Below are positions 1 through 64,000 of a stretch of 64,000 nucleotides of DNA, one piece after another. The number at the start of each line of letters is the position of its first letter. Position 1 is the stretch's first letter. The position numbers and the translations under genes were made by a program. The stretch is from positions 228,543 to 292,542 of the forward strand of contig CACJLA010000001.1 in the NCBI GenBank assembly GCA_902594145.1, written 5' to 3'. The notes beneath the pieces are model-generated. The model was not told where the DNA came from, did not search any database, and worked only from the letters and a program-made list of their open reading frames with translations. The DNA is from an uncultured Alphaproteobacteria bacterium. GTDB lineage: Bacteria > Pseudomonadota > Alphaproteobacteria > HIMB59.

Positions 1-805
1 GATTACTACATTCTTGAAGCCATGGATTTGTTCTTGGGCCGGACACCAATAGACGAGTCTCGAACCACTCACCTCCACTTTCAATGTTAACCTTATGCAT
101 ATAAGACCAAAGTTCTTCCTCCGTCATTCCAGCATGTAATTTTTCTTTCATCAGCCACATTCCTTTTTCAGCTGTTTCTATAGAGGCCTTCATGCATACT
201 AACTCATCTTCTGATTTTATTGACCTTGCAGTTTCAACAATTTTTTGAGCATTTAATATTTCAACATTAAATTGCTTAAGAAGCATTTGAATTCCAACAG
301 GGTCAGATACATCAATAGCTAGTCTGTTGTTATTAGGAGAATGCTCACGCATTAAATCTTGAACAATACCAGCCCAGTGTTTTGCATTTTTATCGACAAA
401 ATTATTTGCAGAAAAAAAATCCCAACTTACAACTTCTCTGATTTCATCAATTGTACAGAGGTGACTAGAGAGGTGTTCACTTTTTGGGTAATCAAATAAA
501 ATTACCTTGTTGTCTGCAGAAATAAACACAAAACGAACCAGTTCATGCATTGTAAATAAGCTCATATTTCTGCTATCAGTTGCATATCTAATATTAATGG
601 GATCAAATAAAATACAAGCTCCCACATTATTTAAACGAAGTTGTTCTTGCACCCTGTTTAATCGGTACATTCTCAGACGGTCAAAATCTATCTTATCTTC
701 ATAAAGCCGAGGTTTATAAATTTGATTTTGATAATTTTGGTTAATAGGTTCGAGATACTTTGGTCCAATTTTACGATCTGCGAATTTGCTGGAAAAATTA
801 CTCAT
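1..805 (-). CDS. M24 family metallopeptidase-like protein, DddP-related (3' part beyond window)
   Basis: This ORF is absent from the supplied track because it runs off the left edge. I read it from an ATG at 803-805 on the minus strand, and it stays open to base 1, giving 268 codons. The N-terminal creatinase-like domain has FDPINIRYATDSRNMSLF, and near the edge comes GGEWFETRLLVSGPRTNPW followed by LQECS. Both are characteristic of the M24 group that includes the DMSP lyase DddP and its non-lyase 'Xaa-Pro peptidase-like' relatives. The metal-binding catalytic half lies outside the window, so lyase and peptidase cannot be separated. The ECS ending looks closer to the non-DddP relatives than to the ECG of DddP as I recall it. 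It lies 14 nt downstream of the methyltransferase on the same strand, next to BHMT and Rieske genes, which fits methylated-osmolyte metabolism. Confidence 0.82.
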   Translation of the reverse strand, partial: MSNFSSKFADRKIGPKYLEPINQNYQNQIYKPRLYEDKIDFDRLRMYRLNRVQEQLRLNNVGACILFDPINIRYATDSRNMSLFTMHELVRFVFISADNKVILFDYPKSEHLSSHLCTIDEIREVVSWDFFSANNFVDKNAKHWAGIVQDLMREHSPNNNRLAIDVSDPVGIQMLLKQFNVEILNAQKIVETARSIKSEDELVCMKASIETAEKGMWLMKEKLHAGMTEEELWSYMHKVNIESGGEWFETRLLVSGPRTNPWLQECSN

Positions 806-819
806 TGATAAACATTAAT

Positions 820-1914
820 TTATTTTATTTTTTTTTCAAACCTCATCATATTATCTTTAAAGTTTAAAGAGAGTTTTTTCGCACTACTACTGATTTTATC
901 CAAAAATTTAACATTTATATTAATCTTATTTTGCTCATTTTCTGATATTTGACCTACATAAGTAATGGCATTCCATAGTCCTAGTGAATTCATGGGAGAA
1001 AATTTTCTTTTTGAAGAAAGAGATATATTTAGGAAAGAGAAAAAGAAACTCGATATATTTACTTTGTATTTTTTTGAAAATTCAGGAATATTTTGTGAGA
1101 TAGTTTTTATAAAAGCTTTTGGGTCATTAAATTGAAATGGATTAATTTTAGGAAAAAATTGTTTTAATATTTTTTTCGTAAAATCATTTCCTGATGAGTA
1201 GATAAAAAATAGTTGCCCTTTTAAATCTAACATCCTTATCAATGGTAATAACACCAGATTCAAAGTTCTTTGATAGGGCGATCTCAATCGAAAGGCCTGT
1301 GAGGCTATAATAAAGTCATAAACCTTGGGGACATCAGTTAATTTTTTAGGAATTAAATGAATTAAAGGTATTTTTTGATCTTTTCTATAAATAACCATAA
1401 AGCTTTTATGTTTAGGTCGTAATATTGTAGAAGATGTATCTTCTTTTATCTCCCAATTTTTTTTAATGACATCACTCATATTCATCAGCTGCTGATTAAA
1501 ACTAAAACTAGAGTTCCCTGAGAGTTCTTTTTTTATAAGCTTACAATCTTTAAACTCTTTCTCATGGATATCTTTGTAAGAGGCATTTGTGATACAAAAA
1601 ACTAAATTTTTATGTTCATAGAACCGATAACCTAAAAAAGCTAGTAAGCTATTGATATCATCAATACTTATTTCTTTTCCTACAACAATAATAGGGTCTT
1701 CGGGAAATTTCTCGTGAGCAGCAGATAAAAGAGTAGAGATTACACTCCCATCACCAGTTCCAGCGTCAAAAATTCTAAAAGCATCTTTGGTTATCTTTGA
1801 TTTTTTTATGTATTTTGCGAGTTCAAAAGCAATTTTACTTTTCTCATTTGTTGAATTGACGAAAGATAAATATTTATCCCTTGAGTCGAAAAAATCCGCT
1901 TTTTTTGCCCCCAC
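820..1914 (-). CDS. Class I SAM-dependent methyltransferase-like protein
   Basis: The 364-residue protein has a glycine-rich SAM-binding motif I near residue 48 (FDAGTGDGSVISTLL) after a short N-terminal helix, as in Rossmann-fold class I methyltransferases. I do not recognise the subfamily or substrate; the central and C-terminal parts are lysine- and phenylalanine-rich with no obvious second domain. The start is GTG (1912-1914), supported by AGGAGAG about 8 nt upstream. It is divergent from the BHMT gene across 95 nt that must hold promoters for both directions, and it is followed by the M24 gene, so those two probably form one transcript. A role in methyl transfer linked to the neighbouring betaine-type genes is inference from position only. 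Confidence 0.7.
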   Translation of the reverse strand: MGAKKADFFDSRDKYLSFVNSTNEKSKIAFELAKYIKKSKITKDAFRIFDAGTGDGSVISTLLSAAHEKFPEDPIIVVGKEISIDDINSLLAFLGYRFYEHKNLVFCITNASYKDIHEKEFKDCKLIKKELSGNSSFSFNQQLMNMSDVIKKNWEIKEDTSSTILRPKHKSFMVIYRKDQKIPLIHLIPKKLTDVPKVYDFIIASQAFRLRSPYQRTLNLVLLPLIRMLDLKGQLFFIYSSGNDFTKKILKQFFPKINPFQFNDPKAFIKTISQNIPEFSKKYKVNISSFFFSFLNISLSSKRKFSPMNSLGLWNAITYVGQISENEQNKININVKFLDKISSSAKKLSLNFKDNMMRFEKKIK

Positions 1915-2009
1915 TGTTGCTCTCCTAAACCTTTAATATCCTATCTTTTTTTAAACTAGAAATGGATTTATTTCCATAATAGAGTTTTATTCATTAAGAG
2001 GAGAGCTTT

Positions 2010-3080
2010 ATGGATTTAATTCAAAGATTAGACAAGGGCCCAGTTTTGTGTGCTGAGGGTTATTTATTTGAAATGGAAAAAAGGGGCTATTTACAGGCAG
2101 GCGCCTTCGTACCAGAAGTAGTTTTAGAGCATCCTGAAGTGGTCACCCAGCTTCATCGAGAATTTATTAGAGCAGGCAGTGATGTTGTTCAAGCGTTCAC
2201 ATATTATGGTCATCGTGAAAAGCTTCGATTGATTGGTAAAGAGGAACTACTTGAACCACTTCAATTAAATGCTTTAAAAATTGCAAAAGATGCTGCAAAT
2301 GAATTTCCTGATTTAGATTTAATGATCGCAGGAGATGTTGCTAACACGAATATATATGATCCCAATAATAAATCCTCATTAGTTGAAGTAGAGAAGATGT
2401 ATGAAGAACAAATTGGCTGGGCAAAGGATGCAGGCGTGGACTTTGTTGTAGCTGAAACAATTCAATGGACTGGTGAAGCGTTGATTGCTCTTAAAAAAAT
2501 AAAAGAGGCAGGATTAATAGCAGTGGTAAATTTAGCTATACCAGCAAATGACCTTACAAGAGATAATGATACCCCGGAGGATGCTTGTAAAAAGTTTGAA
2601 GATAATGGCGCTGAGGTTGTGGGCTTAAATTGTTTTAGAGGACCTTACCATACAATGAAACATTTAATTAAAATACGTGAAAAAGTATCTTGTCATGTTG
2701 CAGGGTTGCCAGTTCCAGTTAGAACTACTGATGAATTTCCCGTTTGGTTTTCTTTGCCAGATGAGGGCTGTGATTGTATTCCTAATAACAGACCTTTTCC
2801 TGTCGGCATTGATAATCTTTACTGTAATCGATATGAAATGGCAGAGTTTGCCAAAGATTGTCAAAGCAAAAATATTAATTTCATTGGAGTATGCTGTGGG
2901 GCAGCCCCACACCATGTAAGAGAAATGGCTGTGGCTTTAGGTCGTAAACCTATCTCCTACAAATATTATCCTGACATGAGCAAACATTTTATCTTAGGTA
3001 CAGATAAAACTTTAAGTAGTATTAATACTCAGCATAAAGATAAGTATAAAGCTGAAGAGAAGTGGCTACCCAAAGGGTAG
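2010..3080 (+). CDS. Betaine-homocysteine S-methyltransferase family protein
   Basis: The 356-residue cytoplasmic protein belongs to the zinc-dependent homocysteine S-methyltransferase family (TIM barrel). All three zinc-binding cysteines can be placed: Cys208 in GLNCFRG and Cys295-Cys296 in GVCCGAAPHH, with spacing like animal BHMT. Family members move a methyl group from glycine betaine, or in some bacteria from proline or hydroxyproline betaine, DMSP or S-methylmethionine, to homocysteine to make methionine. It starts at ATG with an AAGAGGAG Shine-Dalgarno sequence and opens a four-gene plus-strand run with an FAD oxidase, a DHDPS-family lyase and a Rieske oxygenase. That company points to a quaternary amine such as a betaine as methyl donor, but the exact donor cannot be read from sequence. 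Confidence 0.88.
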   Translation: MDLIQRLDKGPVLCAEGYLFEMEKRGYLQAGAFVPEVVLEHPEVVTQLHREFIRAGSDVVQAFTYYGHREKLRLIGKEELLEPLQLNALKIAKDAANEFPDLDLMIAGDVANTNIYDPNNKSSLVEVEKMYEEQIGWAKDAGVDFVVAETIQWTGEALIALKKIKEAGLIAVVNLAIPANDLTRDNDTPEDACKKFEDNGAEVVGLNCFRGPYHTMKHLIKIREKVSCHVAGLPVPVRTTDEFPVWFSLPDEGCDCIPNNRPFPVGIDNLYCNRYEMAEFAKDCQSKNINFIGVCCGAAPHHVREMAVALGRKPISYKYYPDMSKHFILGTDKTLSSINTQHKDKYKAEEKWLPKG

Positions 3081-3097
3081 TAACTATTTAGAGTGTT

Positions 3098-4435
3098 TTG
3101 ACTACTTATTCATCTAGCAAATTCCCATCAGAAATCGGCGAAAATGGCTGGTTGAAAACAAGTGATAGTCAATATTTTGCCCCCACTCTTGATCGAGATC
3201 ACACCTGTGACTGGCTTGTTATTGGTAGTGGCTTTGCAGGAATATCTGCTGCAAAACGACTAACAGAGCTTCGTAGTGGAGACAAAATAATTCTAATTGA
3301 TGCGATTGGTATTGGTGAAGGAGCAGCAGGCCAGAATAGTGGTTTCATGATCGATGTTCCTCATAATATAAATGCAAAAGGCGATTATCTAAGTTCAATT
3401 AAAAAAGATAAAGACTCAATTTCTCTAAATCGTGAGGCTATAGAATTTTCATCACATATGGTTGAAGAGTACGATATTCCCCAAAGTGTTTATAATAAGA
3501 TTGGAAAGTTAAATGGTGCAGCAACACCCAAAGGTATTTCTTTCAATAAAGATTATAAAAAACAATTAGAGGCATTAGGAGAGGATTATCATTCTTTGGA
3601 TTCCAAACAGATGTCTGAAATTACTGGTTCCAATTATTATGAACAAGGAATTTATACTCCTGGAACAATTCTAATTCAGCCTGCTGAATATATCAAAAGA
3701 ATAGTTGAAAGACTCAGTGATAAAATCAAAGTTTTTCAAAATAGTCCTATAAAAAAAATTGAAAAAAAAAATAATAGTTGGGACGCCTATACTTCTCAAG
3801 GAAAAATAATTTCTAAAAATATTATTTTTGCAGTTAATGGGCATATAACAAATTTTGGATTTTACAAAAATCAACTTATTCATATTTTTACTTACTCCTC
3901 TCTTACTAAAAAATTTGATGATAGTATTTTAAAAAGTGACCCCTCATGGGGTTTGACCTCTTCAAATCCTATTGGCACCACTGTTAGAAAAATTAAGGTT
4001 AGTGAAAATCAATCTAGACTTCTCATTAGGAATACTTGGAGATGCCGCCAAAATCTTGAGTCACTTAATTCTGATTTTGAGAACTCCTGTCAAAAACACC
4101 GAAAAAGTTTTATAGGACGCTTTCCTAATTTAAATGAAATACCATTTGAGTTTAGTTGGGGAGGGCGAGTTTGTCTTTCTTTAAACGGCGCTCCTGCTTT
4201 TGGTGAGTTAGATGAAAATCTCTTTTCTGCTTGTTGTTCAAATGGATTGGGAACAGTTAAAGGAACCTTGGCAGGAAAACTAATCATTGATAAGGCATGT
4301 AAATCAAATTCATCTCAACTTGATAAGTATGAAAATATTGAAAAACCATCTATTTTGCCGCCTAATTTTTTAACCCAAATAGGGGCAAACTTAAGAATTA
4401 AATCTCGAGAAATGACAGCTGGTAGGGATTTATAA
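3098..4435 (+). CDS. FAD-dependent oxidoreductase, DAO family
   Basis: The 445-residue protein has an N-terminal dinucleotide-binding fold around residue 40 (WLVIGSGFAGISAAKRL) followed by GAAGQNSGFM, the usual layout of the D-amino-acid oxidase/PuuB/OrdL group. A C-terminal glycine-rich FAD region (CCSNGLGTVKGTLAGKL) is intact. Such enzymes oxidise secondary or N-methylated amines (sarcosine, N-methylproline, D-hydroxyproline, gamma-glutamylputrescine) to imines. The start is TTG at 3098 with only a weak GAG-type ribosome site, 17 nt after the BHMT stop, so translation is probably coupled to BHMT. Its place between BHMT and a Rieske oxygenase suggests action on a partially demethylated amine; the substrate is inferred only. 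Confidence 0.83.
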   Translation: MTTYSSSKFPSEIGENGWLKTSDSQYFAPTLDRDHTCDWLVIGSGFAGISAAKRLTELRSGDKIILIDAIGIGEGAAGQNSGFMIDVPHNINAKGDYLSSIKKDKDSISLNREAIEFSSHMVEEYDIPQSVYNKIGKLNGAATPKGISFNKDYKKQLEALGEDYHSLDSKQMSEITGSNYYEQGIYTPGTILIQPAEYIKRIVERLSDKIKVFQNSPIKKIEKKNNSWDAYTSQGKIISKNIIFAVNGHITNFGFYKNQLIHIFTYSSLTKKFDDSILKSDPSWGLTSSNPIGTTVRKIKVSENQSRLLIRNTWRCRQNLESLNSDFENSCQKHRKSFIGRFPNLNEIPFEFSWGGRVCLSLNGAPAFGELDENLFSACCSNGLGTVKGTLAGKLIIDKACKSNSSQLDKYENIEKPSILPPNFLTQIGANLRIKSREMTAGRDL

Positions 4436-4492
4436 AAGAAATGATAACCAATTATGATACATTGGATAGCTAAACAAGGAGATTACGGGAAA

Positions 4493-5392
4493 GTGACTAT
4501 TTTAAAAGGTATCTATGGAGCTATGTGTACCCCATTCCAAGATAGCGGAGAGGGAATAGATCTAAAGCGTTACCACTTTCATATTGATGATTTATTAGAA
4601 GCGGGTGTACATGGTTTAGTCTTATGTTCTGGCACAGGTGAATACGCTTATCTAACAGATGATGAGAAACAAACTTTAATTACAGAGGGTGTAAAACATA
4701 TTAATGGCAGGTGCCCTACGATAGCACAAACTACTGCACTTAGTACTAATGAGTGTATCAACAAAGCAAGGGCTGCAGAAGATGCAGGTGCAACTGCAAT
4801 TATGGTTATGCCGCCTTTTCTAGAACCGCCCTCAGAACTTGGAGTTATTTATCACTATGAGGCTATAGCAAAAGCAGTGAGAATTCCTATCGTAATGTAT
4901 AATGTTCCACAGCAAGCCGCACCCCTCACCGAAGACACTTATCGTAAATTATTAGCAATAGAAAATTTAGATTATATTAAAGACAGTTCAGGAGACTTTT
5001 TAAATTTGCAAAAATTTACCAAGACTGGAGGAAGAGTTTTCTGTGGTATAGACTCCTTTGCACCATTTGCATTAATGAGTGGATGTACAGGGATGATTTG
5101 GGGAGCTGTAAATTTTATGCCCCATGAATGTGTTAATCTATTTAATTTAATAGAAGAAAAAAAATATCAAGAAGCTATGGATCTATGGAAATTGATGGAG
5201 CCAGTCTGTTTATGGCTAGGAGGAAATAGACACGATGTGGACTACCTTACTGGGATTAAAGCAGCAGCGAATTTATCAGGTAGAGACATGGGACCACCCC
5301 GTAAACCCCTATTGAATGTAGCAGCATCTGCACGCCATGATTTAAGAATTGCTATGTCAAAACTACCCATAAACCATATAGATTTAACGTGA
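4493..5392 (+). CDS. DHDPS/NAL-family aldolase or deaminase (DapA superfamily)
   Basis: This is a TIM-barrel Schiff-base lyase. From the chosen start it has 299 residues, normal for the family. It shows the GTGEYAYLT loop, Tyr136 in YNVPQQA and the Schiff-base lysine Lys163 in YIKDSSGD. The loop after Tyr (NVPQQA) lacks the NVPxRT arginine that grips the carboxylate in true DapA, so lysine biosynthesis is unlikely. The track start at 4454 has no ribosome site; the GTG at 4493 follows AAGGAG by 11 nt and sits just before the conserved GIYGAMCTPF, so I prefer it. In the betaine-type operon it could be a pyrroline-hydroxycarboxylate deaminase (HypD-like) or a keto-acid aldolase; this is inference. 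Confidence 0.85.
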   Translation: MTILKGIYGAMCTPFQDSGEGIDLKRYHFHIDDLLEAGVHGLVLCSGTGEYAYLTDDEKQTLITEGVKHINGRCPTIAQTTALSTNECINKARAAEDAGATAIMVMPPFLEPPSELGVIYHYEAIAKAVRIPIVMYNVPQQAAPLTEDTYRKLLAIENLDYIKDSSGDFLNLQKFTKTGGRVFCGIDSFAPFALMSGCTGMIWGAVNFMPHECVNLFNLIEEKKYQEAMDLWKLMEPVCLWLGGNRHDVDYLTGIKAAANLSGRDMGPPRKPLLNVAASARHDLRIAMSKLPINHIDLT

Positions 5393-5411
5393 TCGTAAAA
5401 AAGAATTAATA

Positions 5412-6602
5412 ATGAGAGAACTTGAAGTTGACCAAAATGATATTGATCAAAACTATGTATCTATCCTTCAAAAATTAAAGCAATGTATTAAACCAATACA
5501 CGAAGCAAAAGGCATCCCTAATGAATATTATACTAAAACTGAATATTTTGATTTAGAGAAAGAAATTCTTTTTAACAAAGGTTGGTTTGCCGTAGGCTTC
5601 GTTAAAGACCTACCTCAACTTGGCTCTGTTAAACCGGTCAACTATTTTAAAAATCCTCTTTTATTAATTCGTAGTATCCAAGATAAAAAAATACGAGTTT
5701 TTCAAAATGTATGTCGACATCGAGGTATGACCCTCATTAAAGACCCCAAAGTTCTGAAGGGAGCAATTCGCTGTCCTTACCATTCTTGGTGCTACAAGCA
5801 AACTGGAGAAGTTGTTGCCACCCCTCATATTGGAGGGCCAGGTTATAATTATCACTCCGATATTAATAAAAGTGAATTATCATTAATTGAGGTTCGCTCT
5901 CACGTTTGGAGAGATGTAATATTTGTGAATCCTGATGGGAGGGCGAAACCCTTTGAAGAGGTTCATAAATCTTTATTAGAACGATGGTCCTCTTTTGATC
6001 AACCTATGCATTCAGATATGAGCGACTCATCTTTTGAGCTTGAGGTCAAAACTAATTGGAAACTAGCAGTCGAAAATTATTTAGAGTCCTACCACCTCCC
6101 TTGGATTCACCCAGGTTTAAATAGTTATTCCAAGTTAGAGGATCATGAAAATATTGTTAAATATGATCATTATTCTGGACAAGTTAGTAATAAATATATT
6201 CCAAGATATTCAACAGGAAAACAATTTCAAAATTTTAAAAATTTAAGCTCTGAATGGAACAGCAAAGGAGAATATATTGTTTTATTTCCAAATTTAATAT
6301 TGGGTGTTCAAAAAGATCATGTTTTTAATCTCATTATTGAGCCAATTGGGTGTGATCAAATCAAAGAGCATGTTGAAATCTATTATTCAGACCCTTCTAT
6401 GTTGTCTGATGAATATCAGCAAACACGCTTAGAGAATACTAAGCTTTGGAGAACCGTATTTGAAGAAGATATTTTTGTAGTAGAGGGAATGCAGCAAGGC
6501 CGTTATGCGGAAGACTTTGATGGAGGGCGCTTTTCACCAGTAATGGATGAGCCAACTCATGTCTTTCACGATTGGTACGCTAGAAAGATGTTAAAAGTTT
6601 AG
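5412..6602 (+). CDS. Rieske non-heme iron oxygenase, alpha subunit
   Basis: The 396-residue protein has the full Rieske [2Fe-2S] signature: Cys101 and His103 in CRHRG, and Cys121 and His124 in CPYHSW. The mononuclear iron site is visible as His228 and His233 in NYLESYHLPWIH, with a likely third ligand Asp353 in FEEDIF. This layout matches the ring-hydroxylating oxygenase group that includes the quaternary-amine N-demethylases (GbcA, CntA, stachydrine demethylase). It is the last gene of the BHMT-DAO-DHDPS run, 19 nt after the lyase. No reductase lies in this operon; the FNR-like gene at 7161 is a possible electron source but belongs to a different transcript. N-demethylation of a betaine is the most economical inference; aromatic substrates are less likely in this setting. 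Confidence 0.88.
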   Translation: MRELEVDQNDIDQNYVSILQKLKQCIKPIHEAKGIPNEYYTKTEYFDLEKEILFNKGWFAVGFVKDLPQLGSVKPVNYFKNPLLLIRSIQDKKIRVFQNVCRHRGMTLIKDPKVLKGAIRCPYHSWCYKQTGEVVATPHIGGPGYNYHSDINKSELSLIEVRSHVWRDVIFVNPDGRAKPFEEVHKSLLERWSSFDQPMHSDMSDSSFELEVKTNWKLAVENYLESYHLPWIHPGLNSYSKLEDHENIVKYDHYSGQVSNKYIPRYSTGKQFQNFKNLSSEWNSKGEYIVLFPNLILGVQKDHVFNLIIEPIGCDQIKEHVEIYYSDPSMLSDEYQQTRLENTKLWRTVFEEDIFVVEGMQQGRYAEDFDGGRFSPVMDEPTHVFHDWYARKMLKV

Positions 6603-6697
6603 AATGACTTTTGATACATGAATTCTTCTAGGCATCTTAGAAGCCGTTCTAGCAATTACTATTATGCTCTACAAATATAATAAAAAAAATAATTTAT

Positions 6698-7081
6698 TTA
6701 TTTTTTTAATTCAAACCCTGCTTTTACCCAAGCATTTGTTCCACCAGATAAGTTAGAGACATCTTTATAACCCATATCTTGAAGAGTTTTAGTTGATAAA
6801 GTTCCTTGACCACCCACTCCACAATAAACGACAATTTTTTTCTCAGGATCAAGCTCATCTTTTCTGAGAGGGTTGTCTGGTCTTTGATCAGCGTGAAATT
6901 CCAACATGTCTCTTGGAACATGAACTGATCCTTCTATTTGACCTTCAACCTCGATGGCATCTTTTGATCGAACATCAACAAGGATAATTTCTTCATTATC
7001 TAATTGCTGTTTTAATTCTTCTGGACTCACTGATTTGATTTCAGCATTTGCTTCATCTAAAAGCTCTGGAAAAGTCTTCAT
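6698..7081 (-). CDS. Rhodanese-like domain protein
   Basis: This is a single-domain rhodanese of 127 residues with the VDVRS entry motif, the IEGSVHVP strand and the active-site cysteine in VVYCGVGGQG, followed by GGTNAWVKAG. The family carries sulfur as a persulfide for thiosulfate detoxification or sulfur transfer. The loop after the cysteine (CGVGGQG) lacks the arginine common in thiosulfate sulfurtransferases, so another acceptor or a regulatory role is possible. The gene is monocistronic, convergent with the Rieske gene and divergent from the FNR-like gene across 79 nt. A GAGGAG-type ribosome site precedes the ATG. There is no signal peptide, so it should be cytoplasmic. Confidence 0.87.
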   Translation of the reverse strand: MKTFPELLDEANAEIKSVSPEELKQQLDNEEIILVDVRSKDAIEVEGQIEGSVHVPRDMLEFHADQRPDNPLRKDELDPEKKIVVYCGVGGQGTLSTKTLQDMGYKDVSNLSGGTNAWVKAGFELKK

Positions 7082-7160
7082 TTATTCATTTCTCCTCAAT
7101 AACTATTGATAATATATAACTGTTTGATCTTAAATTTAATATATTACTATAATATAAGAC

Positions 7161-8195
7161 ATGAATACTATTGTAAATCCAGGATCTAGTCACGAAACAG
7201 ATGTAGTGATAATTGGTGCTGGTCCTTGCGGTCTTTTCCAAGTATTTGAGCTGGGCCTTTTAGATATGAAATCTCATCTCATTGACAATCTAGACAAGAT
7301 TGGTGGACAATGTGCTGAGCTTTATCCTGATAAGAACTTATATGATATTCCAAGCAGACCAGCTATCACGGGCCAAGAGTTAACCGATGATTTAATTAAA
7401 CAAGCTGAACCTTTCAACCCTACTTATCACCTAAACCAATTAACCTCAAAAATTGAAATTAATGAAAATGATATTTTAGTAGAAACAGATAAAGGCACCT
7501 CAATTAAGTGCAAGTCTGTCGTTATTGCTGCCGGGGCAGGAAGCTTTGTTCCAAGGAAACTTCCAGCAGAAGGTGCTGATCAATTAGAAAATAAGAATAT
7601 CTTTTACTCAGTCAAAAAAAGAACAGACTTTCAAGACAAGAATATTTTAATTATTGGTGGAGGTGACTCCGCTTTAGATTATGTTATGGGATTTCAAGGT
7701 ATCGCTAAAAAAGTATCACTGGTTCATAGAAGAAAAGAATTTAAAGGTGTCCAAGACTCAGTAAATAAAGTTATGTCATTGGTTGATAAGGGTGAGGTAA
7801 GCTTCAATATGGGAAGCCTTAAAAAAGTTACTCTCAATGAAAATGGTAAAGTAACAGCAACTCTTGATGATGATAAAATAATTAATGACATTGATGCAAT
7901 ATTTCCATTTTTTGGTTTAAAAATAGAATTAGGCCCAATCGCAGAGTGGGGATTAAACTTAGAAAAGAATCATATTTCTGTTAACACAGAAAACTTCGAA
8001 ACTTCAGTACCGAAAATTTTTGCTGTGGGAGATATTTGTATTTACCCTGGTAAGTTAAAATTGATATTAAGTGGTTTTCATGAAGCTGCACTTGCTGCAA
8101 AAAAAATGTTTGAGTACTGTCATAGTGATAAAAAGTATGTTTTTAGGTACACTACCTCCTCAAGCGATCTCCAAAAAAAACTTGGAGTTAAGTAA
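7161..8195 (+). CDS. Ferredoxin-NADP+ reductase type (YumC/TrxB-like) flavoprotein
   Basis: The 344-residue protein has an FAD-binding site at the N-terminus (DVVIIGAGPCGLFQVFELG), the GGQCAELYP region, an internal NAD(P)H site (ILIIGGGDSALDY) and the C-terminal FAD contact FAVGDICIYPGKLKLI. There is no redox-active CxxC in the NADPH domain, so it is a thioredoxin-reductase-like ferredoxin-NADP reductase and not a thioredoxin reductase. It moves electrons between NADPH and ferredoxin or flavodoxin. It is divergent from the rhodanese gene, and a secreted dehydrogenase follows 11 nt later. It might reduce the neighbouring Rieske oxygenase, but such FNRs are usually housekeeping enzymes, so that link is speculative. 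Confidence 0.88.
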   Translation: MNTIVNPGSSHETDVVIIGAGPCGLFQVFELGLLDMKSHLIDNLDKIGGQCAELYPDKNLYDIPSRPAITGQELTDDLIKQAEPFNPTYHLNQLTSKIEINENDILVETDKGTSIKCKSVVIAAGAGSFVPRKLPAEGADQLENKNIFYSVKKRTDFQDKNILIIGGGDSALDYVMGFQGIAKKVSLVHRRKEFKGVQDSVNKVMSLVDKGEVSFNMGSLKKVTLNENGKVTATLDDDKIINDIDAIFPFFGLKIELGPIAEWGLNLEKNHISVNTENFETSVPKIFAVGDICIYPGKLKLILSGFHEAALAAKKMFEYCHSDKKYVFRYTTSSSDLQKKLGVK

Positions 8196-8206
8196 TTTTA
8201 TTCTCA

Positions 8207-9280
8207 TTGTTTAAAAATAAAGTTTTATTTTTTTTAATAATATTTTTTCTATTTACCTTTAGAGCAAATTCAATTGTCTTAGAAACGACTCCTATTAAAT
8301 TAAATTCTCCATGGGGTATGAGCTGGCTAAATTCTGAGGAGCTATTAATTACACAAAAAACAGGAGAAATTTATAAAGTTAACACAAAAAATTTATCTAA
8401 AAGTGAAATAACACATGAAATTCCCTCAACTTTTTTTGGTCAAGGGGGATTGCTTGACATTGTAACTGAAAATAACATTGTATGGATAACTTGTTCGATT
8501 AAAAAAGGAAGAAAATATACAACCGCAGTTTATCGCGCTGAACTTAAAAATAATAAGCTTGTCAACGAAGAACTTATATATGAAGCTCTTCCCTATTTTG
8601 ATAACGGAAAGCATTTTGGTTCGAGAATAGAAATTCTTGATGATTATCTCTTTGTTAGCATCGGTGAAAGAGGTAAAGGAATGATTGCCCAGGACCCTTC
8701 AAATTCTATTGGTTCGATAATTAGAATTCATAAAAATGGAGAATATCCTGAGGATAATCCTTTTTTAACAAATAATGAATGGTTGCCAGAGTTATTTCAA
8801 ATCGGTGTTAGAAACCCACAAGGGATGACATTAGATCCTCAAACAAATTCTATTTATATATCTAATCATGGTCCTAAAGGGGGTGACTTCATTGGAAAGG
8901 TCGTAGGCGGTTCCAATTTCGGGTGGAAAAAAATTGGATGGGGCGGAACCAATTATTCTGGCACTAAAATAGGTGATGGTAATGCATGGGAGCCTGGTTT
9001 TATAAAACCTGATTTTATCTGGGTGCCTTCAATAGCAGTTAGTGGTATAAAATTTTATCAAGGAGAGGCTTTCCCAGAGTGGCAAAATTCACTCTTGGTA
9101 TCTTCTCTCAAATTTCAATATTTGTCTGTGTTGCACAGAAAAGGTAACAAATTCGTAAAAGAGGAAGTTATATTTAAAGATAAAATTGGAAGAGTTAGAG
9201 ATATAGAAATAGATCAATTAGGTAATATTTATATTATTACTGATGAAACAGACTCAAATTTATTTGTTTTAAAACCTTAG
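8207..9280 (+). CDS. Secreted PQQ-dependent sugar dehydrogenase-like protein (GSDH family)
   Basis: The 357-residue protein opens with a lysine-containing hydrophobic signal segment (FFLIIFFLFTF) and continues as a glucose/sorbosone dehydrogenase beta-propeller. Recognisable blades include SPWGMSWLN, GSRIEILDDYLFVSIGERG, GVRNPQGMTLDP and ISNHGPKGGD. This matches the YliI/Asd soluble aldose dehydrogenases, which oxidise sugars in the periplasm with PQQ. No PQQ synthesis genes are in the window, so the cofactor may come from elsewhere in the genome or from the environment. The start is TTG at 8207, 11 nt after the FNR-like gene. Its end overlaps the stop of the convergent FGGY kinase by 4 nt. 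Confidence 0.85.
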   Translation: MFKNKVLFFLIIFFLFTFRANSIVLETTPIKLNSPWGMSWLNSEELLITQKTGEIYKVNTKNLSKSEITHEIPSTFFGQGGLLDIVTENNIVWITCSIKKGRKYTTAVYRAELKNNKLVNEELIYEALPYFDNGKHFGSRIEILDDYLFVSIGERGKGMIAQDPSNSIGSIIRIHKNGEYPEDNPFLTNNEWLPELFQIGVRNPQGMTLDPQTNSIYISNHGPKGGDFIGKVVGGSNFGWKKIGWGGTNYSGTKIGDGNAWEPGFIKPDFIWVPSIAVSGIKFYQGEAFPEWQNSLLVSSLKFQYLSVLHRKGNKFVKEEVIFKDKIGRVRDIEIDQLGNIYIITDETDSNLFVLKP

Positions 9281-10569
9281 CTTTGTTCTCTTTTTGTTAC
9301 TAAGTTTGCAATACCTTTACATATACCTAGGTGATCGTCCTCCACGATAACAGGATCAGCCCAGTTTTTTTCAATCGTTTTTAAAAATTTTTTATTATTT
9401 GCAAAAGGACCTGAGCAAATGATTGGTCCTTTCGATCCTATCGCTTGCAATCCAATCAATGTTTGATTAGCAAGTATTTCAGAAACTAAAGTCTCTGTTC
9501 TCGAGGTCTCAATATCTTGAAAATCAACTTCTTTTTCAGAGTCCTTATAAACAAAACTTGCTTTTTCAATATTTTCAAAATTTTTAATACAAATATCTGA
9601 TGCATTAAGCTCTCTATGATTAATTGAAGATCTACTCTTTTGTTTAATCTGTCTCTCATAAATCTTGCCTGCAGGAAATCTGTAGTTGGGTACTAAATTT
9701 CCAAAACAATCATTGCTAATCATTAAACCTGTTTGTTCAGAAATATTTGCATTATCAGAGCCTAAAGCAAAAATAGTAACCCAAGTACCTGTTGATAATA
9801 TCGAGCAAGGCAATTTTTTATTTAAAAATGCTGAGACTAAAGCTAAGCTTGAGTCATGGGCACCACAATAAACTGATATATTTTGAGTTAAGCCAGTTTT
9901 TTTGGATATATCTTTTCGCAAATTTCCAATCACACTTGCCGCAGATCTAATTGGTGGATATTGTACTTGCGATCCAACACCAAAGGCTTCTAGGCCAACA
10001 AATTCTTTTTGTCTAATTTTCCACAAATCTGAATGGCAACTAGCATAGCTAATTTCACTTACGGTAACACCAGTTAACCAATAGCTCCAATATTGTGGCC
10101 AAAATAAAATTTGATCCACTTTTGCAAACTCTTTGGGAAAATATTTGCTCTGCCAATACAATTGAGCACCTAGATTTAGACCTAGATCCATGCGTGGACT
10201 ACCAGTTAGATCAAATGTTGGTCTGACCTCATCATACTCTGCTTTGAGTTGATCTGGTCCCTCAAATTCATAGTCGAGAACAGGAAGAGCTAATTCTCCT
10301 TTTGTCATCAATGCCATACATGCACCATGTGTTGATGTAAATATTGAGTCAACTATGTATTTTTTTGCAAGGTTGCTCAGAGAATTGATAATAAATTCTT
10401 TTAAGGATTCTATGTCAAAATGAGGATACAAAGAGTCAGTCAAAATAATATTTTCTGTTTGGAAAACTTCTAGCTCTTTTAACTTATGAGAGTCAAATAG
10501 GATGACTTTAGCGTGTGTCTTGCCTATATCTAATACAGCTATATTGTTTCTGATATGAGATTTTTTCAT
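9277..10569 (-). CDS. FGGY-family carbohydrate kinase
   Basis: The 430-residue protein has the actin-like ATPase fold of FGGY kinases: N-terminal phosphate loop VLDIGKTHAKV, the substrate-domain motif STHGACMAL, and the ATP-domain segment STGTWVTIFALG with CGAHDSS just before it. The closest local relative is the rhamnulokinase-like protein at 47994: both share an NxGxQxYW-type segment and ISYxxCHxxLW. It should phosphorylate a ketose or deoxyketose. Its start overlaps the stop of the class II aldolase by 4 nt, so the two form a kinase-aldolase pair acting in sequence. The sugar is not identifiable; rhamnulose- or fuculose-like substrates are the obvious candidates. Confidence 0.85.
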   Translation of the reverse strand: MKKSHIRNNIAVLDIGKTHAKVILFDSHKLKELEVFQTENIILTDSLYPHFDIESLKEFIINSLSNLAKKYIVDSIFTSTHGACMALMTKGELALPVLDYEFEGPDQLKAEYDEVRPTFDLTGSPRMDLGLNLGAQLYWQSKYFPKEFAKVDQILFWPQYWSYWLTGVTVSEISYASCHSDLWKIRQKEFVGLEAFGVGSQVQYPPIRSAASVIGNLRKDISKKTGLTQNISVYCGAHDSSLALVSAFLNKKLPCSILSTGTWVTIFALGSDNANISEQTGLMISNDCFGNLVPNYRFPAGKIYERQIKQKSRSSINHRELNASDICIKNFENIEKASFVYKDSEKEVDFQDIETSRTETLVSEILANQTLIGLQAIGSKGPIICSGPFANNKKFLKTIEKNWADPVIVEDDHLGICKGIANLVTKREQS

Positions 10570-11651
10570 GGAATTTTTTTATTCTGTTTTTGTCGATAAT
10601 GTTCCGCTTCCCAATTCAAAAGAAAGCTAGTTTCATTATCATTTAGATATTGAAGATCTGCATTTTCTGGAATTAAACATAACAAATCATGTACACAGCG
10701 AATTATTTCTAAAGTTCCTCTTAAGGCATCGTTACGAATGATGACCCCCTGCCCAGCTAAAACCACACATGAATTAAATGGTAGAGGAGCCATGGAAATT
10801 TTATTAAGTTTTTCAATTAAATCATCTTCATTTGGATTAAGAACTAGAAGTTTTGGTCCAAGAAAAACTAAAAAATCAGGAAGAAGGACCCCATTTGTGA
10901 GCTTATCAATCCACGGCTGATGAAAAGCGAGATTATTAATTAACTCATCTTCACAAAACTTAAATACAGTTTTTTTTAGATCAACAACTTTATCACTTGA
11001 TTTAATATAACTTTTAACGAAGGTTTTTTTATGTAAATTTTTTAGGCGATCTCGAACATCCTGGTATAAATTTCTTATCTCCTCTAAATCGTTGCCACAA
11101 ACTATGAGACCATGATTTTCAAGTATAAATACATTGTCTTTTGCAGATTTAATCTGCATTAATTTATAACTTAGTTCAACACCAGGCGTAACATAAGGTA
11201 TAAATTTCCAATTAAGATCTGAGAGTATTTCTTCAAATTTCATTTGAGAATTTTTTTGTACGGCTAATGCATTAACATTTATATCATGTGTATGAAAAAT
11301 AAATTTGAAATCAAGAGCAGCATGCATAGGCGCCTCAACCGATGGACGAAGACCCTCTGGTGAAATTTTTAAGTCAATTGATTTTAAAATGTCATCGTAA
11401 GAACAGTTATTGTCTTTGAGAGCATCCTTAATTTTAGAAATACTTACTGGAACCATCAACTCTGAGGAGTGCGCATCAACAAGCCATTTACCAGATGCTT
11501 TTATCCACATTGTATCACCTTCTTTGAGCGAGGTATTTCCACCAGCTGCTTGAACCATAGTTCGATCTAGACCTATAGCTTCGGAGTATTTGAGAAAAAG
11601 TTCATATTCTTTTGCTGGAAAATCATTATCTTTAATAATCATAAAACTCAA
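10566..11651 (-). CDS. Class II aldolase/adducin family protein
   Basis: The 361-residue protein has the class II aldolase core with a glycine-rich phosphate site (QAAGGNTSLKEG), an acidic residue in SVEAPMH, the zinc-binding HTHDIN and a second histidine in ENHGLIVCG. It is longer than stand-alone L-fuculose- or L-rhamnulose-1-phosphate aldolases (about 215-275 residues) and resembles the aldolase half of the aldolase/SDR fusion at 49364 without the dehydrogenase. The C-terminal 130 residues may be an accessory domain of that aldolase type. Translation is coupled to the FGGY kinase (4 nt overlap). It is divergent from galE across 114 nt. It probably cleaves the kinase product to DHAP and an aldehyde; the substrate is unknown. 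Confidence 0.83.
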   Translation of the reverse strand: MSFMIIKDNDFPAKEYELFLKYSEAIGLDRTMVQAAGGNTSLKEGDTMWIKASGKWLVDAHSSELMVPVSISKIKDALKDNNCSYDDILKSIDLKISPEGLRPSVEAPMHAALDFKFIFHTHDINVNALAVQKNSQMKFEEILSDLNWKFIPYVTPGVELSYKLMQIKSAKDNVFILENHGLIVCGNDLEEIRNLYQDVRDRLKNLHKKTFVKSYIKSSDKVVDLKKTVFKFCEDELINNLAFHQPWIDKLTNGVLLPDFLVFLGPKLLVLNPNEDDLIEKLNKISMAPLPFNSCVVLAGQGVIIRNDALRGTLEIIRCVHDLLCLIPENADLQYLNDNETSFLLNWEAEHYRQKQNKKIP

Positions 11652-11765
11652 AAATTATGGCACTTTAAAGTATTTTGAACAATTTAATTTAGCCATATTT
11701 GTAAACTATTTGAAAATAAAAATTATTTCTATGAAATTTTTATGGAGCCATTATAAGGTTAACTC

Positions 11766-12746
11766 ATGAAAATCTTAGTTGTTGGCGGAGCAGGATATAT
11801 TGGTTCTCATATGGTCAAACGATTTCAAGATACTGATCACGAAGTCGAAATACTTGATAACTTGTCAACAGGCTTCGAATTAAACGCTCAAAATTACAAA
11901 TTACATATCTGTGATCTATCTAACAAAGATCTTGTTTACCAAATTCTTAAAGAAAATAAATATGAAATAGTAATGCATTTTGCCTCTTACATAAATGTTG
12001 GAGAGTCTTATTCTCAGCCTAAAAAATATTATAAAAATAATGTAACAAACACTCTCAATCTTCTTGACTGTATGATAGATCTTAAAATCTTGAATTTTAT
12101 ATTTTCCTCTACTGCTGCTGTATATGGTGAACCACAAGATATACCAATTACGGAGGCTCAAAAGATATCTCCTGTTAATCCATACGGAAATACAAAAGCA
12201 ATTGTAGAGAAAATTTTAAAAGATTATGACGAGGCCTATGGTCTTAAATATATTTCATTGAGATATTTTAACGCTTGTGGAGCTCACATAGATGGAACAA
12301 TTGGAGAAAGACACAACCCTGAAACACATCTTATCCCTCTAATTTTACAAGCTGCTTCCGGTCGAAAAAAAAATTTTACTATTCATGGAGATGATTATGA
12401 CACAAAAGATGGAACGTGTATTCGTGATTATATTCATGTAATGGATCTAGCTGAAGCTCACCTTTTATCATTGGAAGATTTAATTAAAACTCAAAATTCT
12501 GAAATTTACAATATTGGCAATAACCAAGGCTTTAGTGTGAAAGAAATAATAAGAATAGCTGAGACTGTTACTAATACTAAAATACCTTATGAAATTGCAG
12601 GTAGAAGAAAAGGTGATCCCGCACAATTAATAGCTGATAATAAAATAATTATGGAAAAACTTAATTGGTCTGCTAATTACTCAGATTTAAATACCATTAT
12701 AAAAACCGCTTGGGAGTGGGAAAAACGCCTCTCTAAATCTAATTAA
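11766..12746 (+). CDS. galE: UDP-glucose 4-epimerase
   Basis: This is an extended short-chain dehydrogenase of 326 residues with the NAD motif VVGGAGYIGSHM at the N-terminus, the catalytic Ser in FSSTAAVYGEP and the Tyr-x3-Lys in NPYGNTKAIVEK. The C-terminal GRRKGDPAQLIAD is typical of GalE. It interconverts UDP-galactose and UDP-glucose, the last step of the Leloir pathway, and can also supply UDP-galactose for polysaccharide synthesis. The rest of the Leloir set (galT, galK) lies downstream in the same direction after a galactoside importer. About 100 nt separate galE from the importer, so it may have its own transcript. The start is ATG after TAAGGTT, a weak ribosome site. Confidence 0.95.
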   Translation: MKILVVGGAGYIGSHMVKRFQDTDHEVEILDNLSTGFELNAQNYKLHICDLSNKDLVYQILKENKYEIVMHFASYINVGESYSQPKKYYKNNVTNTLNLLDCMIDLKILNFIFSSTAAVYGEPQDIPITEAQKISPVNPYGNTKAIVEKILKDYDEAYGLKYISLRYFNACGAHIDGTIGERHNPETHLIPLILQAASGRKKNFTIHGDDYDTKDGTCIRDYIHVMDLAEAHLLSLEDLIKTQNSEIYNIGNNQGFSVKEIIRIAETVTNTKIPYEIAGRRKGDPAQLIADNKIIMEKLNWSANYSDLNTIIKTAWEWEKRLSKSN

Positions 12747-12805
12747 AACTTATATTTTTAATTTTTATTAGTAGGTAATTTTTAGTATATTCCACTCATA
12801 ACAAT

Positions 12806-12833
12806 ATTACCTTTGATATCTCAAATTGGTAAT
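12806..12833 (+). promoter_or_regulatory. Nested inverted repeat just upstream of the binding-protein ribosome site
   Basis: ATTACC pairs with GGTAAT and, inside it, TTTGA pairs with TCAAA around a 4-nt loop, with a TT bulge on one side. The structure ends 3 nt before the AGGAGG of the galactoside-type binding-protein gene. It could be a leader hairpin that protects the mRNA 5' end or a repressor operator; no cognate regulator gene is in the window. The region is AT-rich, so chance is possible. Confidence 0.4.
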
Positions 12834-12849
12834 TGTAGGAGGAATAAAA

Positions 12850-14091
12850 ATGAGAAAAATCTTAGCTATATTAATTTCTGTAGCCAGCTTGGGTTATTCT
12901 TCTGCTTTTGCAGGCACGCTGGTAATTAACACAGACTTGACTGATCCAGCTCCGAAGGCCGCATTTGATTGGGCCTTTAAAAAGTTTCAAGAAGAAAATC
13001 CTGATGTGACTATCGAGGTAAATAATTTTGACCACGAGGGTTACAAGCAAGCAATCAGAAATTTTTTAACCACTAGCCCACCTGACGTTTTTAATTGGTA
13101 TGCAGGAAATAGGATGTTGCCATTTGTTCGAGCAGGACTTGTTGAAGATGTGTCAGACATATGGTCAGATTCAGGATGGGTTGATGGGAATTTAACAGAA
13201 GGAATGTCTCACGCCAAAAAACCGATGACAATTGGTGGAAAGCAATGGGGTATCCCATACACGTATTATCAATGGGGAGTTTACTACAGAAAAGATCTTT
13301 TCACAATGAACGGTATTTCTGTTCCAACTACATGGGATGAGTTTGTCGCTGCTTGCGCAACATTAAAAGCAGCAGGTATAACTCCAATTACCATAGGATC
13401 AAAATATCTTTGGACAACCGCTGGTGTATTTGACTACTTAAATTTGAGAACTAATGGATATGAGTTTCATATGGCACTAACTAAAGGAGAAATTCCATAC
13501 ACTGACCCTAGAGTTCATGCAGTATTTGATAAATGGGATGAATTAGTAAAACCCGGATACTTTCTAGAAAACCATGCTTCTTTAGCTTGGCAAGAAGCTA
13601 TAGCACCGATGGTAAATGGTGAAGCTGCTATGTATGTGATGGGTAACTTCTCAGTTCGTTTATTTCAAGAGGGGGGTTTATCAGACTCTAATCTCGGTTT
13701 CTTCCAGTTTCCAGAAATAACACCAGGTCTCCCAATGGCAGAAGAGGCACCAACTGATACCATGCATATTGCTTCAGGTGCAAAAAATAAGATCGATGCT
13801 AAGAGATTTTTGATCTTTTTAAGTAGAGCAGATGTTCAAGAAGAAATGAATAAAACACTTGGACAATTGCCGGTTAATAGTGGCTCAAAAGTTAACAGAG
13901 ATCCATATCTTGAGGCTGGTTTAGAAATGCTTAATAATGCATACGCTATGGCCCAATTTTATGATAGAGATGCACCGGCAGAGATGGCATCTGAGGGCAT
14001 GAAGGGTTTTCAAGAATATATGGTTAATCCAGACAGAAGAGATAAAATTCTTGAGCGTTTAGAAAAAGTACGCCAGAGAGTTTATAAATAA
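12850..14091 (+). CDS. CUT1 sugar ABC transporter, periplasmic substrate-binding protein
   Basis: This is a family 1 extracellular solute-binding protein. I take the ATG at 12850, not the track start at 12826, because AGGAGG sits 7 nt upstream and the product then begins with a proper signal peptide (MRKILAILISV, cleavage near SAFAG); this gives 413 residues. Visible family features are TDPAPKAAFDWAFKKF near the N-terminus, GIPYTYYQWGVYYRKDLF in the hinge region and NGEAAMYVMGNF. It delivers a sugar to the two permeases that follow. The adjacent GH4 alpha-galactosidase and galT/galK suggest alpha-galactosides such as melibiose or galactosylglycerol, or galactose. The stop is followed by a strong hairpin. 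Confidence 0.92.
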   Translation: MRKILAILISVASLGYSSAFAGTLVINTDLTDPAPKAAFDWAFKKFQEENPDVTIEVNNFDHEGYKQAIRNFLTTSPPDVFNWYAGNRMLPFVRAGLVEDVSDIWSDSGWVDGNLTEGMSHAKKPMTIGGKQWGIPYTYYQWGVYYRKDLFTMNGISVPTTWDEFVAACATLKAAGITPITIGSKYLWTTAGVFDYLNLRTNGYEFHMALTKGEIPYTDPRVHAVFDKWDELVKPGYFLENHASLAWQEAIAPMVNGEAAMYVMGNFSVRLFQEGGLSDSNLGFFQFPEITPGLPMAEEAPTDTMHIASGAKNKIDAKRFLIFLSRADVQEEMNKTLGQLPVNSGSKVNRDPYLEAGLEMLNNAYAMAQFYDRDAPAEMASEGMKGFQEYMVNPDRRDKILERLEKVRQRVYK

Positions 14092-14102
14092 TCAACTTAA
14101 AT

Positions 14103-14127
14103 TGGGGTGGTCTAGATTACCACCCCA
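14103..14127 (+). terminator. Intercistronic hairpin between binding protein and first permease
   Basis: The sequence TGGGGTGGT, 7-nt loop, ACCACCCCA forms a perfect 9-bp GC-rich stem 11 nt after the binding-protein stop, followed by a pyrimidine-rich TTTCTTTC. It is the most stable structure in this operon by eye. It may act as a partial terminator or as a 3' mRNA protector, giving more binding protein than permease, as known for other sugar importers. The permease GTG start is only 9 nt beyond the stem. Confidence 0.8.
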
Positions 14128-14136
14128 TTTCTTTCA

Positions 14137-15054
14137 GTGCCGAACTCAAACCAATTTATCTACAGAAGGTCTTCATGGTGGAAGCGTAATCAGCAAAGAC
14201 TAACACCATGGATTTTTTTATTTCCAGGTCTATTGCTCTTTTTAGTCTATGTGATCTGGCCAATTTTTAACTCTTTATATATTTCTTTATTACAATGGGA
14301 CGGCTTATCTCCTGCAATTTATATAGGAATTTCAAATTACATAGAATTATTAGATGATGAGTATTTTTATATTTCATTAATGAATAATCTAAAGTGGCTA
14401 ATCTTTTTTATGTTAGCTGTTCCTATTGGATTAGGTTTAGCTATATTTTTAAATCAAACTATTTTTGGGATAAGATTAATTAAATCTCTTTTCTTTTTTC
14501 CTTTTGTGATTTCTCAAGTAGTAATTGGAATCATATTTTCTTGGTTTTACAATCCTCGTGGTGTTATAGGACCCTTCCTAGATAAAATTGGTCTTAGTAA
14601 CTACGCTATCTTAGCAGATGAGAATTTTGCTACCTATGGAATTATCTTTGCAGGAATTTATCCACAAATTGCATATTGTATGATTTTGTATTTAACAGGA
14701 TTAAACAATCTCAATACTGATCAAATTGAGGCAGGAAGAATGGATGGTGCTAAAGGCCTTTCTCTATTCAAAAATATTATTTTGCCTCAATTGAAACCAG
14801 CTACTTTTCTTGCAATTGTCGTAACTGTGATTGGATCTTTAAGAAGTTTTGACATGGTTGCAATTATGACTCAAGGAGGCCCTTACGGTTCTAGTAATGT
14901 TTTAGCTTATTATATGTTTGAGACTGCTTTAAGCGAGTATGGGTATAGGATGGGATATGGCTCTGCAATTGCTGCAGTTTTATTTACTATAATGATGTTC
15001 TACATATTATTTTTTATTTATCGAATGTACCAAAGTGAGAAAAAAGGGTTATAA
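14137..15054 (+). CDS. CUT1 sugar ABC transporter permease, MalF type
   Basis: The 305-residue inner-membrane protein has about six hydrophobic segments, the first at FLFPGLLLFLVYVIW. The cytoplasmic EAA loop that docks the ATPase is clear: EAGRMDGAKGLSLFKNIILP. The C-terminal FDMVAIMTQGGPYGSS is typical of MalF-type subunits. The start is GTG at 14137, just past the intercistronic hairpin, with no good Shine-Dalgarno, which would limit its translation relative to the binding protein. It pairs with the permease beginning immediately after its stop. The operon has no ATPase; the MsmK-type ATPase at 25861 is the likely partner. Confidence 0.92.
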   Translation: MPNSNQFIYRRSSWWKRNQQRLTPWIFLFPGLLLFLVYVIWPIFNSLYISLLQWDGLSPAIYIGISNYIELLDDEYFYISLMNNLKWLIFFMLAVPIGLGLAIFLNQTIFGIRLIKSLFFFPFVISQVVIGIIFSWFYNPRGVIGPFLDKIGLSNYAILADENFATYGIIFAGIYPQIAYCMILYLTGLNNLNTDQIEAGRMDGAKGLSLFKNIILPQLKPATFLAIVVTVIGSLRSFDMVAIMTQGGPYGSSNVLAYYMFETALSEYGYRMGYGSAIAAVLFTIMMFYILFFIYRMYQSEKKGL

Positions 15055-15906
15055 ATGTTTCCAATTCCTATTCAAAAAAGACCATTAATCAATAGAGTTT
15101 CTTACAAAATACTAGTTCCAGTATCTTTATTTATTTGGTTGATCCCACTATTAGGCATAATGCTCACCTCTATTAGAGGTTTGGGAGATATCACAGCAGG
15201 AAACTATTGGGGCATGCCAAGTGAATTTTTGTTGTTTACTAATATCAAAGAAGTGTTTCAAAATACACCGATGTTGACTTATATAATCAATAGTTTCAAA
15301 ATAACTATTCCGACAGTTATAGGTGCAGTAACTATAAGCTGCATGACAGGGTTTGCTTTGGCATCTTATAAATTTAAAGCAAACCTATTTATATTTTTTA
15401 CATTTATTGCCGGCAATTTTGTTCCCTTTCAAATTTTAATGATACCAGTAAGGGACCTCACTTTCCAAATGGGTTTGTATGATACAGTAACTGGATTAGT
15501 TTTATTTCATGTTGCCTTTCAAACAGGCTTTTGTACTTTATTTATGAGAAACTTCATAAAAGCTCTACCAAATGAGCTATTTGAAGCTGCAAGAATAGAT
15601 GGCACATCAGAGTTTAATATATTTCTAAAGATAGTTGTTCCTTTAACGAGGCCAGCTATTGCTGCTTTATCAGTTTTAATTTTTACCTTTATTTGGAATG
15701 ATTTTTTTTGGGCAACTGTTTTAATACAAGGTCAGCATGCAATGCCAATTACAGCAGGTTTAAAATCTTTAAATGGTCAATGGGTAACTGTCTATCACCT
15801 TCTATCTGCTGGATCTATTATGGCAGCTGTGCCTCCTGTGATTATGTTTTTTTTAATGCAAAAACATTTCATAGCTGGTCTTACCTTGGGTGCAAGTAAG
15901 GGATAG
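15055..15906 (+). CDS. CUT1 sugar ABC transporter permease, MalG type
   Basis: The 283-residue polytopic inner-membrane protein has an EAA loop EAARIDGTSEFNIFLKIVVP and the C-terminal signature FIAGLTLGASKG typical of MalG-type subunits. It starts at the ATG immediately following the stop of the MalF-type gene (TAAATG), indicating tight coupling. It forms the translocation pore with that protein for the putative galactoside. GH4 alpha-galactosidase follows 2 nt later, so uptake and hydrolysis are in one transcript. Confidence 0.92.
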   Translation: MFPIPIQKRPLINRVSYKILVPVSLFIWLIPLLGIMLTSIRGLGDITAGNYWGMPSEFLLFTNIKEVFQNTPMLTYIINSFKITIPTVIGAVTISCMTGFALASYKFKANLFIFFTFIAGNFVPFQILMIPVRDLTFQMGLYDTVTGLVLFHVAFQTGFCTLFMRNFIKALPNELFEAARIDGTSEFNIFLKIVVPLTRPAIAALSVLIFTFIWNDFFWATVLIQGQHAMPITAGLKSLNGQWVTVYHLLSAGSIMAAVPPVIMFFLMQKHFIAGLTLGASKG

Positions 15907-15908
15907 AA

Positions 15909-17237
15909 TTGCCTAAAATTTCTTTCATAGGCGCGGGGAGTACTGTCTTTATGAAAAGTATTTTGACAGACATTTTATTAGAGTCAGAATTAAATTCATC
16001 TGAAATTTTTCTTCATGATATTGACCTGAAAAGATTAAAAACATCTCAAATCGTAGCCGACAATATATCCAGATCTCTTAAATCTACTGCATCAATCAAA
16101 GCTACATCAGATCGAAGAGAAGCACTAAAAAATGCTGATTTTGTTATTGTTATGATACAAGTCGGTGGCTATAAACCCTCTACTGTAATTGATTTTGAAA
16201 TTCCAGCTAAGTATGGTCTTCAACAAACAATCGCAGATACATTAGGTATTGGGGGGATCATGCGTGGGCTAAGAACAGTTCCTGTTCTAGTAGAAATTGC
16301 CCAAGATATGATCGAGTTGTGTCCAAGGGCATTGATGCTTCAATATGTAAATCCTATGGCAATTAACTGCCTCAGCTTATCTCACTTTGTTCCTGAACTT
16401 CGCTATGTTGGGCTTTGCCATTCTGTTCAAGGTACAGTAGCCGATCTTGCTAGAGATATAGGAGAAGACCTCAGCAAAATTGAATATGAATGTTCTGGCA
16501 TCAATCACATGTCATTTTTTACAAAATTTGAAAAAAAATTAGATAATGGTTCAAAGGAAAATCTTTATCCTAAAATTTACCGGGCTGGGGAGGCAGGAAA
16601 TTTTGGTACCAACGGGGACGACTGTTCAAACTATGTTAGATATGACGTATTAAAAAAACTTGGTTATTTCGTTACAGAGTCCTCTGAACATTTTGCTGAA
16701 TACACACCTTGGTTTATAAAAAATCAGCAAAAAGATTTAATTTCAAAATATGATATACCAATTAATGAATATATCCGACGTTGTGAAAAGCAAATTGAAG
16801 AATGGGAAAATCAAGAAAAGGAATTACTAAGTAATCCTCAAACAGAATTTAACAAATCTATGGAGTATGCCTCTAGAATAATTCTATCTATGGTAACCGG
16901 AGCTAAGGATACTATTTATGGAAATGTGCTTAACAAAAATTTTATACCTAATTTACCTCATAACAGTTGTGTCGAAGTTCCTTGCATAATTCAAAAAAAT
17001 GAGCTGACCCCTCAAGCTGTACCCCCCTTGCCTATGCATTTGGCAAATCTAATTCAAACTAATATTAATGTTCAACAATTAACCGTTGAAGCTCTTAAGA
17101 CACTTAAGAAAGAAACAGTTTATCATGCTGCAATGCTAGATCCACATACAGCTGGAGAGCTAAACTTAGATCAAATTTGGAAAATGGTTGATGAGTTAAT
17201 CGATGCTCATGGCCCAATGTTACCTAATTTTAAATAA
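15909..17237 (+). CDS. melA: GH4 family alpha-galactosidase (MelA-like)
   Basis: This 442-residue cytoplasmic GH4 enzyme uses NAD+ and a divalent metal. The Rossmann motif is at the very N-terminus (ISFIGAGSTVF). The segments IQVGGYKPSTVIDFEIP, QTIADTLGIGGIMRGLRT and YVNPMAINCLSL follow the MelA alpha-galactosidase subgroup closely. Metal-site Cys and His are present in GLCHSVQG and SGINHMSFF. It would release galactose from melibiose- or raffinose-like sugars after import. The start is TTG at 15909, 2 nt after the permease stop, with AAGGGA as the ribosome site. Its stop overlaps galT by one base. Compared with the GH4 pair at 28811 and 38305, this one is clearly a separate subgroup. Confidence 0.9.
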   Translation: MPKISFIGAGSTVFMKSILTDILLESELNSSEIFLHDIDLKRLKTSQIVADNISRSLKSTASIKATSDRREALKNADFVIVMIQVGGYKPSTVIDFEIPAKYGLQQTIADTLGIGGIMRGLRTVPVLVEIAQDMIELCPRALMLQYVNPMAINCLSLSHFVPELRYVGLCHSVQGTVADLARDIGEDLSKIEYECSGINHMSFFTKFEKKLDNGSKENLYPKIYRAGEAGNFGTNGDDCSNYVRYDVLKKLGYFVTESSEHFAEYTPWFIKNQQKDLISKYDIPINEYIRRCEKQIEEWENQEKELLSNPQTEFNKSMEYASRIILSMVTGAKDTIYGNVLNKNFIPNLPHNSCVEVPCIIQKNELTPQAVPPLPMHLANLIQTNINVQQLTVEALKTLKKETVYHAAMLDPHTAGELNLDQIWKMVDELIDAHGPMLPNFK

Positions 17238-18292
17238 TGCCAGATCTTTTTATAAAAAGACTTAATCGGGGACAAGGCAAAGAACTAATCTTATATAGCC
17301 AAAAAGACAATGATTATAAAGTTTTTGAAGGTTTACCACCTGTGTCTGGTAACCAAACTCACCTTAGGTTCCACCCAACTCGCTTTGAGTGGGTTGGGTA
17401 TTCAACATCAAGACAAAATAGAACCTTCCTTCCAGACGCTCATGATTGCCCACTATGCCCAATGTCAGATAATAAGGACCTTAGTGATATTCCAGTCGAT
17501 CAATATGAAGTAGCTATATTTACAAATCGGTTTAGCTCTTTTCAATTATCTGAAAATAAAGCACCCTCTTTGGAGATAGAAACCAATCAAGCAACAGGGA
17601 CTTGCGATGTAATCTCTTATAGTGCTAATCATAATGATGAATTTTCTAAATTATCTACAGAAAGAGTCGAATTAATTATCCAAGCACTATCCAATCGTAC
17701 CAGAGAATTATATAGCAATTCCAAAATTGAATATATTCTGCCCTTTGAAAATAAAGGAAAAGAAATTGGAGTCACATTAGATCACCCTCATGGACAGATC
17801 TATAGCTTTGGACACATTCCAGAAATAATTAAAAAACAAGCTATAATTCAACAATCAAATCCTTTAAAAAAATATCTAGGGAATATACCAAAAGAGTTAA
17901 TTCTTAAAAAAAATTCTTCCGCCATATCTTTTGTCCCTCGTTGGGCAAGATACCCTTTTGAGATCTGGGTAGTTCCATCACGAAGAGTGTCTAATATATT
18001 TGAACTTTCAGATACTGAGCAACATGATCTTGCAGAACTGATGTTAGAGGCTTCCAAAAAATTAGATGGAGTCTTTAACTCCTCAATGCCTTATACTCTC
18101 GCATGGCAACTGTCGCCAAAAGGCTTTGAAGACTCCCACCATTTTCATGTATGCTTTCAACCAATTCGTAGGTCAAAAACAAAGTTAAAATATTTAGCTG
18201 GAGTTGAGCAGATTACAGGATTTTTTTTAGTGGATCTTCCACCAGAGCGCTCCGCTCGTATTTTGAGAGGCGAGGAAAAACCAGATGAGTAG
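17237..18292 (+). CDS. galT: Galactose-1-phosphate uridylyltransferase
   Basis: The 351-residue HIT-superfamily enzyme carries the zinc-binding CPLCP near residue 74 and the active-site HPHGQ in TLDHPHGQIYSFGHIP, whose His is uridylylated. A late SHHFHVCFQP gives the second metal-site histidines. It exchanges UMP between UDP-glucose and galactose-1-phosphate. It starts at ATG overlapping the GH4 stop (TAATG) and overlaps galK by 8 nt, so the alpha-galactosidase, galT and galK are translationally linked. Confidence 0.95.
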   Translation: MPDLFIKRLNRGQGKELILYSQKDNDYKVFEGLPPVSGNQTHLRFHPTRFEWVGYSTSRQNRTFLPDAHDCPLCPMSDNKDLSDIPVDQYEVAIFTNRFSSFQLSENKAPSLEIETNQATGTCDVISYSANHNDEFSKLSTERVELIIQALSNRTRELYSNSKIEYILPFENKGKEIGVTLDHPHGQIYSFGHIPEIIKKQAIIQQSNPLKKYLGNIPKELILKKNSSAISFVPRWARYPFEIWVVPSRRVSNIFELSDTEQHDLAELMLEASKKLDGVFNSSMPYTLAWQLSPKGFEDSHHFHVCFQPIRRSKTKLKYLAGVEQITGFFLVDLPPERSARILRGEEKPDE

Positions 18293-19370
18293 TCAGTCTT
18301 TATTTAAGAGGCATTTTCAATACCCTCCAATTTCATCATCAGAGGCACATGGAAGAGTAAATTTAATTGGTGAACACACGGATTATAATAATGGTTTTGT
18401 TCTTCCAACCTTAATTGAGCAAAAAATCCAAGTCAGCCTTGGCCCTCGATCAGACACTCAAATCGTTGGTATTTCTGAAGAATTTGGCGAAAAGACTATT
18501 TTATCAGACTCTAAAACTGATGGAACATGGATCGATTTTGTGAGAGGGGCTTTGCATTACATGACTGAGGAAGGTCAAACAATTTCAGGCCTTGATATAT
18601 CAGTGACGTCTAGTATTCCGACAGGGTCAGGTTTATCCTCATCAGCTGCATTTGAAATAGCATTGTTAAGGGCACTGTGCCAAATGCTAGAGATAGAATT
18701 ATCATCTATTAAAATTGCCCAAATAGGACAATTGATAGAACATAATTTTATCGGAACTTATTGTGGGATAATGGATCAAATGACATCATCAAAAGCTGAA
18801 TTTGGTCAGGCACTTTACTTGGACTGTGAAAATTTAAATACTGAAATAATTCCTATCTTTACTGACTATACTTTTATTATAATCCACTCTGGTAGCACAC
18901 GTAAACTTTCAGAAGGATTATACAACGAAAGAAAAAGAGAAACAGAAATTGCAGCTAAAGATCTTAATATTACTTCATTGCGCCATGCTGAAATTACTGA
19001 TTTAAAATTAATCAAAGACCCTAAAATTTTAAAAAGAGCTAGACACGTTATTTCTGAAAATAATCGAGTACAAAAAGCTGTTCAATATTTAAAACAAAAC
19101 AGTGCAGAGGCATTTGGAAATTTAATGAATGAAAGTCATTTTTCTATGGATAAAGATTATGAAATTTCTAGCTCTGAATTAAATCATATTGTTAAAATTG
19201 CTCAGTCATATGGCGCTTTAGGGGCTAGACTTACAGGTGCAGGATTTGGGGGTTGTGCTGTAGTTTTGACATCAAATAATCAAAGAAATGATATCACAGA
19301 AAAAATTTTAAAAAGTTGTTCTAATTCATATTTGGTCACCAATATTTCAAAAAGTATTATACTTAATTAA
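18285..19370 (+). CDS. galK: Galactokinase
   Basis: This is a GHMP kinase of 361 residues with the galactokinase signature GRVNLIGEHTDYNNGFVLP near residue 23, the ATP-binding PTGSGLSSSAAFEIA and the C-terminal TGAGFGGCAVVL. It makes galactose-1-phosphate for GalT. It is the third Leloir gene after galE and galT and is followed 1 nt later by the SMP-30 gene, so it sits in the middle of one long transcript. Nothing in the motifs suggests loss of activity. Confidence 0.95.
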   Translation: MSSQSLFKRHFQYPPISSSEAHGRVNLIGEHTDYNNGFVLPTLIEQKIQVSLGPRSDTQIVGISEEFGEKTILSDSKTDGTWIDFVRGALHYMTEEGQTISGLDISVTSSIPTGSGLSSSAAFEIALLRALCQMLEIELSSIKIAQIGQLIEHNFIGTYCGIMDQMTSSKAEFGQALYLDCENLNTEIIPIFTDYTFIIIHSGSTRKLSEGLYNERKRETEIAAKDLNITSLRHAEITDLKLIKDPKILKRARHVISENNRVQKAVQYLKQNSAEAFGNLMNESHFSMDKDYEISSSELNHIVKIAQSYGALGARLTGAGFGGCAVVLTSNNQRNDITEKILKSCSNSYLVTNISKSIILN

Positions 19371-19371
19371 A

Positions 19372-20244
19372 ATGAACAAATTTAAAGTTTCAACAGTTCT
19401 TAAATGTGAAAACTTACTTGGTGAAAGCTGTTTTTGGGATCCAAGGTATGACTGTTTAGTTTGGACAGATATACAAGGAAAGAAAGCCTGGAAGCTTGAT
19501 GATAGCAATCAAAGTCTCGAATTTAATCTTCCAGACAGGGCAGGTTTTATTCTCCCCAGAAAAAAAGAGGGATTTATTATTGGTTTTCCCAATTTTATTG
19601 CTATTTCTGACCAAAGTTTTTCTTCTTTTGAAAAAATATGTGATGTCGAGAGCACTATAAATGAAACTCGAATTAATGATGCTAAAGTAGATCCTTATGG
19701 TGGCATTGTGTTTGGCACATATAATGAGGATCCAGATAAAATAAATAAAAAACCAATTGCCAATCTTTATAGACTGGCTCCAGATTTGTCTTTAACAAAT
19801 CTTTTATCTAACATTACAGTTTCCAATGGAATAGCCTTTTCTCAAAATGAAAATATTATGTACTTTGCCGATACCCCAACAGGTCGAATACAAAAATTTA
19901 AATACACACAAGATTTTAATAAGTTCAATGAATTAGACTCAAATATTATTTTCAAAGATGTTGGAGAGCCAGATGGGGCCACTGTAGATATTAATAATAA
20001 TTATTGGTCTGCAAGGGTCAGGGGAAAATGTATTATTTCCATAGACACAAAAAGGGAGAAAATTTTGGAGAAAATTAATCTACCAACTAACACACCCACG
20101 TGTGTTACATTTGGGGGCAATAATTTATCCAGCCTTTATGTTACCTCTTTAAGAGCTGATCCAACAAACGACAATGAGGGTGGAAATTTGCACAGAATTG
20201 AAACAGATACTAGGGGCTTTGAACAACTTCTAGCTGATATTTGA
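19372..20244 (+). CDS. SMP-30/gluconolactonase family protein
   Basis: This six-bladed propeller protein of 290 residues has the family metal ligands plausibly placed: Glu in LGESCFWD, Asn in VSNGIAFS and Asp in MYFADTPTG, plus INDAKVDPYGGIVFG in the middle. The family hydrolyses aldonolactones. There is no signal peptide, so it acts in the cytoplasm. As last gene of the galactose transcript it may hydrolyse galactonolactone, which would mean an oxidative route besides the Leloir pathway, but no galactose dehydrogenase is beside it. It ends 2 nt from the convergent 2-hydroxyacid dehydrogenase. Confidence 0.85.
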   Translation: MNKFKVSTVLKCENLLGESCFWDPRYDCLVWTDIQGKKAWKLDDSNQSLEFNLPDRAGFILPRKKEGFIIGFPNFIAISDQSFSSFEKICDVESTINETRINDAKVDPYGGIVFGTYNEDPDKINKKPIANLYRLAPDLSLTNLLSNITVSNGIAFSQNENIMYFADTPTGRIQKFKYTQDFNKFNELDSNIIFKDVGEPDGATVDINNNYWSARVRGKCIISIDTKREKILEKINLPTNTPTCVTFGGNNLSSLYVTSLRADPTNDNEGGNLHRIETDTRGFEQLLADI

Positions 20245-20246
20245 TA

Positions 20247-21209
20247 CTACAAAAATTTTTTATTAACTAAATTCTTTTCATTTAGTTCTGGCATATTTTT
20301 TAAAAAATAAAATATATTTTCCGACGCTTCTAAAGACATTCTCGCTCTACATTCTAGGGTTAATGCAGCATTGTGAGGTGTTAACAAAATATTATCTAGT
20401 TGAAAAAAAGGATGATTGGATTCAGGTGGTTCAGAAATAAATACATCAATTCCGGCACCTCGAATTTTCTTTGACTTCAAAGCTTGATACAAGTCATTTT
20501 CATTTACTATTCCACCTCTTGATGTATTTACCAGAACAGAGTTTTTCTTCATAAGTTTAAGTTCTGTTTGAGATATAAAGTTTTTTGTATTTTTATTTAA
20601 TGGTAAGTGGATGCTAACAAAATCTGCTATACCTAGACCATCTTCCTTTTCGATGGGTACACAGTTTTTCTCCTTTATGAATTCACCATCTAAAAATGGA
20701 TCATAGACATATATATCCATGTCAAACCCCAGACACCTTTTAGCAACTTCTTTTCCTATTCTACCAAAACCCATAATCAGCACTTTTTTTTTATATAATT
20801 CGAAAATGTCAGGCAACTCAGACCTTTTATCAAAATTTCCTTGCTTCACATAGCTATCTGATAAAGACAGGTTTTTTGTTAAATACATAAAGAAAGACAT
20901 CACATGCTCAGAGACACTAACCGCATTAGATGTTGATGTTATTCCAAGAGCAATCTTCCTCTCATTAAGGTAATCTAAATCCACATTATCGTAACCAACA
21001 CCATGCCTTGAAATAATTTTTAAATTATTACAATGTTGTAAAATATTTTTATCCAGTATTGATGTTCTTAATAAAATCGCATCAACAAATTTTAACTCCT
21101 TCTTTAGGATTTGATTTTCAAAATTTTTTACCTCAATAACTTCAAGATCGTTTTCTCTCAAAAATTCTAAGCCTTTTGGGTGAACAGTCCCTAATATTGC
21201 AACTTTCAT
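20247..21209 (-). CDS. D-isomer-specific 2-hydroxyacid dehydrogenase (SerA-like)
   Basis: The 320-residue NAD-dependent enzyme has the catalytic-domain ISRHGVGYDNVDL, the Rossmann motif IMGFGRIGKEVAKR, the signature VNTSRGGIVNENDL and the catalytic His in LTPHNAALT. It is the size of short phosphoglycerate or hydroxypyruvate/glyoxylate reductases; no ACT domain is present. It is monocistronic and divergent from iolD. The product may reduce or oxidise a 2-keto/2-hydroxy acid formed in the neighbouring catabolic routes; the substrate is not readable from sequence. Confidence 0.85.
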   Translation of the reverse strand: MKVAILGTVHPKGLEFLRENDLEVIEVKNFENQILKKELKFVDAILLRTSILDKNILQHCNNLKIISRHGVGYDNVDLDYLNERKIALGITSTSNAVSVSEHVMSFFMYLTKNLSLSDSYVKQGNFDKRSELPDIFELYKKKVLIMGFGRIGKEVAKRCLGFDMDIYVYDPFLDGEFIKEKNCVPIEKEDGLGIADFVSIHLPLNKNTKNFISQTELKLMKKNSVLVNTSRGGIVNENDLYQALKSKKIRGAGIDVFISEPPESNHPFFQLDNILLTPHNAALTLECRARMSLEASENIFYFLKNMPELNEKNLVNKKFL

Positions 21210-21321
21210 TTTATCTCTTGATTAAAAGTTATGTCAAATAAGTATCAATTTTAAAAGGTTTTTCATTCAAATTATCTCTCGATCATGTAGTATCTTTATA
21301 GTTAAGTTTTTTGGAGGAATA

Positions 21322-23166
21322 ATGAAAACCATCAAATTATCATGTGCCCACGCACTTTTTAAATATTTAATTGCACAAAAAACTATTATTGACGGTAAGA
21401 AAGCCCCTTTGTTTCCTGGAGCATTCGCAATCTATGGTCATGGTAATGTTGCCTGTTTGGGTCAAGCAATGGAAGAATTCCAGTCCGATCTTCCAGGATA
21501 CAGAGGTCATCACGAACAAGCTATGGCTTTAACAGGAATTGGTTATGCAAGAGCAATGAGAAGAAAACAAATTTTCATCGCTACCTCATCTGTTGGACCT
21601 GGTGCCACAAATATGGTTACTGCAGCAGCAGTTGCTATGAGTAATCGTCTTCCAATTTTACTCCTTCCAGGAGATACATTCGCTAGCCGTTTTCCTGACC
21701 CCGTATTACAACAAGTCGAAAATTTCAATTCACCTATCGAAACGGCAAATGATGCCTTCAAACCTGTTTCTAAATATTTTGACAGAATTACAAGACCGGA
21801 GCAAATTCTTGCTTCACTACCCCAGGCAATTCAGGTTATGCTCGACCCATCTGATTGCGGACCTGCTACAATCGCTATTTCACAGGATGTCCAAGGAGAG
21901 TCATTTGATTATCCTGAGGTTTTTTTTGAAGAAAGTATTCATCAGATTAGAAGAGTACACCCTGACCCAAGTCAAGTTATACAAGCAGCTGAAAAATTAA
22001 AAAATTCTAAACAACCTATTATTATTTCAGGGGGGGGTGTTCTTTATTCTGAGGCAGAACAAGAGCTATCTAATTTTGCAAAAAAACATAATATCCCTGT
22101 AACTTCAACAGTAATGGGTATTGGATGTATGACAAAAGATGACCCATATTATATTAGTACTGTGGGCGCGCTAGGAGAGGGGTCCTCAAATAATTTATCT
22201 AAAGATACTGATCTTGCTCTTGCTATAGGAACTAAACTTGCAGATTTTACAACTGGCTCATGGGCAAATTTCGAAAATCCTAATTTTAAATTAGTATCAG
22301 TTAATACTACCCGTTATGATACGACCAAGCATTTAGCCACCCCTGTTATTAGTGATGCAAAAGTAGGACTTCAACAAATATCTGAAGCTCTTGGTGACTG
22401 GAAAGCCCCTGACCCCTGGTATCAAAGAGCAATAAAAGAAAGAACTGAATGGGATGCGTATGTTGAAAAACAAAGTGGTCCTACAAATCAAGAAGAGCCT
22501 TCGTATGCCCATGCTGTGGGAGCAATTTATAGAAATTCAGATCCTAGTGATATCGTTGTAACAGCAGCAGGAGGACTTGTAGGTGAGGTTGTTCAAGTTT
22601 GGAAACCAAAACAGCTTAACACCTTTGAGACTGAATGGGGTTTTAGTTGTATGGGATATGAAATTTCAGGAGCACTTGGAATTAAAATGGCTAAACCTGA
22701 TCAAGACGTAGTAGTCTTTGTTGGAGATGGTTCTTACTTACTGAATAATAGTGATATATATAGCTCAGTTCTTTATGACCAAAAATTAATTATCATTGTT
22801 TGCGATAATGGGGGGCACATGGTTATCAATAGACTTCAACTAGCAAAAGGTGGAAAAGAATATATTTGCAATCTTCGCGCTGCTAGAGCCACCAATCTCC
22901 AATTTGTAAATTTTGAAATTCATGCAAAAAGTATGGGAGCCAATGCAGAGACAGTAAGTTCTACATCTGAGTTAGAAGCAGCATTCAAAAGAGCTAAGGA
23001 TTCAGATAAGACATATGTCATAACAATAAAAACTCATGGTTATGAATGGTTAGAAGGAACAGCTTTTTGGGAGAGCCCAACTCTTCAAGATCCAATCACT
23101 GAGGATAACAAAAAAGCCTTAGATGATTTTGAGACTGGAAAGAGCAAACAACGCAAAGGCGTATAA
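21322..23166 (+). CDS. iolD: 3D-(3,5/4)-trihydroxycyclohexane-1,2-dione acylhydrolase (ThDP enzyme)
   Basis: This 614-residue thiamine-diphosphate enzyme opens the ring of the inositol-derived dione to 5-deoxy-glucuronate. N-terminal GHGNVACLG and GYRGHHEQAMAL with the cofactor-activating Glu65 are characteristic of IolD, as is TSSVGPGATNMVTAAAVA. The C-terminal ThDP-binding motif is VVFVGDGSYLLNNSD. The start is ATG after TTGGAGGAAT, a strong ribosome site. No iolB, iolC, iolE or iolG lies beside it; the only companion is an SDR gene 3 nt downstream. The other inositol genes are presumably elsewhere in the genome, or the enzyme has a related substrate. Confidence 0.9.
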   Translation: MKTIKLSCAHALFKYLIAQKTIIDGKKAPLFPGAFAIYGHGNVACLGQAMEEFQSDLPGYRGHHEQAMALTGIGYARAMRRKQIFIATSSVGPGATNMVTAAAVAMSNRLPILLLPGDTFASRFPDPVLQQVENFNSPIETANDAFKPVSKYFDRITRPEQILASLPQAIQVMLDPSDCGPATIAISQDVQGESFDYPEVFFEESIHQIRRVHPDPSQVIQAAEKLKNSKQPIIISGGGVLYSEAEQELSNFAKKHNIPVTSTVMGIGCMTKDDPYYISTVGALGEGSSNNLSKDTDLALAIGTKLADFTTGSWANFENPNFKLVSVNTTRYDTTKHLATPVISDAKVGLQQISEALGDWKAPDPWYQRAIKERTEWDAYVEKQSGPTNQEEPSYAHAVGAIYRNSDPSDIVVTAAGGLVGEVVQVWKPKQLNTFETEWGFSCMGYEISGALGIKMAKPDQDVVVFVGDGSYLLNNSDIYSSVLYDQKLIIIVCDNGGHMVINRLQLAKGGKEYICNLRAARATNLQFVNFEIHAKSMGANAETVSSTSELEAAFKRAKDSDKTYVITIKTHGYEWLEGTAFWESPTLQDPITEDNKKALDDFETGKSKQRKGV

Positions 23167-23169
23167 TTT

Positions 23170-23904
23170 TTGACTTCTAAAAAAAAAATTGCCCTCATAA
23201 CAGGTGCTGAGTCTGGTATTGGAAAAAGTACATCTAAAATATTCTTAAATAATAACTTCAAAGTTATAGGAACGAGTCTTAAAAAGAACAAGGATAAATA
23301 CATCAAAGATTTTGATAATTATCAGATAGATATCACTAACAACACAGAGTGGAGAGAACTAGCTTCTATTATCCACAAAAAATATAGCAAAATCGATGTT
23401 TTAGTTAACAGTGCCGGCGTTAGATTAAGTGGAAATTTAGAGACAACTTCTATGAATGATTGGGCCTATCACTTTAATAATAATGTAACGGGCACATTTC
23501 TGGCTTGTAAATATATCTTACCATTGCTCAAAAAAAGCAATAAATCCTCCATCATAAATTTAGCTTCCATAAACAGTATAAGAGGAGTTAAAAATATGTT
23601 GGCATATGCAACCTCAAAGAGTGCAATAGTATCTTTTACTGCTTCTTTAGCTTTAGATTTATCCAAACATAATATAAGAGTTAATGCTGTTGCTCCTGGT
23701 GCCATCGATACCCCAATGCTCGCATCTTTTAAAAAAGACCTAACATTAAAAGAGTATCAAAAAAGAATGCGTGATAACCACCCTATTGGCAGGATTGGCA
23801 AACCGGAAGAGGTGGCAAGTGTAATTTACTTTTTAGCAAGTGAGGCATCGTCCTTTATGACAGGTTTAACGATACCAGTAGATGGTGGAAGAAGCATTAG
23901 GTAA
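23170..23904 (+). CDS. Short-chain dehydrogenase/reductase
   Basis: This classical SDR of 244 residues has cofactor motif TGAESGIGKS, NSAGV, catalytic Ser in LASINS and the Tyr-x3-Lys in YATSKSA, ending with TGLTIPVDGG. The start is TTG, 3 nt after iolD, so it is co-translated with it. A dehydrogenase for an inositol-derived or uronate-type intermediate would fit, but SDR substrates cannot be told from motifs. It converges on the GH42 gene, whose stop lies 4 nt away. Confidence 0.87.
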   Translation: MTSKKKIALITGAESGIGKSTSKIFLNNNFKVIGTSLKKNKDKYIKDFDNYQIDITNNTEWRELASIIHKKYSKIDVLVNSAGVRLSGNLETTSMNDWAYHFNNNVTGTFLACKYILPLLKKSNKSSIINLASINSIRGVKNMLAYATSKSAIVSFTASLALDLSKHNIRVNAVAPGAIDTPMLASFKKDLTLKEYQKRMRDNHPIGRIGKPEEVASVIYFLASEASSFMTGLTIPVDGGRSIR

Positions 23905-23908
23905 ATTT

Positions 23909-25858
23909 TTAATTTTCTAATTTCAAAATAGTAACATCTGCCTGTTTCATATTTTTTGATCCCATAATAATCTCTCCCTTAAAAAAATCAGGTATCTCAA
24001 TAGCCTCTTTTCCATAATTAGTAAAAAACAATAGATTACCTCTCTGTCTCACTCTTAGATATTCAGGAAGTGTTACTGGTTTTAATCCTGCAGATATCAT
24101 CTGTTCTTCCATTATTGCTCTGAGCAAATTTTCATCAGGCCATCCACATAAATAGCTTCCTTGGTTTCCACTTGTAATAACTGGAAAGCCATCTTTTGAG
24201 TTTCCCTCAGATATGCCTGAGCTATTTCCATGTTCCCTCCACACGCGAAGTTGACCTTTGTTACCTTTCCATTCTACTTCAATTGGAAGTGCATATGGTA
24301 AGGCATCTACTCGTGTAACTTGATAACCAAGACCCTCTAGGCTTAAGTTTTCAGGAATTTGAAAATTTATTGTTTTAATACCCGTTCTAGGACCGGCCAA
24401 GATTTTTGCTCCAGATGAAGCTATTTTCTTAAATATGTTTGAATCAAGATGAGCAAATGATGGAATGATAATTAGTTTATAACCATGAAAATCATCATTT
24501 TTTCCAATAATATCTAAAGAACCACCATTTACCCTGACCGATTTGTAAAAATCAAGCATCAAACGCGTGTAATGGAAATCTTCAGTTTGACCATCTAATT
24601 CTGTTATCCAACAAGCCTCGTAATCATGCAATAAGGCGACTTCTGATTTCTGTGTTGCTGGAAGTTCAATCATTTGAATTTCTTTGCTTACTTGAAGTGC
24701 TTCCAGACTTCCAACTGCTGGAGTGTTATCTCTGAGCATCAGAGCAGAATGCATTTGTTCTTGAGCAAAGGGTGCTTGCCTCCATCGAAAATAACTTACA
24801 ACTTCTGCATCATGTGCGAACGCCTCCCAAGTCCACATTCTAACTGCTCCATCTACTGGGACAGGGTTATATTTTGCCCAATTAACTGGTCCTGGTTGTT
24901 GTTCCATTATCCACAATCTTCCCATCCCCCGATAAAGATCATGATGGTATGATTGAAAGTCGGGATCACCAATATTGTAACAATCATTGATTAGTTGTTT
25001 ATCTTCTCTGGCTATAATTTGCATATTTTGAAGGTTGCCTAAAGGATAGCTATTCCAAGCTACTACATCTAAATCTTTAGATACTTCTCGGTGATCAAAT
25101 TCTATAAAGTGACCCATAAAATTATGACTCACTGGACGCCCTGGAGAGTTCTGATTAATTATTTCAGCCTGTTGAGAATTAAAATTTTTAACCTGGTCCG
25201 AACTAAACTTACGAAAATCAAAATTATGTGAAGGATTTGCCTCAGTAACAGTTAGATTGGGAAGATCAATTTCTTCAAAGGAACGATATTCCATAGACCA
25301 AAAAACATTTCCCCAAGATTTATTTAATTCATTTATGTTTTTATATTTTTTTTTGAGCCAAACTCTAAATTCAGATAAAGAGGATACGCACCAAGAGTAA
25401 GTAGTCTCATGACAACCATACTCATTATCTGTTTGCCATGCTTGTACAAATTTATTTTGACCATATCTCTCTGCTACTGCTTGAGTAATGCGCTGACTAT
25501 GTTTTTGATACCCTCGATGAGAAAAAGAATAGTGTCGTCTTGACCCAAATTTCCTAGCTTGACCATTTTCATCAAGGGCAACCATATCTGGTATTTGGTC
25601 CACTAACCATTTTGGAGGAGTGGCGGTAGGTGTGCACATCACTATTTTTAGACCGTTATTCCCCAGGATATTTACAATCTTATCTAACCAACCCCAATCA
25701 AAAATATTAGGGTTTGGTTCAATGCGAGACCATGCAAATTCGGCTATTCTTACCCATTTGATACCATTCTTGATCATATTCTGAGCGTCAGTTACCCACA
25801 TATCTTCAGACCAATGTTCAGGATAATAACAAACACCCAACTCGGGTTGCAATGACAT
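23909..25858 (-). CDS. GH42 beta-galactosidase
   Basis: The 649-residue glycoside hydrolase has the GH42 N-terminal barrel: GVCYYPEHWSEDMW at the start, the acid/base Glu146 in QTDNEYG and the nucleophile Glu319 in LWIMEQQPGPVNWA. Length and the trimerisation and C-terminal beta domains (to about residue 640) are normal. There is no signal peptide, so it hydrolyses imported beta-galactosides in the cytoplasm. It is the last gene of a minus-strand run (GH4, Gfo/Idh, cupin, ATPase, GH42), 2 nt after the MsmK-type ATPase. With GH4 and the Leloir genes nearby, both alpha- and beta-galactosides appear to be used. Confidence 0.93.
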   Translation of the reverse strand: MSLQPELGVCYYPEHWSEDMWVTDAQNMIKNGIKWVRIAEFAWSRIEPNPNIFDWGWLDKIVNILGNNGLKIVMCTPTATPPKWLVDQIPDMVALDENGQARKFGSRRHYSFSHRGYQKHSQRITQAVAERYGQNKFVQAWQTDNEYGCHETTYSWCVSSLSEFRVWLKKKYKNINELNKSWGNVFWSMEYRSFEEIDLPNLTVTEANPSHNFDFRKFSSDQVKNFNSQQAEIINQNSPGRPVSHNFMGHFIEFDHREVSKDLDVVAWNSYPLGNLQNMQIIAREDKQLINDCYNIGDPDFQSYHHDLYRGMGRLWIMEQQPGPVNWAKYNPVPVDGAVRMWTWEAFAHDAEVVSYFRWRQAPFAQEQMHSALMLRDNTPAVGSLEALQVSKEIQMIELPATQKSEVALLHDYEACWITELDGQTEDFHYTRLMLDFYKSVRVNGGSLDIIGKNDDFHGYKLIIIPSFAHLDSNIFKKIASSGAKILAGPRTGIKTINFQIPENLSLEGLGYQVTRVDALPYALPIEVEWKGNKGQLRVWREHGNSSGISEGNSKDGFPVITSGNQGSYLCGWPDENLLRAIMEEQMISAGLKPVTLPEYLRVRQRGNLLFFTNYGKEAIEIPDFFKGEIIMGSKNMKQADVTILKLEN

Positions 25859-25860
25859 GA

Positions 25861-26892
25861 TTATGCTACTGCATTTTCTTTCGAATTAAAAAAATGAGTA
25901 TGTGAGATATCCCAGCTCAAGTAAATATTATCATTTACATTGATATTTGAATTTATATCGAGTTTAGCAATTATTTCTTTACCTGATGAGGAGTTTAAAT
26001 AGCATAGCAAATGCTCACCAAGATTTTCAATATGTCTAATGTCACCATGAAACTTAGCTTCTTTTTCAGATGATACTATTAAGTGTTCGGGTCGAACACC
26101 AACCATAGATGCATTATTTGGTATTTGAAGATTATGGGTAAAAATATCATTTTGATTTTGTAAATTTAAAATATTCATCTTAGGACTTCCAATAAATTCA
26201 GCTACAAAAAGGTTCCGTGGGGTGTTATATAGCTCTACAGGACTTCCAACTTGTTCGATTATCCCATTGTTTAATACAACTATCTTATCTGCTAAGGTCA
26301 TTGCTTCTACTTGATCATGTGTAACATAAATCATAGTCGCCGAAAGTTGTTTATGCAATTTTGCAATTTCAATTCTGGTCTGCACTCTCAATGCAGCATC
26401 TAAATTTGATAAAGGCTCATCAAATAAAAAAACTTTTGGTTTTCTAACAATAGCTCTTCCTATTGCTACTCTTTGTCTTTGCCCACCAGATAATTGTTTT
26501 GGAAGTCGTTCTAAATAGTCATTTATTTGAAGTACATCTGCTGCATCTTCAACTCGTTTTTTTATTTCATCTATTGGAGTTTTTGCCATTTTCAAACCAA
26601 AAGACATATTTTCATATACTGTCATATGAGGATATAAAGCATATGATTGGAATACCATTGCTACCCCTCTTTCAGCAGCAATTACTTCATTAACGACCTC
26701 ATTATCAATTTCAATAGTTCCAGATGATATATCCTCCAAGCCTGCAATCATCCTTAATAATGTTGACTTACCACAGCCTGAGGGACCAACAAAAACAATA
26801 AATTCGCCATTATTTATGGATAAATCAACACCATGAATTACTTCGGTTTTATCATATGATTTATAGATATTAGTAAGTTTTACGTTAGCCAA
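25861..26892 (-). CDS. CUT1 sugar ABC transporter ATP-binding protein (MsmK/UgpC type)
   Basis: The 343-residue ATPase has Walker [10 protein letters not shown], the ABC signature [14 protein letters not shown], Walker [13 protein letters not shown] and the switch His in [14 protein letters not shown]. The C-terminal TOBE-like part contains VGVRPEHL. This is the only CUT1-type ATPase in the window, although three complete permease pairs and part of a fourth lack one. MsmK/MsmX proteins elsewhere energise several importers, so it is probably shared. It lies between the cupin gene (2 nt) and the GH42 gene (2 nt). Confidence 0.94.
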
Positions 26893-26894
26893 AT

Positions 26895-27716
26895 TTAAAT
26901 TCCCTCACATACTATTAAAGAAGCTTCTTTTTTTGAATTATTTTTTACAGTTAGACTATCTCCCTTAATCAAATATATACTATCTCTATATTTAAGTACA
27001 CGTGGTCTTTTAGAGAAATTAATACTAACTTGTAAACTATTATTTAAACTAAAAAAGCAAGAATGAAACTTAAATGATATAGCTGGGCTTTTTTGAAAGC
27101 CTTTTAACTTAATTATTTTTATTTTTAAATTCTTTGTATTTACCATATCTCCTAATAGAAGTTGTTGTTTCTGCCCATAAAGAGACCAACTAATATCTTC
27201 ATCTTTTAAAACTTTAAAAGAGTTTTTATAATGAGAATTTTTAAGGGGATTATTCAAAATACTTCTTTTATACAAATATTTTTTTAAAAAAGGTTTTCTT
27301 TTAGCATATACACCAGAGGTGCCTGTCAGAGGAGGTGGTGAAAAAAATTCTAAAACCTGTAATTCTTTGTTACTATAATTGAAAGCATGATGCCAAGTAT
27401 CTTTCTCAAAAAAGACTGACTGACCTTCTTCCACACGTTTTATTTCTCCTGTCTTTGGATTACTAAGTAATAGCAAACCTGATAAAACGTATAAAAATTC
27501 ATCAGCACCAAAAATAGTTCTAAAACTTTGTGAGTGTTTAAAATTTGATCCAGGCTTGAGGCCAAAAATAATTTGATGTAAGTGTTTATTTGAAACATAA
27601 ATCCAATCTTTTACATACCCAGATATCTCATCACCCCACATATGAGTTTTAATAGCTGAATACTTAATGAGGGTGCTTTTTGCATAATCAGGCTTTGGAG
27701 AAGGCTTATACACCAT
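26895..27716 (-). CDS. Cupin-domain protein
   Basis: This is a 273-residue protein. The clear part is a cupin barrel around residues 60-125 with [19 protein letters not shown] and a second motif [14 protein letters not shown], giving His/Glu-type metal ligands. The remaining C-terminal 140 residues are lysine-rich and may form a weak second cupin. No enzyme activity can be named; sugar isomerase, sensing or carbohydrate-binding roles are all possible. Its start overlaps the Gfo/Idh/MocA gene by 11 nt, so the two are coupled and probably act together on a sugar-derived intermediate. Confidence 0.78.
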
Positions 27717-28809
27717 CGTGGTCTCTATCGTGATCTAGATGACTTTTTTTTGTCTTTATTTTTTTTGGAAAGTGTAAAGTTTGAAAAGTGCTATTTATCG
27801 ACATTTCTTGGTTTTTTTTTGAAGACTCATAAATTTTAATCATGATCTCATTTACATGATAAGCATGGTCAATTTTGATTAATGGTTTTTTGTTATTAAT
27901 TAGGCAATCTACTAAATGAGAGAAGCCTGAAGTCCATGGCCAATTAGCATAAGGGGTATTATAGAGTTCCCATGATGACCTTGAGTTTCTCCATATTTCA
28001 TAACCCTTCGGTTCCCAGTCATCGCCAAGCATCTGTATTGTTCCTGTTGACCCATAAAGCTCAATAGCTGCTGATTTGTATTGTTGCATAGTGAAACCAG
28101 TAGTAACAACACCGATACAACCACTTTTAAATTCCAACATAATTTGAAAGTTATCGTTCGTATTTGCTTTAATTTTCCTCTTATTAATTGTCCTGTATTT
28201 TGAGGACAAAGAAGATTTTGCAAACAAACTTTTGACTGGACCTAGAAGGCCAGTTAGAGATGTTATATTATAAACACCTAAATCAAATAAAGGACCCCCT
28301 CCAGTGTTGTAATACCATTCGCCCCAGTTTGGTCCCGCCCATCCATATCTAGCTCTAGCTAGAGAGACTTTACCTATCGTTTTATTTTTTAATTCTGTAT
28401 TTATTGCTTGATAAGTCGGACTTAAAGTAACAAAGGGCGCAGGTATCAAAAACTTTGAAGAGGATCTTGCAACTTTGAGAAGACCTTTTAAGTCATCAAT
28501 TTTTGTAGCCATAGGTTTTTCAACTAAGACATGTTTGTTATTTAAAAGTGCTTGTTTGGCAATCATTGAATGTTCATTCATAGATGTAAGGATTAAAACT
28601 GCATCAATCTCATCGTCATTTAGAATTTTTTTATAATCAGTATAAAATTTATCAAAAAAAAATTTTTTTCTAAGAATAGGCTCTAAGTCGGAATTTATAT
28701 CTGATATAGATTTCAATTTTATCAACTTTTTAAAAATGTATTTATTAACCAAATCCATATAAGGACCTTGCATAACAGATCCGCATCCAATAATTCCTAA
28801 ATTAATCAA
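27706..28809 (-). CDS. Gfo/Idh/MocA family oxidoreductase
   Basis: The 367-residue NAD(P)-dependent sugar oxidoreductase has an N-terminal Rossmann motif GIIGCGSVMQGPYM, the EKPMA motif near residue 96 (VLVEKPMATK) and the C-terminal domain segment GGGPLFDLGVYNI with the usual DxGxY/H substrate region. Such enzymes oxidise or reduce hydroxyls of sugars or inositols. It overlaps the cupin by 11 nt and follows the GH4 gene by 1 nt. The C-terminal tail is rich in His and Asp ([11 protein letters not shown]), partly because it encodes the overlap with the cupin start. The substrate is unknown. Confidence 0.87.
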   Translation of the reverse strand: MINLGIIGCGSVMQGPYMDLVNKYIFKKLIKLKSISDINSDLEPILRKKFFFDKFYTDYKKILNDDEIDAVLILTSMNEHSMIAKQALLNNKHVLVEKPMATKIDDLKGLLKVARSSSKFLIPAPFVTLSPTYQAINTELKNKTIGKVSLARARYGWAGPNWGEWYYNTGGGPLFDLGVYNITSLTGLLGPVKSLFAKSSLSSKYRTINKRKIKANTNDNFQIMLEFKSGCIGVVTTGFTMQQYKSAAIELYGSTGTIQMLGDDWEPKGYEIWRNSRSSWELYNTPYANWPWTSGFSHLVDCLINNKKPLIKIDHAYHVNEIMIKIYESSKKNQEMSINSTFQTLHFPKKIKTKKSHLDHDRDHDGV

Positions 28810-28810
28810 A

Positions 28811-30136
28811 TTATTTTAAATATCCTAAATGCTCACTTTGAAAATAAAGCATAGTATCCAAAAGTGATTTTGCTGAATTAAAATCATCAACAACAGGATC
28901 AGCCAATAAAGCTTGGAATGCAATAGATTTTGACTTTTCTAATACTGCTTCAGTCGTCAGTCTTATGGTACCAACTTGATTAACTAAAATTGAAGCAAAA
29001 TTATCTGGGTAGTTATCAAGTTTAATGCCATTTATTCCTTTTTTTCCAACAATGGCTGGAACCTCAACAACTATGTCATTTGGAATCTGTTTTATAAAAT
29101 TATTATTTAAAATATTTACTGCTGCCTCTTCAATATTTTTATCTTCCACAATCGCTTCCATCAATTCAACGAGCCTCTCTTTTGATTGTCTTTTCTTATC
29201 AAAATAAAAACTATGCATTTCTTCTGATCTATAAACAGTCATACAATTTTTTTTGTAACTTTTATAAAAATGAAGAATGGCATGATGATCAGCTATACTA
29301 TGCGCCCAGGGAAGATACTCACCTAGGTGACTATCTGTTGTAATTGGAAGATAATTATAAGTTTCGAAGAGTTTTAAAAAAATTCCCCTTTCTGCTCCAG
29401 GCGAAGTAGATTGCTCATTCATTTTTTCAAAATCAATAACATAATTTTTGTAATACTCCGTAGCCTTATCTCTTATCAATGGATAAGCGTCTCTTTGAGA
29501 GTCTTTATATCTGACCTCTGTTAATATACTTATATGGTTAAGACCACCGGCTCGATACTCTATATTTTTAAATTCGGTATCCATAAGTTCTGGTAGGTCT
29601 CTTTCCATTTCGGCAATTGCATGACAAAGTCCAATAAATTTCATTTCAGGATATTTAACTGTAACAGCATGACAAATTCTTTGCATAGGATTACTAAAAT
29701 TAAAAACATAAGCTCCAGGGCAAATTTGATTAATATCTTCACAAATTTCTAGAATAGGAGGTATTATTCTTAGTGAATGAAATAGACCACCAGGCCCACC
29801 ATTTTCTGCATATATTTGTTTGAAACCAAATTGTTGAGGATATTTCCAATCCTCATCCCATAAACCAAATCGAGGTGAAACTTCAATTGAAATAACAACA
29901 AAAGTTGCATCCTTAAGAGCATCTCTTCTGTTAGAGGTTGCATTCAATGAAAAATTTACACCCCATTCAGTTTTGTATTTTTTACCAACTGCTAATGTCT
30001 CTTTTAAAGCCTCTTGGTCTGTGTCATGAAGCATAATTTCACTTCCCTCAAGTGGTAACGATTTAAAAATATCTGAAACCGCCTCCAGTCCAAAGTTGGC
30101 ACTTCCAGCACCAATTAATACGATTTTTTCTCCCAT
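28811..30136 (-). CDS. GH4 family glycosidase, specificity unresolved
   Basis: This 441-residue NAD-dependent GH4 enzyme has the Rossmann motif IVLIGAGSANFGLE, the metal/NAD region ENGGPGGLFHSLR, NFSNPMQRICHAV, Cys in GLCHAIAEM and His in AGGLNHISIL. It is close to the second GH4 at 38305 along the whole length, including the shared C-terminal LGYLK ending, and distinct from the MelA-like GH4 at 15909. The motif after NP (MQRICHAV) does not match the textbook alpha-glucosidase, alpha-galactosidase or phospho-glucosidase subgroups that I know. It opens the minus-strand run Gfo/Idh-cupin-ATPase-GH42 and is divergent from an importer operon across 201 nt. Confidence 0.85.
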   Translation of the reverse strand: MGEKIVLIGAGSANFGLEAVSDIFKSLPLEGSEIMLHDTDQEALKETLAVGKKYKTEWGVNFSLNATSNRRDALKDATFVVISIEVSPRFGLWDEDWKYPQQFGFKQIYAENGGPGGLFHSLRIIPPILEICEDINQICPGAYVFNFSNPMQRICHAVTVKYPEMKFIGLCHAIAEMERDLPELMDTEFKNIEYRAGGLNHISILTEVRYKDSQRDAYPLIRDKATEYYKNYVIDFEKMNEQSTSPGAERGIFLKLFETYNYLPITTDSHLGEYLPWAHSIADHHAILHFYKSYKKNCMTVYRSEEMHSFYFDKKRQSKERLVELMEAIVEDKNIEEAAVNILNNNFIKQIPNDIVVEVPAIVGKKGINGIKLDNYPDNFASILVNQVGTIRLTTEAVLEKSKSIAFQALLADPVVDDFNSAKSLLDTMLYFQSEHLGYLK

Positions 30137-30188
30137 TAACCCCCCTTAATCAAGACAAATTCAATTGTATGAATAATTTTTTAAGCAA

Positions 30189-30207
30189 AATCAAACCCCT
30201 TTTGATT
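30189..30207. promoter_or_regulatory. Inverted repeat in divergent GH4/importer promoter region
   Basis: AATCAAA and TTTGATT flank a 5-nt CCCCT spacer in the 201-nt region between the divergent GH4 and binding-protein genes. The symmetry and place suit a dimeric repressor site that could control both directions, but in such AT-rich DNA a 7-bp repeat can arise by chance. The rest of the gap is AT-rich with TATA-like stretches and a good AAGGAGG ribosome site before 30338. Confidence 0.3.
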
Positions 30208-30337
30208 ATCTTAAAATATATAGTTAATAATTAGTAGCATAAAAAAGCTGAATTTTTTTTATACTTTATCACTAATTAATTTATAATTTAAAGTCACAAT
30301 AAAACTAAGGTAATAAGAAGACATTTAAGGAGGAAAA

Positions 30338-31573
30338 ATGAAAAAACTTTTTATACTTATCTCGGCATTGTTTTTAACAACCAATGTTAATGCAGAGACT
30401 CTGAGAATACTTGCTGAAGCTGGTGATGAAGCTACACTTACAAAAGCAGCAGCTCAATTTGAAGAGGCAAATCCTGGAGTAACAGTTGAGGCGAGTTATT
30501 TAGGTTGGGATGATTTTATGGCAACAATTAAATTAAAATTAGCTGATAGTAACCCACCTGATTTAGCTCATGGTAACCAGGGATTTACAGTTGACGGAAC
30601 ACTGATTCAGAATGATCTTATCATTCCTTTAGATAAATATGCAGATCAATATGGTTGGAAAAATTTATTTGCTGATGGTTCGCTTGCAGAATTTTCTTGG
30701 AGTGAGGATGGATCTAATTGGGGATCAGGTACTTTATACGGAATTAGTCCAGTAGCTGAGGATGTTATAGTTTATTATAACAAGGATAAGCTTAGTTCAC
30801 TTGGATTATCAGTCCCAACTAATTTCTCAGAATTTGAAAGTGCTCTTGCTACTGCAGAAAGCGCAGGAGAGCTTCCAATAATATTGGGTGGTGCAGATGG
30901 CTGGCCAATTATTCACGTTTGGGGTTTAATTGAAGGGGCATTTGTTGATCCTAGTCAAACAAGAAATTGGATTTTTGATGCAAAGGGCAACGACTACGCT
31001 ACATCTTCAAGAATTCAAGCAGCTGAAAAACTAGAAGAAATGGCTAAGGCTGGTTATTTTGGAAGTGACTCTTTAGGCATAGGTTATGACGATGCTAACG
31101 CAATGTTCATAGATGGAGACGGGTTATTTAATCTTACAGGCACTTGGATGACAGCACAACTTAATGAGGGAATGGGAGATAATGTAGGAGCATTTGCTAT
31201 GCCTAGAAGCACTAGTGGTGTTGCTGGTGGAGGTTCATTTGCTCTTCCTTGGCATATTAGTTCTAAATCATCTAACCCAGATTTAGCTGCTAAATTTATT
31301 GCTCATTTGATGAGCAATGATTTTGTTGATGACTTAATGCAAGTTGGTAGAGTTCCCGCTCAGTCACCAACGATTGATCCGACATCTAATTTACAAGCAG
31401 AAGTTATTTCAGCATCTAATGCACTTGTTAGCTCAAATGCCAAGACATTTTATACTGATTGGGCTACACCAGGTATGTACGATACTGTAACCCAAGAACT
31501 TCAAAAATTATTAGGTGGCGCAGCATCAGCACAGGATTTCATAGATGCTATGGCTGCTGAAAGCATGAATTAA
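30338..31573 (+). CDS. CUT1 sugar ABC transporter, periplasmic substrate-binding protein
   Basis: The 411-residue solute-binding protein has signal peptide MKKLFILISALFLTTNVNA with cleavage near NAE. Family features are QFEEANPGVTVEASY, PPDLAHGNQG and YGISPVAEDVIVYYNKDKL. A perfect AAGGAGG ribosome site precedes the ATG. It is first in an operon with two permeases, a NagB-like protein and a ROK-family protein, and is divergent from GH4. Amino sugars or a sugar released by the neighbouring GH4 are plausible ligands. A 16-bp hairpin lies directly after its stop. Confidence 0.92.
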   Translation: MKKLFILISALFLTTNVNAETLRILAEAGDEATLTKAAAQFEEANPGVTVEASYLGWDDFMATIKLKLADSNPPDLAHGNQGFTVDGTLIQNDLIIPLDKYADQYGWKNLFADGSLAEFSWSEDGSNWGSGTLYGISPVAEDVIVYYNKDKLSSLGLSVPTNFSEFESALATAESAGELPIILGGADGWPIIHVWGLIEGAFVDPSQTRNWIFDAKGNDYATSSRIQAAEKLEEMAKAGYFGSDSLGIGYDDANAMFIDGDGLFNLTGTWMTAQLNEGMGDNVGAFAMPRSTSGVAGGGSFALPWHISSKSSNPDLAAKFIAHLMSNDFVDDLMQVGRVPAQSPTIDPTSNLQAEVISASNALVSSNAKTFYTDWATPGMYDTVTQELQKLLGGAASAQDFIDAMAAESMN

Positions 31574-31579
31574 ATTTTA

Positions 31580-31626
31580 TTTGTGAGGCCTATGAAAATC
31601 AGATGATAAATCATAGGCCTCATAAA
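31580..31626 (+). promoter_or_regulatory. Long intercistronic hairpin with permease start codon in its loop
   Basis: TGAGGCCTATGA (31584-31595) pairs perfectly with TCATAGGCCTCA (31611-31622), and four more pairs including one G-U extend the stem to about 16 bp. The 15-nt loop contains the permease ATG at 31603, and the 3' arm is permease coding sequence. The GAGG that could serve as ribosome site is inside the 5' arm. It can protect the binding-protein mRNA 3' end and at the same time lower permease translation. Confidence 0.82.
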
Positions 31627-32490
31627 ATTGAGTATTATTCAAATTACTTATATATTTTACCGGCATTTTTATTTTACATCATTTTCGTCCTTTATCCTTT
31701 AAGCGACACAATTATAACATCCTTCACAGAGTGGAGTGGAATAGGCGAAAAGAAATGGGTAGGGCTAGAAAATTATAAAAAAAACCTTGCTGATAAAAAA
31801 ATTACCTCCTCAATTAAACACTCATTTATACTAATTATTTTTTATTCTTTTTTTCCAATAATAATTGGATTGGGAATAGCAGGTATTATGGTAAGGGTAA
31901 AAGTTAGAGGCATTGCCATATACAGAGCTATTTTATTTTTACCCCAAATTTTATCTATGATTGTTGTGGGAATTGCATGGAGGTGGATTTATGCACCAAA
32001 AGGCCCACTTAACTCTGGTTTAGATTTTTTTGGACTAGATGACATTTCACGCGCTTGGCTTGGGTCATTCGATTATGCTCTACCTTTTGTCGGTTTGATT
32101 GGGACATGGGTTATGTTTGGTTTCACAATGATTCTATTTATTGCAGGTGTTCAAAAAATTCCCTCAGAACTTTATGATGCAGCAAAAGTTGATGGTGCAG
32201 GAGCGTTTGCAGAGTTCTTTAATGTCACGTTACCAGGTTTAAAAGGAGAAATAATAGTGGCATTAGTTTTTACAGTAACTCTAGCTTTAAGAAACTTTGA
32301 CTTAATTTATATAACTACTGGAGGAGGCCCTGGAACTTCAACCATGATACCTTCAATGTTTATATATAAAAAAGCATTTCAGATGAATCAAGTTGGCTCA
32401 GCTTCATCTTTAGGGGTAATGTTAACATTGCTTATATTTACTCTGATATCATTAATCATAATTACACTCAGAGAAAAAAATGAAACCTAG
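31603..32490 (+). CDS. CUT1 sugar ABC transporter permease, MalF type
   Basis: The 295-residue polytopic protein has a first membrane segment at YILPAFLFYIIFVLYP, EAA loop DAAKVDGAGAFAEFFNVTLP and the MalF-type IYITTGGGPGTSTM. The ATG at 31603 is the only in-frame start: upstream codons reach a stop without ATG, GTG or TTG, and the next 20 codons have none. That start lies in the loop of a strong hairpin. It overlaps the next permease by 11 nt. No ATPase is in this operon; the divergent minus-strand run carries the MsmK-type ATPase about 3.4 kb away. Confidence 0.92.
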   Translation: MINHRPHKIEYYSNYLYILPAFLFYIIFVLYPLSDTIITSFTEWSGIGEKKWVGLENYKKNLADKKITSSIKHSFILIIFYSFFPIIIGLGIAGIMVRVKVRGIAIYRAILFLPQILSMIVVGIAWRWIYAPKGPLNSGLDFFGLDDISRAWLGSFDYALPFVGLIGTWVMFGFTMILFIAGVQKIPSELYDAAKVDGAGAFAEFFNVTLPGLKGEIIVALVFTVTLALRNFDLIYITTGGGPGTSTMIPSMFIYKKAFQMNQVGSASSLGVMLTLLIFTLISLIIITLREKNET

Positions 32491-33304
32491 TGATCGCGAA
32501 AAAATTATTGCCCACTCTATTTTTTTATTAGGTTGTTTAATTGTACTATATCCTTTTTTTTCAATATTATTTTTAGCTTTGAGTGAACCTGGTACACGAG
32601 TTTCTGGATTTACATTACCAACAGGAATTTATTTTGATAATTTTATAAAAGCTTGGACTGGCGGTGGTTTTAGCACTGGCTTATTTTCCTCTTTTATTGT
32701 TGTTGTAGGAGTCGTAGGCATAACTATCTTTTGCAGTATTCCAGCAGCTTATGCCTTTGAAAAACTTAATTTATTGGGAGTATCACCATTATTTGCAATT
32801 CTGTTAGTTGGATTGGTTTTGCCCTATGAGTCCTTGATCATCCCTCTTTATTACTCAATGAGAAAATTTGGCTTAGACAGTTCATACTGGGCATTAATTC
32901 TTCCACAAATAGGACTCTCTATTCCATTTAGCATCTTCTGGTTGCGGTCGAGTTTCAAATCTATACCTGTAGCGTTATCTGAGGCGGCTATGTTAGAGGG
33001 TGCAGGAAAAATAGTAATTTTAGTAAAAATCTTACTACCTCAGATGAAGCCTGCGATACTTACACTAACAGTATTACTGTTCATGTGGACATGGAATGAA
33101 TTTTTACTCGCCTTGATAATGATACAAGATGCAGATATGAGAACTGCACCTTTGGCACTTAGTTATTTTGCAGGAAATAAGCGTTACGGTGATCCAGCAA
33201 TAACTGCAGCTGCTGCTATATGGGTGGCTTTGCCAGTATTAATTGTTTATATATTTCTTCAAAGACGTTTTATTTCAGGAATGGTAACTGGAGTAGAAAA
33301 ATAA
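32480..33304 (+). CDS. CUT1 sugar ABC transporter permease, MalG type
   Basis: The 274-residue polytopic inner-membrane protein has MalG-type C-terminus RRFISGMVTGVEK. Its EAA loop is slightly off consensus (EAAMLEGAGKIVILVKILLP, with LEG in place of the usual xDG), which may tune its fit to the shared ATPase. It starts 11 nt inside the MalF-type gene and is followed directly by the TTG start of the NagB-like gene, so the importer and the two cytoplasmic proteins are translationally linked. Confidence 0.9.
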   Translation: MKPSDREKIIAHSIFLLGCLIVLYPFFSILFLALSEPGTRVSGFTLPTGIYFDNFIKAWTGGGFSTGLFSSFIVVVGVVGITIFCSIPAAYAFEKLNLLGVSPLFAILLVGLVLPYESLIIPLYYSMRKFGLDSSYWALILPQIGLSIPFSIFWLRSSFKSIPVALSEAAMLEGAGKIVILVKILLPQMKPAILTLTVLLFMWTWNEFLLALIMIQDADMRTAPLALSYFAGNKRYGDPAITAAAAIWVALPVLIVYIFLQRRFISGMVTGVEK

Positions 33305-34063
33305 TTGATTAAAAAGTTTTCTAATAGTGATGAATTAGCTAAATACCTTGCAAATGAAATCTTAGAACACCTCCAAAAAAAAAATAAATGTGTGCTAGGT
33401 TGCCCAGGTGGTAGATCTTTAACAAAAACATATTACCAACTAGGGCGAATATCACACAAAAAAAAAATAAGTCTAGAAAACTTAACTATAATTATGATGG
33501 ATGAATATGTTCTCAAAAGAAAAAATACTTTCTCTTTGGTTGATCCTAAGAGCCACTTTAGTTGCGTAAGATTTAGCAATCAGGTTATCAAAAGATTATT
33601 AAATTATAAAAAAAAAAAAAGTTATAAAATAACAAATGAAAGAATATTATTTCCAAATGTTTTAGATCCAGCAAAATATGATTACCAAATAAAAAATATG
33701 GGTGGTATAGATATTTTTTTATTGGCATCTGGTAGCTCAGATGGTCATGTTGCTTTTAATAATATTCATTCTAAGAGAAATCAAAATACTCATATAATTA
33801 AGTTAACTAAAGAGACCAGAAGAGATAATATGAAGACTTTCCCTAATTTTAAATCTATTAAAGAAGTTCCAAAATACGGCATCACTGTTGGATTAAATAC
33901 AATAGCTACTTTATCAAAATCAGCCACACTAGTCCTAACTGGCAATGAGAAGAAGTATGCATTTTCTATGACAACCCAAAATGGAAGATTTAATAATAAA
34001 TGGCCTGCTTCAATAATTTATAAATGCAAGAAATATAGAATATTTACTGATAATTTATCATAA
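33305..34063 (+). CDS. NagB-like isomerase/deaminase family protein (divergent)
   Basis: This 252-residue member of the glucosamine-6-phosphate deaminase/6-phosphogluconolactonase superfamily keeps the NagB motifs VLGCPGGRS (phosphate site), MMDEYV (catalytic Asp) and GSSDGHVAFN (catalytic His). The sequence is otherwise divergent and lysine-rich. NagB converts glucosamine-6-phosphate to fructose-6-phosphate and ammonia. The start is TTG directly after the permease stop, and the stop overlaps the ROK gene by one base. With a putative sugar kinase next to it and an importer ahead, an amino-sugar or related aldose route is the likely context; the exact sugar is inferred. Confidence 0.75.
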   Translation: MIKKFSNSDELAKYLANEILEHLQKKNKCVLGCPGGRSLTKTYYQLGRISHKKKISLENLTIIMMDEYVLKRKNTFSLVDPKSHFSCVRFSNQVIKRLLNYKKKKSYKITNERILFPNVLDPAKYDYQIKNMGGIDIFLLASGSSDGHVAFNNIHSKRNQNTHIIKLTKETRRDNMKTFPNFKSIKEVPKYGITVGLNTIATLSKSATLVLTGNEKKYAFSMTTQNGRFNNKWPASIIYKCKKYRIFTDNLS

Positions 34064-34899
34064 TGTCAAAATCCTTAGGTATAGATATTGGTGGCACTAA
34101 GACCTCAATGGGCATAATAAACACTTTGACGGGTAATATTTCTAAAAAAATAGAATTCCCATCTAAATTATTTAAAAATGACAAGGCTAACCTCAATAAT
34201 ATTGTTAATAATGCAAAAACTATTTTAAAAGAGACAGGAATTAATTGTGTTGGAATAGGAGTGCCAGAACTTATAAATAATAAAGGGGTCATAAAAGGCG
34301 CCTATAACTTTAAATGGAATAATTTAGATTTTAAAAAACTATTTTCAAAAAAAATCAAAGTTAAAGCTGACTCTGACGTCCGTAATCATTTGAGAGCTGA
34401 GAAATTTTTTGGATATGGAAGGGGAAAAGAAAATTTTGCCTATATAAATATTGGCTCAGGAATAAGCTATTCAATAATGATTGATAGCAAAATTTATGCA
34501 GGTGCGAGGGGTTATGCTATCCATTTTGGTTCTTCAAAAATATCCTTATTTAATCCTCAAACCAATAAAACCAATTCTTTGGTACCAGAAGAATTTTACT
34601 CAGGTAAGCCAATTATAAAAAAAATATCAAAAATGACTTCAAGCTATGAAAAAAATTCCTACTTAGATAAGGTATCAAATTCTTTAGCTTCGTTTATAGG
34701 TAATTTGATTAACACAATAGACCCGGAATTAGTGGTTTTAGGTGGAGGCGTTATACTAAATAATAATAATTTTACTAAGAAATTAATTTTAGATACTAGA
34801 AAGTACATTTTTTGTAATGATGTAAAAAAAATTAGTTTTAAGATTACCAAGATAAAAGAAGATACTGGCCTTTTAGGAGCAGGTCTTTTGTTTAATTAA
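34063..34899 (+). CDS. ROK-family sugar kinase-like protein lacking the zinc motif
   Basis: This 278-residue actin-fold protein has N-terminal phosphate loop LGIDIGGTKTSMG, an Asp in KADSDVRNH at the usual catalytic position, GSGISYS for the normal GTGIG, and a C-terminal LVVLGGGVILN. The canonical ROK GAxGxAGEIGH region reads GARGYAIHFGSS, and the Cys-rich zinc site that follows in most ROK proteins is missing. It may be a divergent kinase or a non-catalytic relative. It has no DNA-binding domain. It is the last gene of the importer/NagB-like operon and overlaps that gene by one base. Confidence 0.75.
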   Translation: MSKSLGIDIGGTKTSMGIINTLTGNISKKIEFPSKLFKNDKANLNNIVNNAKTILKETGINCVGIGVPELINNKGVIKGAYNFKWNNLDFKKLFSKKIKVKADSDVRNHLRAEKFFGYGRGKENFAYINIGSGISYSIMIDSKIYAGARGYAIHFGSSKISLFNPQTNKTNSLVPEEFYSGKPIIKKISKMTSSYEKNSYLDKVSNSLASFIGNLINTIDPELVVLGGGVILNNNNFTKKLILDTRKYIFCNDVKKISFKITKIKEDTGLLGAGLLFN

Positions 34900-35120
34900 T
34901 TACTTAAAATTACTTGTAACTTCTATTAATTCGTTAATGCACTCTTTTGTAATATTTTGAAAAGCTTTTGAAAGTGCATAGACTTTTATTATTTATCTTT
35001 TTCATAGATTTTTTAATATCACAATTAACATCGTAAAATTATTTAAACTAATTGATAATATGTTTATGAAATGCAATTTAATACATTTATATTTTTAATT
35101 TCATACTTATATAATAAGTA

Positions 35121-36917
35121 ATGAGTCTTTCATTGCTTCGACAAACTATTAATCTTTTAATACCTTTTTTGTGGCCAAAAAATAACAAATCTATAAAAAA
35201 AAGGGTGATTTTAGCTGTTTTATGTTTACTAGTTGCAAAGATTGCTAGTCTAGGAACGCCCCCAATTCTTGGCTATGCTGTTGATAGCCTTACAGAAATC
35301 ACAAAAGGTATAAATATTTATATTCTTATTCCATTAGCACTAATTATTTCTTACGGACTTGTAAGAATATCTTCAACTTTTTTTGGAGAATTAAGAAATG
35401 CTATATTTTCCAAAGTAACTCAAAAAGCTATTACACAAATTACTCTTAATACCTTCAAGCACCTTCATTCACTTTCTCTACAGTTTCACTTAGGAAGACA
35501 AACAGGAGCCTTGAGTAAATTTATTGATAGAGGTTCTAAAGGGATTAACTTTCTTCTCACCTATATGTTATTCAATGTCATTCCTACAATTATAGAAATA
35601 TTTTTTGTTGCTGGAATTTTAGCAATTATTTATGGACTCAAATATGCTTTAGTTACACTAATTACTATTGGTTTATACTTAGCAATAACTTTTATAGTTA
35701 CTCAATGGAGAGTTAAGTTTCGCAGACAAATGAATGAAGCAGATAATGCTGTCAGTACAAAGTTAGTAGATAGTCTTTTAAATTTTGAAACTGTTAAATA
35801 TTTTAATAATGAAGAACATGAATTTAATAGGTTAAGAGAGTCTTTAGATAAATACGAAGCATCTTCTATTACCAATCAGTACACCTTAAGTTATTTAAAT
35901 ATTGCTCAATCAGTAGTGATAATGACAGGAATAACTATTATGCTAATGCTTTCAGCATACGATATAAAAGCAGGAGTGATAAGTATTGGTGGTTTTGTTG
36001 TTATCAATGCCTACATGATGCAGCTTTATCAACCATTATATTTCTTTGGAACAATTATTCGTGAAATTAGACAATCGCTAGTTGATATGGAAAACCTTTT
36101 TACATTGTGGGATGAGGTACCAAATATTAAAGATAGTGATAACCCCATAGATCTGAGCGATGAGGCTTCTATTGAATTTCGTAATGTGAGTTTTGATTAT
36201 GATCCTAAAAGAACTATTATTAAGGATATTAGTTTTAAGGTACCAAATGGAAAAAAAGTAGCATTAGTAGGACCTACAGGTGCTGGAAAATCTACAATCA
36301 GTAGGCTTTTATTTAGATTTTATGATCCCAAACAAGGCAATGTTTTTATCAATAATCAAGATATCAAAAATATTTCTCAAAACTCACTCAGAAGATTAAT
36401 TGGTGTTGTTCCCCAAGACACTGTCTTGTTCAATGACACGATATATTACAATATCTCCTATGGTGATCCTAAAGCCTCACCAGAAGAAGTATACAAATCT
36501 GCTAAAGGAGCTGACATACACAATTTTGTTATGGGATTACCAGATGGATACGAAACTTTAGTTGGAGAGAGAGGTCTGAAATTAAGTGGTGGAGAGAAGC
36601 AGAGGGTAGCAATTGCAAGAGCCATCTTAAAAAATCCATCTATATATTTTTTTGATGAAGCAACTTCTGCACTAGACAGCACTACTGAAAAAGAAATTCA
36701 AAAAAATCTTCTAGCTATCTCTAAAAATAAAACAACATTGGTCATCGCACACCGTCTCTCAACTGCAGCTGATGCTGATGAAATTATAGTGCTCGAAGAA
36801 GGAGAGATTACAGAAAGAGGCAAGCATGAGAAGCTTCTACAAATGCAGGGTAAATACGCGGAAATGTGGAATAAACAAAAAACTACAATTAATATTATAA
36901 ATGAATTAAAAATATAG
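35121..36917 (+). CDS. ABC exporter, Atm1/ABCB7 type (fused membrane and ATPase domains)
   Basis: The 598-residue half-transporter has an N-terminal six-helix exporter domain (start PFLWPKNNKS, conserved FNYE-like LLNFETVKYFNNE near residue 220) and a C-terminal ATPase with Walker A GPTGAGKST, signature LSGGEKQRVAIARA and Walker B IYFFDEATSALD. The combination is typical of Atm1-type proteins that export glutathione-bound sulfur or metal species and support iron-sulfur cluster balance and metal tolerance. It stands alone, preceded by a 221-nt gap with no clear gene and convergent with the GH1 gene. It is not part of the sugar systems. Confidence 0.9.
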   Translation: MSLSLLRQTINLLIPFLWPKNNKSIKKRVILAVLCLLVAKIASLGTPPILGYAVDSLTEITKGINIYILIPLALIISYGLVRISSTFFGELRNAIFSKVTQKAITQITLNTFKHLHSLSLQFHLGRQTGALSKFIDRGSKGINFLLTYMLFNVIPTIIEIFFVAGILAIIYGLKYALVTLITIGLYLAITFIVTQWRVKFRRQMNEADNAVSTKLVDSLLNFETVKYFNNEEHEFNRLRESLDKYEASSITNQYTLSYLNIAQSVVIMTGITIMLMLSAYDIKAGVISIGGFVVINAYMMQLYQPLYFFGTIIREIRQSLVDMENLFTLWDEVPNIKDSDNPIDLSDEASIEFRNVSFDYDPKRTIIKDISFKVPNGKKVALVGPTGAGKSTISRLLFRFYDPKQGNVFINNQDIKNISQNSLRRLIGVVPQDTVLFNDTIYYNISYGDPKASPEEVYKSAKGADIHNFVMGLPDGYETLVGERGLKLSGGEKQRVAIARAILKNPSIYFFDEATSALDSTTEKEIQKNLLAISKNKTTLVIAHRLSTAADADEIIVLEEGEITERGKHEKLLQMQGKYAEMWNKQKTTINIINELKI

Positions 36918-36976
36918 TAATTTATTAATTATCTTAGTGCTTGTGGTTAATTTAATTAATTTATTTGGTGCTAAAT

Positions 36977-38299
36977 TCAAAGTAAATGCTTAGAAAATTC
37001 GTAATAGGATTTTTTTGGAATTCTTTTGAAGCTATCAAAATCAACATAGACTAAACCAAATCTTTTAGAATATCCAAAAGCCCATTCATAATTATCAAGT
37101 AGTGACCAAGCAAAATATCCCTTAACAGGGAACCCCTCATTTAAACAATTTAATATTTCTTTTAAATGCAGATTGAAAAATTCTATTCTATTTTCATCAT
37201 TAACCTCTCCATTTGAACTCAATTTATCATCATTAGCCATTCCATTTTCTGTTACATAAATTGGAATTTGGTCATTATATTCCTTATGAATTCTTTTGAT
37301 AAAATAGCTTAGACCTTCAGGGTAATATTCCCAATCCATATCAGTTTTTTTTAAGGAACCTCTTTGTGTTTTATAATTAATACCGTTCTCAGACTCATCA
37401 AACTTTACTATAGATCTGGTATAGTAATTAAGTCCAATCCAGTCGATAGGATTAGAAATTATTTTTAAATCATGATTATAATTTTTGGGTAGATATTTTT
37501 CTAAAACACTCAAAGCTATCTCAGGGTAGGCACCTTTAAAAATAGCATCTGAGAACCACCTATTATGAATACTATCAAATAACTTTGTAGCATTTAGATT
37601 TTCACGTTTTTGATCAAAAGACTCAGCATATTGATTATTTAAGACAATACCAACTTGATGAGATCTATTGGAATTTAAAGCTTCAATTGCCATTCCATGT
37701 GCTAGCAAAATGTTATGCATAGTTGATACTGCTGATTCAAGACTTTTTTTACCAGGAGCATGTTCACCTAAATAATGGCTCAGCCATGACACACACCATG
37801 GTTCATTTATAGTTGCTATTTTTTCAAATAAGTCTCCAAATTGGTGAGATACGAAATAAGAAAAATCTGCAAAATGTTTGCATGTGTCTGAATTTTCCCA
37901 ACCTTCGATGTCTGAAAAACGAATTGGTAAATCCCAATGATAAAGTGTGGGGAAGGGCTCTAAATCATGCTCTAAAATTTTATTTAAAAGTCTTTGATAG
38001 AAATCAACCCCTTCTTTATTAAAATTGTGATTATTTTCTGGAAATAGTCTTGGCCAAGAAAATGAGAAACGATAAGCCTTAAATCCTAGGTTTTTAATTA
38101 GTTTTATATCTTCCTCAAAATATTCATAATGGTTACAGGCATTTAAACCATCAATGCCATCTAATTTTCTTTGGGCAAATTCATCCCATATTGACTTACC
38201 ACATCCACCATATTTATTACCCTCTATTTGATAAGATGATGTGGCAGTACCAAAGATAAAACTAGAGGGAAAATTTTTTAGAAGTGAAAGATTGCTCAA
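36977..38299 (-). CDS. GH1 family beta-glucosidase
   Basis: The 440-residue GH1 enzyme has N-terminal FIFGTATSSYQIEG, acid/base Glu in TINEPWCVS, nucleophile Glu in IYVTENGMA and the C-terminal GYFAWSLLDNYEWAFGY. Length is normal and there is no signal peptide, so it cleaves imported beta-glucosides in the cytoplasm. It is the last gene of the AglEFG-like minus-strand operon, 5 nt after a GH4 gene. The combination suggests that the importer takes up glucosides of both anomeric types or a mixed oligosaccharide pool. Confidence 0.94.
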   Translation of the reverse strand: MSNLSLLKNFPSSFIFGTATSSYQIEGNKYGGCGKSIWDEFAQRKLDGIDGLNACNHYEYFEEDIKLIKNLGFKAYRFSFSWPRLFPENNHNFNKEGVDFYQRLLNKILEHDLEPFPTLYHWDLPIRFSDIEGWENSDTCKHFADFSYFVSHQFGDLFEKIATINEPWCVSWLSHYLGEHAPGKKSLESAVSTMHNILLAHGMAIEALNSNRSHQVGIVLNNQYAESFDQKRENLNATKLFDSIHNRWFSDAIFKGAYPEIALSVLEKYLPKNYNHDLKIISNPIDWIGLNYYTRSIVKFDESENGINYKTQRGSLKKTDMDWEYYPEGLSYFIKRIHKEYNDQIPIYVTENGMANDDKLSSNGEVNDENRIEFFNLHLKEILNCLNEGFPVKGYFAWSLLDNYEWAFGYSKRFGLVYVDFDSFKRIPKKSYYEFSKHLL

Positions 38300-38304
38300 T
38301 TAAA

Positions 38305-39621
38305 TTATTTTAAATATCCCAAATATTCTTTTTGAAATTCAATTATCGTATCAATTAAAGAAGCTGCCGAGTTAGGATTTTTTACAAGTGGATCTGCTAG
38401 AAGAGCGTGAATAGCTATTTGCTTTGATTTATTAAGGATAGCTTTAGTCGTCAACTGAATTGTACCTACTTGCGAATTAAGAAGTGATCCAAAAGACTCA
38501 GGATAATTCTCTAATTTTTTACCGTGTATACCTGATTTATTAATTATTGCAGGTACTTCAACCACGACATCATTTGGAAGACATTCAATAAAATTGTTGT
38601 TCCTAATATTTACAGCATGCTCTAAAATATTTAGGTCTGCTACTATACTCTCAATTATTGGTATGGCTCTTTCATGGGGCTCGGGGTGACTCATATCAAA
38701 AAATTTTTCATAACCATCATTGGAAAAAAATGATAAACACCTTTTTTTGTATTTATCATAAAAGTCTAAAATTCCATCATGATCTGCAACACTATAGGCC
38801 CAAGATAAATATTCGCCTAAATGGCTATCTGTAGTGATTGGAAGAAACCCATATCTTTTAAATAACTCTCTAAATAATCCTCTTTCAGCACCAGGATTAG
38901 AAAAAAAACCCTCATGATCATTTACTAGATCAAAATAATAACTATCAAAATTTTTATTAATTGAGGGATACCCATCATTACCTGAGTCTTTATATTTTGC
39001 TTTCAATAAAATGCTAAAGTGATTTAAACCTCCTGCTTCAAACTCAATATTGTCTATGTCAGTTTCCATCAACGAAGGTAGCTGGCGAGTCATGGAAGCA
39101 ATCTCATGACATAATCCAGTTATTTTTAAGTTAGGGAAACGGGTATTTAATGCATGACATATTCTTTGCATAGGATTTGAATAACTAAATACAAATGCTT
39201 CAGGACAAATTTTTTCAATATCTTCACAAATTTCTATGATTACTGGTACTTGACGCATTGCATGAAACATCCCACCTGGGCCTCCATTTTCTCCATAAAC
39301 TTGTTTGATACCATATTGAAGTGGAATCTTCCAATCTTGTTCCCAAAGTTCAAATCTATTTCCTACTTCTATTGATATAAGACAAAAATTAGCTTTTTGA
39401 AGAGCGTCTGTTCGTGAAGTTGTAGACTCGATATTAAAGTCTACACCAAGTTTTTCTTTGAAAGATAGAGCAATTTCAAAAGTATTTTTTAAAGTTTCAG
39501 CGTTAATATCATGAAGCACTAAAGTTGAGCCAGAGAGAATTTTAGATTTAAAAAAATCACCAATAATTCCTAAACCGAAGTTCGTACTTCCTGCACCAAT
39601 AATGACTATTCTATTACTCAC
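38305..39621 (-). CDS. GH4 family glycosidase, paralogue of the 28811 gene
   Basis: From the GTG at 39621 the product is 438 residues; the track start at 39732 adds 37 residues that merely read the permease gene in another frame. GTGA overlaps the permease stop by 4 nt, a classic coupled start, and the protein then begins with the Rossmann motif IVIIGAGSTNFGLG. Further motifs are ENGGPGGMFHAMR, YSNPMQRICHAL, Cys in GLCHEIASM and His in AGGLNHFSIL. It is similar to the GH4 at 28811 over its whole length and shares the LGYLK end. The substrate is unresolved; the AglEFG-like context suggests a glucoside. Confidence 0.87.
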   Translation of the reverse strand: MSNRIVIIGAGSTNFGLGIIGDFFKSKILSGSTLVLHDINAETLKNTFEIALSFKEKLGVDFNIESTTSRTDALQKANFCLISIEVGNRFELWEQDWKIPLQYGIKQVYGENGGPGGMFHAMRQVPVIIEICEDIEKICPEAFVFSYSNPMQRICHALNTRFPNLKITGLCHEIASMTRQLPSLMETDIDNIEFEAGGLNHFSILLKAKYKDSGNDGYPSINKNFDSYYFDLVNDHEGFFSNPGAERGLFRELFKRYGFLPITTDSHLGEYLSWAYSVADHDGILDFYDKYKKRCLSFFSNDGYEKFFDMSHPEPHERAIPIIESIVADLNILEHAVNIRNNNFIECLPNDVVVEVPAIINKSGIHGKKLENYPESFGSLLNSQVGTIQLTTKAILNKSKQIAIHALLADPLVKNPNSAASLIDTIIEFQKEYLGYLK

Positions 39622-40757
39622 CCTTTTATAGAACCTGCTACCAAGCCTCTTATAAAGTATTTTTGAAGAGAAAAGAAAATAAATAATGGCACAATCATTG
39701 AGACAAAAGCACCAGTAGTGAGTATTTCCCAATTTTCTCCTCGAGAACCAAGTAACTCTTTTAATTTCGCTGTTAAAATAATCTCACTAGGATGTTTATC
39801 TAAAAATACTAACCCAACGAGTAAATCATTCCAAACCCATAAAAATTGGAGAATAAAAATAGATGCAAAAGCAGGAATAGATAAAGGAACAACAATTCTT
39901 ATAAAAGTATCATAATGAGTCGCACCATCTACTTTTGCTGCCTCCATCATTTCTTGAGGAAGGGACTTTAAAAAATTCCATAATAAGAATGTTGTTGAGG
40001 CTAAACCAAATCCTGTATGAGCCATCCAAATTCCAGGAAATGATTTTGCGGCAACTCCAAATAGAGCACCAAAGTCATTATAAATTGTTAATATAGGTAT
40101 TAGTGACATTTGTAATGGAACAACAAGAGAGGCAATTATTGTTGCCAACAAAATATCTCGACCGTAAAATTTCATCCAAGTTAGGGCATATGCAAAAAAA
40201 GAACAAATAATTAGAGGTATCAAAGTAGCGGGAAGTGCAACAGCAAATGTATTTAGAAATGCTTGTCCTAAACCCTCTTTCAATAGAACCTCTTTATAGT
40301 TGTCTAAAGTAAAACTTGGGGGACTCTTAGCTGATACAAAAACTCTTTTACCTTTTTTCTTTTTAAATTCATTTTGTGATTTCCAAATATAGTCACCATT
40401 TTCTAATACAGTAATTTCAGTTCCATCTTTAAATAACGCAGTTTCACCAACTTTAAATTCATCAATATTTTTTGAAGTCACACCAAATCGGAATATTTCT
40501 TTTACTTTGTTTTCTCTAAATAAATTACTTTTAATGTAATAATAATCTCCCTCTTTAATTTGCGCATCGTTGCCCTTAGTTCGATATATTTCATTTACTT
40601 CTGTTGTTGTGAAAGAAGTCCACCACCCACTTATTGCCAGGACATCTTTATCCCTTAAAGAGCTTATAAATAATCCAAAAGTTGGAGCAATCCATGCTAT
40701 GACAAAAATAAGTAATAAAAGCTGTGAGAAAATTGAGGTTATTGTTAATTTTTTCAT
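39618..40757 (-). CDS. CUT1 alpha-glucoside-type ABC transporter permease, AglG-like
   Basis: The 379-residue MalG-type permease carries a large soluble insertion between the first membrane helix (LLLIFVIAWIAPTFG) and the core, at about residues 40-150 and probably periplasmic. This elongated form is known for AglG of rhizobial alpha-glucoside importers (about 380 residues). EAA loop is EAAKVDGATHYDTFIRIVVP and the end is KYFIRGLVAGSIKG. It overlaps aglF upstream and the GH4 gene downstream by 4 nt each, so the order is aglE-aglF-aglG-GH4-GH1. The symbol is by resemblance only, so it is left blank. Confidence 0.9.
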   Translation of the reverse strand: MKKLTITSIFSQLLLLIFVIAWIAPTFGLFISSLRDKDVLAISGWWTSFTTTEVNEIYRTKGNDAQIKEGDYYYIKSNLFRENKVKEIFRFGVTSKNIDEFKVGETALFKDGTEITVLENGDYIWKSQNEFKKKKGKRVFVSAKSPPSFTLDNYKEVLLKEGLGQAFLNTFAVALPATLIPLIICSFFAYALTWMKFYGRDILLATIIASLVVPLQMSLIPILTIYNDFGALFGVAAKSFPGIWMAHTGFGLASTTFLLWNFLKSLPQEMMEAAKVDGATHYDTFIRIVVPLSIPAFASIFILQFLWVWNDLLVGLVFLDKHPSEIILTAKLKELLGSRGENWEILTTGAFVSMIVPLFIFFSLQKYFIRGLVAGSIKG

Positions 40758-41737
40758 ACTTTTTGATCTTGCCTGTGCTTATATAAGTTCCATGCTAATA
40801 TGGGAATAACACCTATTAATATACAAAAAGCTAGGACACTCCCCCTGCCTTTATCCCCGCCACCTCGAAACATCCAGTCATACATCAAGTTTGCCAAAAC
40901 TTCAGTCTGCCACTGCCCATTTGTCATGGCATAAATAATGTCAAATACTTTTAACACCAAGAGCGTTATTATTGTCCAGATTACTAAGATCGTTTGTTCT
41001 AAGTAAGGAATAATTATTTTCCAAAAAATTTTTAATTCACTAGCACCATCAATTCTTGCAGCATCCAATGTTTCTTTAGGAATAGTTCGTAGCGCAGCGC
41101 TAAAAATTACTAAAGCAAGGCCAGTTTGTATCCATATCATGATTGCCATTAAAAAAAAATTATTCCAAATTGGGATTGTTAACCATGCTTGAGGTTCAAA
41201 ACCCAAAGTTACTGCAATAGCATTTAGAAGACCAATTTGTTGATCGCCTGGTCCCCTATAATCGTACATAAATTTCCATATTACGCCCGCTCCAACAAAC
41301 GAAATTGCCATGGGCATAAATATTATAGATTTAGCAATTGACCCCCACCATACCCTGTCTGCTAAATTTGCAATAACTAAACCAAAAAATGTGCTAAGAG
41401 TTGGCACAACTATTAACCAACCTAAATTATTAATTATACTCCTTTTAAAATCGGGATCTTTGATCGCCCATGCATAGTTATATAAACCTACAAAGTTTTC
41501 TCCTAATTTATCATAAAAACTTAATCTTATTGTTTCAAATACAGGGTAGATAATAAAGACGAATAAGACTATAAATGCAGGCCCAATAAAAATAACAACT
41601 CTTAATGAGTTTTCTAAATCAAATTTTTTTGAAGATTTAACTCTAAAATAATCTAGTAAAAAATTTGAAAAATGAAAAAAAGCTACAAAAAAAAGAACAC
41701 CAACAAGTACAGTTAGTGCCAGGGAAAATATACTCAT
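40754..41737 (-). CDS. CUT1 alpha-glucoside-type ABC transporter permease, AglF-like
   Basis: The 327-residue polytopic inner-membrane protein has an N-terminal extra helix (ALTVLVGVLFFVAFFHF) before the core, as in AglF, and an EAA loop DAARIDGASELKIFWKIIIP. FDIIYAMTNGQWQTEVL replaces the usual MalF TGGGP segment, also AglF-like. It starts 18 nt after a strong intercistronic hairpin and overlaps aglG by 4 nt. No ATPase gene is in this operon. Confidence 0.9.
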   Translation of the reverse strand: MSIFSLALTVLVGVLFFVAFFHFSNFLLDYFRVKSSKKFDLENSLRVVIFIGPAFIVLFVFIIYPVFETIRLSFYDKLGENFVGLYNYAWAIKDPDFKRSIINNLGWLIVVPTLSTFFGLVIANLADRVWWGSIAKSIIFMPMAISFVGAGVIWKFMYDYRGPGDQQIGLLNAIAVTLGFEPQAWLTIPIWNNFFLMAIMIWIQTGLALVIFSAALRTIPKETLDAARIDGASELKIFWKIIIPYLEQTILVIWTIITLLVLKVFDIIYAMTNGQWQTEVLANLMYDWMFRGGGDKGRGSVLAFCILIGVIPILAWNLYKHRQDQKV

Positions 41738-41755
41738 AAATTTTTTTAAGAAAAA

Positions 41756-41784
41756 CTAAGGGCAAATATACTATTCGCCCTTAG
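41756..41784 (-). terminator. Intercistronic hairpin after aglE-like gene
   Basis: Read on the minus strand, CTAAGGGC pairs with GCCCTTAG and the stem continues inward to about 13 bp (one G-U) with a 3-nt loop, followed by TTTTTCTT. This has all parts of an intrinsic terminator, yet it sits between the binding-protein gene and its permeases, 17 nt past the stop. Partial termination or 3'-end protection would make more binding protein than permease. Confidence 0.85.
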
Positions 41785-41801
41785 ATAAGAAAATTACTTT
41801 T

Positions 41802-43112
41802 TTATTGACCAGCTTCCCAGCTAGCTTGTATCTCGTCTGCGACGTCCTTAGCTGATTTACCATTTGTGTAATCAACCATACCAGTCCAGAAAGATCCTGC
41901 TCCAACCCAACCAGGCATTAAGTCAGATCCATCAAATCTGAATGTTGTAGCATTCATAAGTATTTGATGCAGACCTCTGAATGTATCGCTAGAATATTTG
42001 CTAGTATCAACATATTTATGCGGTGTTAAAAAACCGCCTTTTTCCATGAATCTTTCATTTGCCTCAGGGTGAAGTAAAAATTTCATGAATTCAGTGGTTA
42101 TAGGTCTATCGTTGGTAGGAGACATTAATGTTCCAGCACCAAGCACAGGTTTTCCTAAGTCTTGAGACTCAAAAGGTGGAAAGTAGAAGAAATCATAGTC
42201 AACACCAGCCTCTGATCCTTCAGGGAAGAATGCAGGAATAAAGCTGGCTTGTCTATGCATCATACACTCAGCAGGAGAAGTAAAGAGACCATTTGGTGAG
42301 TCTCTAAAGTCGGTCGTTGCAACTGCTTTTGTTCCACCATTAACATAGGAGTCATTTAAAGCTATTGAACCAAAAAATTCCATAGCATCAATCACTCTTT
42401 GATCATTGAACTTCATATCATTCGATACCCATTGATCATAAGTATTTGGTGAATGGGTTCTTAACATAATATCTTCCATCCAATCAGTAGCTGGCCACCC
42501 TGTTGCACCTCCAGATCCTAAACCAATACAAAAAGGAGTATTTCCATCACTGACCATTTGATCAGCTAATGATAATAAGCCTTCCATAGTTGTAGGTATT
42601 TCGTAACCATTGTCCTCAAAGTTATCAGGTGAATACCAAACTAGGCTTTTTACATTAACTCTGTAAAAGACACCATAGAATTTACTTAAGCCAGCTGGAT
42701 CTTTGTATGTTGTTAGGTCAACCCATGACTGACCTGCAGCATAATTATCAAGAACCATTTGTTTAACGTCATCTCCTAATGGTGACAAACAACCAGTAGC
42801 CGCAATGTTAGCTGCTAATCCTGGTTGAGGGAATACAGCGATATCTGCCGGACTTCCTGCTTGACAGTCAATATTAATAATTGATTCAAATTCATCAGAA
42901 CCTCCGTACTCAACAGACGCTCCTGTTGCTGCTTCAAATATTGATATGACATCCCTGAAATCATCATCTTGTGGTGCCAACCATGGACCAAAGATTGTTA
43001 GTTTTTCTCCCGACAGGTCAGGGCCTGTATAAGCGTGAGAACCAGCATTTGCGTAACTTGCCCCAAATAGAGAAAGCGCAATTATTGCTGTAAGCGTTTT
43101 TAATATTTTCAT
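41802..43112 (-). CDS. CUT1 alpha-glucoside-type binding protein, AglE-like
   Basis: The 436-residue periplasmic solute-binding protein has signal peptide MKILKTLTAIIALSLFGASYANA. Family features are FEAATGASVEYGGSDEFES, PADIAVFPQPGLAANIA and the C-terminal GAGSFWTGMVDYTNGKSA, the pattern of AglE proteins that bind trehalose, maltose, sucrose or related alpha-glucosides. AGGAGGAGG is an exceptionally strong ribosome site. It is first in its operon, and the 177-nt gap to the cytochrome gene upstream holds its promoter, including a TGAAA-N4-TTTCA symmetric element at 43156-43169. Ligand assignment rests on family resemblance. Confidence 0.92.
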   Translation of the reverse strand: MKILKTLTAIIALSLFGASYANAGSHAYTGPDLSGEKLTIFGPWLAPQDDDFRDVISIFEAATGASVEYGGSDEFESIINIDCQAGSPADIAVFPQPGLAANIAATGCLSPLGDDVKQMVLDNYAAGQSWVDLTTYKDPAGLSKFYGVFYRVNVKSLVWYSPDNFEDNGYEIPTTMEGLLSLADQMVSDGNTPFCIGLGSGGATGWPATDWMEDIMLRTHSPNTYDQWVSNDMKFNDQRVIDAMEFFGSIALNDSYVNGGTKAVATTDFRDSPNGLFTSPAECMMHRQASFIPAFFPEGSEAGVDYDFFYFPPFESQDLGKPVLGAGTLMSPTNDRPITTEFMKFLLHPEANERFMEKGGFLTPHKYVDTSKYSSDTFRGLHQILMNATTFRFDGSDLMPGWVGAGSFWTGMVDYTNGKSAKDVADEIQASWEAGQ

Positions 43113-43289
43113 AGAAATCCTCCTCCTAGAAAATTTGACTTAAAATGTAACAAACTGAAAATGATTTCAAATAGCAAAAAGCCATTTCATTATGCATTTT
43201 TGGAATGTATTAAAAGTCAACAATATCAGCGATTATTTCCATTAAATCTGTTTTTATTATGGGTTTAAATAGTTTAGTTATGTTTAAAA

Positions 43290-43772
43290 TTAATGCTTGC
43301 TTATACTATCGTATTTTTTTTGGATTGACTCAGGCCATACAGATTTCATGTAAGCTAAGATAGACCATATGTCATTGTCATTTAGCTTGTCGTTTCCCTG
43401 CATCTTACCATCATAGTTTTCATTATAAATTTTAAATCCATACTTGATCACGCTAAAGAGCTGTTCTTGACTGTGATGCCATGTGTGACCTGTACCATTT
43501 AATGGTGGAGAAAGGTTATGCCCATCTTCATCTTTTTTTGTGCTCCAGTTAGGCTGACCTTGTAAATTATCTCCATGACATGATGCACAATGAGTCACAT
43601 AAAGAGATTTACCTAAGTTAATTTTACTGATTAATTTTTCATCAATCTCCATTATGGTTATTTCGTTATTTTTTGGCTCAATTGGATTGGGCTGTAAGAA
43701 ATAAAGAAGAGTAATTATTATTACTGCTAAACCAATAATAAATATTAAAACGCTTTTTAAAAGAAACGACAA
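43290..43772 (-). CDS. Membrane-anchored c-type cytochrome
   Basis: The 160-residue protein has one N-terminal membrane anchor (SVLIFIIGLAVIIITLLYFL) and one heme-binding CASCH with LYVTHCASCHGDNLQG. A likely axial Met is in GKMQGND. It should sit in the periplasm and carry electrons. The start is TTG at 43772, 5 nt after the csoR stop, so both belong to one minus-strand transcript. Such monoheme cytochromes accompany copper-handling genes in marine bacteria, and the CsoR/DUF4396 context suggests regulation by copper; a redox partner cannot be named. Confidence 0.87.
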   Translation of the reverse strand: MSFLLKSVLIFIIGLAVIIITLLYFLQPNPIEPKNNEITIMEIDEKLISKINLGKSLYVTHCASCHGDNLQGQPNWSTKKDEDGHNLSPPLNGTGHTWHHSQEQLFSVIKYGFKIYNENYDGKMQGNDKLNDNDIWSILAYMKSVWPESIQKKYDSISKH

Positions 43773-43777
43773 TATTT

Positions 43778-44071
43778 TTAAATATTAAATTTTCTAAGTA
43801 GATCTTGTAATTCTTCTATCTTTTGTTTTTTTTGTTTATCATTTTTTTTCATAGCATCGACAACGCAGTGATCAATGTGCTTATTGAGTATGTTATTTTC
43901 AAGAGATTTTATTGCAGAAGTTATGGCTCTTGTTTGTTGTAAAATTTCAAGACAATATCTTTTTTCGACAATCATTTTTTCCACACCCTTTAGTTGGCCA
44001 TGAATTCGATTAATACGATGGATATTTTTAATATGGTCTGGATTTTTATTTATTTTAATTACATTTGACAT
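43778..44071 (-). CDS. csoR: CsoR-family metal-sensing transcriptional repressor
   Basis: This 97-residue all-helical repressor of the CsoR/RcnR/FrmR family has the opening HRINRIHGQLKGVEKMI. The copper(I) ligand set Cys-His-Cys is intact: Cys40, His65 and Cys69, with the same spacing as Cys36, His61 and Cys65 of mycobacterial CsoR. This favours copper sensing over nickel or formaldehyde. It is divergent from the DUF4396 gene and a perfect 22-bp operator-like palindrome lies between them, so it probably represses itself, the cytochrome and the membrane protein until copper binds. Confidence 0.9.
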   Translation of the reverse strand: MSNVIKINKNPDHIKNIHRINRIHGQLKGVEKMIVEKRYCLEILQQTRAITSAIKSLENNILNKHIDHCVVDAMKKNDKQKKQKIEELQDLLRKFNI

Positions 44072-44083
44072 ATTACATACATA

Positions 44084-44105
44084 TACTATATACCAGTATA
44101 TAGTA
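44084..44105. promoter_or_regulatory. Probable CsoR operator (perfect inverted repeat)
   Basis: TACTATATAC, spacer CA, GTATATAGTA is a perfect 10-bp inverted repeat centred between the divergent csoR (start 44071) and DUF4396 (start 44116) genes. CsoR proteins bind such short-spaced palindromes, usually with a more GC-rich centre. The position overlaps where promoters of both genes must be. The only DNA-binding protein gene in the window is the adjacent csoR. Confidence 0.75.
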
Positions 44106-44115
44106 AATAAAAAAA

Positions 44116-44562
44116 ATGTCTGTCTCAGCTCTCGCTAACTTTAATTGGAAATGTAAACACACATGGAAAAAAAGTGCACACAACACTAAATGGTGTTTAA
44201 TTGGATGTGCCATAGGAGATCTTGGCACAATATATTACTTTCAAATAAATGAGATTGCTTGGCCTACCATGAATATTATGATTTTAGCAATAATTAATGG
44301 ACTGATTACTAGCATAATCCTTGAAACAATAATTCTATTAAGGCAAAGTTTTTCTTTACGAAATGCAATTAGCACTGCTCTTGGAATGAGCTTTATTTCA
44401 ATGATATCGATGGAAATTGCTATGAATGTCACTGACGTTATTTTAACCGGAGGAGCAATGCTCACATGGTGGGTCGTTCCTATAATGCTTTTTGTAGGAT
44501 TTATTACTCCTTGGCCTTATAATTACTGGAGATTAAAAAAGTATAATATTGCGTGTCATTGA
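44116..44562 (+). CDS. DUF4396-type membrane protein, putative copper-related
   Basis: The 148-residue protein has about four hydrophobic segments. The opening cysteine/histidine-rich part (WKCKHTWKKSAHNTKWCLIGCAIGD) and the methionine-rich SMISMEIAMNVTD are as I recall DUF4396 proteins, which often lie next to copper genes. Cys, His and Met are natural Cu(I) ligands, so a copper-handling or copper-transport role is a fair inference. It is divergent from csoR across a palindromic operator. Its stop overlaps the nuclease gene by 10 nt. No biochemical function is established for the family to my knowledge. Confidence 0.72.
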   Translation: MSVSALANFNWKCKHTWKKSAHNTKWCLIGCAIGDLGTIYYFQINEIAWPTMNIMILAIINGLITSIILETIILLRQSFSLRNAISTALGMSFISMISMEIAMNVTDVILTGGAMLTWWVVPIMLFVGFITPWPYNYWRLKKYNIACH

Positions 44563-45017
44563 AAAAATTCATCTTATGCTCAATATCTTCCTTATTTCTG
44601 TTATTAAATAACCTTTTTGCCTCTCATGTTACCGTCATTGATGGAGATACAATTAGATTAGGTGATGTGAAAATACGCTTTAGTGGAATAGACGCCCCTG
44701 AAATAAACCAAACATGTGTTGCAAGTGAAGGGAAAGTTGCATGTGGAAAAATATCAAGAGATTTTTTAATTGAAAAAGTTACAAATAATAAAATTAGTTG
44801 CACAGATGAAGGAAAAGATTTTTATGGAAGAGTATTAGGTGAGTGCTTTGTTAATGGAGAGTCTTTGAGTAGTTACTTAGTCAGAGAGGGTTTTGCATTT
44901 GCATTCAGAAAATATTCAAACAAATATATAGAGGATGAAGAGTATGCCAAATTCAATAAGCTTGGTATGTGGTCCATGGAATTTCAATATCCATGGGACT
45001 ATCGAAGAAAAAATTAA
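44553..45017 (+). CDS. Secreted thermonuclease-like (SNase) protein
   Basis: The 154-residue protein has an N-terminal signal segment (FILCSISSLFLLLNNLFA) and one staphylococcal-nuclease OB-fold: VIDGDTIRLGDVKIRFSGIDAPE contributes the active-site Arg and Asp, and YGRVLGECF the second Arg region. Two extra cysteine pairs (CVASEGKVACG, ISCTDE) may form disulfides in the periplasm. It probably degrades extracellular nucleic acid. The GTG start at 44553 overlaps the DUF4396 gene; a TTG at 44559 is an equally possible start. The stop overlaps the DadA-like gene by one base. Confidence 0.85.
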   Translation: MSLKKFILCSISSLFLLLNNLFASHVTVIDGDTIRLGDVKIRFSGIDAPEINQTCVASEGKVACGKISRDFLIEKVTNNKISCTDEGKDFYGRVLGECFVNGESLSSYLVREGFAFAFRKYSNKYIEDEEYAKFNKLGMWSMEFQYPWDYRRKN

Positions 45018-46240
45018 TGAGTAATGTTAAAAATATCGCTCTAATTGGGGCAGGTATTGTTGGACTGAGTACGTCCTATTACTTACAGTCCTCAGGTCAT
45101 AAAGTTACAATTTTTGATCAAAACGATCCAGGCTCAGGAACCTCGAGAGGGCATGCAAACGTAATTGCAGATTATGGAGTTCCGGCACTAAATCAACCAG
45201 ATATTTGGAGGAATTTATTACGCTATATTTTTTATAGTGACTCACCTCTAAACATAAGTTGGTCTTATTTGCCTAAAATGCTCCCTTGGATTGTTAAATT
45301 TCTTAAAAACTGTAATTCAAAATCAATGAACAATACAGCAGAGCAAATGACAAGCCTTTTAAAAGATGCCTTGCCATCTTATGAAACCTTATTGACTGAG
45401 ATTGGTGCCACAGATTTAGTCACTCATAAAGGAGTTTTATATGTTTGGATGAATGAGAAAGAAAAGCCAACTCCTGATCAAATAGAAGTTAGAAAAAAAA
45501 ACAATGTTGAACAAGTAAGTCTCTCTCCAGCCGAGATCTTGGATCTCGAGCCCAATTTAAACAAAAGTATAAAAGGGGGCTGGTATTTCCCTCGTGCCCA
45601 CCACACTTTAAATCCAGATAAAATATTAAATAAGTTATTTTTGAAGTTTCTTGAAAAAGGTGGGCAATTTTTAAAGGAGAGGGTTTTCTCAGTAAATCCC
45701 AGTCACGGAAAATTTAAGATCAACAATCGAGATTTTGATTGCTTGGTTATTTGCAGTGGTGCCTTTTCAAATGATTTAGTCAATCAATTAGAAAATAAAA
45801 GGATACCTCTTGAAACAGAAAGGGGGTACCACTTAGAATTTCTTGGAATGCAAGATTATTTAACTCGTCCAACTTGTTTGATAGAATCCGGCATTTACTT
45901 GACCCCCCTTGAATATGGAATTAGAGCTGCGGGAACAGTAGAACTAGCGGGCACGAAGAAAAAGATCAATGAATCTAGGCTAAAGTATATTAATTATTAC
46001 GCTAAACAACTCATTCCAAAACTTCAAGATTATCAAAATTCATGGTTGGGCTATAGACCGACCCTTCCAGACTGTTTGCCAATTATTAGCAAGTCCCCAA
46101 AACTTGAAAATCTTTTCTACGGTTTTGGACACAATCACCTAGGTTGGACTCTAGGCCCTATTACTGGAAAAGTAATCTCTGGGCTAGTAAACGGTGAGAC
46201 ATCAAATAATCCAGCTTTTTCAATTAATAAGTTTTTATAG
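45017..46240 (+). CDS. FAD-dependent D-amino-acid dehydrogenase-like protein (DadA family)
   Basis: I take the ATG at 45017, which overlaps the nuclease stop (TAATG), over the track start at 44969; the product is then 407 residues and begins right before the FAD motif IALIGAGIVGLSTSYYL. Further family features are GTSRGHANVIADYG and the C-terminal YGFGHNHLGWTLGPITGK. DadA-type enzymes oxidise D-amino acids or related imino acids and feed electrons to the respiratory chain. It is distinct from the DAO protein at 3098. It is coupled by overlap to an unknown secreted protein gene downstream. Confidence 0.87.
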   Translation: MSNVKNIALIGAGIVGLSTSYYLQSSGHKVTIFDQNDPGSGTSRGHANVIADYGVPALNQPDIWRNLLRYIFYSDSPLNISWSYLPKMLPWIVKFLKNCNSKSMNNTAEQMTSLLKDALPSYETLLTEIGATDLVTHKGVLYVWMNEKEKPTPDQIEVRKKNNVEQVSLSPAEILDLEPNLNKSIKGGWYFPRAHHTLNPDKILNKLFLKFLEKGGQFLKERVFSVNPSHGKFKINNRDFDCLVICSGAFSNDLVNQLENKRIPLETERGYHLEFLGMQDYLTRPTCLIESGIYLTPLEYGIRAAGTVELAGTKKKINESRLKYINYYAKQLIPKLQDYQNSWLGYRPTLPDCLPIISKSPKLENLFYGFGHNHLGWTLGPITGKVISGLVNGETSNNPAFSINKFL

Positions 46241-46812
46241 TGTATATAAGGATCTTCATTTTCATATTTACTATTTTAATTTCCTCAAAATTATTTTCTA
46301 ATTCATTGGATCAAGATTACTGTGTTGGCTACCTAGAAGAAGTTTACTGGTCTTTGGATCCGATTGAAGAGATTGAGACACGAGATCAAATTATACTCTT
46401 CTTCAATGAAAATTTTGAAGGAGCTAAAGTTTTAAATTATGACTTGTATTATGACTCGCAATCAAAACAGTTTTTAACTGACTTAAATGGTGTTGATATC
46501 AGTCAATACAAAAAAGTTAATTACCCTAATTTTGAAATCCTAGTGTTGGATGCATACATCAATCTATTTAAAGGGGACGGAACTAACTACTGTCCTGCTT
46601 TTTGGAATGATTGCTCTGAGCAGTCGTTAAACTCTTTTTTTCAAGCGTCTGTAGATTTTAGTAAAACTTGGAGCGGTGAAGATAATGTTTTAAATTTTTT
46701 AAACGACTACTTTTTGGGACACCATTGCACCATGTACTTCGATAAGTCCATAGATCAAGGAATATTTATTAGTGACCTGAATATTTTAATTAGAGAATTA
46801 ACAAAACAATAA
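46240..46812 (+). CDS. Secreted protein of unknown function
   Basis: I do not recognise this 190-residue protein. It has a hydrophobic signal sequence (IFIFIFTILISSKLF) and a mature part that is acidic and aromatic with about four cysteines (YCVGYLEE, YCPAFWNDCSEQ, HHCTMYF), which could form disulfides in the periplasm. There is no heme motif and no further membrane segment. The start is GTG overlapping the last base of the DadA-like gene, and base composition is like its neighbours. Co-transcription with the oxidase and nuclease gives no clear functional clue. Confidence 0.68.
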   Translation: MYIRIFIFIFTILISSKLFSNSLDQDYCVGYLEEVYWSLDPIEEIETRDQIILFFNENFEGAKVLNYDLYYDSQSKQFLTDLNGVDISQYKKVNYPNFEILVLDAYINLFKGDGTNYCPAFWNDCSEQSLNSFFQASVDFSKTWSGEDNVLNFLNDYFLGHHCTMYFDKSIDQGIFISDLNILIRELTKQ

Positions 46813-46818
46813 TGATTG

Positions 46819-47973
46819 CTACCTAAATCTTAAGTTTTTCTTTGATAGTTCACTAATATTTGAAACTCCCATTAAAATCATATCTCTTTCTATTTCTTTT
46901 TTGAGATTGTTCAAAGCTATTTCAACCCCTTTTTGACCCCCTGCAGCTAATGCGTAAAGATACATTCTACCTCCCGAACAGGCTTTAGCGCCTAATGAAA
47001 GAGCTTTTAAAACATGAGTTCCTCTTTTGATACCACCATCGCATATCACATCAATTTTATCACCAACGGCATTAACAATTTCTTCAAGTTGATCAAAAGG
47101 AGATCGAGATCCATCTAATTGTCTTCCACCATGATTTGAAATCATAATAGCTGAAGCTCCAACATCTACCGCTTTCCTGGCATCGTCTAAAGACATAATA
47201 CCCTTGATTGCTAGAGGCTTTCCCCATTTTTTATTAATGTCCTCAATCTTTTTCCAAGATAAGGAGTTGTCTAACATTTTTGTAAAGTAATCGCCAATAC
47301 TTGTCATTACATTGGTGCCCTCAGTTACATGCTTTTTTAAACTACTTAATTCCCATTTTGGTTTTATGAAATAATTAAAGGCCCAAGCAGGGTGTGTAGC
47401 GAAACTCATTATACTTTTTAGAGATAAATTTAATGGAATTGTAAAACCCGTATATAAATCTCTTTCCCTATTACCACCAACCGCTGAGTCAACTGTTATG
47501 GCCATTGTGTCGAAATTATGTTCTTTGCATTGATCAATTAAATAATTATTTAGTCCTTCGTCTTTATGCACATAAAGTTGAAATAATTTTGGAGTCGAAA
47601 TTAATTTAGATATTTCCTCAATGCTAGCTGTTCCTAGAGAAGAAACCCCAAACATTGTTCCATATTTTTCTGCTGCCAGTCCAACCCCAATCTCTCCATC
47701 AGGGTGAAACAACCTTTGCAAAGCTGTTGGGGAGCAATAAATTGGCATTTCTATTTTATGCCCCATTACAGTTGTAGACATATCAATATCTTTTACACCG
47801 GTTAGCACATTAGGAATTAAGTCACATTTATCATACGCTTCGGTATTCCTTCGAAAAGTTACTTCATCGTCAGCTGCGCCATCAATATAATGGAATATTG
47901 GTGACGGAAGTCTTTTTTTTGCTAGATTTCGAAAATCTTCAAAGTTGTGACAATTGTTAATGCTACTGAACAT
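46819..47973 (-). CDS. lldD: FMN-dependent L-lactate dehydrogenase
   Basis: The 384-residue alpha-hydroxy-acid dehydrogenase has TIM-barrel motifs FHYIDGAADDEVTFRRN at the N-terminus, the FMN lysine in LAIKGIMSL and the catalytic His with Arg in SNHGGRQLDGSRSP. It oxidises L-lactate to pyruvate and passes electrons to the respiratory chain. It lies 20 nt downstream of the rhamnulokinase-like gene in the minus-strand rhamnose transcript, which makes sense because the aldolase/dehydrogenase fusion would yield L-lactate. This completes the rhamnose route to pyruvate. Confidence 0.92.
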   Translation of the reverse strand: MFSSINNCHNFEDFRNLAKKRLPSPIFHYIDGAADDEVTFRRNTEAYDKCDLIPNVLTGVKDIDMSTTVMGHKIEMPIYCSPTALQRLFHPDGEIGVGLAAEKYGTMFGVSSLGTASIEEISKLISTPKLFQLYVHKDEGLNNYLIDQCKEHNFDTMAITVDSAVGGNRERDLYTGFTIPLNLSLKSIMSFATHPAWAFNYFIKPKWELSSLKKHVTEGTNVMTSIGDYFTKMLDNSLSWKKIEDINKKWGKPLAIKGIMSLDDARKAVDVGASAIMISNHGGRQLDGSRSPFDQLEEIVNAVGDKIDVICDGGIKRGTHVLKALSLGAKACSGGRMYLYALAAGGQKGVEIALNNLKKEIERDMILMGVSNISELSKKNLRFR

Positions 47974-47993
47974 ATTTTTATATTAAACAAAAA

Positions 47994-49364
47994 TTAAGAA
48001 TGTCTAAATAACTCTTTTTTATAAAGATTCTGCTCCCAATTTTTGTAAATAGCTTGAAGAGATTGATTTTGATACTTTTTTATAACAACTGTTTGTAATT
48101 TATTTATTTTCTTAATATTAAATAAATTTGTAGCTCCAAGAGTAGTTCCTATTTCTCTCTTATTTTTTAGAACTTTTTGTTTTTTTCTCAGTGATGAAAG
48201 TATTTTCATAATTGTAATATTTTTAGTAATTGGTCCATCAAGAATTATAGTATTTGAGGATCTCATTTGGTTTAAACAAAAATTAATTACAAACGAAATG
48301 TATAAACAAATTAGATAATAAATTTGACCTTTGTTTAGCCCTTCATAAAAACCAATATTAATTTTATTTATTGAAAATCCTCCGCCAGATGCATAACTAG
48401 GATAAATCAAATAGTTATGAAAACTAAAATTTTTAATAGCTCTAGTTTTATTTGAAATTTTAAATACTCCCATTAAATGATCATATTCCCTTCCACCCAT
48501 AAATCTCATAGTTGGAACAGGTTTTCCAAAAACATCAATATTAGCTAGCATGTCAAGACTAGGGTTAAGGTTTTTTAAAGGTGTTTTTTGATTAAATATG
48601 ATGTACCAAGTTCCCGTTGAAACCAAGGTAAAATTTTTGATATCTGAATTTTTAAAATATAAATAGGACGCATTACTATCATGAACACCATTTATAATTT
48701 TTAAATTCGATCCACCAATTTTTCTTTGTCCTATCGTATCCCATGCCTTCCTTATTTTTGGAAATTTCTTTTCTAATTTAATTTTTTTTACAAAAGAGGA
48801 GAGTTTATTTCTCTTAAAATCCCACAAATGCGTATGACAGCCTACATATGATATCTCAGATGAAAAACTAGAAGTGAGTTTCCAAACAATATACTGAGGG
48901 TAATTAAGGATGTACTTTGTTTCTTTGATAAGTTTTTGTTTTTTTTTATACAAATAGTAAATTTGCTGACCTATGTTAAGTCCATTTTCTAAAAAAGGGG
49001 AGAAACTTTCATTAAATTTAGGTGCTATTTTCTTATAACCATTAAATAATTTATCAAATTTATATTCATAATCAGTACAAGCTAAAAGCTCTTTATCATC
49101 ATAACTTATAAGAGCAATAGAAGTTCCATGAGCAGTGCAAACAAATTTGTCTAAATCGTGTTTTCTTCCAATGTATATAATTTTTTTTAGAGCCCACTCA
49201 AATATAGAATTTGAATTTAAAATTTTTATACCATGTCTATAAATATTTTTTTGTTTTGTTTTAAAAAATTTTATTGTCTTATTATTTAAACTATCAACAA
49301 ATGTTAACTTAACGTTTGTTTTACCAATATCGAGGACAATATTTAGTTTCTTAGAAGACACCAT
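47994..49364 (-). CDS. rhaK: FGGY-family kinase, probable rhamnulokinase
   Basis: The 456-residue FGGY kinase has phosphate loop VLDIGKTNVKLTF, AHGTSIALI and the ATP-domain VSTGTWYIIF, with the late GTTLGATNL. It is unusually lysine-rich and more divergent than the FGGY kinase at 9277, with which it shares ISYxxCHxxLW. Between the aldolase/dehydrogenase fusion (1 nt overlap) and lldD, opposite RhaSTPQ and RhaI, it is best read as L-rhamnulokinase. Assignment rests on context more than on sequence, since FGGY specificity is hard to see by eye. Confidence 0.8.
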   Translation of the reverse strand: MVSSKKLNIVLDIGKTNVKLTFVDSLNNKTIKFFKTKQKNIYRHGIKILNSNSIFEWALKKIIYIGRKHDLDKFVCTAHGTSIALISYDDKELLACTDYEYKFDKLFNGYKKIAPKFNESFSPFLENGLNIGQQIYYLYKKKQKLIKETKYILNYPQYIVWKLTSSFSSEISYVGCHTHLWDFKRNKLSSFVKKIKLEKKFPKIRKAWDTIGQRKIGGSNLKIINGVHDSNASYLYFKNSDIKNFTLVSTGTWYIIFNQKTPLKNLNPSLDMLANIDVFGKPVPTMRFMGGREYDHLMGVFKISNKTRAIKNFSFHNYLIYPSYASGGGFSINKINIGFYEGLNKGQIYYLICLYISFVINFCLNQMRSSNTIILDGPITKNITIMKILSSLRKKQKVLKNKREIGTTLGATNLFNIKKINKLQTVVIKKYQNQSLQAIYKNWEQNLYKKELFRHS

Positions 49365-51445
49365 TATCTAGTGAATGATGTTATATTACCTCCATCGACA
49401 TTGATAATATTTCCTGTTGATTTTTTTGATTTGGAACTTGCAAAGAAGTAAATTCCTTCGGCTATATCTTCTGGAAGAATGCTTACCTTTAGTAAACTTC
49501 TGTTTTTGTAAAATTCTTCAACTTGATTAACACTAATTTTATTACTGATTGCTCTTTGTTTGGTCCACTCACCTTGCCATATTTTTGAGTTTTGAATAAC
49601 AGCATCAGGATTTACAACATTTGAACGTATTTTATGACTTGAACCCTCCAGCGCAATAGATCTAGAAAGGTGAAGCAAAGAACTTTTTGCTACACTATAA
49701 GCCGATGCTCCCTTTGATGCATTTAAGCTATTTTTGCTTGAGACAAATATAATTGAGCCTCCATTTTTTTGATAAATCATTTTTTGATATACCTCACGAC
49801 TAATTAAAAAACATCCTTTTGATAAGATATCCATATTTTTATCCCAAAGTTTTGAAGATGTTTTTTCAAATAGTGCTGCGGATGCAAATCCTGCATTTGC
49901 AACTAGTATATCGATACCACCAAAAGCATTTACACTATTTGATACAGCTCTCTTAACATCTTGTTCGCTAGTAACATCCATCAATATAGAATGAACAACA
50001 TCTTTGCCAAATTCTTTACTAAACTCCTCGTGTTTCGTCTTAAGTGCTTTTTTATCTATATCAGTTAAAATTACACAACAACCCTCACTAAGGAATTTTT
50101 TTGCAGTAGCTGACCCAATTCCCCCAGCCGCACCTGTAATAAGAGCTACTTTTCCAGCTAACTCTTTTTCTGGAGGCATTCTTCTTAATTTTGCTTCCTC
50201 CAATTCCCAATATTCAATTCTAAATGCTTCTTTTTCAGTAAGTCCTGTGTATTTACTTATACCCTCCGCGCCTTTCATCACATTCATTGCATTACAAAAA
50301 AACTCACTTGAGATACGGGCAGTCGATTTGTTTTTTGCAAAAGACATCATTCCATACTCAGGTATTAGAATTATTACTGGGTAGGGGTCCCTAAGGTTAG
50401 GAGATCCTTTGCTTTTGTTTCTATTATAGTACTTTGTGTATGCTTCCTTATATTTTTCTAAATATGTTTTAACGATACTGTGAATTTTATTTTCATTTTT
50501 AATTAAATCAGACAATGGAGGTAAAACCATAGGCAATCTTTTTGTTCTGAGAAAATGGTCAGGGCAAGAAGTACCAATTGCAGCAACTTTTTTTAAATTT
50601 GTTGAGTTAACAAATTCTAAGGCGATATCTGATTTGTCTAAGTGAAGAATTTTTGAGTTTTCATTGGAGAGACTTCCTCGAATAGTTGATATTAATTTTA
50701 TCTCGAATTCAGGGTTTGATTTATTCTTGTACATGGGCTTTCCAAATGAATATTTTTTAATAGAGCTATTTAAATACACTTGAGCTCTTTTTATTAAGTC
50801 TACAGAATTTGAATAACACTCTTTACTAGTATTCGACCATGTAAATAATCCATGATGACCAAGAACTATTCCAATAATACCTTTATTTTTATGAATTAAG
50901 TTTTCCATCTTTAATCCTAGGTCAAAACCAGGTCTTTGCCAATCAATCCAGCCAACACTATCTCCATAAATCTTTTTAATAATATCTCTTCCATTTTTCA
51001 TTGTTGCTAAAGCAATAATTGAGTCCGGATGAGTGTGATCTACTTCAGGGTAAGGCACATAGGCATGAAGTGGTGTGTCAATACTGGCAGCCCTTGGATT
51101 ATTATTAAACGTACACATCGGATAATATCCAACCATTTCATCCTCATGATTAAAGCCCCTGTAAATATTTTTAAGACTATTAAATTTATCCAGATAAAGA
51201 CTTGCAAAACCATCTTTTCTAATTGAACCTAAGTCTCCTCCTGACCCTTTAACATATAAAATCTTTTCATTTTTTTTTGTTATAGGATCTTTCACAGAAA
51301 TCTTGGAGGAGGTGTTTCCTCCACCAAAGTTGGTAACTTTTAAATCTCCCCCTAATAAGTTCGATCTTACTATTAGCTGATCAAGTTTAGATAATTTATT
51401 AAATTTATTATCCCATTTATTTATTACGTTTTTTTGAAATCTCAT
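49364..51445 (-). CDS. rhaD: Bifunctional rhamnulose-1-phosphate aldolase/L-lactaldehyde dehydrogenase (aldolase-SDR fusion)
   Basis: This is a two-domain protein of 693 residues. Residues about 20-400 are a class II aldolase with FGGGNTSSK, the zinc-site DHTHPDSI and VLGHHGLF. Residues about 430-693 are a complete short-chain dehydrogenase with cofactor site ITGAAGGIGSATAKK, NAGFAS, Ser in FVSSKNS and Tyr-x3-Lys in YSVAKSS. Such fusions (RhaEW in the comparative-genomics literature, RhaD in rhizobia) cleave L-rhamnulose-1-phosphate to DHAP and L-lactaldehyde and oxidise the latter to L-lactate. It opens the minus-strand rhamnose transcript, divergent from rhaS across 168 nt. Confidence 0.92.
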   Translation of the reverse strand: MRFQKNVINKWDNKFNKLSKLDQLIVRSNLLGGDLKVTNFGGGNTSSKISVKDPITKKNEKILYVKGSGGDLGSIRKDGFASLYLDKFNSLKNIYRGFNHEDEMVGYYPMCTFNNNPRAASIDTPLHAYVPYPEVDHTHPDSIIALATMKNGRDIIKKIYGDSVGWIDWQRPGFDLGLKMENLIHKNKGIIGIVLGHHGLFTWSNTSKECYSNSVDLIKRAQVYLNSSIKKYSFGKPMYKNKSNPEFEIKLISTIRGSLSNENSKILHLDKSDIALEFVNSTNLKKVAAIGTSCPDHFLRTKRLPMVLPPLSDLIKNENKIHSIVKTYLEKYKEAYTKYYNRNKSKGSPNLRDPYPVIILIPEYGMMSFAKNKSTARISSEFFCNAMNVMKGAEGISKYTGLTEKEAFRIEYWELEEAKLRRMPPEKELAGKVALITGAAGGIGSATAKKFLSEGCCVILTDIDKKALKTKHEEFSKEFGKDVVHSILMDVTSEQDVKRAVSNSVNAFGGIDILVANAGFASAALFEKTSSKLWDKNMDILSKGCFLISREVYQKMIYQKNGGSIIFVSSKNSLNASKGASAYSVAKSSLLHLSRSIALEGSSHKIRSNVVNPDAVIQNSKIWQGEWTKQRAISNKISVNQVEEFYKNRSLLKVSILPEDIAEGIYFFASSKSKKSTGNIINVDGGNITSFTR

Positions 51446-51583
51446 GCGACATTTTTAATTGAAAAAAAATAACCTTCAATAAAAAAAAAATAAAAATCAT
51501 TTTTCTCATAAAATCTATTAAAAAATAATTTATTATACTAAAACTTCCCAAAATAAATTGATTTAAAGCTAAATAGGGTGAAT

Positions 51584-51602
51584 AATATAAATACTTTATA
51601 TT
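51584..51602 (+). promoter_or_regulatory. Inverted repeat abutting the rhaS ribosome site
   Basis: AATATAAA, spacer TAC, TTTATATT is a perfect 8-bp inverted repeat ending at the base before AGGAGG of rhaS. It could be an operator controlling the divergent rhamnose transcripts or a weak leader hairpin at the ribosome site. It is pure A/T in the arms, so chance is a real alternative. No rhamnose regulator gene is in the window. Confidence 0.35.
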
Positions 51603-51613
51603 AGGAGGAAAAA

Positions 51614-52600
51614 ATGAAAAAATTATTTTTAGGAATAATATCATCAATCCTGTTTGCTTTTAGTGCTAATGCAGCTGATATGAGAATTGCGTTAGTGGTG
51701 AAAGGTTTAGGTATTGGTTTTTTTGAGGCAGCTGCCGAAGGTGGTGAAGAAGCTGCGAAAGAAATTGGCGGAGTTGAAGTTATTTATACCGGCCCTGCTA
51801 CTACTACTGCTGAAGCTCAAATTGAAGTTATTAATTCTTTAATAGCTCAAAAAGTTGATGCTATTGCTATCTCTGCTAATGATAGGGACGCTCTTGCTTC
51901 AATTGGTAAAAAAGCTATGGACAGAGGAATTACAGTTATCTCTTGGGACTCTGGTATCGCTGAAGAGGGAAGAGTTATGAACTTAGACCCATCTAACACC
52001 GCACTTATTGGCTCATCAAATATTAAATGGATGAAAAATTCTATGGGCGATGAGGGTGAATTTGCAATTCTAAGTGCTACTAGTCAGGCAACAAATCAAA
52101 ATGCTTGGATAGAAGAAATGAAAAAAGAACACGCAAAGCCAGAATACTCTAAGATGAAGTGGGTAGATACTGTATATGGTGATGACCTTTTCGATAAGAG
52201 TTATCAAGAGGCTCTTGGTTTGTTTAAAAAACATCCAAACCTTAAAGGCATTATAGCTCCAACATCAGTTGGTATCGTAGCAGCAGCGAAAGCTGTTGAA
52301 GATCAAGGATTAGTTGGAAAAGTATTTGTGACTGGTCTTGGGCTCCCAAGTGAAATGAAAGCACATGTTAAAAGTGGTGCTGCAATTCAATTTGGTATTT
52401 GGAATCCAATTGATTTAGGTTACTCAGCTGTTTATTTATCACATCAAATTGCAACTGGTGCTTACACAGGTCAAGAAGGAGAATGTATTCCAACTGGCAG
52501 AATGGGTGAAATTTGCATAGGTGCAGGTAATAATGCAGCAATGGCAGATCCATTTATATTTGATGCTTCAAATATCGATAAGTTCGCAGAAATCTTTTAA
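51614..52600 (+). CDS. rhaS: L-rhamnose ABC transporter, periplasmic binding protein (CUT2)
   Basis: The 328-residue ribose-type (family 4/LacI-like) binding protein has signal peptide MKKLFLGIISSILFAFSANA. Mature features are GFFEAAAEGGEEAAKE, the sugar-contact segment VISWDSGI and ATSQATNQNAWIEEMK, which resembles the rhizobial RhaS pattern. A strong AGGAGG lies 5 nt before the ATG. It is followed by a 12-bp hairpin and then the CUT2 ATPase and two permeases, with RhaI at the end. The RhaI neighbour makes L-rhamnose the likely ligand. Confidence 0.91.
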   Translation: MKKLFLGIISSILFAFSANAADMRIALVVKGLGIGFFEAAAEGGEEAAKEIGGVEVIYTGPATTTAEAQIEVINSLIAQKVDAIAISANDRDALASIGKKAMDRGITVISWDSGIAEEGRVMNLDPSNTALIGSSNIKWMKNSMGDEGEFAILSATSQATNQNAWIEEMKKEHAKPEYSKMKWVDTVYGDDLFDKSYQEALGLFKKHPNLKGIIAPTSVGIVAAAKAVEDQGLVGKVFVTGLGLPSEMKAHVKSGAAIQFGIWNPIDLGYSAVYLSHQIATGAYTGQEGECIPTGRMGEICIGAGNNAAMADPFIFDASNIDKFAEIF

Positions 52601-52616
52601 TTAAATATATATTTTT

Positions 52617-52643
52617 ACACACGATCACTAAGTGGTCGTGTGT
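52617..52643 (+). terminator. Intercistronic hairpin after rhaS
   Basis: ACACACGATCAC pairs with GTGGTCGTGTGT (12 bp, one G-U) around a TAA triloop, 16 nt past the rhaS stop and 6 nt before the ATPase start. The run of T after the stem is short, so 3'-end protection or attenuation is more likely than full termination. It also shows that the track start of the ATPase (GTG at 52632) lies in the stem and is probably not used. Confidence 0.82.
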
Positions 52644-52649
52644 TTACAA

Positions 52650-54131
52650 ATGAAACTTGAGCTTAAAAATATCTCAAAAAATTTTCATGGAGTAAAAGCA
52701 CTCCAAAACGTTGATTTTCAGCTCCAAGAAAATAGCATTCATGCACTTTTAGGAGAAAATGGTGCTGGTAAATCCACATTAGTAAAAATTTTATGTGGTG
52801 TTTACCAACCCGATAGCGGGATAATAAATTTAAATAACAAACAACAATCTATACCTGATCCTAGCGCCTCTTTAAGCTTGGGTATTTCAGCTATTCACCA
52901 AGAGTCAGTTATGTTCGATGAATTATCAGTAACAGAAAATGTTTTCATTGGTAATCATATAACTAAATCTAATGGTTTGGTCGACTGGGGTTTAATGCAA
53001 GATAAAACAAATCAGCTACTTAAAGATCTTGAAGCAAACATTGAGCCAAATGAAAAAATTAAAGACCTTAGTATTGCTCAAAGACATATTGTTCAAATAT
53101 CACGATCACTTATTCATGATGCTGACATTGTAATAATGGACGAACCAACTGCTTCTCTCTCACAAAAAGAAATAAATGAACTTTATACAATTATAAGAAA
53201 TTTAAAAAAACAAAATAAATCTATCATATTCATTTCGCATAAATTAGATGAGGTAATAGAAGTTTGTGATGAATTTACTGTATTAAGAGATGGTGAATTA
53301 ATTAAATCAGACTCGATACAAAATACTAACAAAGATCAACTGATTACTTACATGGCCGGTAGAGAAGTAAATCAAATATTTCCAAAAAACAATGTGACTA
53401 TAGAAAATGAAATTTTTGAAGTTCGCAATTTATTCAAAAAAACACAATTCAAAGATATTAATTTTAATCTTAGAAAAAAAGAAATTTTAGGATTTTATGG
53501 TTTAGTAGGCTCTGGACGAACAGAAATTATGAAATCCATTTTTGGAATTACAAAACTAGATGAGGGAGAGATACTATTTAAAGATCAAAAAATCTTAATT
53601 AAAAAACCAAGTGATGCTATCGATCAAGGTATTGTTTATTTATCAGAGGAAAGACAACAGTTGGGAATGACTGGCCTTATGTCAGTCAAAGACAATATTA
53701 ATATGGCCGTCATGGATAGAAACTCTAACTTTTATGTGATGAATACATTAAAAGAGATAAAAAATTCATCTGCTATGCAGGAAAAATTAAATATTAAAGT
53801 GTCATATTGGAGCCAATTAACTCAAAGCTTATCAGGAGGGAATCAACAAAAGACTGTTATAGCTAAGTGGCTTTCGACAAAACCTGAGGTATTGATACTA
53901 GACGAGCCCACCAAAGGCATTGATGTAAGATCTAAGTCTGCTGTCCACGAATTTATGGGGGAGCTAGTTGAAGAGGGGATGTCAATAATGATGATCTCTT
54001 CTGAGTTACCTGAGATATTAGGTATGTGTGATAGAGTCGTGGTGATGTACAAAGGACTCATTAAAGATATTTTAAATGTTAAAGAGGCCTCCTCAGAACA
54101 AATTGTCAAGTTAGCAAGTGGAGAGTCATGA
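52650..54131 (+). CDS. rhaT: L-rhamnose ABC transporter ATP-binding protein (CUT2, duplicated ATPase)
   Basis: This tandem ATPase protein has 493 residues from the ATG at 52650. The first domain has Walker A GENGAGKST, signature-like LSIAQRHIVQISR and Walker B IVIMDEPTASLS. The second has the degenerate Walker A GLVGSGRTE normal for this class, signature LSGGNQQKTVIAKWL and Walker B VLILDEPTKGID. This is the RbsA/RhaT layout. The track start at 52632 adds six residues from inside a hairpin, so I moved it. It overlaps the first permease by 4 nt. Confidence 0.93.
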   Translation: MKLELKNISKNFHGVKALQNVDFQLQENSIHALLGENGAGKSTLVKILCGVYQPDSGIINLNNKQQSIPDPSASLSLGISAIHQESVMFDELSVTENVFIGNHITKSNGLVDWGLMQDKTNQLLKDLEANIEPNEKIKDLSIAQRHIVQISRSLIHDADIVIMDEPTASLSQKEINELYTIIRNLKKQNKSIIFISHKLDEVIEVCDEFTVLRDGELIKSDSIQNTNKDQLITYMAGREVNQIFPKNNVTIENEIFEVRNLFKKTQFKDINFNLRKKEILGFYGLVGSGRTEIMKSIFGITKLDEGEILFKDQKILIKKPSDAIDQGIVYLSEERQQLGMTGLMSVKDNINMAVMDRNSNFYVMNTLKEIKNSSAMQEKLNIKVSYWSQLTQSLSGGNQQKTVIAKWLSTKPEVLILDEPTKGIDVRSKSAVHEFMGELVEEGMSIMMISSELPEILGMCDRVVVMYKGLIKDILNVKEASSEQIVKLASGES

Positions 54132-55096
54132 AAAAAATTTTATTAAATAGAGATTTCATTTTATTCTCAATAATTTTAATTATATTAATTGCAGTGGGCT
54201 TTGCTAACCCACTTTTTGTAACTCCAAAAAGTATCTCTGATGTTTTAACTGACACTTCAATACTAATTATTCTTGCGTTAAGTCAGATGATTGTAATTTT
54301 AATTCGTGCAATTGATCTATCAGTAGCATCTAATCTTGCACTTTCTGGAATGCTTATATCATTGCTTTCGACAGTCCATCCAGAATTACCCGTTTACTAT
54401 TTCATTGCTCTCTCTTGTGTAATTGGAACAATTTTAGGTGTTTTGAATGGTATCTCTATTGCTATTTTAAAAGTTCCATTCATTGTTACTACTTTGGGAA
54501 CATTAAGTATCTATCGAGGTTTAATTTACTTTGTAAGCGATGGTAAGCAGGTTTATTCAAATGAATTCTCTGAAGACTTTCTTGCTTTAATACACGTTAA
54601 ATTTTTATCTCTTTCATTCCTATTTTGGTTAGCAGTCGTAGTTTTTATAGTCATATATGTATTGCTTAATCATACTCGTTTTGGGAGAAATCTATATTCA
54701 CTTGGAGGTAACCCAGATGCCGCGAAATACATAGGAATTAATGAAAATAAATACATCATTATGGCATATTCACTCTCTGGATTTTTTGCAGGATTATGCG
54801 GATATTTATGGGTTGCTCGATATTCTGTGGCATCTACCCAGATAGCAATAGGATTTGAACTTACTGTAATCTCTGCATGTGTAGTTGGTGGCATTAGTGT
54901 TATGGGAGGTGTTGGAACAGTTTTGGGATGTGTTTTAGGTGCTCTTCTAATTGGCCTTATTCGAAATGCCTTACCTGCTGTTGACATTTCTCAGTTTTGG
55001 CAATTAGCCATTTCTGGAGCAATAATATTATTGGCAATAATTATAAATACTAAAACTGAGCAACGAAAAGAAAAAACAATAATGGTGAAAAACTAA
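54128..55096 (+). CDS. rhaP: L-rhamnose ABC transporter permease (CUT2)
   Basis: The 322-residue RbsC-type permease has eight or more hydrophobic segments. Conserved features are IRAIDLSVASNLALSGM, VTTLGTLSIYRGL, YSLGGNPDAAKYIGI and GGISVMGGVGTVLG. It overlaps the ATPase by 4 nt and the second permease by 1 nt. It forms the channel with the following permease. No sign of truncation. Confidence 0.93.
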   Translation: MKKILLNRDFILFSIILIILIAVGFANPLFVTPKSISDVLTDTSILIILALSQMIVILIRAIDLSVASNLALSGMLISLLSTVHPELPVYYFIALSCVIGTILGVLNGISIAILKVPFIVTTLGTLSIYRGLIYFVSDGKQVYSNEFSEDFLALIHVKFLSLSFLFWLAVVVFIVIYVLLNHTRFGRNLYSLGGNPDAAKYIGINENKYIIMAYSLSGFFAGLCGYLWVARYSVASTQIAIGFELTVISACVVGGISVMGGVGTVLGCVLGALLIGLIRNALPAVDISQFWQLAISGAIILLAIIINTKTEQRKEKTIMVKN

Positions 55097-56076
55097 TGAG
55101 TTTAATACCAGAAAAACCACCTTTTAAGTTACTAGATATTTTATACAAAAAAGAATTTATTCTTTTTGTAGTTTTAGTCTCCATTCTTATTATCAATTCT
55201 AATATCTCACCTTATTTTTTAGATTTATATAATCTTATCGATAGCACTTTTCTTTTCAGTGAAAAAGCAATTATTGCATTAACAATGACATTTGTAATTA
55301 TTGCAAGACAAATTGATTTATCTGTTGCATCAATTATAGCAGTCTCTTCTGTTGTCTTAGGATATACAACAAGCCTTGGTTACGACACTTGGTTGGTCTT
55401 ATTACTAACATTGTTTAGCGGTGCTTTGTGTGGAGCATTTAACGGAGCTATCATTACGAAATTTGCAATTCCATCTATTATAGTAACTATTGGTACAATG
55501 TCCCTATTTAGGGGTCTAGCTTATTCTTTCCTAGAAGACTCTTATTATAATAAGTTTCCAAAACTTGTAGGTAAATTAGGAGGTGGGTATCTTTTTGGTT
55601 ATATTCCATATGCTTTTCTTACTTTTATTTTATTAGCATTTGTGTTTGCTTTTATTTTACATAAAACCTCTATTGGAAAAAAAATATACTCAATTGGTAA
55701 TAATCCTGATGCGGCTCAATACACTGGTATTGCTGTAGATAAATACACTTTCGTCCTTTTTACTCTTAATGGCCTATTTTCTGCCATAGCAGCCATATTT
55801 TTATCTGGAAGACTATCAAGTGTTCGTCCCAATATTGCTTTTGGATGGGAATTAGAAATTATAACAATGGTTGTTTTAGGTGGCGTATACATTTATGGCG
55901 GATCTGGATCAATTCTGGGAGTTGTAATTTCAATATTTATCCTTGGGATGTTATCATTTGGATTGGGATTGCTAAACGTTCCGGGAGTGGGTATCATAAT
56001 TTTCACTGGATTGCTTTTAATTTTAAGTATAGGTTTCCCGTCTTTTGTGAGAACCTTAAGGAGAAAAAATGAGTGA
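55096..56076 (+). CDS. rhaQ: L-rhamnose ABC transporter permease (CUT2), second subunit
   Basis: The 326-residue RbsC-type permease is homologous to the preceding one, with IARQIDLSVASIIAVSS, VTIGTMSLFRGLAYSF, YSIGNNPDAAQYTGI and GGVYIYGGSGSILG. A two-permease CUT2 operon is characteristic of rhamnose and autoinducer-2 type importers, in contrast to the single permease of ribose systems. Its end overlaps the ASRT-like gene by 8 nt. Confidence 0.92.
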   Translation: MSLIPEKPPFKLLDILYKKEFILFVVLVSILIINSNISPYFLDLYNLIDSTFLFSEKAIIALTMTFVIIARQIDLSVASIIAVSSVVLGYTTSLGYDTWLVLLLTLFSGALCGAFNGAIITKFAIPSIIVTIGTMSLFRGLAYSFLEDSYYNKFPKLVGKLGGGYLFGYIPYAFLTFILLAFVFAFILHKTSIGKKIYSIGNNPDAAQYTGIAVDKYTFVLFTLNGLFSAIAAIFLSGRLSSVRPNIAFGWELEIITMVVLGGVYIYGGSGSILGVVISIFILGMLSFGLGLLNVPGVGIIIFTGLLLILSIGFPSFVRTLRRKNE

Positions 56077-56464
56077 GTCTTTAGGAAAAAAAATTTGGGC
56101 TTTCCCTGATGCGTTTTTACCTGCCAAGGGTCATCCATATAAAACAACAAATCATGGAGATCAATATGGTCATGAGTCTCTATGTATTATCAATTATGAT
56201 CAAAACCCCGCGAATATAGTCTTAGATTTTTTATATGAAGATCAAGATCCGATAGAAAATTATTCTTTTATTATGAAAGGCAAAAGAAGTATCCATCTCA
56301 GATTAGATGATATAGAGATTAATAATCAAAAACTACCGAGAGAAAAACCATATTCAATTGTTTTGAAAAGTAATATTAATATTGTTGCTCAGTTATCAAG
56401 GTTGGATACAACATCAGAACACAATGCATTTATGACCGCCATGGGATGGGGTAGCGATGTTTAA
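56069..56464 (+). CDS. ASRT-like (sensory rhodopsin transducer family) small protein
   Basis: This soluble 131-residue protein has no signal or membrane segment. The pattern KIWAFPDAFLPA, HESLCIINYDQNPANIVLDF, a central KGKRSIHLRLDDI and VAQLSRLDTTSEHNAFMT matches the Anabaena sensory rhodopsin transducer family, a beta-sandwich proposed by comparative genomics to bind carbohydrates. No rhodopsin is in the window. The gene overlaps rhaQ by 8 nt and rhaI by 8 nt, so it is embedded in rhamnose uptake and isomerisation. A sugar-sensing or mutarotase-like role in rhamnose use is inference; no separate rhamnose mutarotase gene is present in the window. Confidence 0.78.
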   Translation: MSESLGKKIWAFPDAFLPAKGHPYKTTNHGDQYGHESLCIINYDQNPANIVLDFLYEDQDPIENYSFIMKGKRSIHLRLDDIEINNQKLPREKPYSIVLKSNINIVAQLSRLDTTSEHNAFMTAMGWGSDV

Positions 56465-57746
56465 AGCTGTAAAAAAAGAAACTATTAGCGAGAATAATCA
56501 GTCAATAAAATCTTCCCTTGATTTTGATTTTGAATATTTAGAAAAAAAATTAAACAAGAATCACGTTGATATTCACTTAATCTTAGATCAAGTAAAGAAG
56601 TTTCAAGTAGCAGTCCCCACTTGGGGCGTTGGAACTGGTGGAACACGATTTGCTCGTTTTCCTGGAATAGGAGAACCTCAAAATATTTATGATAAAATTG
56701 AGGATTGTGCGGTAATCAATGATTTAATCGGCTTTACAAACAAAGTCTCACCCCATTTTCCGTGGGATAACGTAGATGATTTCTCTGAGCTAAAAAAATT
56801 CGCTTACGGATACGGCATAGGCTTTGATGTTGTAAACTCTAATACCTTTCAAGACCCATCAGATGGAAAAGAAACCTTTAAATACGGCAGTTTAACTAAC
56901 TCAAGTTCTTTAATAAGAGATAAAGCAATAGAGGTAAATACACAATCCATTGAAAACGGTAAAGCCCTTGGATCTAAAGGGCTAACTGTATGGATTGGTG
57001 ATGGTGGTAACTTCCCAGGACAAATGAGTTTTTCAAGATCGTTGGAAAGATACATAGACTCTATGAAAAAAATTTATGCTTATCTTCCTAAAGACTGGAC
57101 AGTTTTATTAGAACATAAACCTTATGAGCCAGCTTTTTATTCTACCGTTATAAGTGATTGGGGCACTAGTTATGTCTGTGCTAAAGAACTAGGGGATCAG
57201 GCAATGTGCTTAGTTGATTTAGGACACCACCTTCCTAATACTAATATCGAAATGATTGTTTCAAGATTAATTGATGTTAATAAATTGGGTGGGTTTCATT
57301 TTAATGATAGCAAATTTGGAGATGACGATTTAGATGCAGGGTCTATTAATCCCTATGAATTATTTTTAATCTTTAATGAACTAACTGCGGCTTCTCAAAA
57401 TAATAAAATTAAACATATCGCATACATGATCGATCAATCACATAATGTTACTGACCCTATTGAAAGTTTAATATTAAGTGCAAACGAAATAGTCAATTCA
57501 TATGCAAAATCGTTGCTTGTTAACTACTCACTCTTAGATAAAGCTCAAGATAATAATGACGCCATTCAATCCATGCAAATTTTAAAAACAGCTTTCAACA
57601 CAGATGTAAGTCCCATAGTCGCTATGGCGAGATATGAAAATGGTAACTCAATTGATCCAATTAGTACTTATCGTACACTTGATTATAAGAAGAAAAAATC
57701 ACTCACAAGGAAAAATAAGAGTGGTTCCTCTTCGGGTATTGTATAA
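56457..57746 (+). CDS. rhaI: L-rhamnose isomerase, RhaI type
   Basis: The 429-residue TIM-barrel sugar isomerase is of the Pseudomonas/rhizobial RhaI type. Features are VPTWGVGTGGTRFARFPG near residue 54, LTVWIGDGGNFPGQ in the middle, the metal-site LLEHKPYEPAF and CLVDLGHHLPNTN, then GGFHFNDSKFGDDDLDAG. It converts L-rhamnose to L-rhamnulose for the kinase on the opposite strand. The start overlaps the ASRT-like gene by 8 nt. It is the last plus-strand gene of the rhamnose island and converges on a polyol dehydrogenase gene 10 nt away. Confidence 0.93.
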   Translation: MFKAVKKETISENNQSIKSSLDFDFEYLEKKLNKNHVDIHLILDQVKKFQVAVPTWGVGTGGTRFARFPGIGEPQNIYDKIEDCAVINDLIGFTNKVSPHFPWDNVDDFSELKKFAYGYGIGFDVVNSNTFQDPSDGKETFKYGSLTNSSSLIRDKAIEVNTQSIENGKALGSKGLTVWIGDGGNFPGQMSFSRSLERYIDSMKKIYAYLPKDWTVLLEHKPYEPAFYSTVISDWGTSYVCAKELGDQAMCLVDLGHHLPNTNIEMIVSRLIDVNKLGGFHFNDSKFGDDDLDAGSINPYELFLIFNELTAASQNNKIKHIAYMIDQSHNVTDPIESLILSANEIVNSYAKSLLVNYSLLDKAQDNNDAIQSMQILKTAFNTDVSPIVAMARYENGNSIDPISTYRTLDYKKKKSLTRKNKSGSSSGIV

Positions 57747-57756
57747 CTAAACTGAT

Positions 57757-59250
57757 TTATTTTAGATATTCATTGAGAGTATTTTCTACACCCTGTTCAT
57801 AGATCATTGTTAGCCACTTAGAAAAATGATTTTTAAATCCTTCGTCTTCAGAGGTATTTCCATAAATATCCTTTTGCTCCAACCATGTTAAAGGATTTTC
57901 TCTAGATTTTTTGGCACAGGCATTCAATTTTTCCCAATAAGGATCATTAGGCTCAATAACAGAATCATCTTCACGAGTTCCTTCACACATTCGCGCCCAC
58001 AAAGCTTCTGCCAGAGAGAGTCCAATAATCAAAGTACCATTTTCAATTCCATCTTTTATAGATGGAACTATAAAACCTGAATGACGCGATGATCCGTCAA
58101 ATGCTACACGTCTGATTGTATCCTGTATTGATGGATTAGAAAATCTGTTAGCGATAAGTTTGAAGTATTCCAACGGAGTATAACCGGGGACTGGTTTTAT
58201 ATTAGGTATAATTTCATCTTTTTCTACTTTTTCCAATAAATCGCTTATATTTTTATTTCTCATTGCATCCCTTACAGTTTCAATATTTAAAAGTTCAGCT
58301 ACATTGGCTAGGATTTGGTGACCTCCATTAAGGATTCGAATTTTTTGATCCTCATAACCATGAACATTATCTGAAAATTGAACTCCAACTTTCTCCCAAG
58401 GGGGACGCCCTTTACAAAATTTATCTTCAATCACCCATTGACGAAAATCCTCATGTGAAACAGGAACATGATCTTCAATGCCCAAGTTCTTAACAATATT
58501 TATTTCAACTTCCCCAGTGCGTGGAACAATACAATCAACCATAGCATTTGGAAAAGTACAATTTTTATTAATCCACTCAGATAATTCTAAATCTTGTTCC
58601 CGAGCTATCCCTATTACAGCTTGTTTTAGTTTATTGCCATTTTGAATTAAGTTATCGCAGCTCAAGCCAGTAAATGGTCCAGTATCATTTTTCTTTCTAT
58701 TCCTCAATGCCGAAACAATTACCCCGAATACTGTTTTTGGAGCATCAGGATTATTAATATCATTTAATATATCGGGGTGTTTAACATCAAACCCACCATT
58801 TTCATCTAAAAAATACCCTCCCTCTGTTACAGTTAACGAAACAATTTTAATTTTTTGCTCTGACATAGCATTGATTAATTTATGATTATTTTTTTCAATT
58901 GGTACATATCCAATCATAGGTCCAACAATTTCACAGGACTGATTTCCATCAGGATCTAGTTCAATAAGAGTCGTAAGAAAATCTTGCACTTGAAGCCTCT
59001 CTCTCATATTTACATCATATTCTGTAATACCAGACCCAATAATAGCCCAATCTTTTGCTAAATCTTTTTGCATAAGTCGATGCAAGTACCAAGAAAGATG
59101 AGCTCTGTGAAAATTTCCGACACCAATATGTAAAATACCAGCACTTAAATTTGATCGAATGTAATTTGGTTTTAAAATTGGTTTTTGAATTGCTTCAAGG
59201 TTACTTTCATTTAAAAGTAGTAACTGTTTATCTAAGGACTCAGAGATCAA
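57757..59250 (-). CDS. Mannitol dehydrogenase-family oxidoreductase
   Basis: The 497-residue long-chain polyol dehydrogenase or fructuronate reductase family protein has N-terminal LHIGVGNFHRAHLSWYL, central ETGEV-like PRTGEVEINIV and the catalytic Lys-Asn-His pattern in KIRILNGGHQ. The family interconverts D-mannitol and fructose, arabinitol and xylulose, or fructuronate and mannonate. With a sorbitol/xylitol-type dehydrogenase and a CUT1 importer in the same strand region, a polyol substrate is likely. It follows the GMC gene by 2 nt on the minus strand. Confidence 0.9.
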   Translation of the reverse strand: MISESLDKQLLLLNESNLEAIQKPILKPNYIRSNLSAGILHIGVGNFHRAHLSWYLHRLMQKDLAKDWAIIGSGITEYDVNMRERLQVQDFLTTLIELDPDGNQSCEIVGPMIGYVPIEKNNHKLINAMSEQKIKIVSLTVTEGGYFLDENGGFDVKHPDILNDINNPDAPKTVFGVIVSALRNRKKNDTGPFTGLSCDNLIQNGNKLKQAVIGIAREQDLELSEWINKNCTFPNAMVDCIVPRTGEVEINIVKNLGIEDHVPVSHEDFRQWVIEDKFCKGRPPWEKVGVQFSDNVHGYEDQKIRILNGGHQILANVAELLNIETVRDAMRNKNISDLLEKVEKDEIIPNIKPVPGYTPLEYFKLIANRFSNPSIQDTIRRVAFDGSSRHSGFIVPSIKDGIENGTLIIGLSLAEALWARMCEGTREDDSVIEPNDPYWEKLNACAKKSRENPLTWLEQKDIYGNTSEDEGFKNHFSKWLTMIYEQGVENTLNEYLK

Positions 59251-59252
59251 AG

Positions 59253-60851
59253 CTAATTTTCTAGCATAATTTCAGTAGCTTTATCAGCTATTGCCATCGC
59301 AGGTGCGTTTGTATTAGCTGCAACAATATTCGGCATCATAGACACATCAAAAACTCTCAAATTTTCAATACCTTTAACTTGAAGCTTTGAGTTTAAAACG
59401 GCCATATCATCAGTATCTTTTCCCATCTTGCAAGTTCCAACTGGGTGCCAATTAGTTTTGACCATCTTTTTACAATAATTTGTCAGCGATTGATCATCAT
59501 TAATATTTTTACCAGGAAGTATTTCTTCTAAAATTATATCTGATAACGGTTTTGTATTAATAACTTTTCTTGCCAATTTAAGACTGGAAATAAATGTTTT
59601 AATATCGTCAACATTGCTCAAAAAATTAGGGTTTATGTTTGGAAGATCTAAAGGATTAGAAGAGTTTAATGTTATTTCTCCTCTGGACTTCGGATTCATA
59701 ATGCATGGAGTTAAAGTAACACCATGATCGGGTTTAATTCCTTTTGTGTCTCTATCTGTATACATAATTTGTACACAGTATAATTTTACTTTTGGTTCAT
59801 TTTGATTTTTTAAATCATCAGGGTTCAAAAATGAGCAACAATCAACGCCGTTTGATGTTACTGGCCCTGACTTAAACAACAAATATTGAATTCCATTTCT
59901 GATCATTCTTAATCCTTTATTTTGTCTAAAATATCCATACCCCTTTTTTGCTCTTGAAATAAAAGGAACCTCATGATGATCTTGAAGGTTTTTGCCAACA
60001 CCCTCTAATTTTTCTTTGATTTCTATTCCAAACTTTTTGAGTTGAGTTTCTTCACCAATGCCTGAATGCATCAATATTTTTGGTGAAACCAAAGATCCAG
60101 CAGTTAGAATAATTTCTTTTCCATAATATTTATCAACTTTTTTTTTGGATATTACCTCTACCCCAGTTGCTTTTTTATTTTCTATAATAACTCTTGTAAC
60201 AATAGTATTTAATTTCATTTGGAAATTTTTATTGTTAGATAAAGGTTTTAGAAGACTAGACACCGTATCACTTCTCTTTCCATCACCGATAGTGTATTGC
60301 ATCAAACCCACACCGTACTGTTCGCCATCATTGAAATCTCTATTATAAGGCAATCCTAAATTTTGCATTGACTTAATATACAAATCCGAACCTTTGGCTA
60401 CATATCCTGGGTCAGAAACTTTAATTGCTCCATCAGAGCCATGAAAACCGCCTGATAATCTCTGATTATTTTCCAATCTTTTATAACTTTCCAATAAAGA
60501 TTGCCAACTCCATCTATCATCGCCTGTATCTTCTACCCACTTTTGATAATCAGACGGCTTACCTCTCATATAAACCATTCCATTTACAGAGGAACCCCCA
60601 CCAAGAACTTTTGCTTGTGCAATATCATGTTGACGATTATTAAGTTGAGGCTGAACAATAGATTTATAGAATTTTAAATAGGGACTTCCATCTAACATTG
60701 GTATCCATCCAGCAGGCATTGATAATAAAGGATTATTATTATTTCCACCCTCTTCTATTAGAAGAACAGAATGACCATTTTCAACTAATTTTGCTGCAGT
60801 GATAGTACCTGAAGTTCCTCCGCCAACGATTATGAAATCAAAAGTTTTCAT
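59253..60851 (-). CDS. GMC-family FAD oxidoreductase (choline dehydrogenase-like)
   Basis: The 532-residue flavoprotein has N-terminal FAD site DFIIVGGGTSGTITAAKLV, the GMC signature region KVLGGGSSVNGMVYMRG, GSLVSPKILMHSGIG and the C-terminal catalytic His in NWHPVGTCKMG. GMC enzymes oxidise alcohols, including choline, polyols and sugars. The polyol context speaks for an alcohol or polyol, not choline. It is divergent from the SDR gene across 43 nt, and it and the MDH-family gene form a two-gene transcript. Confidence 0.9.
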   Translation of the reverse strand: MKTFDFIIVGGGTSGTITAAKLVENGHSVLLIEEGGNNNNPLLSMPAGWIPMLDGSPYLKFYKSIVQPQLNNRQHDIAQAKVLGGGSSVNGMVYMRGKPSDYQKWVEDTGDDRWSWQSLLESYKRLENNQRLSGGFHGSDGAIKVSDPGYVAKGSDLYIKSMQNLGLPYNRDFNDGEQYGVGLMQYTIGDGKRSDTVSSLLKPLSNNKNFQMKLNTIVTRVIIENKKATGVEVISKKKVDKYYGKEIILTAGSLVSPKILMHSGIGEETQLKKFGIEIKEKLEGVGKNLQDHHEVPFISRAKKGYGYFRQNKGLRMIRNGIQYLLFKSGPVTSNGVDCCSFLNPDDLKNQNEPKVKLYCVQIMYTDRDTKGIKPDHGVTLTPCIMNPKSRGEITLNSSNPLDLPNINPNFLSNVDDIKTFISSLKLARKVINTKPLSDIILEEILPGKNINDDQSLTNYCKKMVKTNWHPVGTCKMGKDTDDMAVLNSKLQVKGIENLRVFDVSMMPNIVAANTNAPAMAIADKATEIMLEN

Positions 60852-60894
60852 GTATTATATTAAATATTATATTAATTTTAATTCTGGGGGGTAA

Positions 60895-61659
60895 ATGTTT
60901 TTAGATAAATTCAAATTAGATGGCAAAATTGCCCATATCACTGGAGGTGCAAAAGGGATAGGCCTATCCATTGCACATGCTCTTGGTGAGGCTGGTGCAA
61001 AATTAGTTTTAATTGATAGAGAAGATAAAAATGGTGGAATAGAAGAACTAAAAAAATCTAATTATGATGTGTCTTTTTACGAGGGTGACTTGCTTAATCG
61101 TTCTGTACCAAAGAAAACAATAGATTTTACTTTAGAAAGACATGGAAGAGTTGATATCCTTGTTAATAATGCTGGTGTCGCTCAGCACGGGGACACGGAT
61201 GAATTTAATGATGAAATGTTAGATAAAATTATGGATATTAATTTAGATGTGGTTTTTCGTATGTGTCGATCGGCAATCTCACCAATGAAAAAACAAGGGG
61301 AGGGAGTTATTTTAAATATTGGATCTATGTCAGGATTAGTTTCTAACATACCTCAACCACAAGTGGCCTATAATGCATCCAAAGCTGCAGTCCATATGAT
61401 GACGAAAAGTTTAGCTAGTGATTATGCTAATCAAAACATTCGAGTGAATGCTATTGCCCCAGGTTACGTGAAAACAGATATTACAAATTTACCAAAAAAA
61501 TATGAGCATTGGTACTCCACCTGGGATAAACAAACACCTATGCAACGGATGGCAGAACCTCATGAAATTGCATCCGCCGCACTCTTTTTATGTAGTCCTG
61601 CATCAAGCTACGTTACTGGTGAAGTATTAGTAATTGATGGTGGATATACCACAAGGTAG
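60895..61659 (+). CDS. Short-chain dehydrogenase/reductase, polyol-type
   Basis: This classical SDR of 254 residues has ITGGAKGIGLSIA, VNNAGVAQHG, Ser in NIGSMSG and Tyr-x3-Lys in YNASKAA, ending with VTGEVLVIDGGYTTR. The preference for NAD is suggested by the acidic Asp-Arg after the second strand (LIDRED). It resembles sorbitol or arabinitol dehydrogenases of the SDR class. A GGGGGG-type purine stretch precedes the ATG. It stands alone on the plus strand, flanked by minus-strand polyol genes. Confidence 0.87.
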   Translation: MFLDKFKLDGKIAHITGGAKGIGLSIAHALGEAGAKLVLIDREDKNGGIEELKKSNYDVSFYEGDLLNRSVPKKTIDFTLERHGRVDILVNNAGVAQHGDTDEFNDEMLDKIMDINLDVVFRMCRSAISPMKKQGEGVILNIGSMSGLVSNIPQPQVAYNASKAAVHMMTKSLASDYANQNIRVNAIAPGYVKTDITNLPKKYEHWYSTWDKQTPMQRMAEPHEIASAALFLCSPASSYVTGEVLVIDGGYTTR

Positions 61660-61696
61660 TTTTGTTTTAACTATCTTTAGAATTATTTGAACTGCA

Positions 61697-62740
61697 TCAA
61701 TTTTCTTCATCAATTTTAATTTGAAGTTTGACATCTGTTGGTCTGTGTTCTGCTGCTCTTTCAAAAGCCTCAACACTCTCCTCAAATTTGAATGTATGAG
61801 TGATCATTGGTTTTACGTCAATTTTTCCACTACCTAATAGTCTAATTGAAGGTTCATATTGATGAGAGTATCTATGAACTGTTTGATACTCCAATCCCTT
61901 TGCAAACAAAATAGCCCAATTCATTGGCACTGGCTCTGCATTATTACCAATGAGCACGACATGAGCTCCAGGTGAACAACATAAAAAAATTGACTCGTAA
62001 GCTTTGACTGCACCACTGCACTCAAAAAAACGATCAACTCCCCAGCCACCAGTATCATCCATAATTCTTTCAGATAAATTTTCAGTGGTTAAATTAACTG
62101 GAATCAAGTCAGGATAGTGATCGCACATTTTTAATTTTTCGCCCAGCACATCAGCAATATAGACTTTTGAACATCCTCCTGCTAACGCTGCCAATCCTGT
62201 GACAAGACCTATAGGACCACAGCCCATAACTAAACCAATTTGCCCTGGTTTAATTTTGGCTTTTGTGACACCCTGCATTCCAACTGCAAGAGGTTCCACC
62301 ATCGCTCCTTCAGCATAAGATAAATTATCAGGTATTTTAAAAACCATATCCCCAGGAAAAACAACTTCAGGCGCAAGACAGCCGTGTATCGGAGGAGTTG
62401 CCCAAAATTTAACTTTTTGGTCGTAGTTGTACATGCCCAATTTATATTCTTTTGATTTTTTACTGACCACTTGGGGTTCAATACAAACTCTATCCCCTAC
62501 CTTTAGAATTTTTTCATTTTCACCAACTGAAATAACGGTACCAGATCCCTCATGGCCTAAAACCATTGGAGCATTAACATGCCATTGACCAATTTTACCA
62601 TGCTCATAATAGTGAATATCAGAACCACAGATACCCACAGTATGCATTTTAATTTTAACATCGTCAGGACCCACCTCTGTTGGTAATTCAATGTCACGCA
62701 ATTTTAATTCTAATTGCTTTTCTAAGACTAAAGCTTTCAT
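61697..62740 (-). CDS. Zinc-dependent polyol dehydrogenase (sorbitol/xylitol dehydrogenase-like, MDR family)
   Basis: The 347-residue medium-chain dehydrogenase keeps the catalytic zinc site: Cys in [14 protein letters not shown] and His-Glu in LGHEGSG, plus the Rossmann motif [17 protein letters not shown]. The structural-zinc loop, normally four cysteines, reads [15 protein letters not shown] with every cysteine replaced, as in some animal sorbitol dehydrogenases. It oxidises polyols to ketoses. It follows a 59-codon membrane ORF by 6 nt and the permease genes of a CUT1 importer, forming a polyol uptake and oxidation transcript. Confidence 0.9.
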
Positions 62741-62746
62741 GTTATA

Positions 62747-62926
62747 TCATCCTTTCCAAATTACAAAAATTATCCACAATAGACCTATTCCTATTGCAAC
62801 ATTTAATGATACGAAGCTCTCCAGAAACCTCATCCAAAATAACTGAAATGCAACGTAGCTTATTACTCCAATAAATAGCCTATCAAACCAATTAGTATTT
62901 AATGGAATAAAACCTCTTTTTTTCAT
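62747..62926 (-). CDS. 59-residue two-helix membrane protein of the polyol importer operon
   Basis: The supplied track misses this ORF because it is just under its length limit. On the minus strand it starts at an ATG one nt after the permease stop (TAATATG) and ends 6 nt before the dehydrogenase start. The product begins MKKRGFIPLNTNWFDRLF, has two hydrophobic stretches (about residues 19-31 and 41-57: GVISYVAFQLFW and VAIGIGLLWIIFVIW) and ends in WKG. Exact packing between two operon genes and the hydrophobic pattern support a real gene. It could be a small accessory subunit of the importer; I do not recognise a named family. Confidence 0.75.
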   Translation of the reverse strand: MKKRGFIPLNTNWFDRLFIGVISYVAFQLFWMRFLESFVSLNVAIGIGLLWIIFVIWKG

Positions 62927-62927
62927 A

Positions 62928-63782
62928 TTAACCTTTTACTGCCCCAAATGTTAATCCAGCTACTATATGTTTTTGAACTGCAAATAAAAATAATAATGCA
63001 GGTAACATTGACACTAATGCTACTGCAGCCATAGTTCCCCAGTTAGTTCCAGTGGTGGTAACAAATTCTGATAAACCAGTAGGAATAGTTCTCGCATAAA
63101 CACTTGTCAAAGTTGATGCTAATAAATATTCATTCCAAGCAAAAAGAAAACTTAGTAAAGATGTAACTGCTATACCTGGAGCTGCCAATGGAATTATCAG
63201 TTTTCTAAAAATTGTAAATAAATTAGCACCATCAACTATCATAGCTTCATCTAATTCTTTTGGTATACCATCGATTATCCCTTTTAAAAGCCATATAGCA
63301 AAAGGTAAGTTAAAAACACAGTACAATAAAATTAATCCAATTTTTGTATCAAATAAAGTAAAGTCTCCAAATTTAAAGACAGTCGAAAATAATAAAAATA
63401 ATGGTAATAAAAAAGCTGCAGGAGGCGCCATTCGATTAGTCATAGTCCAAAAAAATATACTTTCGGATCCAGGCAATTTAAATCGAGAAAGAGCATAGGT
63501 AGCCATTAATGCTAGTATTGTAACTAATGCTGCATTTGAAGTGGCAACAATAATAGAATTGAAAAGATAGTCAGCATAAATCCCATCAAGAAATGGTTTT
63601 GTAAAGTTTTTCCAGTGAACCTTCTGAAAAAATGTTGGACTTAAATCAGGTTTTCCGAACAATTCTACAGGTGTTCTTGTAGATACTAAAACCATCCAGT
63701 AAATAGGAAATAAAGTGATGATGGTGAGTATACTCCAAAGAAAAGTTGTTCCAATTTTAGAAAAAGTTTTTTTAGTCTTCAT
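62928..63782 (-). CDS. CUT1 polyol-type ABC transporter permease, MalG type
   Basis: The 284-residue polytopic inner-membrane protein has about six hydrophobic segments. The EAA loop is [20 protein letters not shown], and the end [14 protein letters not shown] is the MalG-type signature. The segment [13 protein letters not shown] after the first helix resembles mannitol/sorbitol permeases. It overlaps the MalF-type gene upstream by 11 nt. The ATPase and binding protein are not in the window. Confidence 0.92.
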
Positions 63783-64000
63783 TTTTTCCCCTTGCGACCA
63801 TCACACTATATAAAACCCAACAAATAACAATTGTGATATATAGATATAAAATAGACATTGCAGAACCTAATCCATAATACCTTTTTTCAAAAACTTCTTT
63901 CCAAATGTGAATACCTGTAAAACGTGTTGCATATCCAGGACCACCACCTGTTAGCATCCAGACCTCATCAACAATTTTTAATGAGTCCATTAATCTAATA
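63772..64000 (-). CDS. CUT1 polyol-type ABC transporter permease, MalF type (5' part beyond window)
   Basis: The track begins this ORF at an internal Met (63990), but the frame stays open to the end of the window, and [17 protein letters not shown] is the C-terminal MalF-type segment, so the gene continues past base 64000. Only the last 75 or so residues are visible, with one final membrane helix ([15 protein letters not shown]). The EAA loop and earlier helices lie outside. It is coupled to the MalG-type gene by an 11-nt overlap. Confidence 0.9.

Follow-up and report, generated by a model that had tools for sequence, protein, structure and literature searches.

Does the run of genes at the left end of this stretch of DNA encode a route for the breakdown of a betaine, and, if so, which route? 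The stretch analysed, here called the window, comprises 64,000 nt from an uncultured Alphaproteobacteria bacterium (HIMB59; assembly GCA_902594145.1, contig CACJLA010000001.1, positions 228,543-292,542 of the forward strand). Marine plankton contain proline and hydroxyproline betaines, and radiolarian holobionts hydroxyproline betaine (PMC11965087); no description of betaine use was found in the HIMB59/AEGEAN-169 genome papers PMC10308909 and PMC10734472. A sequence-only reading of positions 1-6602 had proposed an island for betaine catabolism of the proline/hydroxyproline-betaine type. We conclude, with a probability of about 0.6, that the run at 2010-6602 is the remnant of an operon for the catabolism of a quaternary, probably cyclic, betaine.

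Gene content and boundary of the island

An ORF check placed all open reading frames of positions 1-6602 where the sequence-only reading had them (Table 1). Together with Pfam profiles, it bore out the claim that a betaine:homocysteine methyltransferase (BHMT; S-methyl_trans, 1.3e-38), a DAO-type oxidase (DAO, 5e-29), a DHDPS-family lyase (DHDPS, 1.5e-47) and a Rieske oxygenase (Rieske, 8.6e-18, and Ring_hydroxyl_A, 7.4e-35) stand in one run, and Creatinase_N was found on the M24 protein. The epimerase and semialdehyde dehydrogenase, reported as not visible, are indeed absent from the window, where Rfam and tRNA scans also found nothing. The conserved right flank marks the boundary of the island, and its TrxR-like ferredoxin/flavodoxin-NADP reductase is a possible reductase for the Rieske enzyme.

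Table 1. Features of the island and its right flank (window positions).
Feature	Position	Strand	Basis or remark
DddP-related M24/creatinase-fold protein, cut by window edge	2..805	-	DddP profile below cut-off; putative island role
Divergent SAM-dependent methyltransferase-like protein	820..1914	-	no Pfam or NCBIfam match; putative island role
BHMT paralogue, Zn-dependent betaine:homocysteine methyltransferase type	2010..3080	+	similarity to human/rat BHMT; Zn ligands
DAO-family FAD amine oxidase	3098..4435	+	Pfam DAO 5e-29; always adjoins lyase
DHDPS-family Schiff-base lyase, distinct subfamily	4454..5392	+	active-site residues; tree
Deletion scar, IDLT* of lost aldehyde dehydrogenase	5378..5392	+	15-mer identical to dehydrogenase gene end in L032
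Rieske oxygenase, quaternary-amine/CntA-like type, probable N-demethylase	5412..6602	+	motifs; tree
Right flank: rhodanese (-), TrxR-like ferredoxin/flavodoxin-NADP reductase (+)	6698..8195	.	conserved

The two leftmost genes are less firmly tied to the run. The full M24 protein (428 aa) is related to the DMSP lyase DddP, as had been suggested, and belongs to the same broad family; its 377.8 bits against the DddP NCBIfam equivalog (cut-off 600) exclude it as DddP itself. A true DddP gene adjoins an epimerase gene of the HpbD type in another genome (L113 of G406). Because a DddP-like M24 gene also adjoins BHMT in one island-free genome (L080 of G009), and the SAM methyltransferase gene adjoins the Rieske gene in another (L101 of G044), an island role for these two proteins is only putative.

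The island is inherited as a unit and has lost its dehydrogenase in this lineage

The island occurs in 14 of the genus's 52 genomes, and in the same 14 both the lyase and the island BHMT are present. Wherever contigs span the island, the order M24, SAM methyltransferase, BHMT, DAO, DHDPS is kept, with the exception of G030, which is without this SAM methyltransferase; because of this conserved order, the run is not a chance assembly. The island site further holds an aldehyde dehydrogenase gene in 11 genomes (10 intact loci and one truncated by a contig end), located between lyase and Rieske genes in the sister loci, and in three genomes (G045, G001 and G002) a gene for an epimerase. With the solved enzymes of Paracoccus and Pelagibaca the epimerase reaches 515 and 492 bits, compared with 209 bits for the next enolase-family structure; it aligns with 4e8g/4izg/4j1o at 515 bits, including the catalytic lysines of the QIK and MK..TRIGG motifs, and is accordingly assigned as a 4-hydroxyproline-betaine 2-epimerase of the HpbD type. 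Thus the search beyond the window for an epimerase and a KGSA dehydrogenase succeeded in part: both HpbD and an aldehyde dehydrogenase occur in sister operons, but the latter is PuuC-type, with 24% identity to HypH. HpbD is absent from the rest of the window genome, which is roughly 80% complete. Across the genus, MttB occurs in 0/52 genomes and the proline racemase/hydroxyproline epimerase family in one. The HIMB59-type island contains no betaine transporter; its upstream ABC genes resemble the sugar or glycerol-phosphate type.

In the window genome, a 1.5-kb deletion took out the aldehyde dehydrogenase gene; only its four final codons and the stop (IDLT*) survive, joined in frame to the lyase gene. 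The 15-mer at the scar, ATAGATTTAACGTGA, is identical to the end of the dehydrogenase gene in L032, and the scar is common to the window genome and its sister G023. Another PuuC-type dehydrogenase, 47% identical, is encoded on contig C4 of the window genome; G023, the sole other genome with the scar, also has a second PuuC-type enzyme. The gene set is partly dismantled in this lineage. Because the dehydrogenase is lost and the cluster has neither an epimerase nor an alcohol dehydrogenase, the window genome has to run the module only in part or draw on a different dehydrogenase, for example that on C4.

These losses, together with the replaced C-terminus of the lyase, would also fit an operon that is decaying and has no original function left in this lineage, as would the dN/dS ratios between the window genome and G023, which from small counts are 0.19 for the lyase and 0.28 for the Rieske gene, against 0.02 for BHMT and 0.07 for DAO. 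We consider such decay unlikely, though worth taking seriously: neither genome has an interrupted frame among the remaining genes, selection strongly constrains BHMT and DAO, and both genomes retain the second PuuC-type dehydrogenase.

A duplicated BHMT and a Rieske oxygenase of a separate clade

The best solved relatives of the island BHMT are the human and rat enzymes (154 bits), and alignment showed that the Zn ligands Cys217/299/300 are conserved. At the betaine site Glu159 and Tyr77 are kept, while Asp26, Trp44 and Tyr160 of the human enzyme are replaced by Glu, Phe and Thr, changes largely common to the housekeeping copy. The island gene is a duplicate of that copy (contig C5 of G000), to which its product is 71% identical, the differences lying mainly in the C-terminal two thirds; the housekeeping gene adjoins a DMGDH-like gene (L082).

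The Rieske protein carries the CxH..CxxH motif and an E-x3-E-x2-H-x4-H site. In the tree it groups with Leisingera/Phaeobacter enzymes in an 11-member clade (support 100/99), and its Leisingera relatives lie 8-13 kb from HpbD. The expectation that it would fall with demethylating oxygenases held in one respect, as its clade is separate from HcaE, the one aromatic reference in the tree, which argues against an aromatic-ring dioxygenase; it failed in the other, as the protein does not group with GbcA, CntA or HpbB1. This roseobacter clade and a score of 115 bits against the GbcA NCBIfam equivalog (cut-off 670) rule out these three types. Homologues are present in 48/385 Alphaproteobacteria genomes, so that the protein was rejected as a specific marker. 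Among the loci inspected, they lie near HpbD only in roseobacters.

Could BHMT and the Rieske enzyme simply serve ordinary glycine betaine/dimethylglycine catabolism, while DAO and lyase merely share the operon and act in a different pathway for amines or amino acids? Demethylation of glycine betaine is attributed to SAR11-type BHMT (PMC12478193), L105 and L110 have Rieske homologues close to DMGDH-like genes, and in G009, where the island is absent, the Rieske gene adjoins the housekeeping BHMT. However, a housekeeping BHMT beside a DMGDH-like gene is already in the genome, the island BHMT is co-inherited with the lyase in 14/14 cases, and glycine betaine has no chiral centre and would need neither an epimerase nor a Schiff-base lyase. 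We therefore regard this explanation as improbable.

Lyase and oxidase lie outside the HypD and HypO types

In DapA numbering, the lyase keeps Lys161 and Tyr133, and carries Gln for Arg138, Gly for Thr44 and Leu for Tyr107. The reported absence of the DapA arginine was confirmed, and this replacement, with 160.9 bits against a cut-off of 206, excludes DapA. The identification with HypD did not survive: the lyase falls in a clade of 15 (support 100/99) outside HypD and apart from DapA, NanA and YagE. By blastp its identity to HypD is 27-28%, and both YagE and DapA resemble it more closely; given this weak similarity, a description as having 'no similarity' to HypD was dropped in favour of 'other subfamily'. 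A fold search with the lyase model returned only DHDPS-type structures (21-29% identity), which is uninformative on function. The model leaves residues 1-14 disordered, relatives lack them, and the true start is probably near 4493.

The DAO protein had no phmmer match in the PDB. Neighbours of its fold model (pLDDT 71) were glycine oxidase, N-methyltryptophan oxidase, sarcosine oxidase, DMGDH and proline dehydrogenase, so the model indicates no more than an amine-oxidising member of the DAO family. It is 31-38% identical to lyase-adjoining DAO proteins of other lineages, and S. meliloti HypO matches it only at chance level, which rules out a HypO-type oxidase. In tblastn searches, lyase, oxidase and dehydrogenase had almost no matches in the S. 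meliloti hyp cluster.

These results bear on the canonical Paracoccus-type hydroxyproline-betaine pathway (HpbD, Rieske HpbB1, HypO, HypD, HypH), in which the lyase would be HypD. HpbD in three sister genomes, identical superfamilies in a matching logical order and the Leu at DapA position 107, common to lyase and HypD, speak for it. Yet the similarities of lyase, dehydrogenase and oxidase to HypD, HypH and HypO are those given above, the Rieske protein does not group with HpbB1, and the proline racemase/hydroxyproline epimerase family is nearly missing from the genus. None of HpbD, a HypD-type lyase, a HypO-type oxidase or HypH was found in the window genome. The canonical enzymes named earlier are thus not those encoded here, and we hold this pathway to be distinctly improbable.

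The oxidase-lyase pair recurs beside betaine genes

The DAO-lyase pair, in most cases joined by the dehydrogenase, is also found in Rhodobacterales, rhizobia, marine MAGs and Acidimicrobiales. Its usual neighbours there are genes for MttB methyltransferases, HpbD, betaine transporters or N-methylproline demethylase. In GC-rich loci the ORF picker concealed true genes, and tblastn was used for them. Silicimonas/Boseongicola and Acidimicrobiales have a lyase-dehydrogenase-DAO core with MttB; L051 and Sinorhizobium mexicanum have lyase-DAO together with both MttB and HpbD. Homologous clusters include ProVWX/DMGDH in S. americanum, and the N-methylproline demethylase HpbA (73%) with a proline-betaine ABC transporter in Rhizobium ACO-34A. 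Leisingera plasmids combine homologues of HpbD, DAO, aldehyde dehydrogenase, Rieske and ADH with MttB in one cluster, in one case also with ProVWX; the neighbouring lyase there is of another DHDPS subfamily (28%, Arg138 kept). Two rhizobial loci carry lyase-DAO with no betaine gene nearby. Class-wide, lyase relatives (6/385 genomes) and HpbD (1/385) are too sparse for a co-occurrence test. SDR and MDR dehydrogenases, which have no place in the canonical pathway, accompany HpbD elsewhere. These enzymes, the other lyase subfamily in Leisingera, the two rhizobial loci, the missing transporter, the commonness of Rieske homologues and the lack of orthology to HypD, HypO and HypH weigh against the betaine operon proposed here.

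That unrelated genes are neighbours by chance, as the occurrence of the SAM methyltransferase and M24 genes without the island might suggest, is extremely improbable and, for BHMT-DAO-lyase-dehydrogenase, refuted by co-linearity in sister genomes and recurrence of lyase-DAO, often with the dehydrogenase, in distant taxa including Actinomycetota. Because of this recurrence beside betaine genes, the betaine catabolic role is well supported by context, and with HpbD and dehydrogenase in sister operons it upholds the betaine type first proposed.

A proposed lower pathway for a cyclic betaine

The run most likely represents an uncharacterised lower pathway for a cyclic betaine, for which we infer 4-hydroxyproline betaine or its epimers as the likeliest substrates. 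In sister strains, HpbD would epimerise the betaine. BHMT would take one N-methyl group with homocysteine as acceptor, and/or the Rieske oxygenase would remove N-methyl groups as formaldehyde. The DAO-family flavoenzyme could then oxidise the secondary or tertiary amine so formed, giving an imine, and the lyase would form a Schiff base and deaminate or cleave the product to an aldehyde acid. Finally, oxidation of this acid by the PuuC-type dehydrogenase may yield a central metabolite, which with HypD-like chemistry would be 2-oxoglutarate. The logic of a DAAO-DHDPS-ALDH route is established for hydroxyproline (PMC4113996).

Elsewhere the demethylase is usually the corrinoid MttB; in the genus, the duplicated Zn-BHMT lies in the operon instead. 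We tentatively suggest, at somewhat less than even odds, that a lower pathway of DAO oxidase, non-HypD lyase and PuuC-type dehydrogenase has spread through Alphaproteobacteria and Acidimicrobiales with interchangeable MttB, Rieske and BHMT demethylation modules, and that HIMB59-type bacteria swapped the B12-dependent MttB for the duplicated Zn-BHMT, coupling betaine use directly to methionine synthesis. If true, an abundant ocean bacterium would gain a new source of nitrogen, carbon and methyl groups; island BHMT, lyase and DAO would form a marker gene set for metagenome tracing, and the oxidase-lyase-dehydrogenase module would comprise enzymes without a characterised close relative. The in-frame scar is an example of a streamlined genome trimming a pathway of this sort.

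Comparison with known systems

The hpb/hyp pathway of Paracoccus, Pelagibaca and Sinorhizobium resembles the proposed one in the HpbD of sister operons, in DAO, DHDPS and ALDH superfamilies in matching roles and in betaine demethylation upstream. In the proposed pathway, by contrast, oxidase, lyase and dehydrogenase are non-orthologous, the Rieske protein comes from another clade, BHMT or MttB would be the methyltransferase and SDR/MDR dehydrogenases appear in relatives. CntA/YeaW, GbcA and HpbB1 share the Rieske motif with the window protein, whose bridging residue is Glu, like that of YeaW and unlike the Asp of HcaE; the window protein, however, stands in its own clade with roseobacter proteins. 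Members of the MttB superfamily (MtgB, MtpB, MtcB) occupy the adjacent position in relatives of the window operon, whereas the genus has none. Finally, SAR11-type and human BHMT share the Zn ligands with the island copy, in which some human betaine-site residues are kept and others replaced, and which differs in being duplicated and placed in an operon with an oxidase and a lyase.

Organization of the island and its counterparts within the genus

The open reading frames of the run (BHMT, DAO-family oxidase, DHDPS-family lyase and Rieske oxygenase) were present as the sequence-only reading had described them. The lyase indeed lacks the DapA arginine, the substrate residue R138 being glutamine; the DapA lysine that forms the Schiff base and the catalytic tyrosine are both retained. 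The window edge truncates the M24 gene; the whole protein is DddP-like, as had been proposed, and at 377.8 bits against a cut-off of 600 it is not a true DddP. The genome (G000; 1.1 Mb, 79.9% complete) is that of a streamlined marine alphaproteobacterium whose sister records are ocean single-cell genomes. A probable placement in the HIMB59/AEGEAN-169 clade agrees with the small genomes, with the galactose genes and sugar ABC cassettes found later in the window, and with the presence of two families in the order. From context, the best reading of the island is an operon that breaks down a quaternary amine (probability about 0.75).

Within the genus, lyase and island BHMT share one distribution, the same 14 of 52 genomes, in a comparison of mostly incomplete single-cell genomes or MAGs where the absence of a gene is weak evidence. 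A PuuC-type aldehyde dehydrogenase (ALDH) follows the lyase in intact loci of 10 of these 14 genomes, and an eleventh copy is cut by a contig end. An enolase-superfamily gene stands in front of the Rieske gene in G045, G001 and G002. Its product matched the structures of HpbD (4-hydroxyproline-betaine 2-epimerase) solved from Paracoccus and Pelagibaca at 515 and 492 bits, the next structure scoring 209 bits. Thus, the epimerase and dehydrogenase that the earlier reading did not see, and proposed to look for elsewhere, belong at the island site. The adjoining Rieske and SAM-methyltransferase genes of G044 indicate that the island was either inserted between them or excised in that genome.

Coordinates of features in the window and in extracted loci
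Location	Genome	Feature
window 9277-11651	G000	Second aldolase-kinase pair
window 12826-34899	G000	Successive ABC cassettes for sugars, accompanied by glycosidase, galactose kinase/uridylyltransferase and glucosamine-type genes; AEGEAN-169 is reported to have such a series
window 49364-51445	G000	Class II aldolase domain fused to SDR dehydrogenase; FGGY-like kinase adjoins
L078:10850-17921	G000, contig C4	Second DHDPS-family module: NitT-type ABC genes, DHDPS paralogue, enolase-superfamily dehydratase-like gene, PuuC-type ALDH, 2-hydroxyacid dehydrogenase
L024:6475-8597	G030	Island and housekeeping BHMT genes in tandem
L101:7733-10189	G044	Adjoining Rieske and SAM-methyltransferase genes without BHMT-DAO-lyase block
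L113:8044-11732	G406	Protein above DddP cut-off (742 bits) directly beside HpbD (66%) and MDR dehydrogenase (56%)

Loss of the dehydrogenase in the window lineage

The ALDH gene of a sister locus (L032) ends in ...TGG ATAGATTTAACGTGA, and the lyase gene of the window and of G023 ends in ...AACCAT ATAGATTTAACGTGA, the tail conserved in other lyases, TTNNRLVWRDWQEEKDWLIQSSIKRN, being lost. The lyase gene is thus joined in frame to the final four codons and the stop of the dehydrogenase gene, a deletion scar. The gene set of this lineage is incomplete. G002 likewise misses the dehydrogenase at this site, with a different lyase end. Between the window and G023, dN/dS was 0.02 for BHMT, 0.07 for DAO, 0.19 for the lyase and 0.28 for the Rieske gene; the contrast between the latter and former pairs rests on small counts (22 non-synonymous to 23 synonymous versus 7 to 41; Fisher p = 0.0006). 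The genome pair that keeps the dehydrogenase showed a contrast of the same sign, though milder (odds ratio 1.9 versus 5.6). These values hint that the lyase and Rieske genes have been under relaxed constraint since the loss, but do not prove it. A second PuuC-type dehydrogenase, 47% identical to the island ALDH and found within the genus in G000, G023 and G013 only, lies on contig C4 and could, speculatively, stand in for it.

Relationship of the island proteins to characterized enzymes

A housekeeping BHMT lies on contig C5 of the same genome, near a DMGDH-like gene; demethylation of glycine betaine is the presumed role of SAR11-type BHMT (PMC12478193). The two copies are 71% identical, almost the same over the first ~115 residues and divergent thereafter, which is compatible with a new substrate. 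By numbering counted along the printed alignment, the island copy, at 2010-3080 of the window, retains the zinc cysteines, Glu159 and Tyr77 of mammalian BHMT, with Trp44, Tyr160 and Asp26 altered. In the tandem pair of G030 the first ~115 residues are near-identical and about 30% of the remainder differs, a pattern like that left by gene conversion.

The window Rieske protein clustered with roseobacter proteins (100/99), apart from HpbB1, YeaW/CntA and HcaE, the one aromatic oxygenase in the tree; it shares a Glu with YeaW where HcaE has Asp. Because its homologues are common (48 of 385 Alphaproteobacteria genomes) and in several loci lie near DMGDH-like, MTHFR-like or reductase genes, a general N-demethylation role is suggested.

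The proposal that the lyase is HypD was not supported. A tree included HypD of S. meliloti and P. pantotrophus together with E. coli DapA, NanA and YagE; several long branches make its deep joins unsafe, and the lyases formed a clade of their own in it (n=15; 100/99). HypD was the least similar tree reference by blastp (60 bits, versus 97 for YagE). The island-type dehydrogenase is 24% identical to HypH, the HypD and HypH references having been chosen for where they lie in hydroxyproline clusters, annotated or known, rather than by assay. DAO matched HypO at chance level only.

Related clusters in other lineages

The lyase subfamily and DAO, often with ALDH, recur beside betaine genes elsewhere; gene calls in GC-rich loci were based on tblastn. 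Silicimonas and Boseongicola MAGs carry lyase-ALDH-DAO followed by MttB (corrinoid quaternary-amine methyltransferase), several of them adding an SDR pair; in Acidimicrobiales the order is MttB-lyase-ALDH-DAO, and locus L051 has MttB, HpbD, lyase and DAO together. Within 15 kb, Sinorhizobium mexicanum groups DAO-lyase with a ProV-type ABC gene, MttB, ADH, two SDRs and HpbD, and in S. americanum DAO-lyase-SDR lies with an ABC transporter for glycine betaine and a DMGDH-like gene. In Rhizobium ACO-34A lyase-DAO adjoins proline-betaine ABC genes and a gene for N-methylproline demethylase (73% to HpbA). As counter-examples, no betaine genes lie near lyase-DAO in Rhizobium phaseoli and R. etli. Leisingera plasmids show MttB-HpbD-SDR-SDR-DAO-ALDH-lyase, followed by a Rieske gene (product 53-55% to the window protein), ALDH and ADH genes and another gene of the enolase family; on one plasmid ProVWX lies in between. 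Their lyases all belong to another DHDPS subfamily, and L. methylohalidivorans HpbD was only fragmentary by tblastn. MttB was found in 0 of the 52 genomes of the window's genus, where a duplicated BHMT stands in front of DAO. The G406 arrangement links a gene for DMSP lyase with the locus of a betaine epimerase.

Comparison with the known hydroxyproline-betaine pathway

Because of the linkage to HpbD and HpbA, a cyclic betaine of the hydroxyproline or proline type is our best single guess at the substrate, at roughly even odds. The enzymes would act in the order epimerase, demethylase, oxidase, lyase and dehydrogenase, which parallels the steps of the known hydroxyproline pathway (PMC4113996). 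In contrast, the lower three enzymes of the island belong to other subfamilies, implying either convergence on the same reactions or different chemistry. The SDR and MDR dehydrogenases that accompany HpbD in other lineages play no part in the known route, which speaks for a different one.

Follow-up and report, generated by a model that had tools for sequence, protein, structure and literature searches.

A CsoR-type regulator and a DUF4396 membrane protein in a putative copper-defence module of a CopA-less marine alphaproteobacterial lineage

A candidate copper-defence locus

Positions 43290-45017 of the window (the whole 64,000-nucleotide stretch of HIMB59 DNA analysed here) probably hold a periplasmic module for copper defence, controlled by CsoR and derepressed by Cu(I), in a streamlined marine alphaproteobacterial lineage that lacks CopA. 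The locus couples known CsoR regulatory logic to an unusual output, and does so in a lineage where the search for classical copper systems came up empty. Comparative evidence gives good support to its reading as a copper-type regulon. The original prediction of a copper island gains strong indirect support from the ligands of the regulator, a type-1 operator in sister genomes, a cupredoxin, kinship of the cytochrome to CopJ, and gene fusions; it is not supported where it called the cytochrome unusual. The proposal is built at the sequence level on gene content, ligands, operator conservation, synteny, fusions and the absence of other systems, from which we infer the Cu(I) response, the repression and all activities of the DUF4396 protein and the cytochrome. 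According to a published survey, SAR11, with HIMB59 counted in, has eschewed copA (PMC4771312), which raises the question of how such bacteria survive copper. The locus is a concrete, regulated candidate for that role, and ties DUF4396, a family with almost no literature, to copper through a CsoR switch, conserved neighbours and fusions.

Pfam backs all four genes of the locus. csoR (43778-44071, minus strand; PF02583, E = 8.5e-25) encodes a DUF156-family repressor and is followed after a 5-nt gap by the second gene of its transcript (43290-43772, minus strand), which encodes a membrane-anchored monohaem cytochrome c (PF00034, E = 1.1e-12; PF13442) assigned to the CopJ type with the aid of synteny. 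Divergent from this pair, across a 44-bp gap from csoR, lies the gene for a 148-aa DUF4396 membrane protein (44116-44562, plus strand; PF14342, E = 8e-38). Its end is overlapped by 10 bp by the start of a gene for a secreted nuclease homologue with an SNase domain (44553-45017, plus strand; PF00565), and the two probably share one transcript. The identities first given to the CsoR, DUF4396 and cytochrome c genes are thus borne out, while the gene list in the title of that prediction was right in its three names and left out the SNase gene. The SNase gene follows DUF4396 in the loci of the genus that were read, whether csoR is present or not; behind the DUF4396 gene of SAR11 and of the sister family f2, no SNase gene was seen.

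The regulator

The nearest solved relatives of the window regulator are CsoR proteins. In alignment with the Geobacillus (4m1p) and Streptomyces (4adz) proteins, its C40, H65 and C69 fall on the Cu(I) ligands and its Y39 on the conserved tyrosine; all three proteins have in common the DUF156 domain, the Cys-His-Cys ligands and a tyrosine before the first cysteine. The full ligand set claimed earlier is confirmed by the alignment to 4m1p. The Cu-type ligands are also retained in the divergent CsoR copies of the relatives G030 and G038. Clear divergence marks the CsoR of G030 (64% identity over the match to the window protein) and that of G009. csoR is the only DUF156 gene in its own genome. It was found in 27 of 150 relatives, all of one genus, and by coordinates DUF4396 adjoins it in all 27.

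Two other identities within the DUF156 family were considered. FrmR, a formaldehyde sensor, is missing the third-ligand cysteine (it has Glu64) and adjoins a formaldehyde dehydrogenase; such an identity is held unlikely, C69 being present and no formaldehyde dehydrogenase gene lying nearby. CstR, a persulfide sensor, is marked by two cysteines without the His ligand and has sulfur genes as its targets; this too is held unlikely, with His65 present and no sulfur gene in the module. A rival reading built on the latter takes the regulator as CstR-like and the module as serving sulfur metabolism, the cytochrome accepting electrons from sulfur oxidation. It draws on reports that two-cysteine DUF156 regulators can sense persulfide and control cytochromes, and that the targets of Thermus TTHA1953 include c-type cytochromes and an uncharacterised membrane protein (PMC10318464). 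We regard it as very unlikely, as it is opposed not only by the Cu-ligand histidine and the absence of sulfur genes, but also by the cytochrome's nearest kin, which are copper-cluster cytochromes, by the cupredoxin that joins or replaces the cytochrome in relatives, and by the fusion of DUF4396 to copper oxidases elsewhere.

The candidate operator

The gap between the divergent genes contains an inverted repeat at 44084-44105, TACTATATAC-CA-GTATATAGTA, with two 10-bp arms about a central CA. The 22-bp repeat is where it had been predicted to be; the central CA is not palindromic, so the repeat is not the strictly perfect palindrome that had been claimed. An equally good repeat arose in 0.85% of Markov-shuffled versions of the 44-bp gap, and in the AT-rich window about one such repeat is expected by chance, exactly the number found. 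Judged on this single sequence alone the repeat is weakly significant, and the case for it instead comes from its position and its conservation across relatives. Across sister genomes, 24 of 24 window-type csoR loci keep it with hardly a change, at a mean column identity of 0.99 against 0.79 (left) and 0.87 in the flanks. The sole position that varies repeatedly is the centre, where C becomes T; one genome reads GTAG. Among csoR-less relatives (L004-L009, L011, L012), no such repeat was found.

In the more distant relatives G030 and G009, the same spot reads TATACT-CCCCCCC-AGTATA. This fits the textbook RcnR/CsoR type-1 operator, described for RcnR as TACT-G6-N-AGTA (PMC3902906). Aligned to this form, the window core TATACT-N7-AGTATA (44082-44100) reads TATACT-ATATACC-AGTATA. 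The window thus has a conserved repeat at this place but, where G030 and G009 have the C7 tract, only CC; compared with known CsoR operators it is AT-rich, and the G/C-tract is nearly gone. Known CsoR proteins have a repeat-type operator in their own promoter region, as that of the window probably does.

Sigma-70-like promoters are predicted on both sides (consensus matches only): ATTACA-18-TATACT for DUF4396 (44058-44087, plus strand), with an alternative -35 TTGACA at 44065-44070, and CAGACA-16-TATACT for csoR (44095-44122, minus strand). The predicted -10 of the DUF4396 promoter overlaps the repeat and that of csoR lies within it. The sites from this sigma-70 scan fall on the repeat, but their total number is below the shuffle mean and so not above chance. 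Its place between the divergent genes, taken with its conservation, makes 44084-44105 a candidate CsoR operator.

The genome search proposed with the original prediction returned one occurrence of the repeat, at this locus. The next-best match in the genome has 3 mismatches, and a reversed control pattern gave 6 such matches. Further operator copies sought in this genome and in G030, G009 and G038 yielded none that was convincing. As the site is single-copy in its own genome, in G030 and in G009, the regulon looks local and confined to one site.

The cytochrome and its cupredoxin partner

The cytochrome gene has a TTG start, conserved in close relatives, and encodes a single CxxCH haem domain (C62-A-S-C65-H66) and a GHTWHH region. 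Its product is 72% identical to the G030 homologue, and the gene stands behind csoR in the loci examined. Over the membrane anchor and haem domain it is 34% identical to a cytochrome of the Cupriavidus metallidurans pMOL30 cop cluster, encoded there between DUF411 and a cupredoxin. Plasmid homologues, where read, all lie within copper-resistance clusters; that of Pseudosulfitobacter accompanies multicopper oxidases, DUF411 and a P-type ATPase, and that of Phaeobacter a multicopper oxidase, a P1B ATPase and CueR. The view that a cytochrome with csoR is unusual is therefore withdrawn: homologues of this protein are standard members of copper-resistance clusters. On this kinship the window cytochrome belongs to the CopJ type; within the window its link to copper runs through csoR only. 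In naming the pMOL30 proteins CopJ, CopI and CopG we go by gene order.

In G030, G009 and G038, a gene for a CopI-type periplasmic cupredoxin (PF13473, PF00127) lies between the operator and DUF4396, a position at which the window species has no cupredoxin gene. The locus and its sisters thus parallel the pMOL30 cop cluster and the roseobacter copper plasmids in the GHTWHH region of the cytochrome and, in the sister genomes, in the CopI-type cupredoxin. They differ in that no CopF/CopA ATPase, CopA oxidase, CopB, CopG or CopRS accompanies them. In published work copG and copJ were on one transcript, and in Rubrivivax a copI mutant was more copper sensitive than a copA mutant (reviewed in PMC7558416).

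Absence of classical copper systems

About 30-52 relatives were searched for each family of copper systems. Heavy-metal P-type (P1B) ATPases (TIGR01525) were found in 0 of 52 relatives, 17 of them near-complete, with 14 of 14 controls positive, and the predicted lack of a CopA-type ATPase holds across these genomes. As the window's own genome is 80% complete, its missing pump rests on the relatives. With controls likewise positive, no multicopper oxidase was found in 31 relatives, no heavy-metal RND pump scored above the family cut-off in 31, and no HMA chaperone domain was found in 40. A literature search on SAR11 copper toxicity returned no matching paper. The suggestion that the DUF4396 protein is itself the copper-handling component fits this absence of CopA and the other classical systems. 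CsoR-copZA operons follow the same logic, a Cu(I)-sensing repressor before a membrane protein gene. They differ in that their CsoR targets copZA while the window CsoR would target DUF4396 and the cytochrome, and in the P1B ATPase and HMA chaperone, absent from the genomes searched here.

The DUF4396 protein and a proposed mechanism

The DUF4396 protein matches PF14342 with 130.4 bits (cut-off 27) over profile positions 1-139 of 141. It shares with this uncharacterised family, which includes multicopper oxidase fusions, the full-length match, a [H/W]C-x2-G-[C/D]-x2-G core and a C-terminal P-x-N. Compared with the wider family, the short SAR11/HIMB59 form has W where the core H would stand, and adds an N-terminal C-x-H and a C-terminal CH. 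An alignment of 49 homologues shows C13, H15, C27, C31, M99, M103, C147 and H148 to be invariant. An AlphaFold model built with these homologues has four helices, but its confidence (mean pLDDT 53) is too low for a fold search or to back the arrangement set out below. Searching solved structures with the sequence gave nothing up to E 1, and tblastn against plasmids gave no match.

The N- and C-terminal tails are positively charged, so by the positive-inside rule both ends are probably cytoplasmic. That arrangement would place C13, H15, C27, C31, C147 and H148 on or close to the cytoplasmic side, and M99, M103, E100 and D107 within a membrane helix, a placement that would suit Cu(I) pick-up inside the cell and passage through the membrane.

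We propose that apo-CsoR sits on 44084-44105, overlapping both putative -10 boxes, and shuts off both csoR-cytochrome c and DUF4396-SNase. A rise in cytoplasmic Cu(I) would load C40, H65 and C69, CsoR would leave the DNA, and both transcripts would come on. The DUF4396 protein, its cysteines near the probable cytoplasmic face, would then take charge of Cu(I) at the inner membrane and most likely pass it outward. On the periplasmic side the CopJ-type cytochrome c may bind copper, oxidise it or shield electron transfer, and in sister species the CopI-type cupredoxin would work there too. A bolder extension, which we put forward tentatively and judge less probable than its negation, is that DUF4396 represents a new class of small Cu(I) transporters which, with CopJ/CopI, replaces the P1B ATPase in SAR11/HIMB59, and which in one lineage is under CsoR control. 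If true, a P1B ATPase would have been replaced in bacteria that are among the most abundant in the sea.

Distribution and neighbours of DUF4396

DUF4396 is present in 122 of 150 relatives, as against 27 for csoR, and occurs almost throughout SAR11 and the HIMB59 order, also where csoR and the cytochrome are missing. Many Pelagibacteraceae (SAR11) genomes carry it at 72-79% identity. In 44 of 58 SAR11 loci its immediate upstream neighbour, encoded on the same strand, is the same cytochrome or cupredoxin (28 cytochrome, 16 cupredoxin), at gaps of -3 to 32 nt; the 58 loci are kin by descent, with several different gene orders among them. Further away, DUF4396 forms the N-terminal part of a multicopper oxidase fusion in two distant alphaproteobacteria (L148:4723-6642, L149:5773-7728), next to P1B ATPase and CueR genes. 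It follows a copA-type oxidase and copB in another, and lies two genes from a CsoR in a further alphaproteobacterial family. Several SAR11 loci have no copper neighbour, none was found in five loci of the sister family f2, and in distant bacteria a recognisable copper gene lies within 6 kb in about 5 of 24 DUF4396 loci and is missing from about 19. With so many loci lacking a copper neighbour the link is not universal, and across bacteria it is suggestive.

The sparse copper neighbourhoods at distant loci, together with invariant cysteine pairs that could do redox work as well, lend something to a membrane or redox role for DUF4396, such as thiol chemistry or electron transfer with the cytochrome, that has no tie to copper and whose neighbourhood partly reflects hitchhiking in compact genomes. 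This appears improbable to us, since the cytochrome/cupredoxin association recurs in several SAR11 gene orders, DUF4396 is fused to multicopper oxidases, and it occurs near a CsoR in a second family.

P1B ATPases are present in 21 of 23 larger, distant genomes with DUF4396, so the protein is not a general substitute for CopA. This coexistence also bears on a further alternative, in which DUF4396 is a copper supply or maturation factor for cytochrome oxidase or other cuproproteins and not a detoxification protein, csoR having been added in one lineage. Its near-universality in SAR11 and the HIMB59 order without csoR or the cytochrome would suit such a role, and the multicopper oxidase fusion could mean copper loading. 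Against this, the regulated DUF4396 is controlled by a repressor that should let go when copper is in excess, and goes together with CopI/CopJ-type stress proteins, and we find a supply role rather unlikely, preferring copper defence for the CsoR-controlled locus.

Further features of DUF4396 loci

At L166:5638-8280 four genes stand in a row, for DUF4396, for an unknown protein of 214 aa, for CsoR and for a glutaredoxin-MauE fusion; DUF4396 is matched three times in this genome, once below the cut-off, and P1B ATPases not at all. At G015:C120:2617-2983 a DUF4396 match is broken by several stop codons, possibly a decaying copy or an assembly error. A DUF4149 membrane protein recurs a few genes from DUF4396 in SAR11 and f2 (L137:5639-6028, L171:3082-3510, L172:4946-5374) and may be another functional partner of it. 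One of the SAR11 gene orders has a cytochrome c' and a divergent cytochrome b561 ahead of the cytochrome c-DUF4396 pair (L089:352-873, L106:3586-4113), which suggests a wider electron-transfer neighbourhood.
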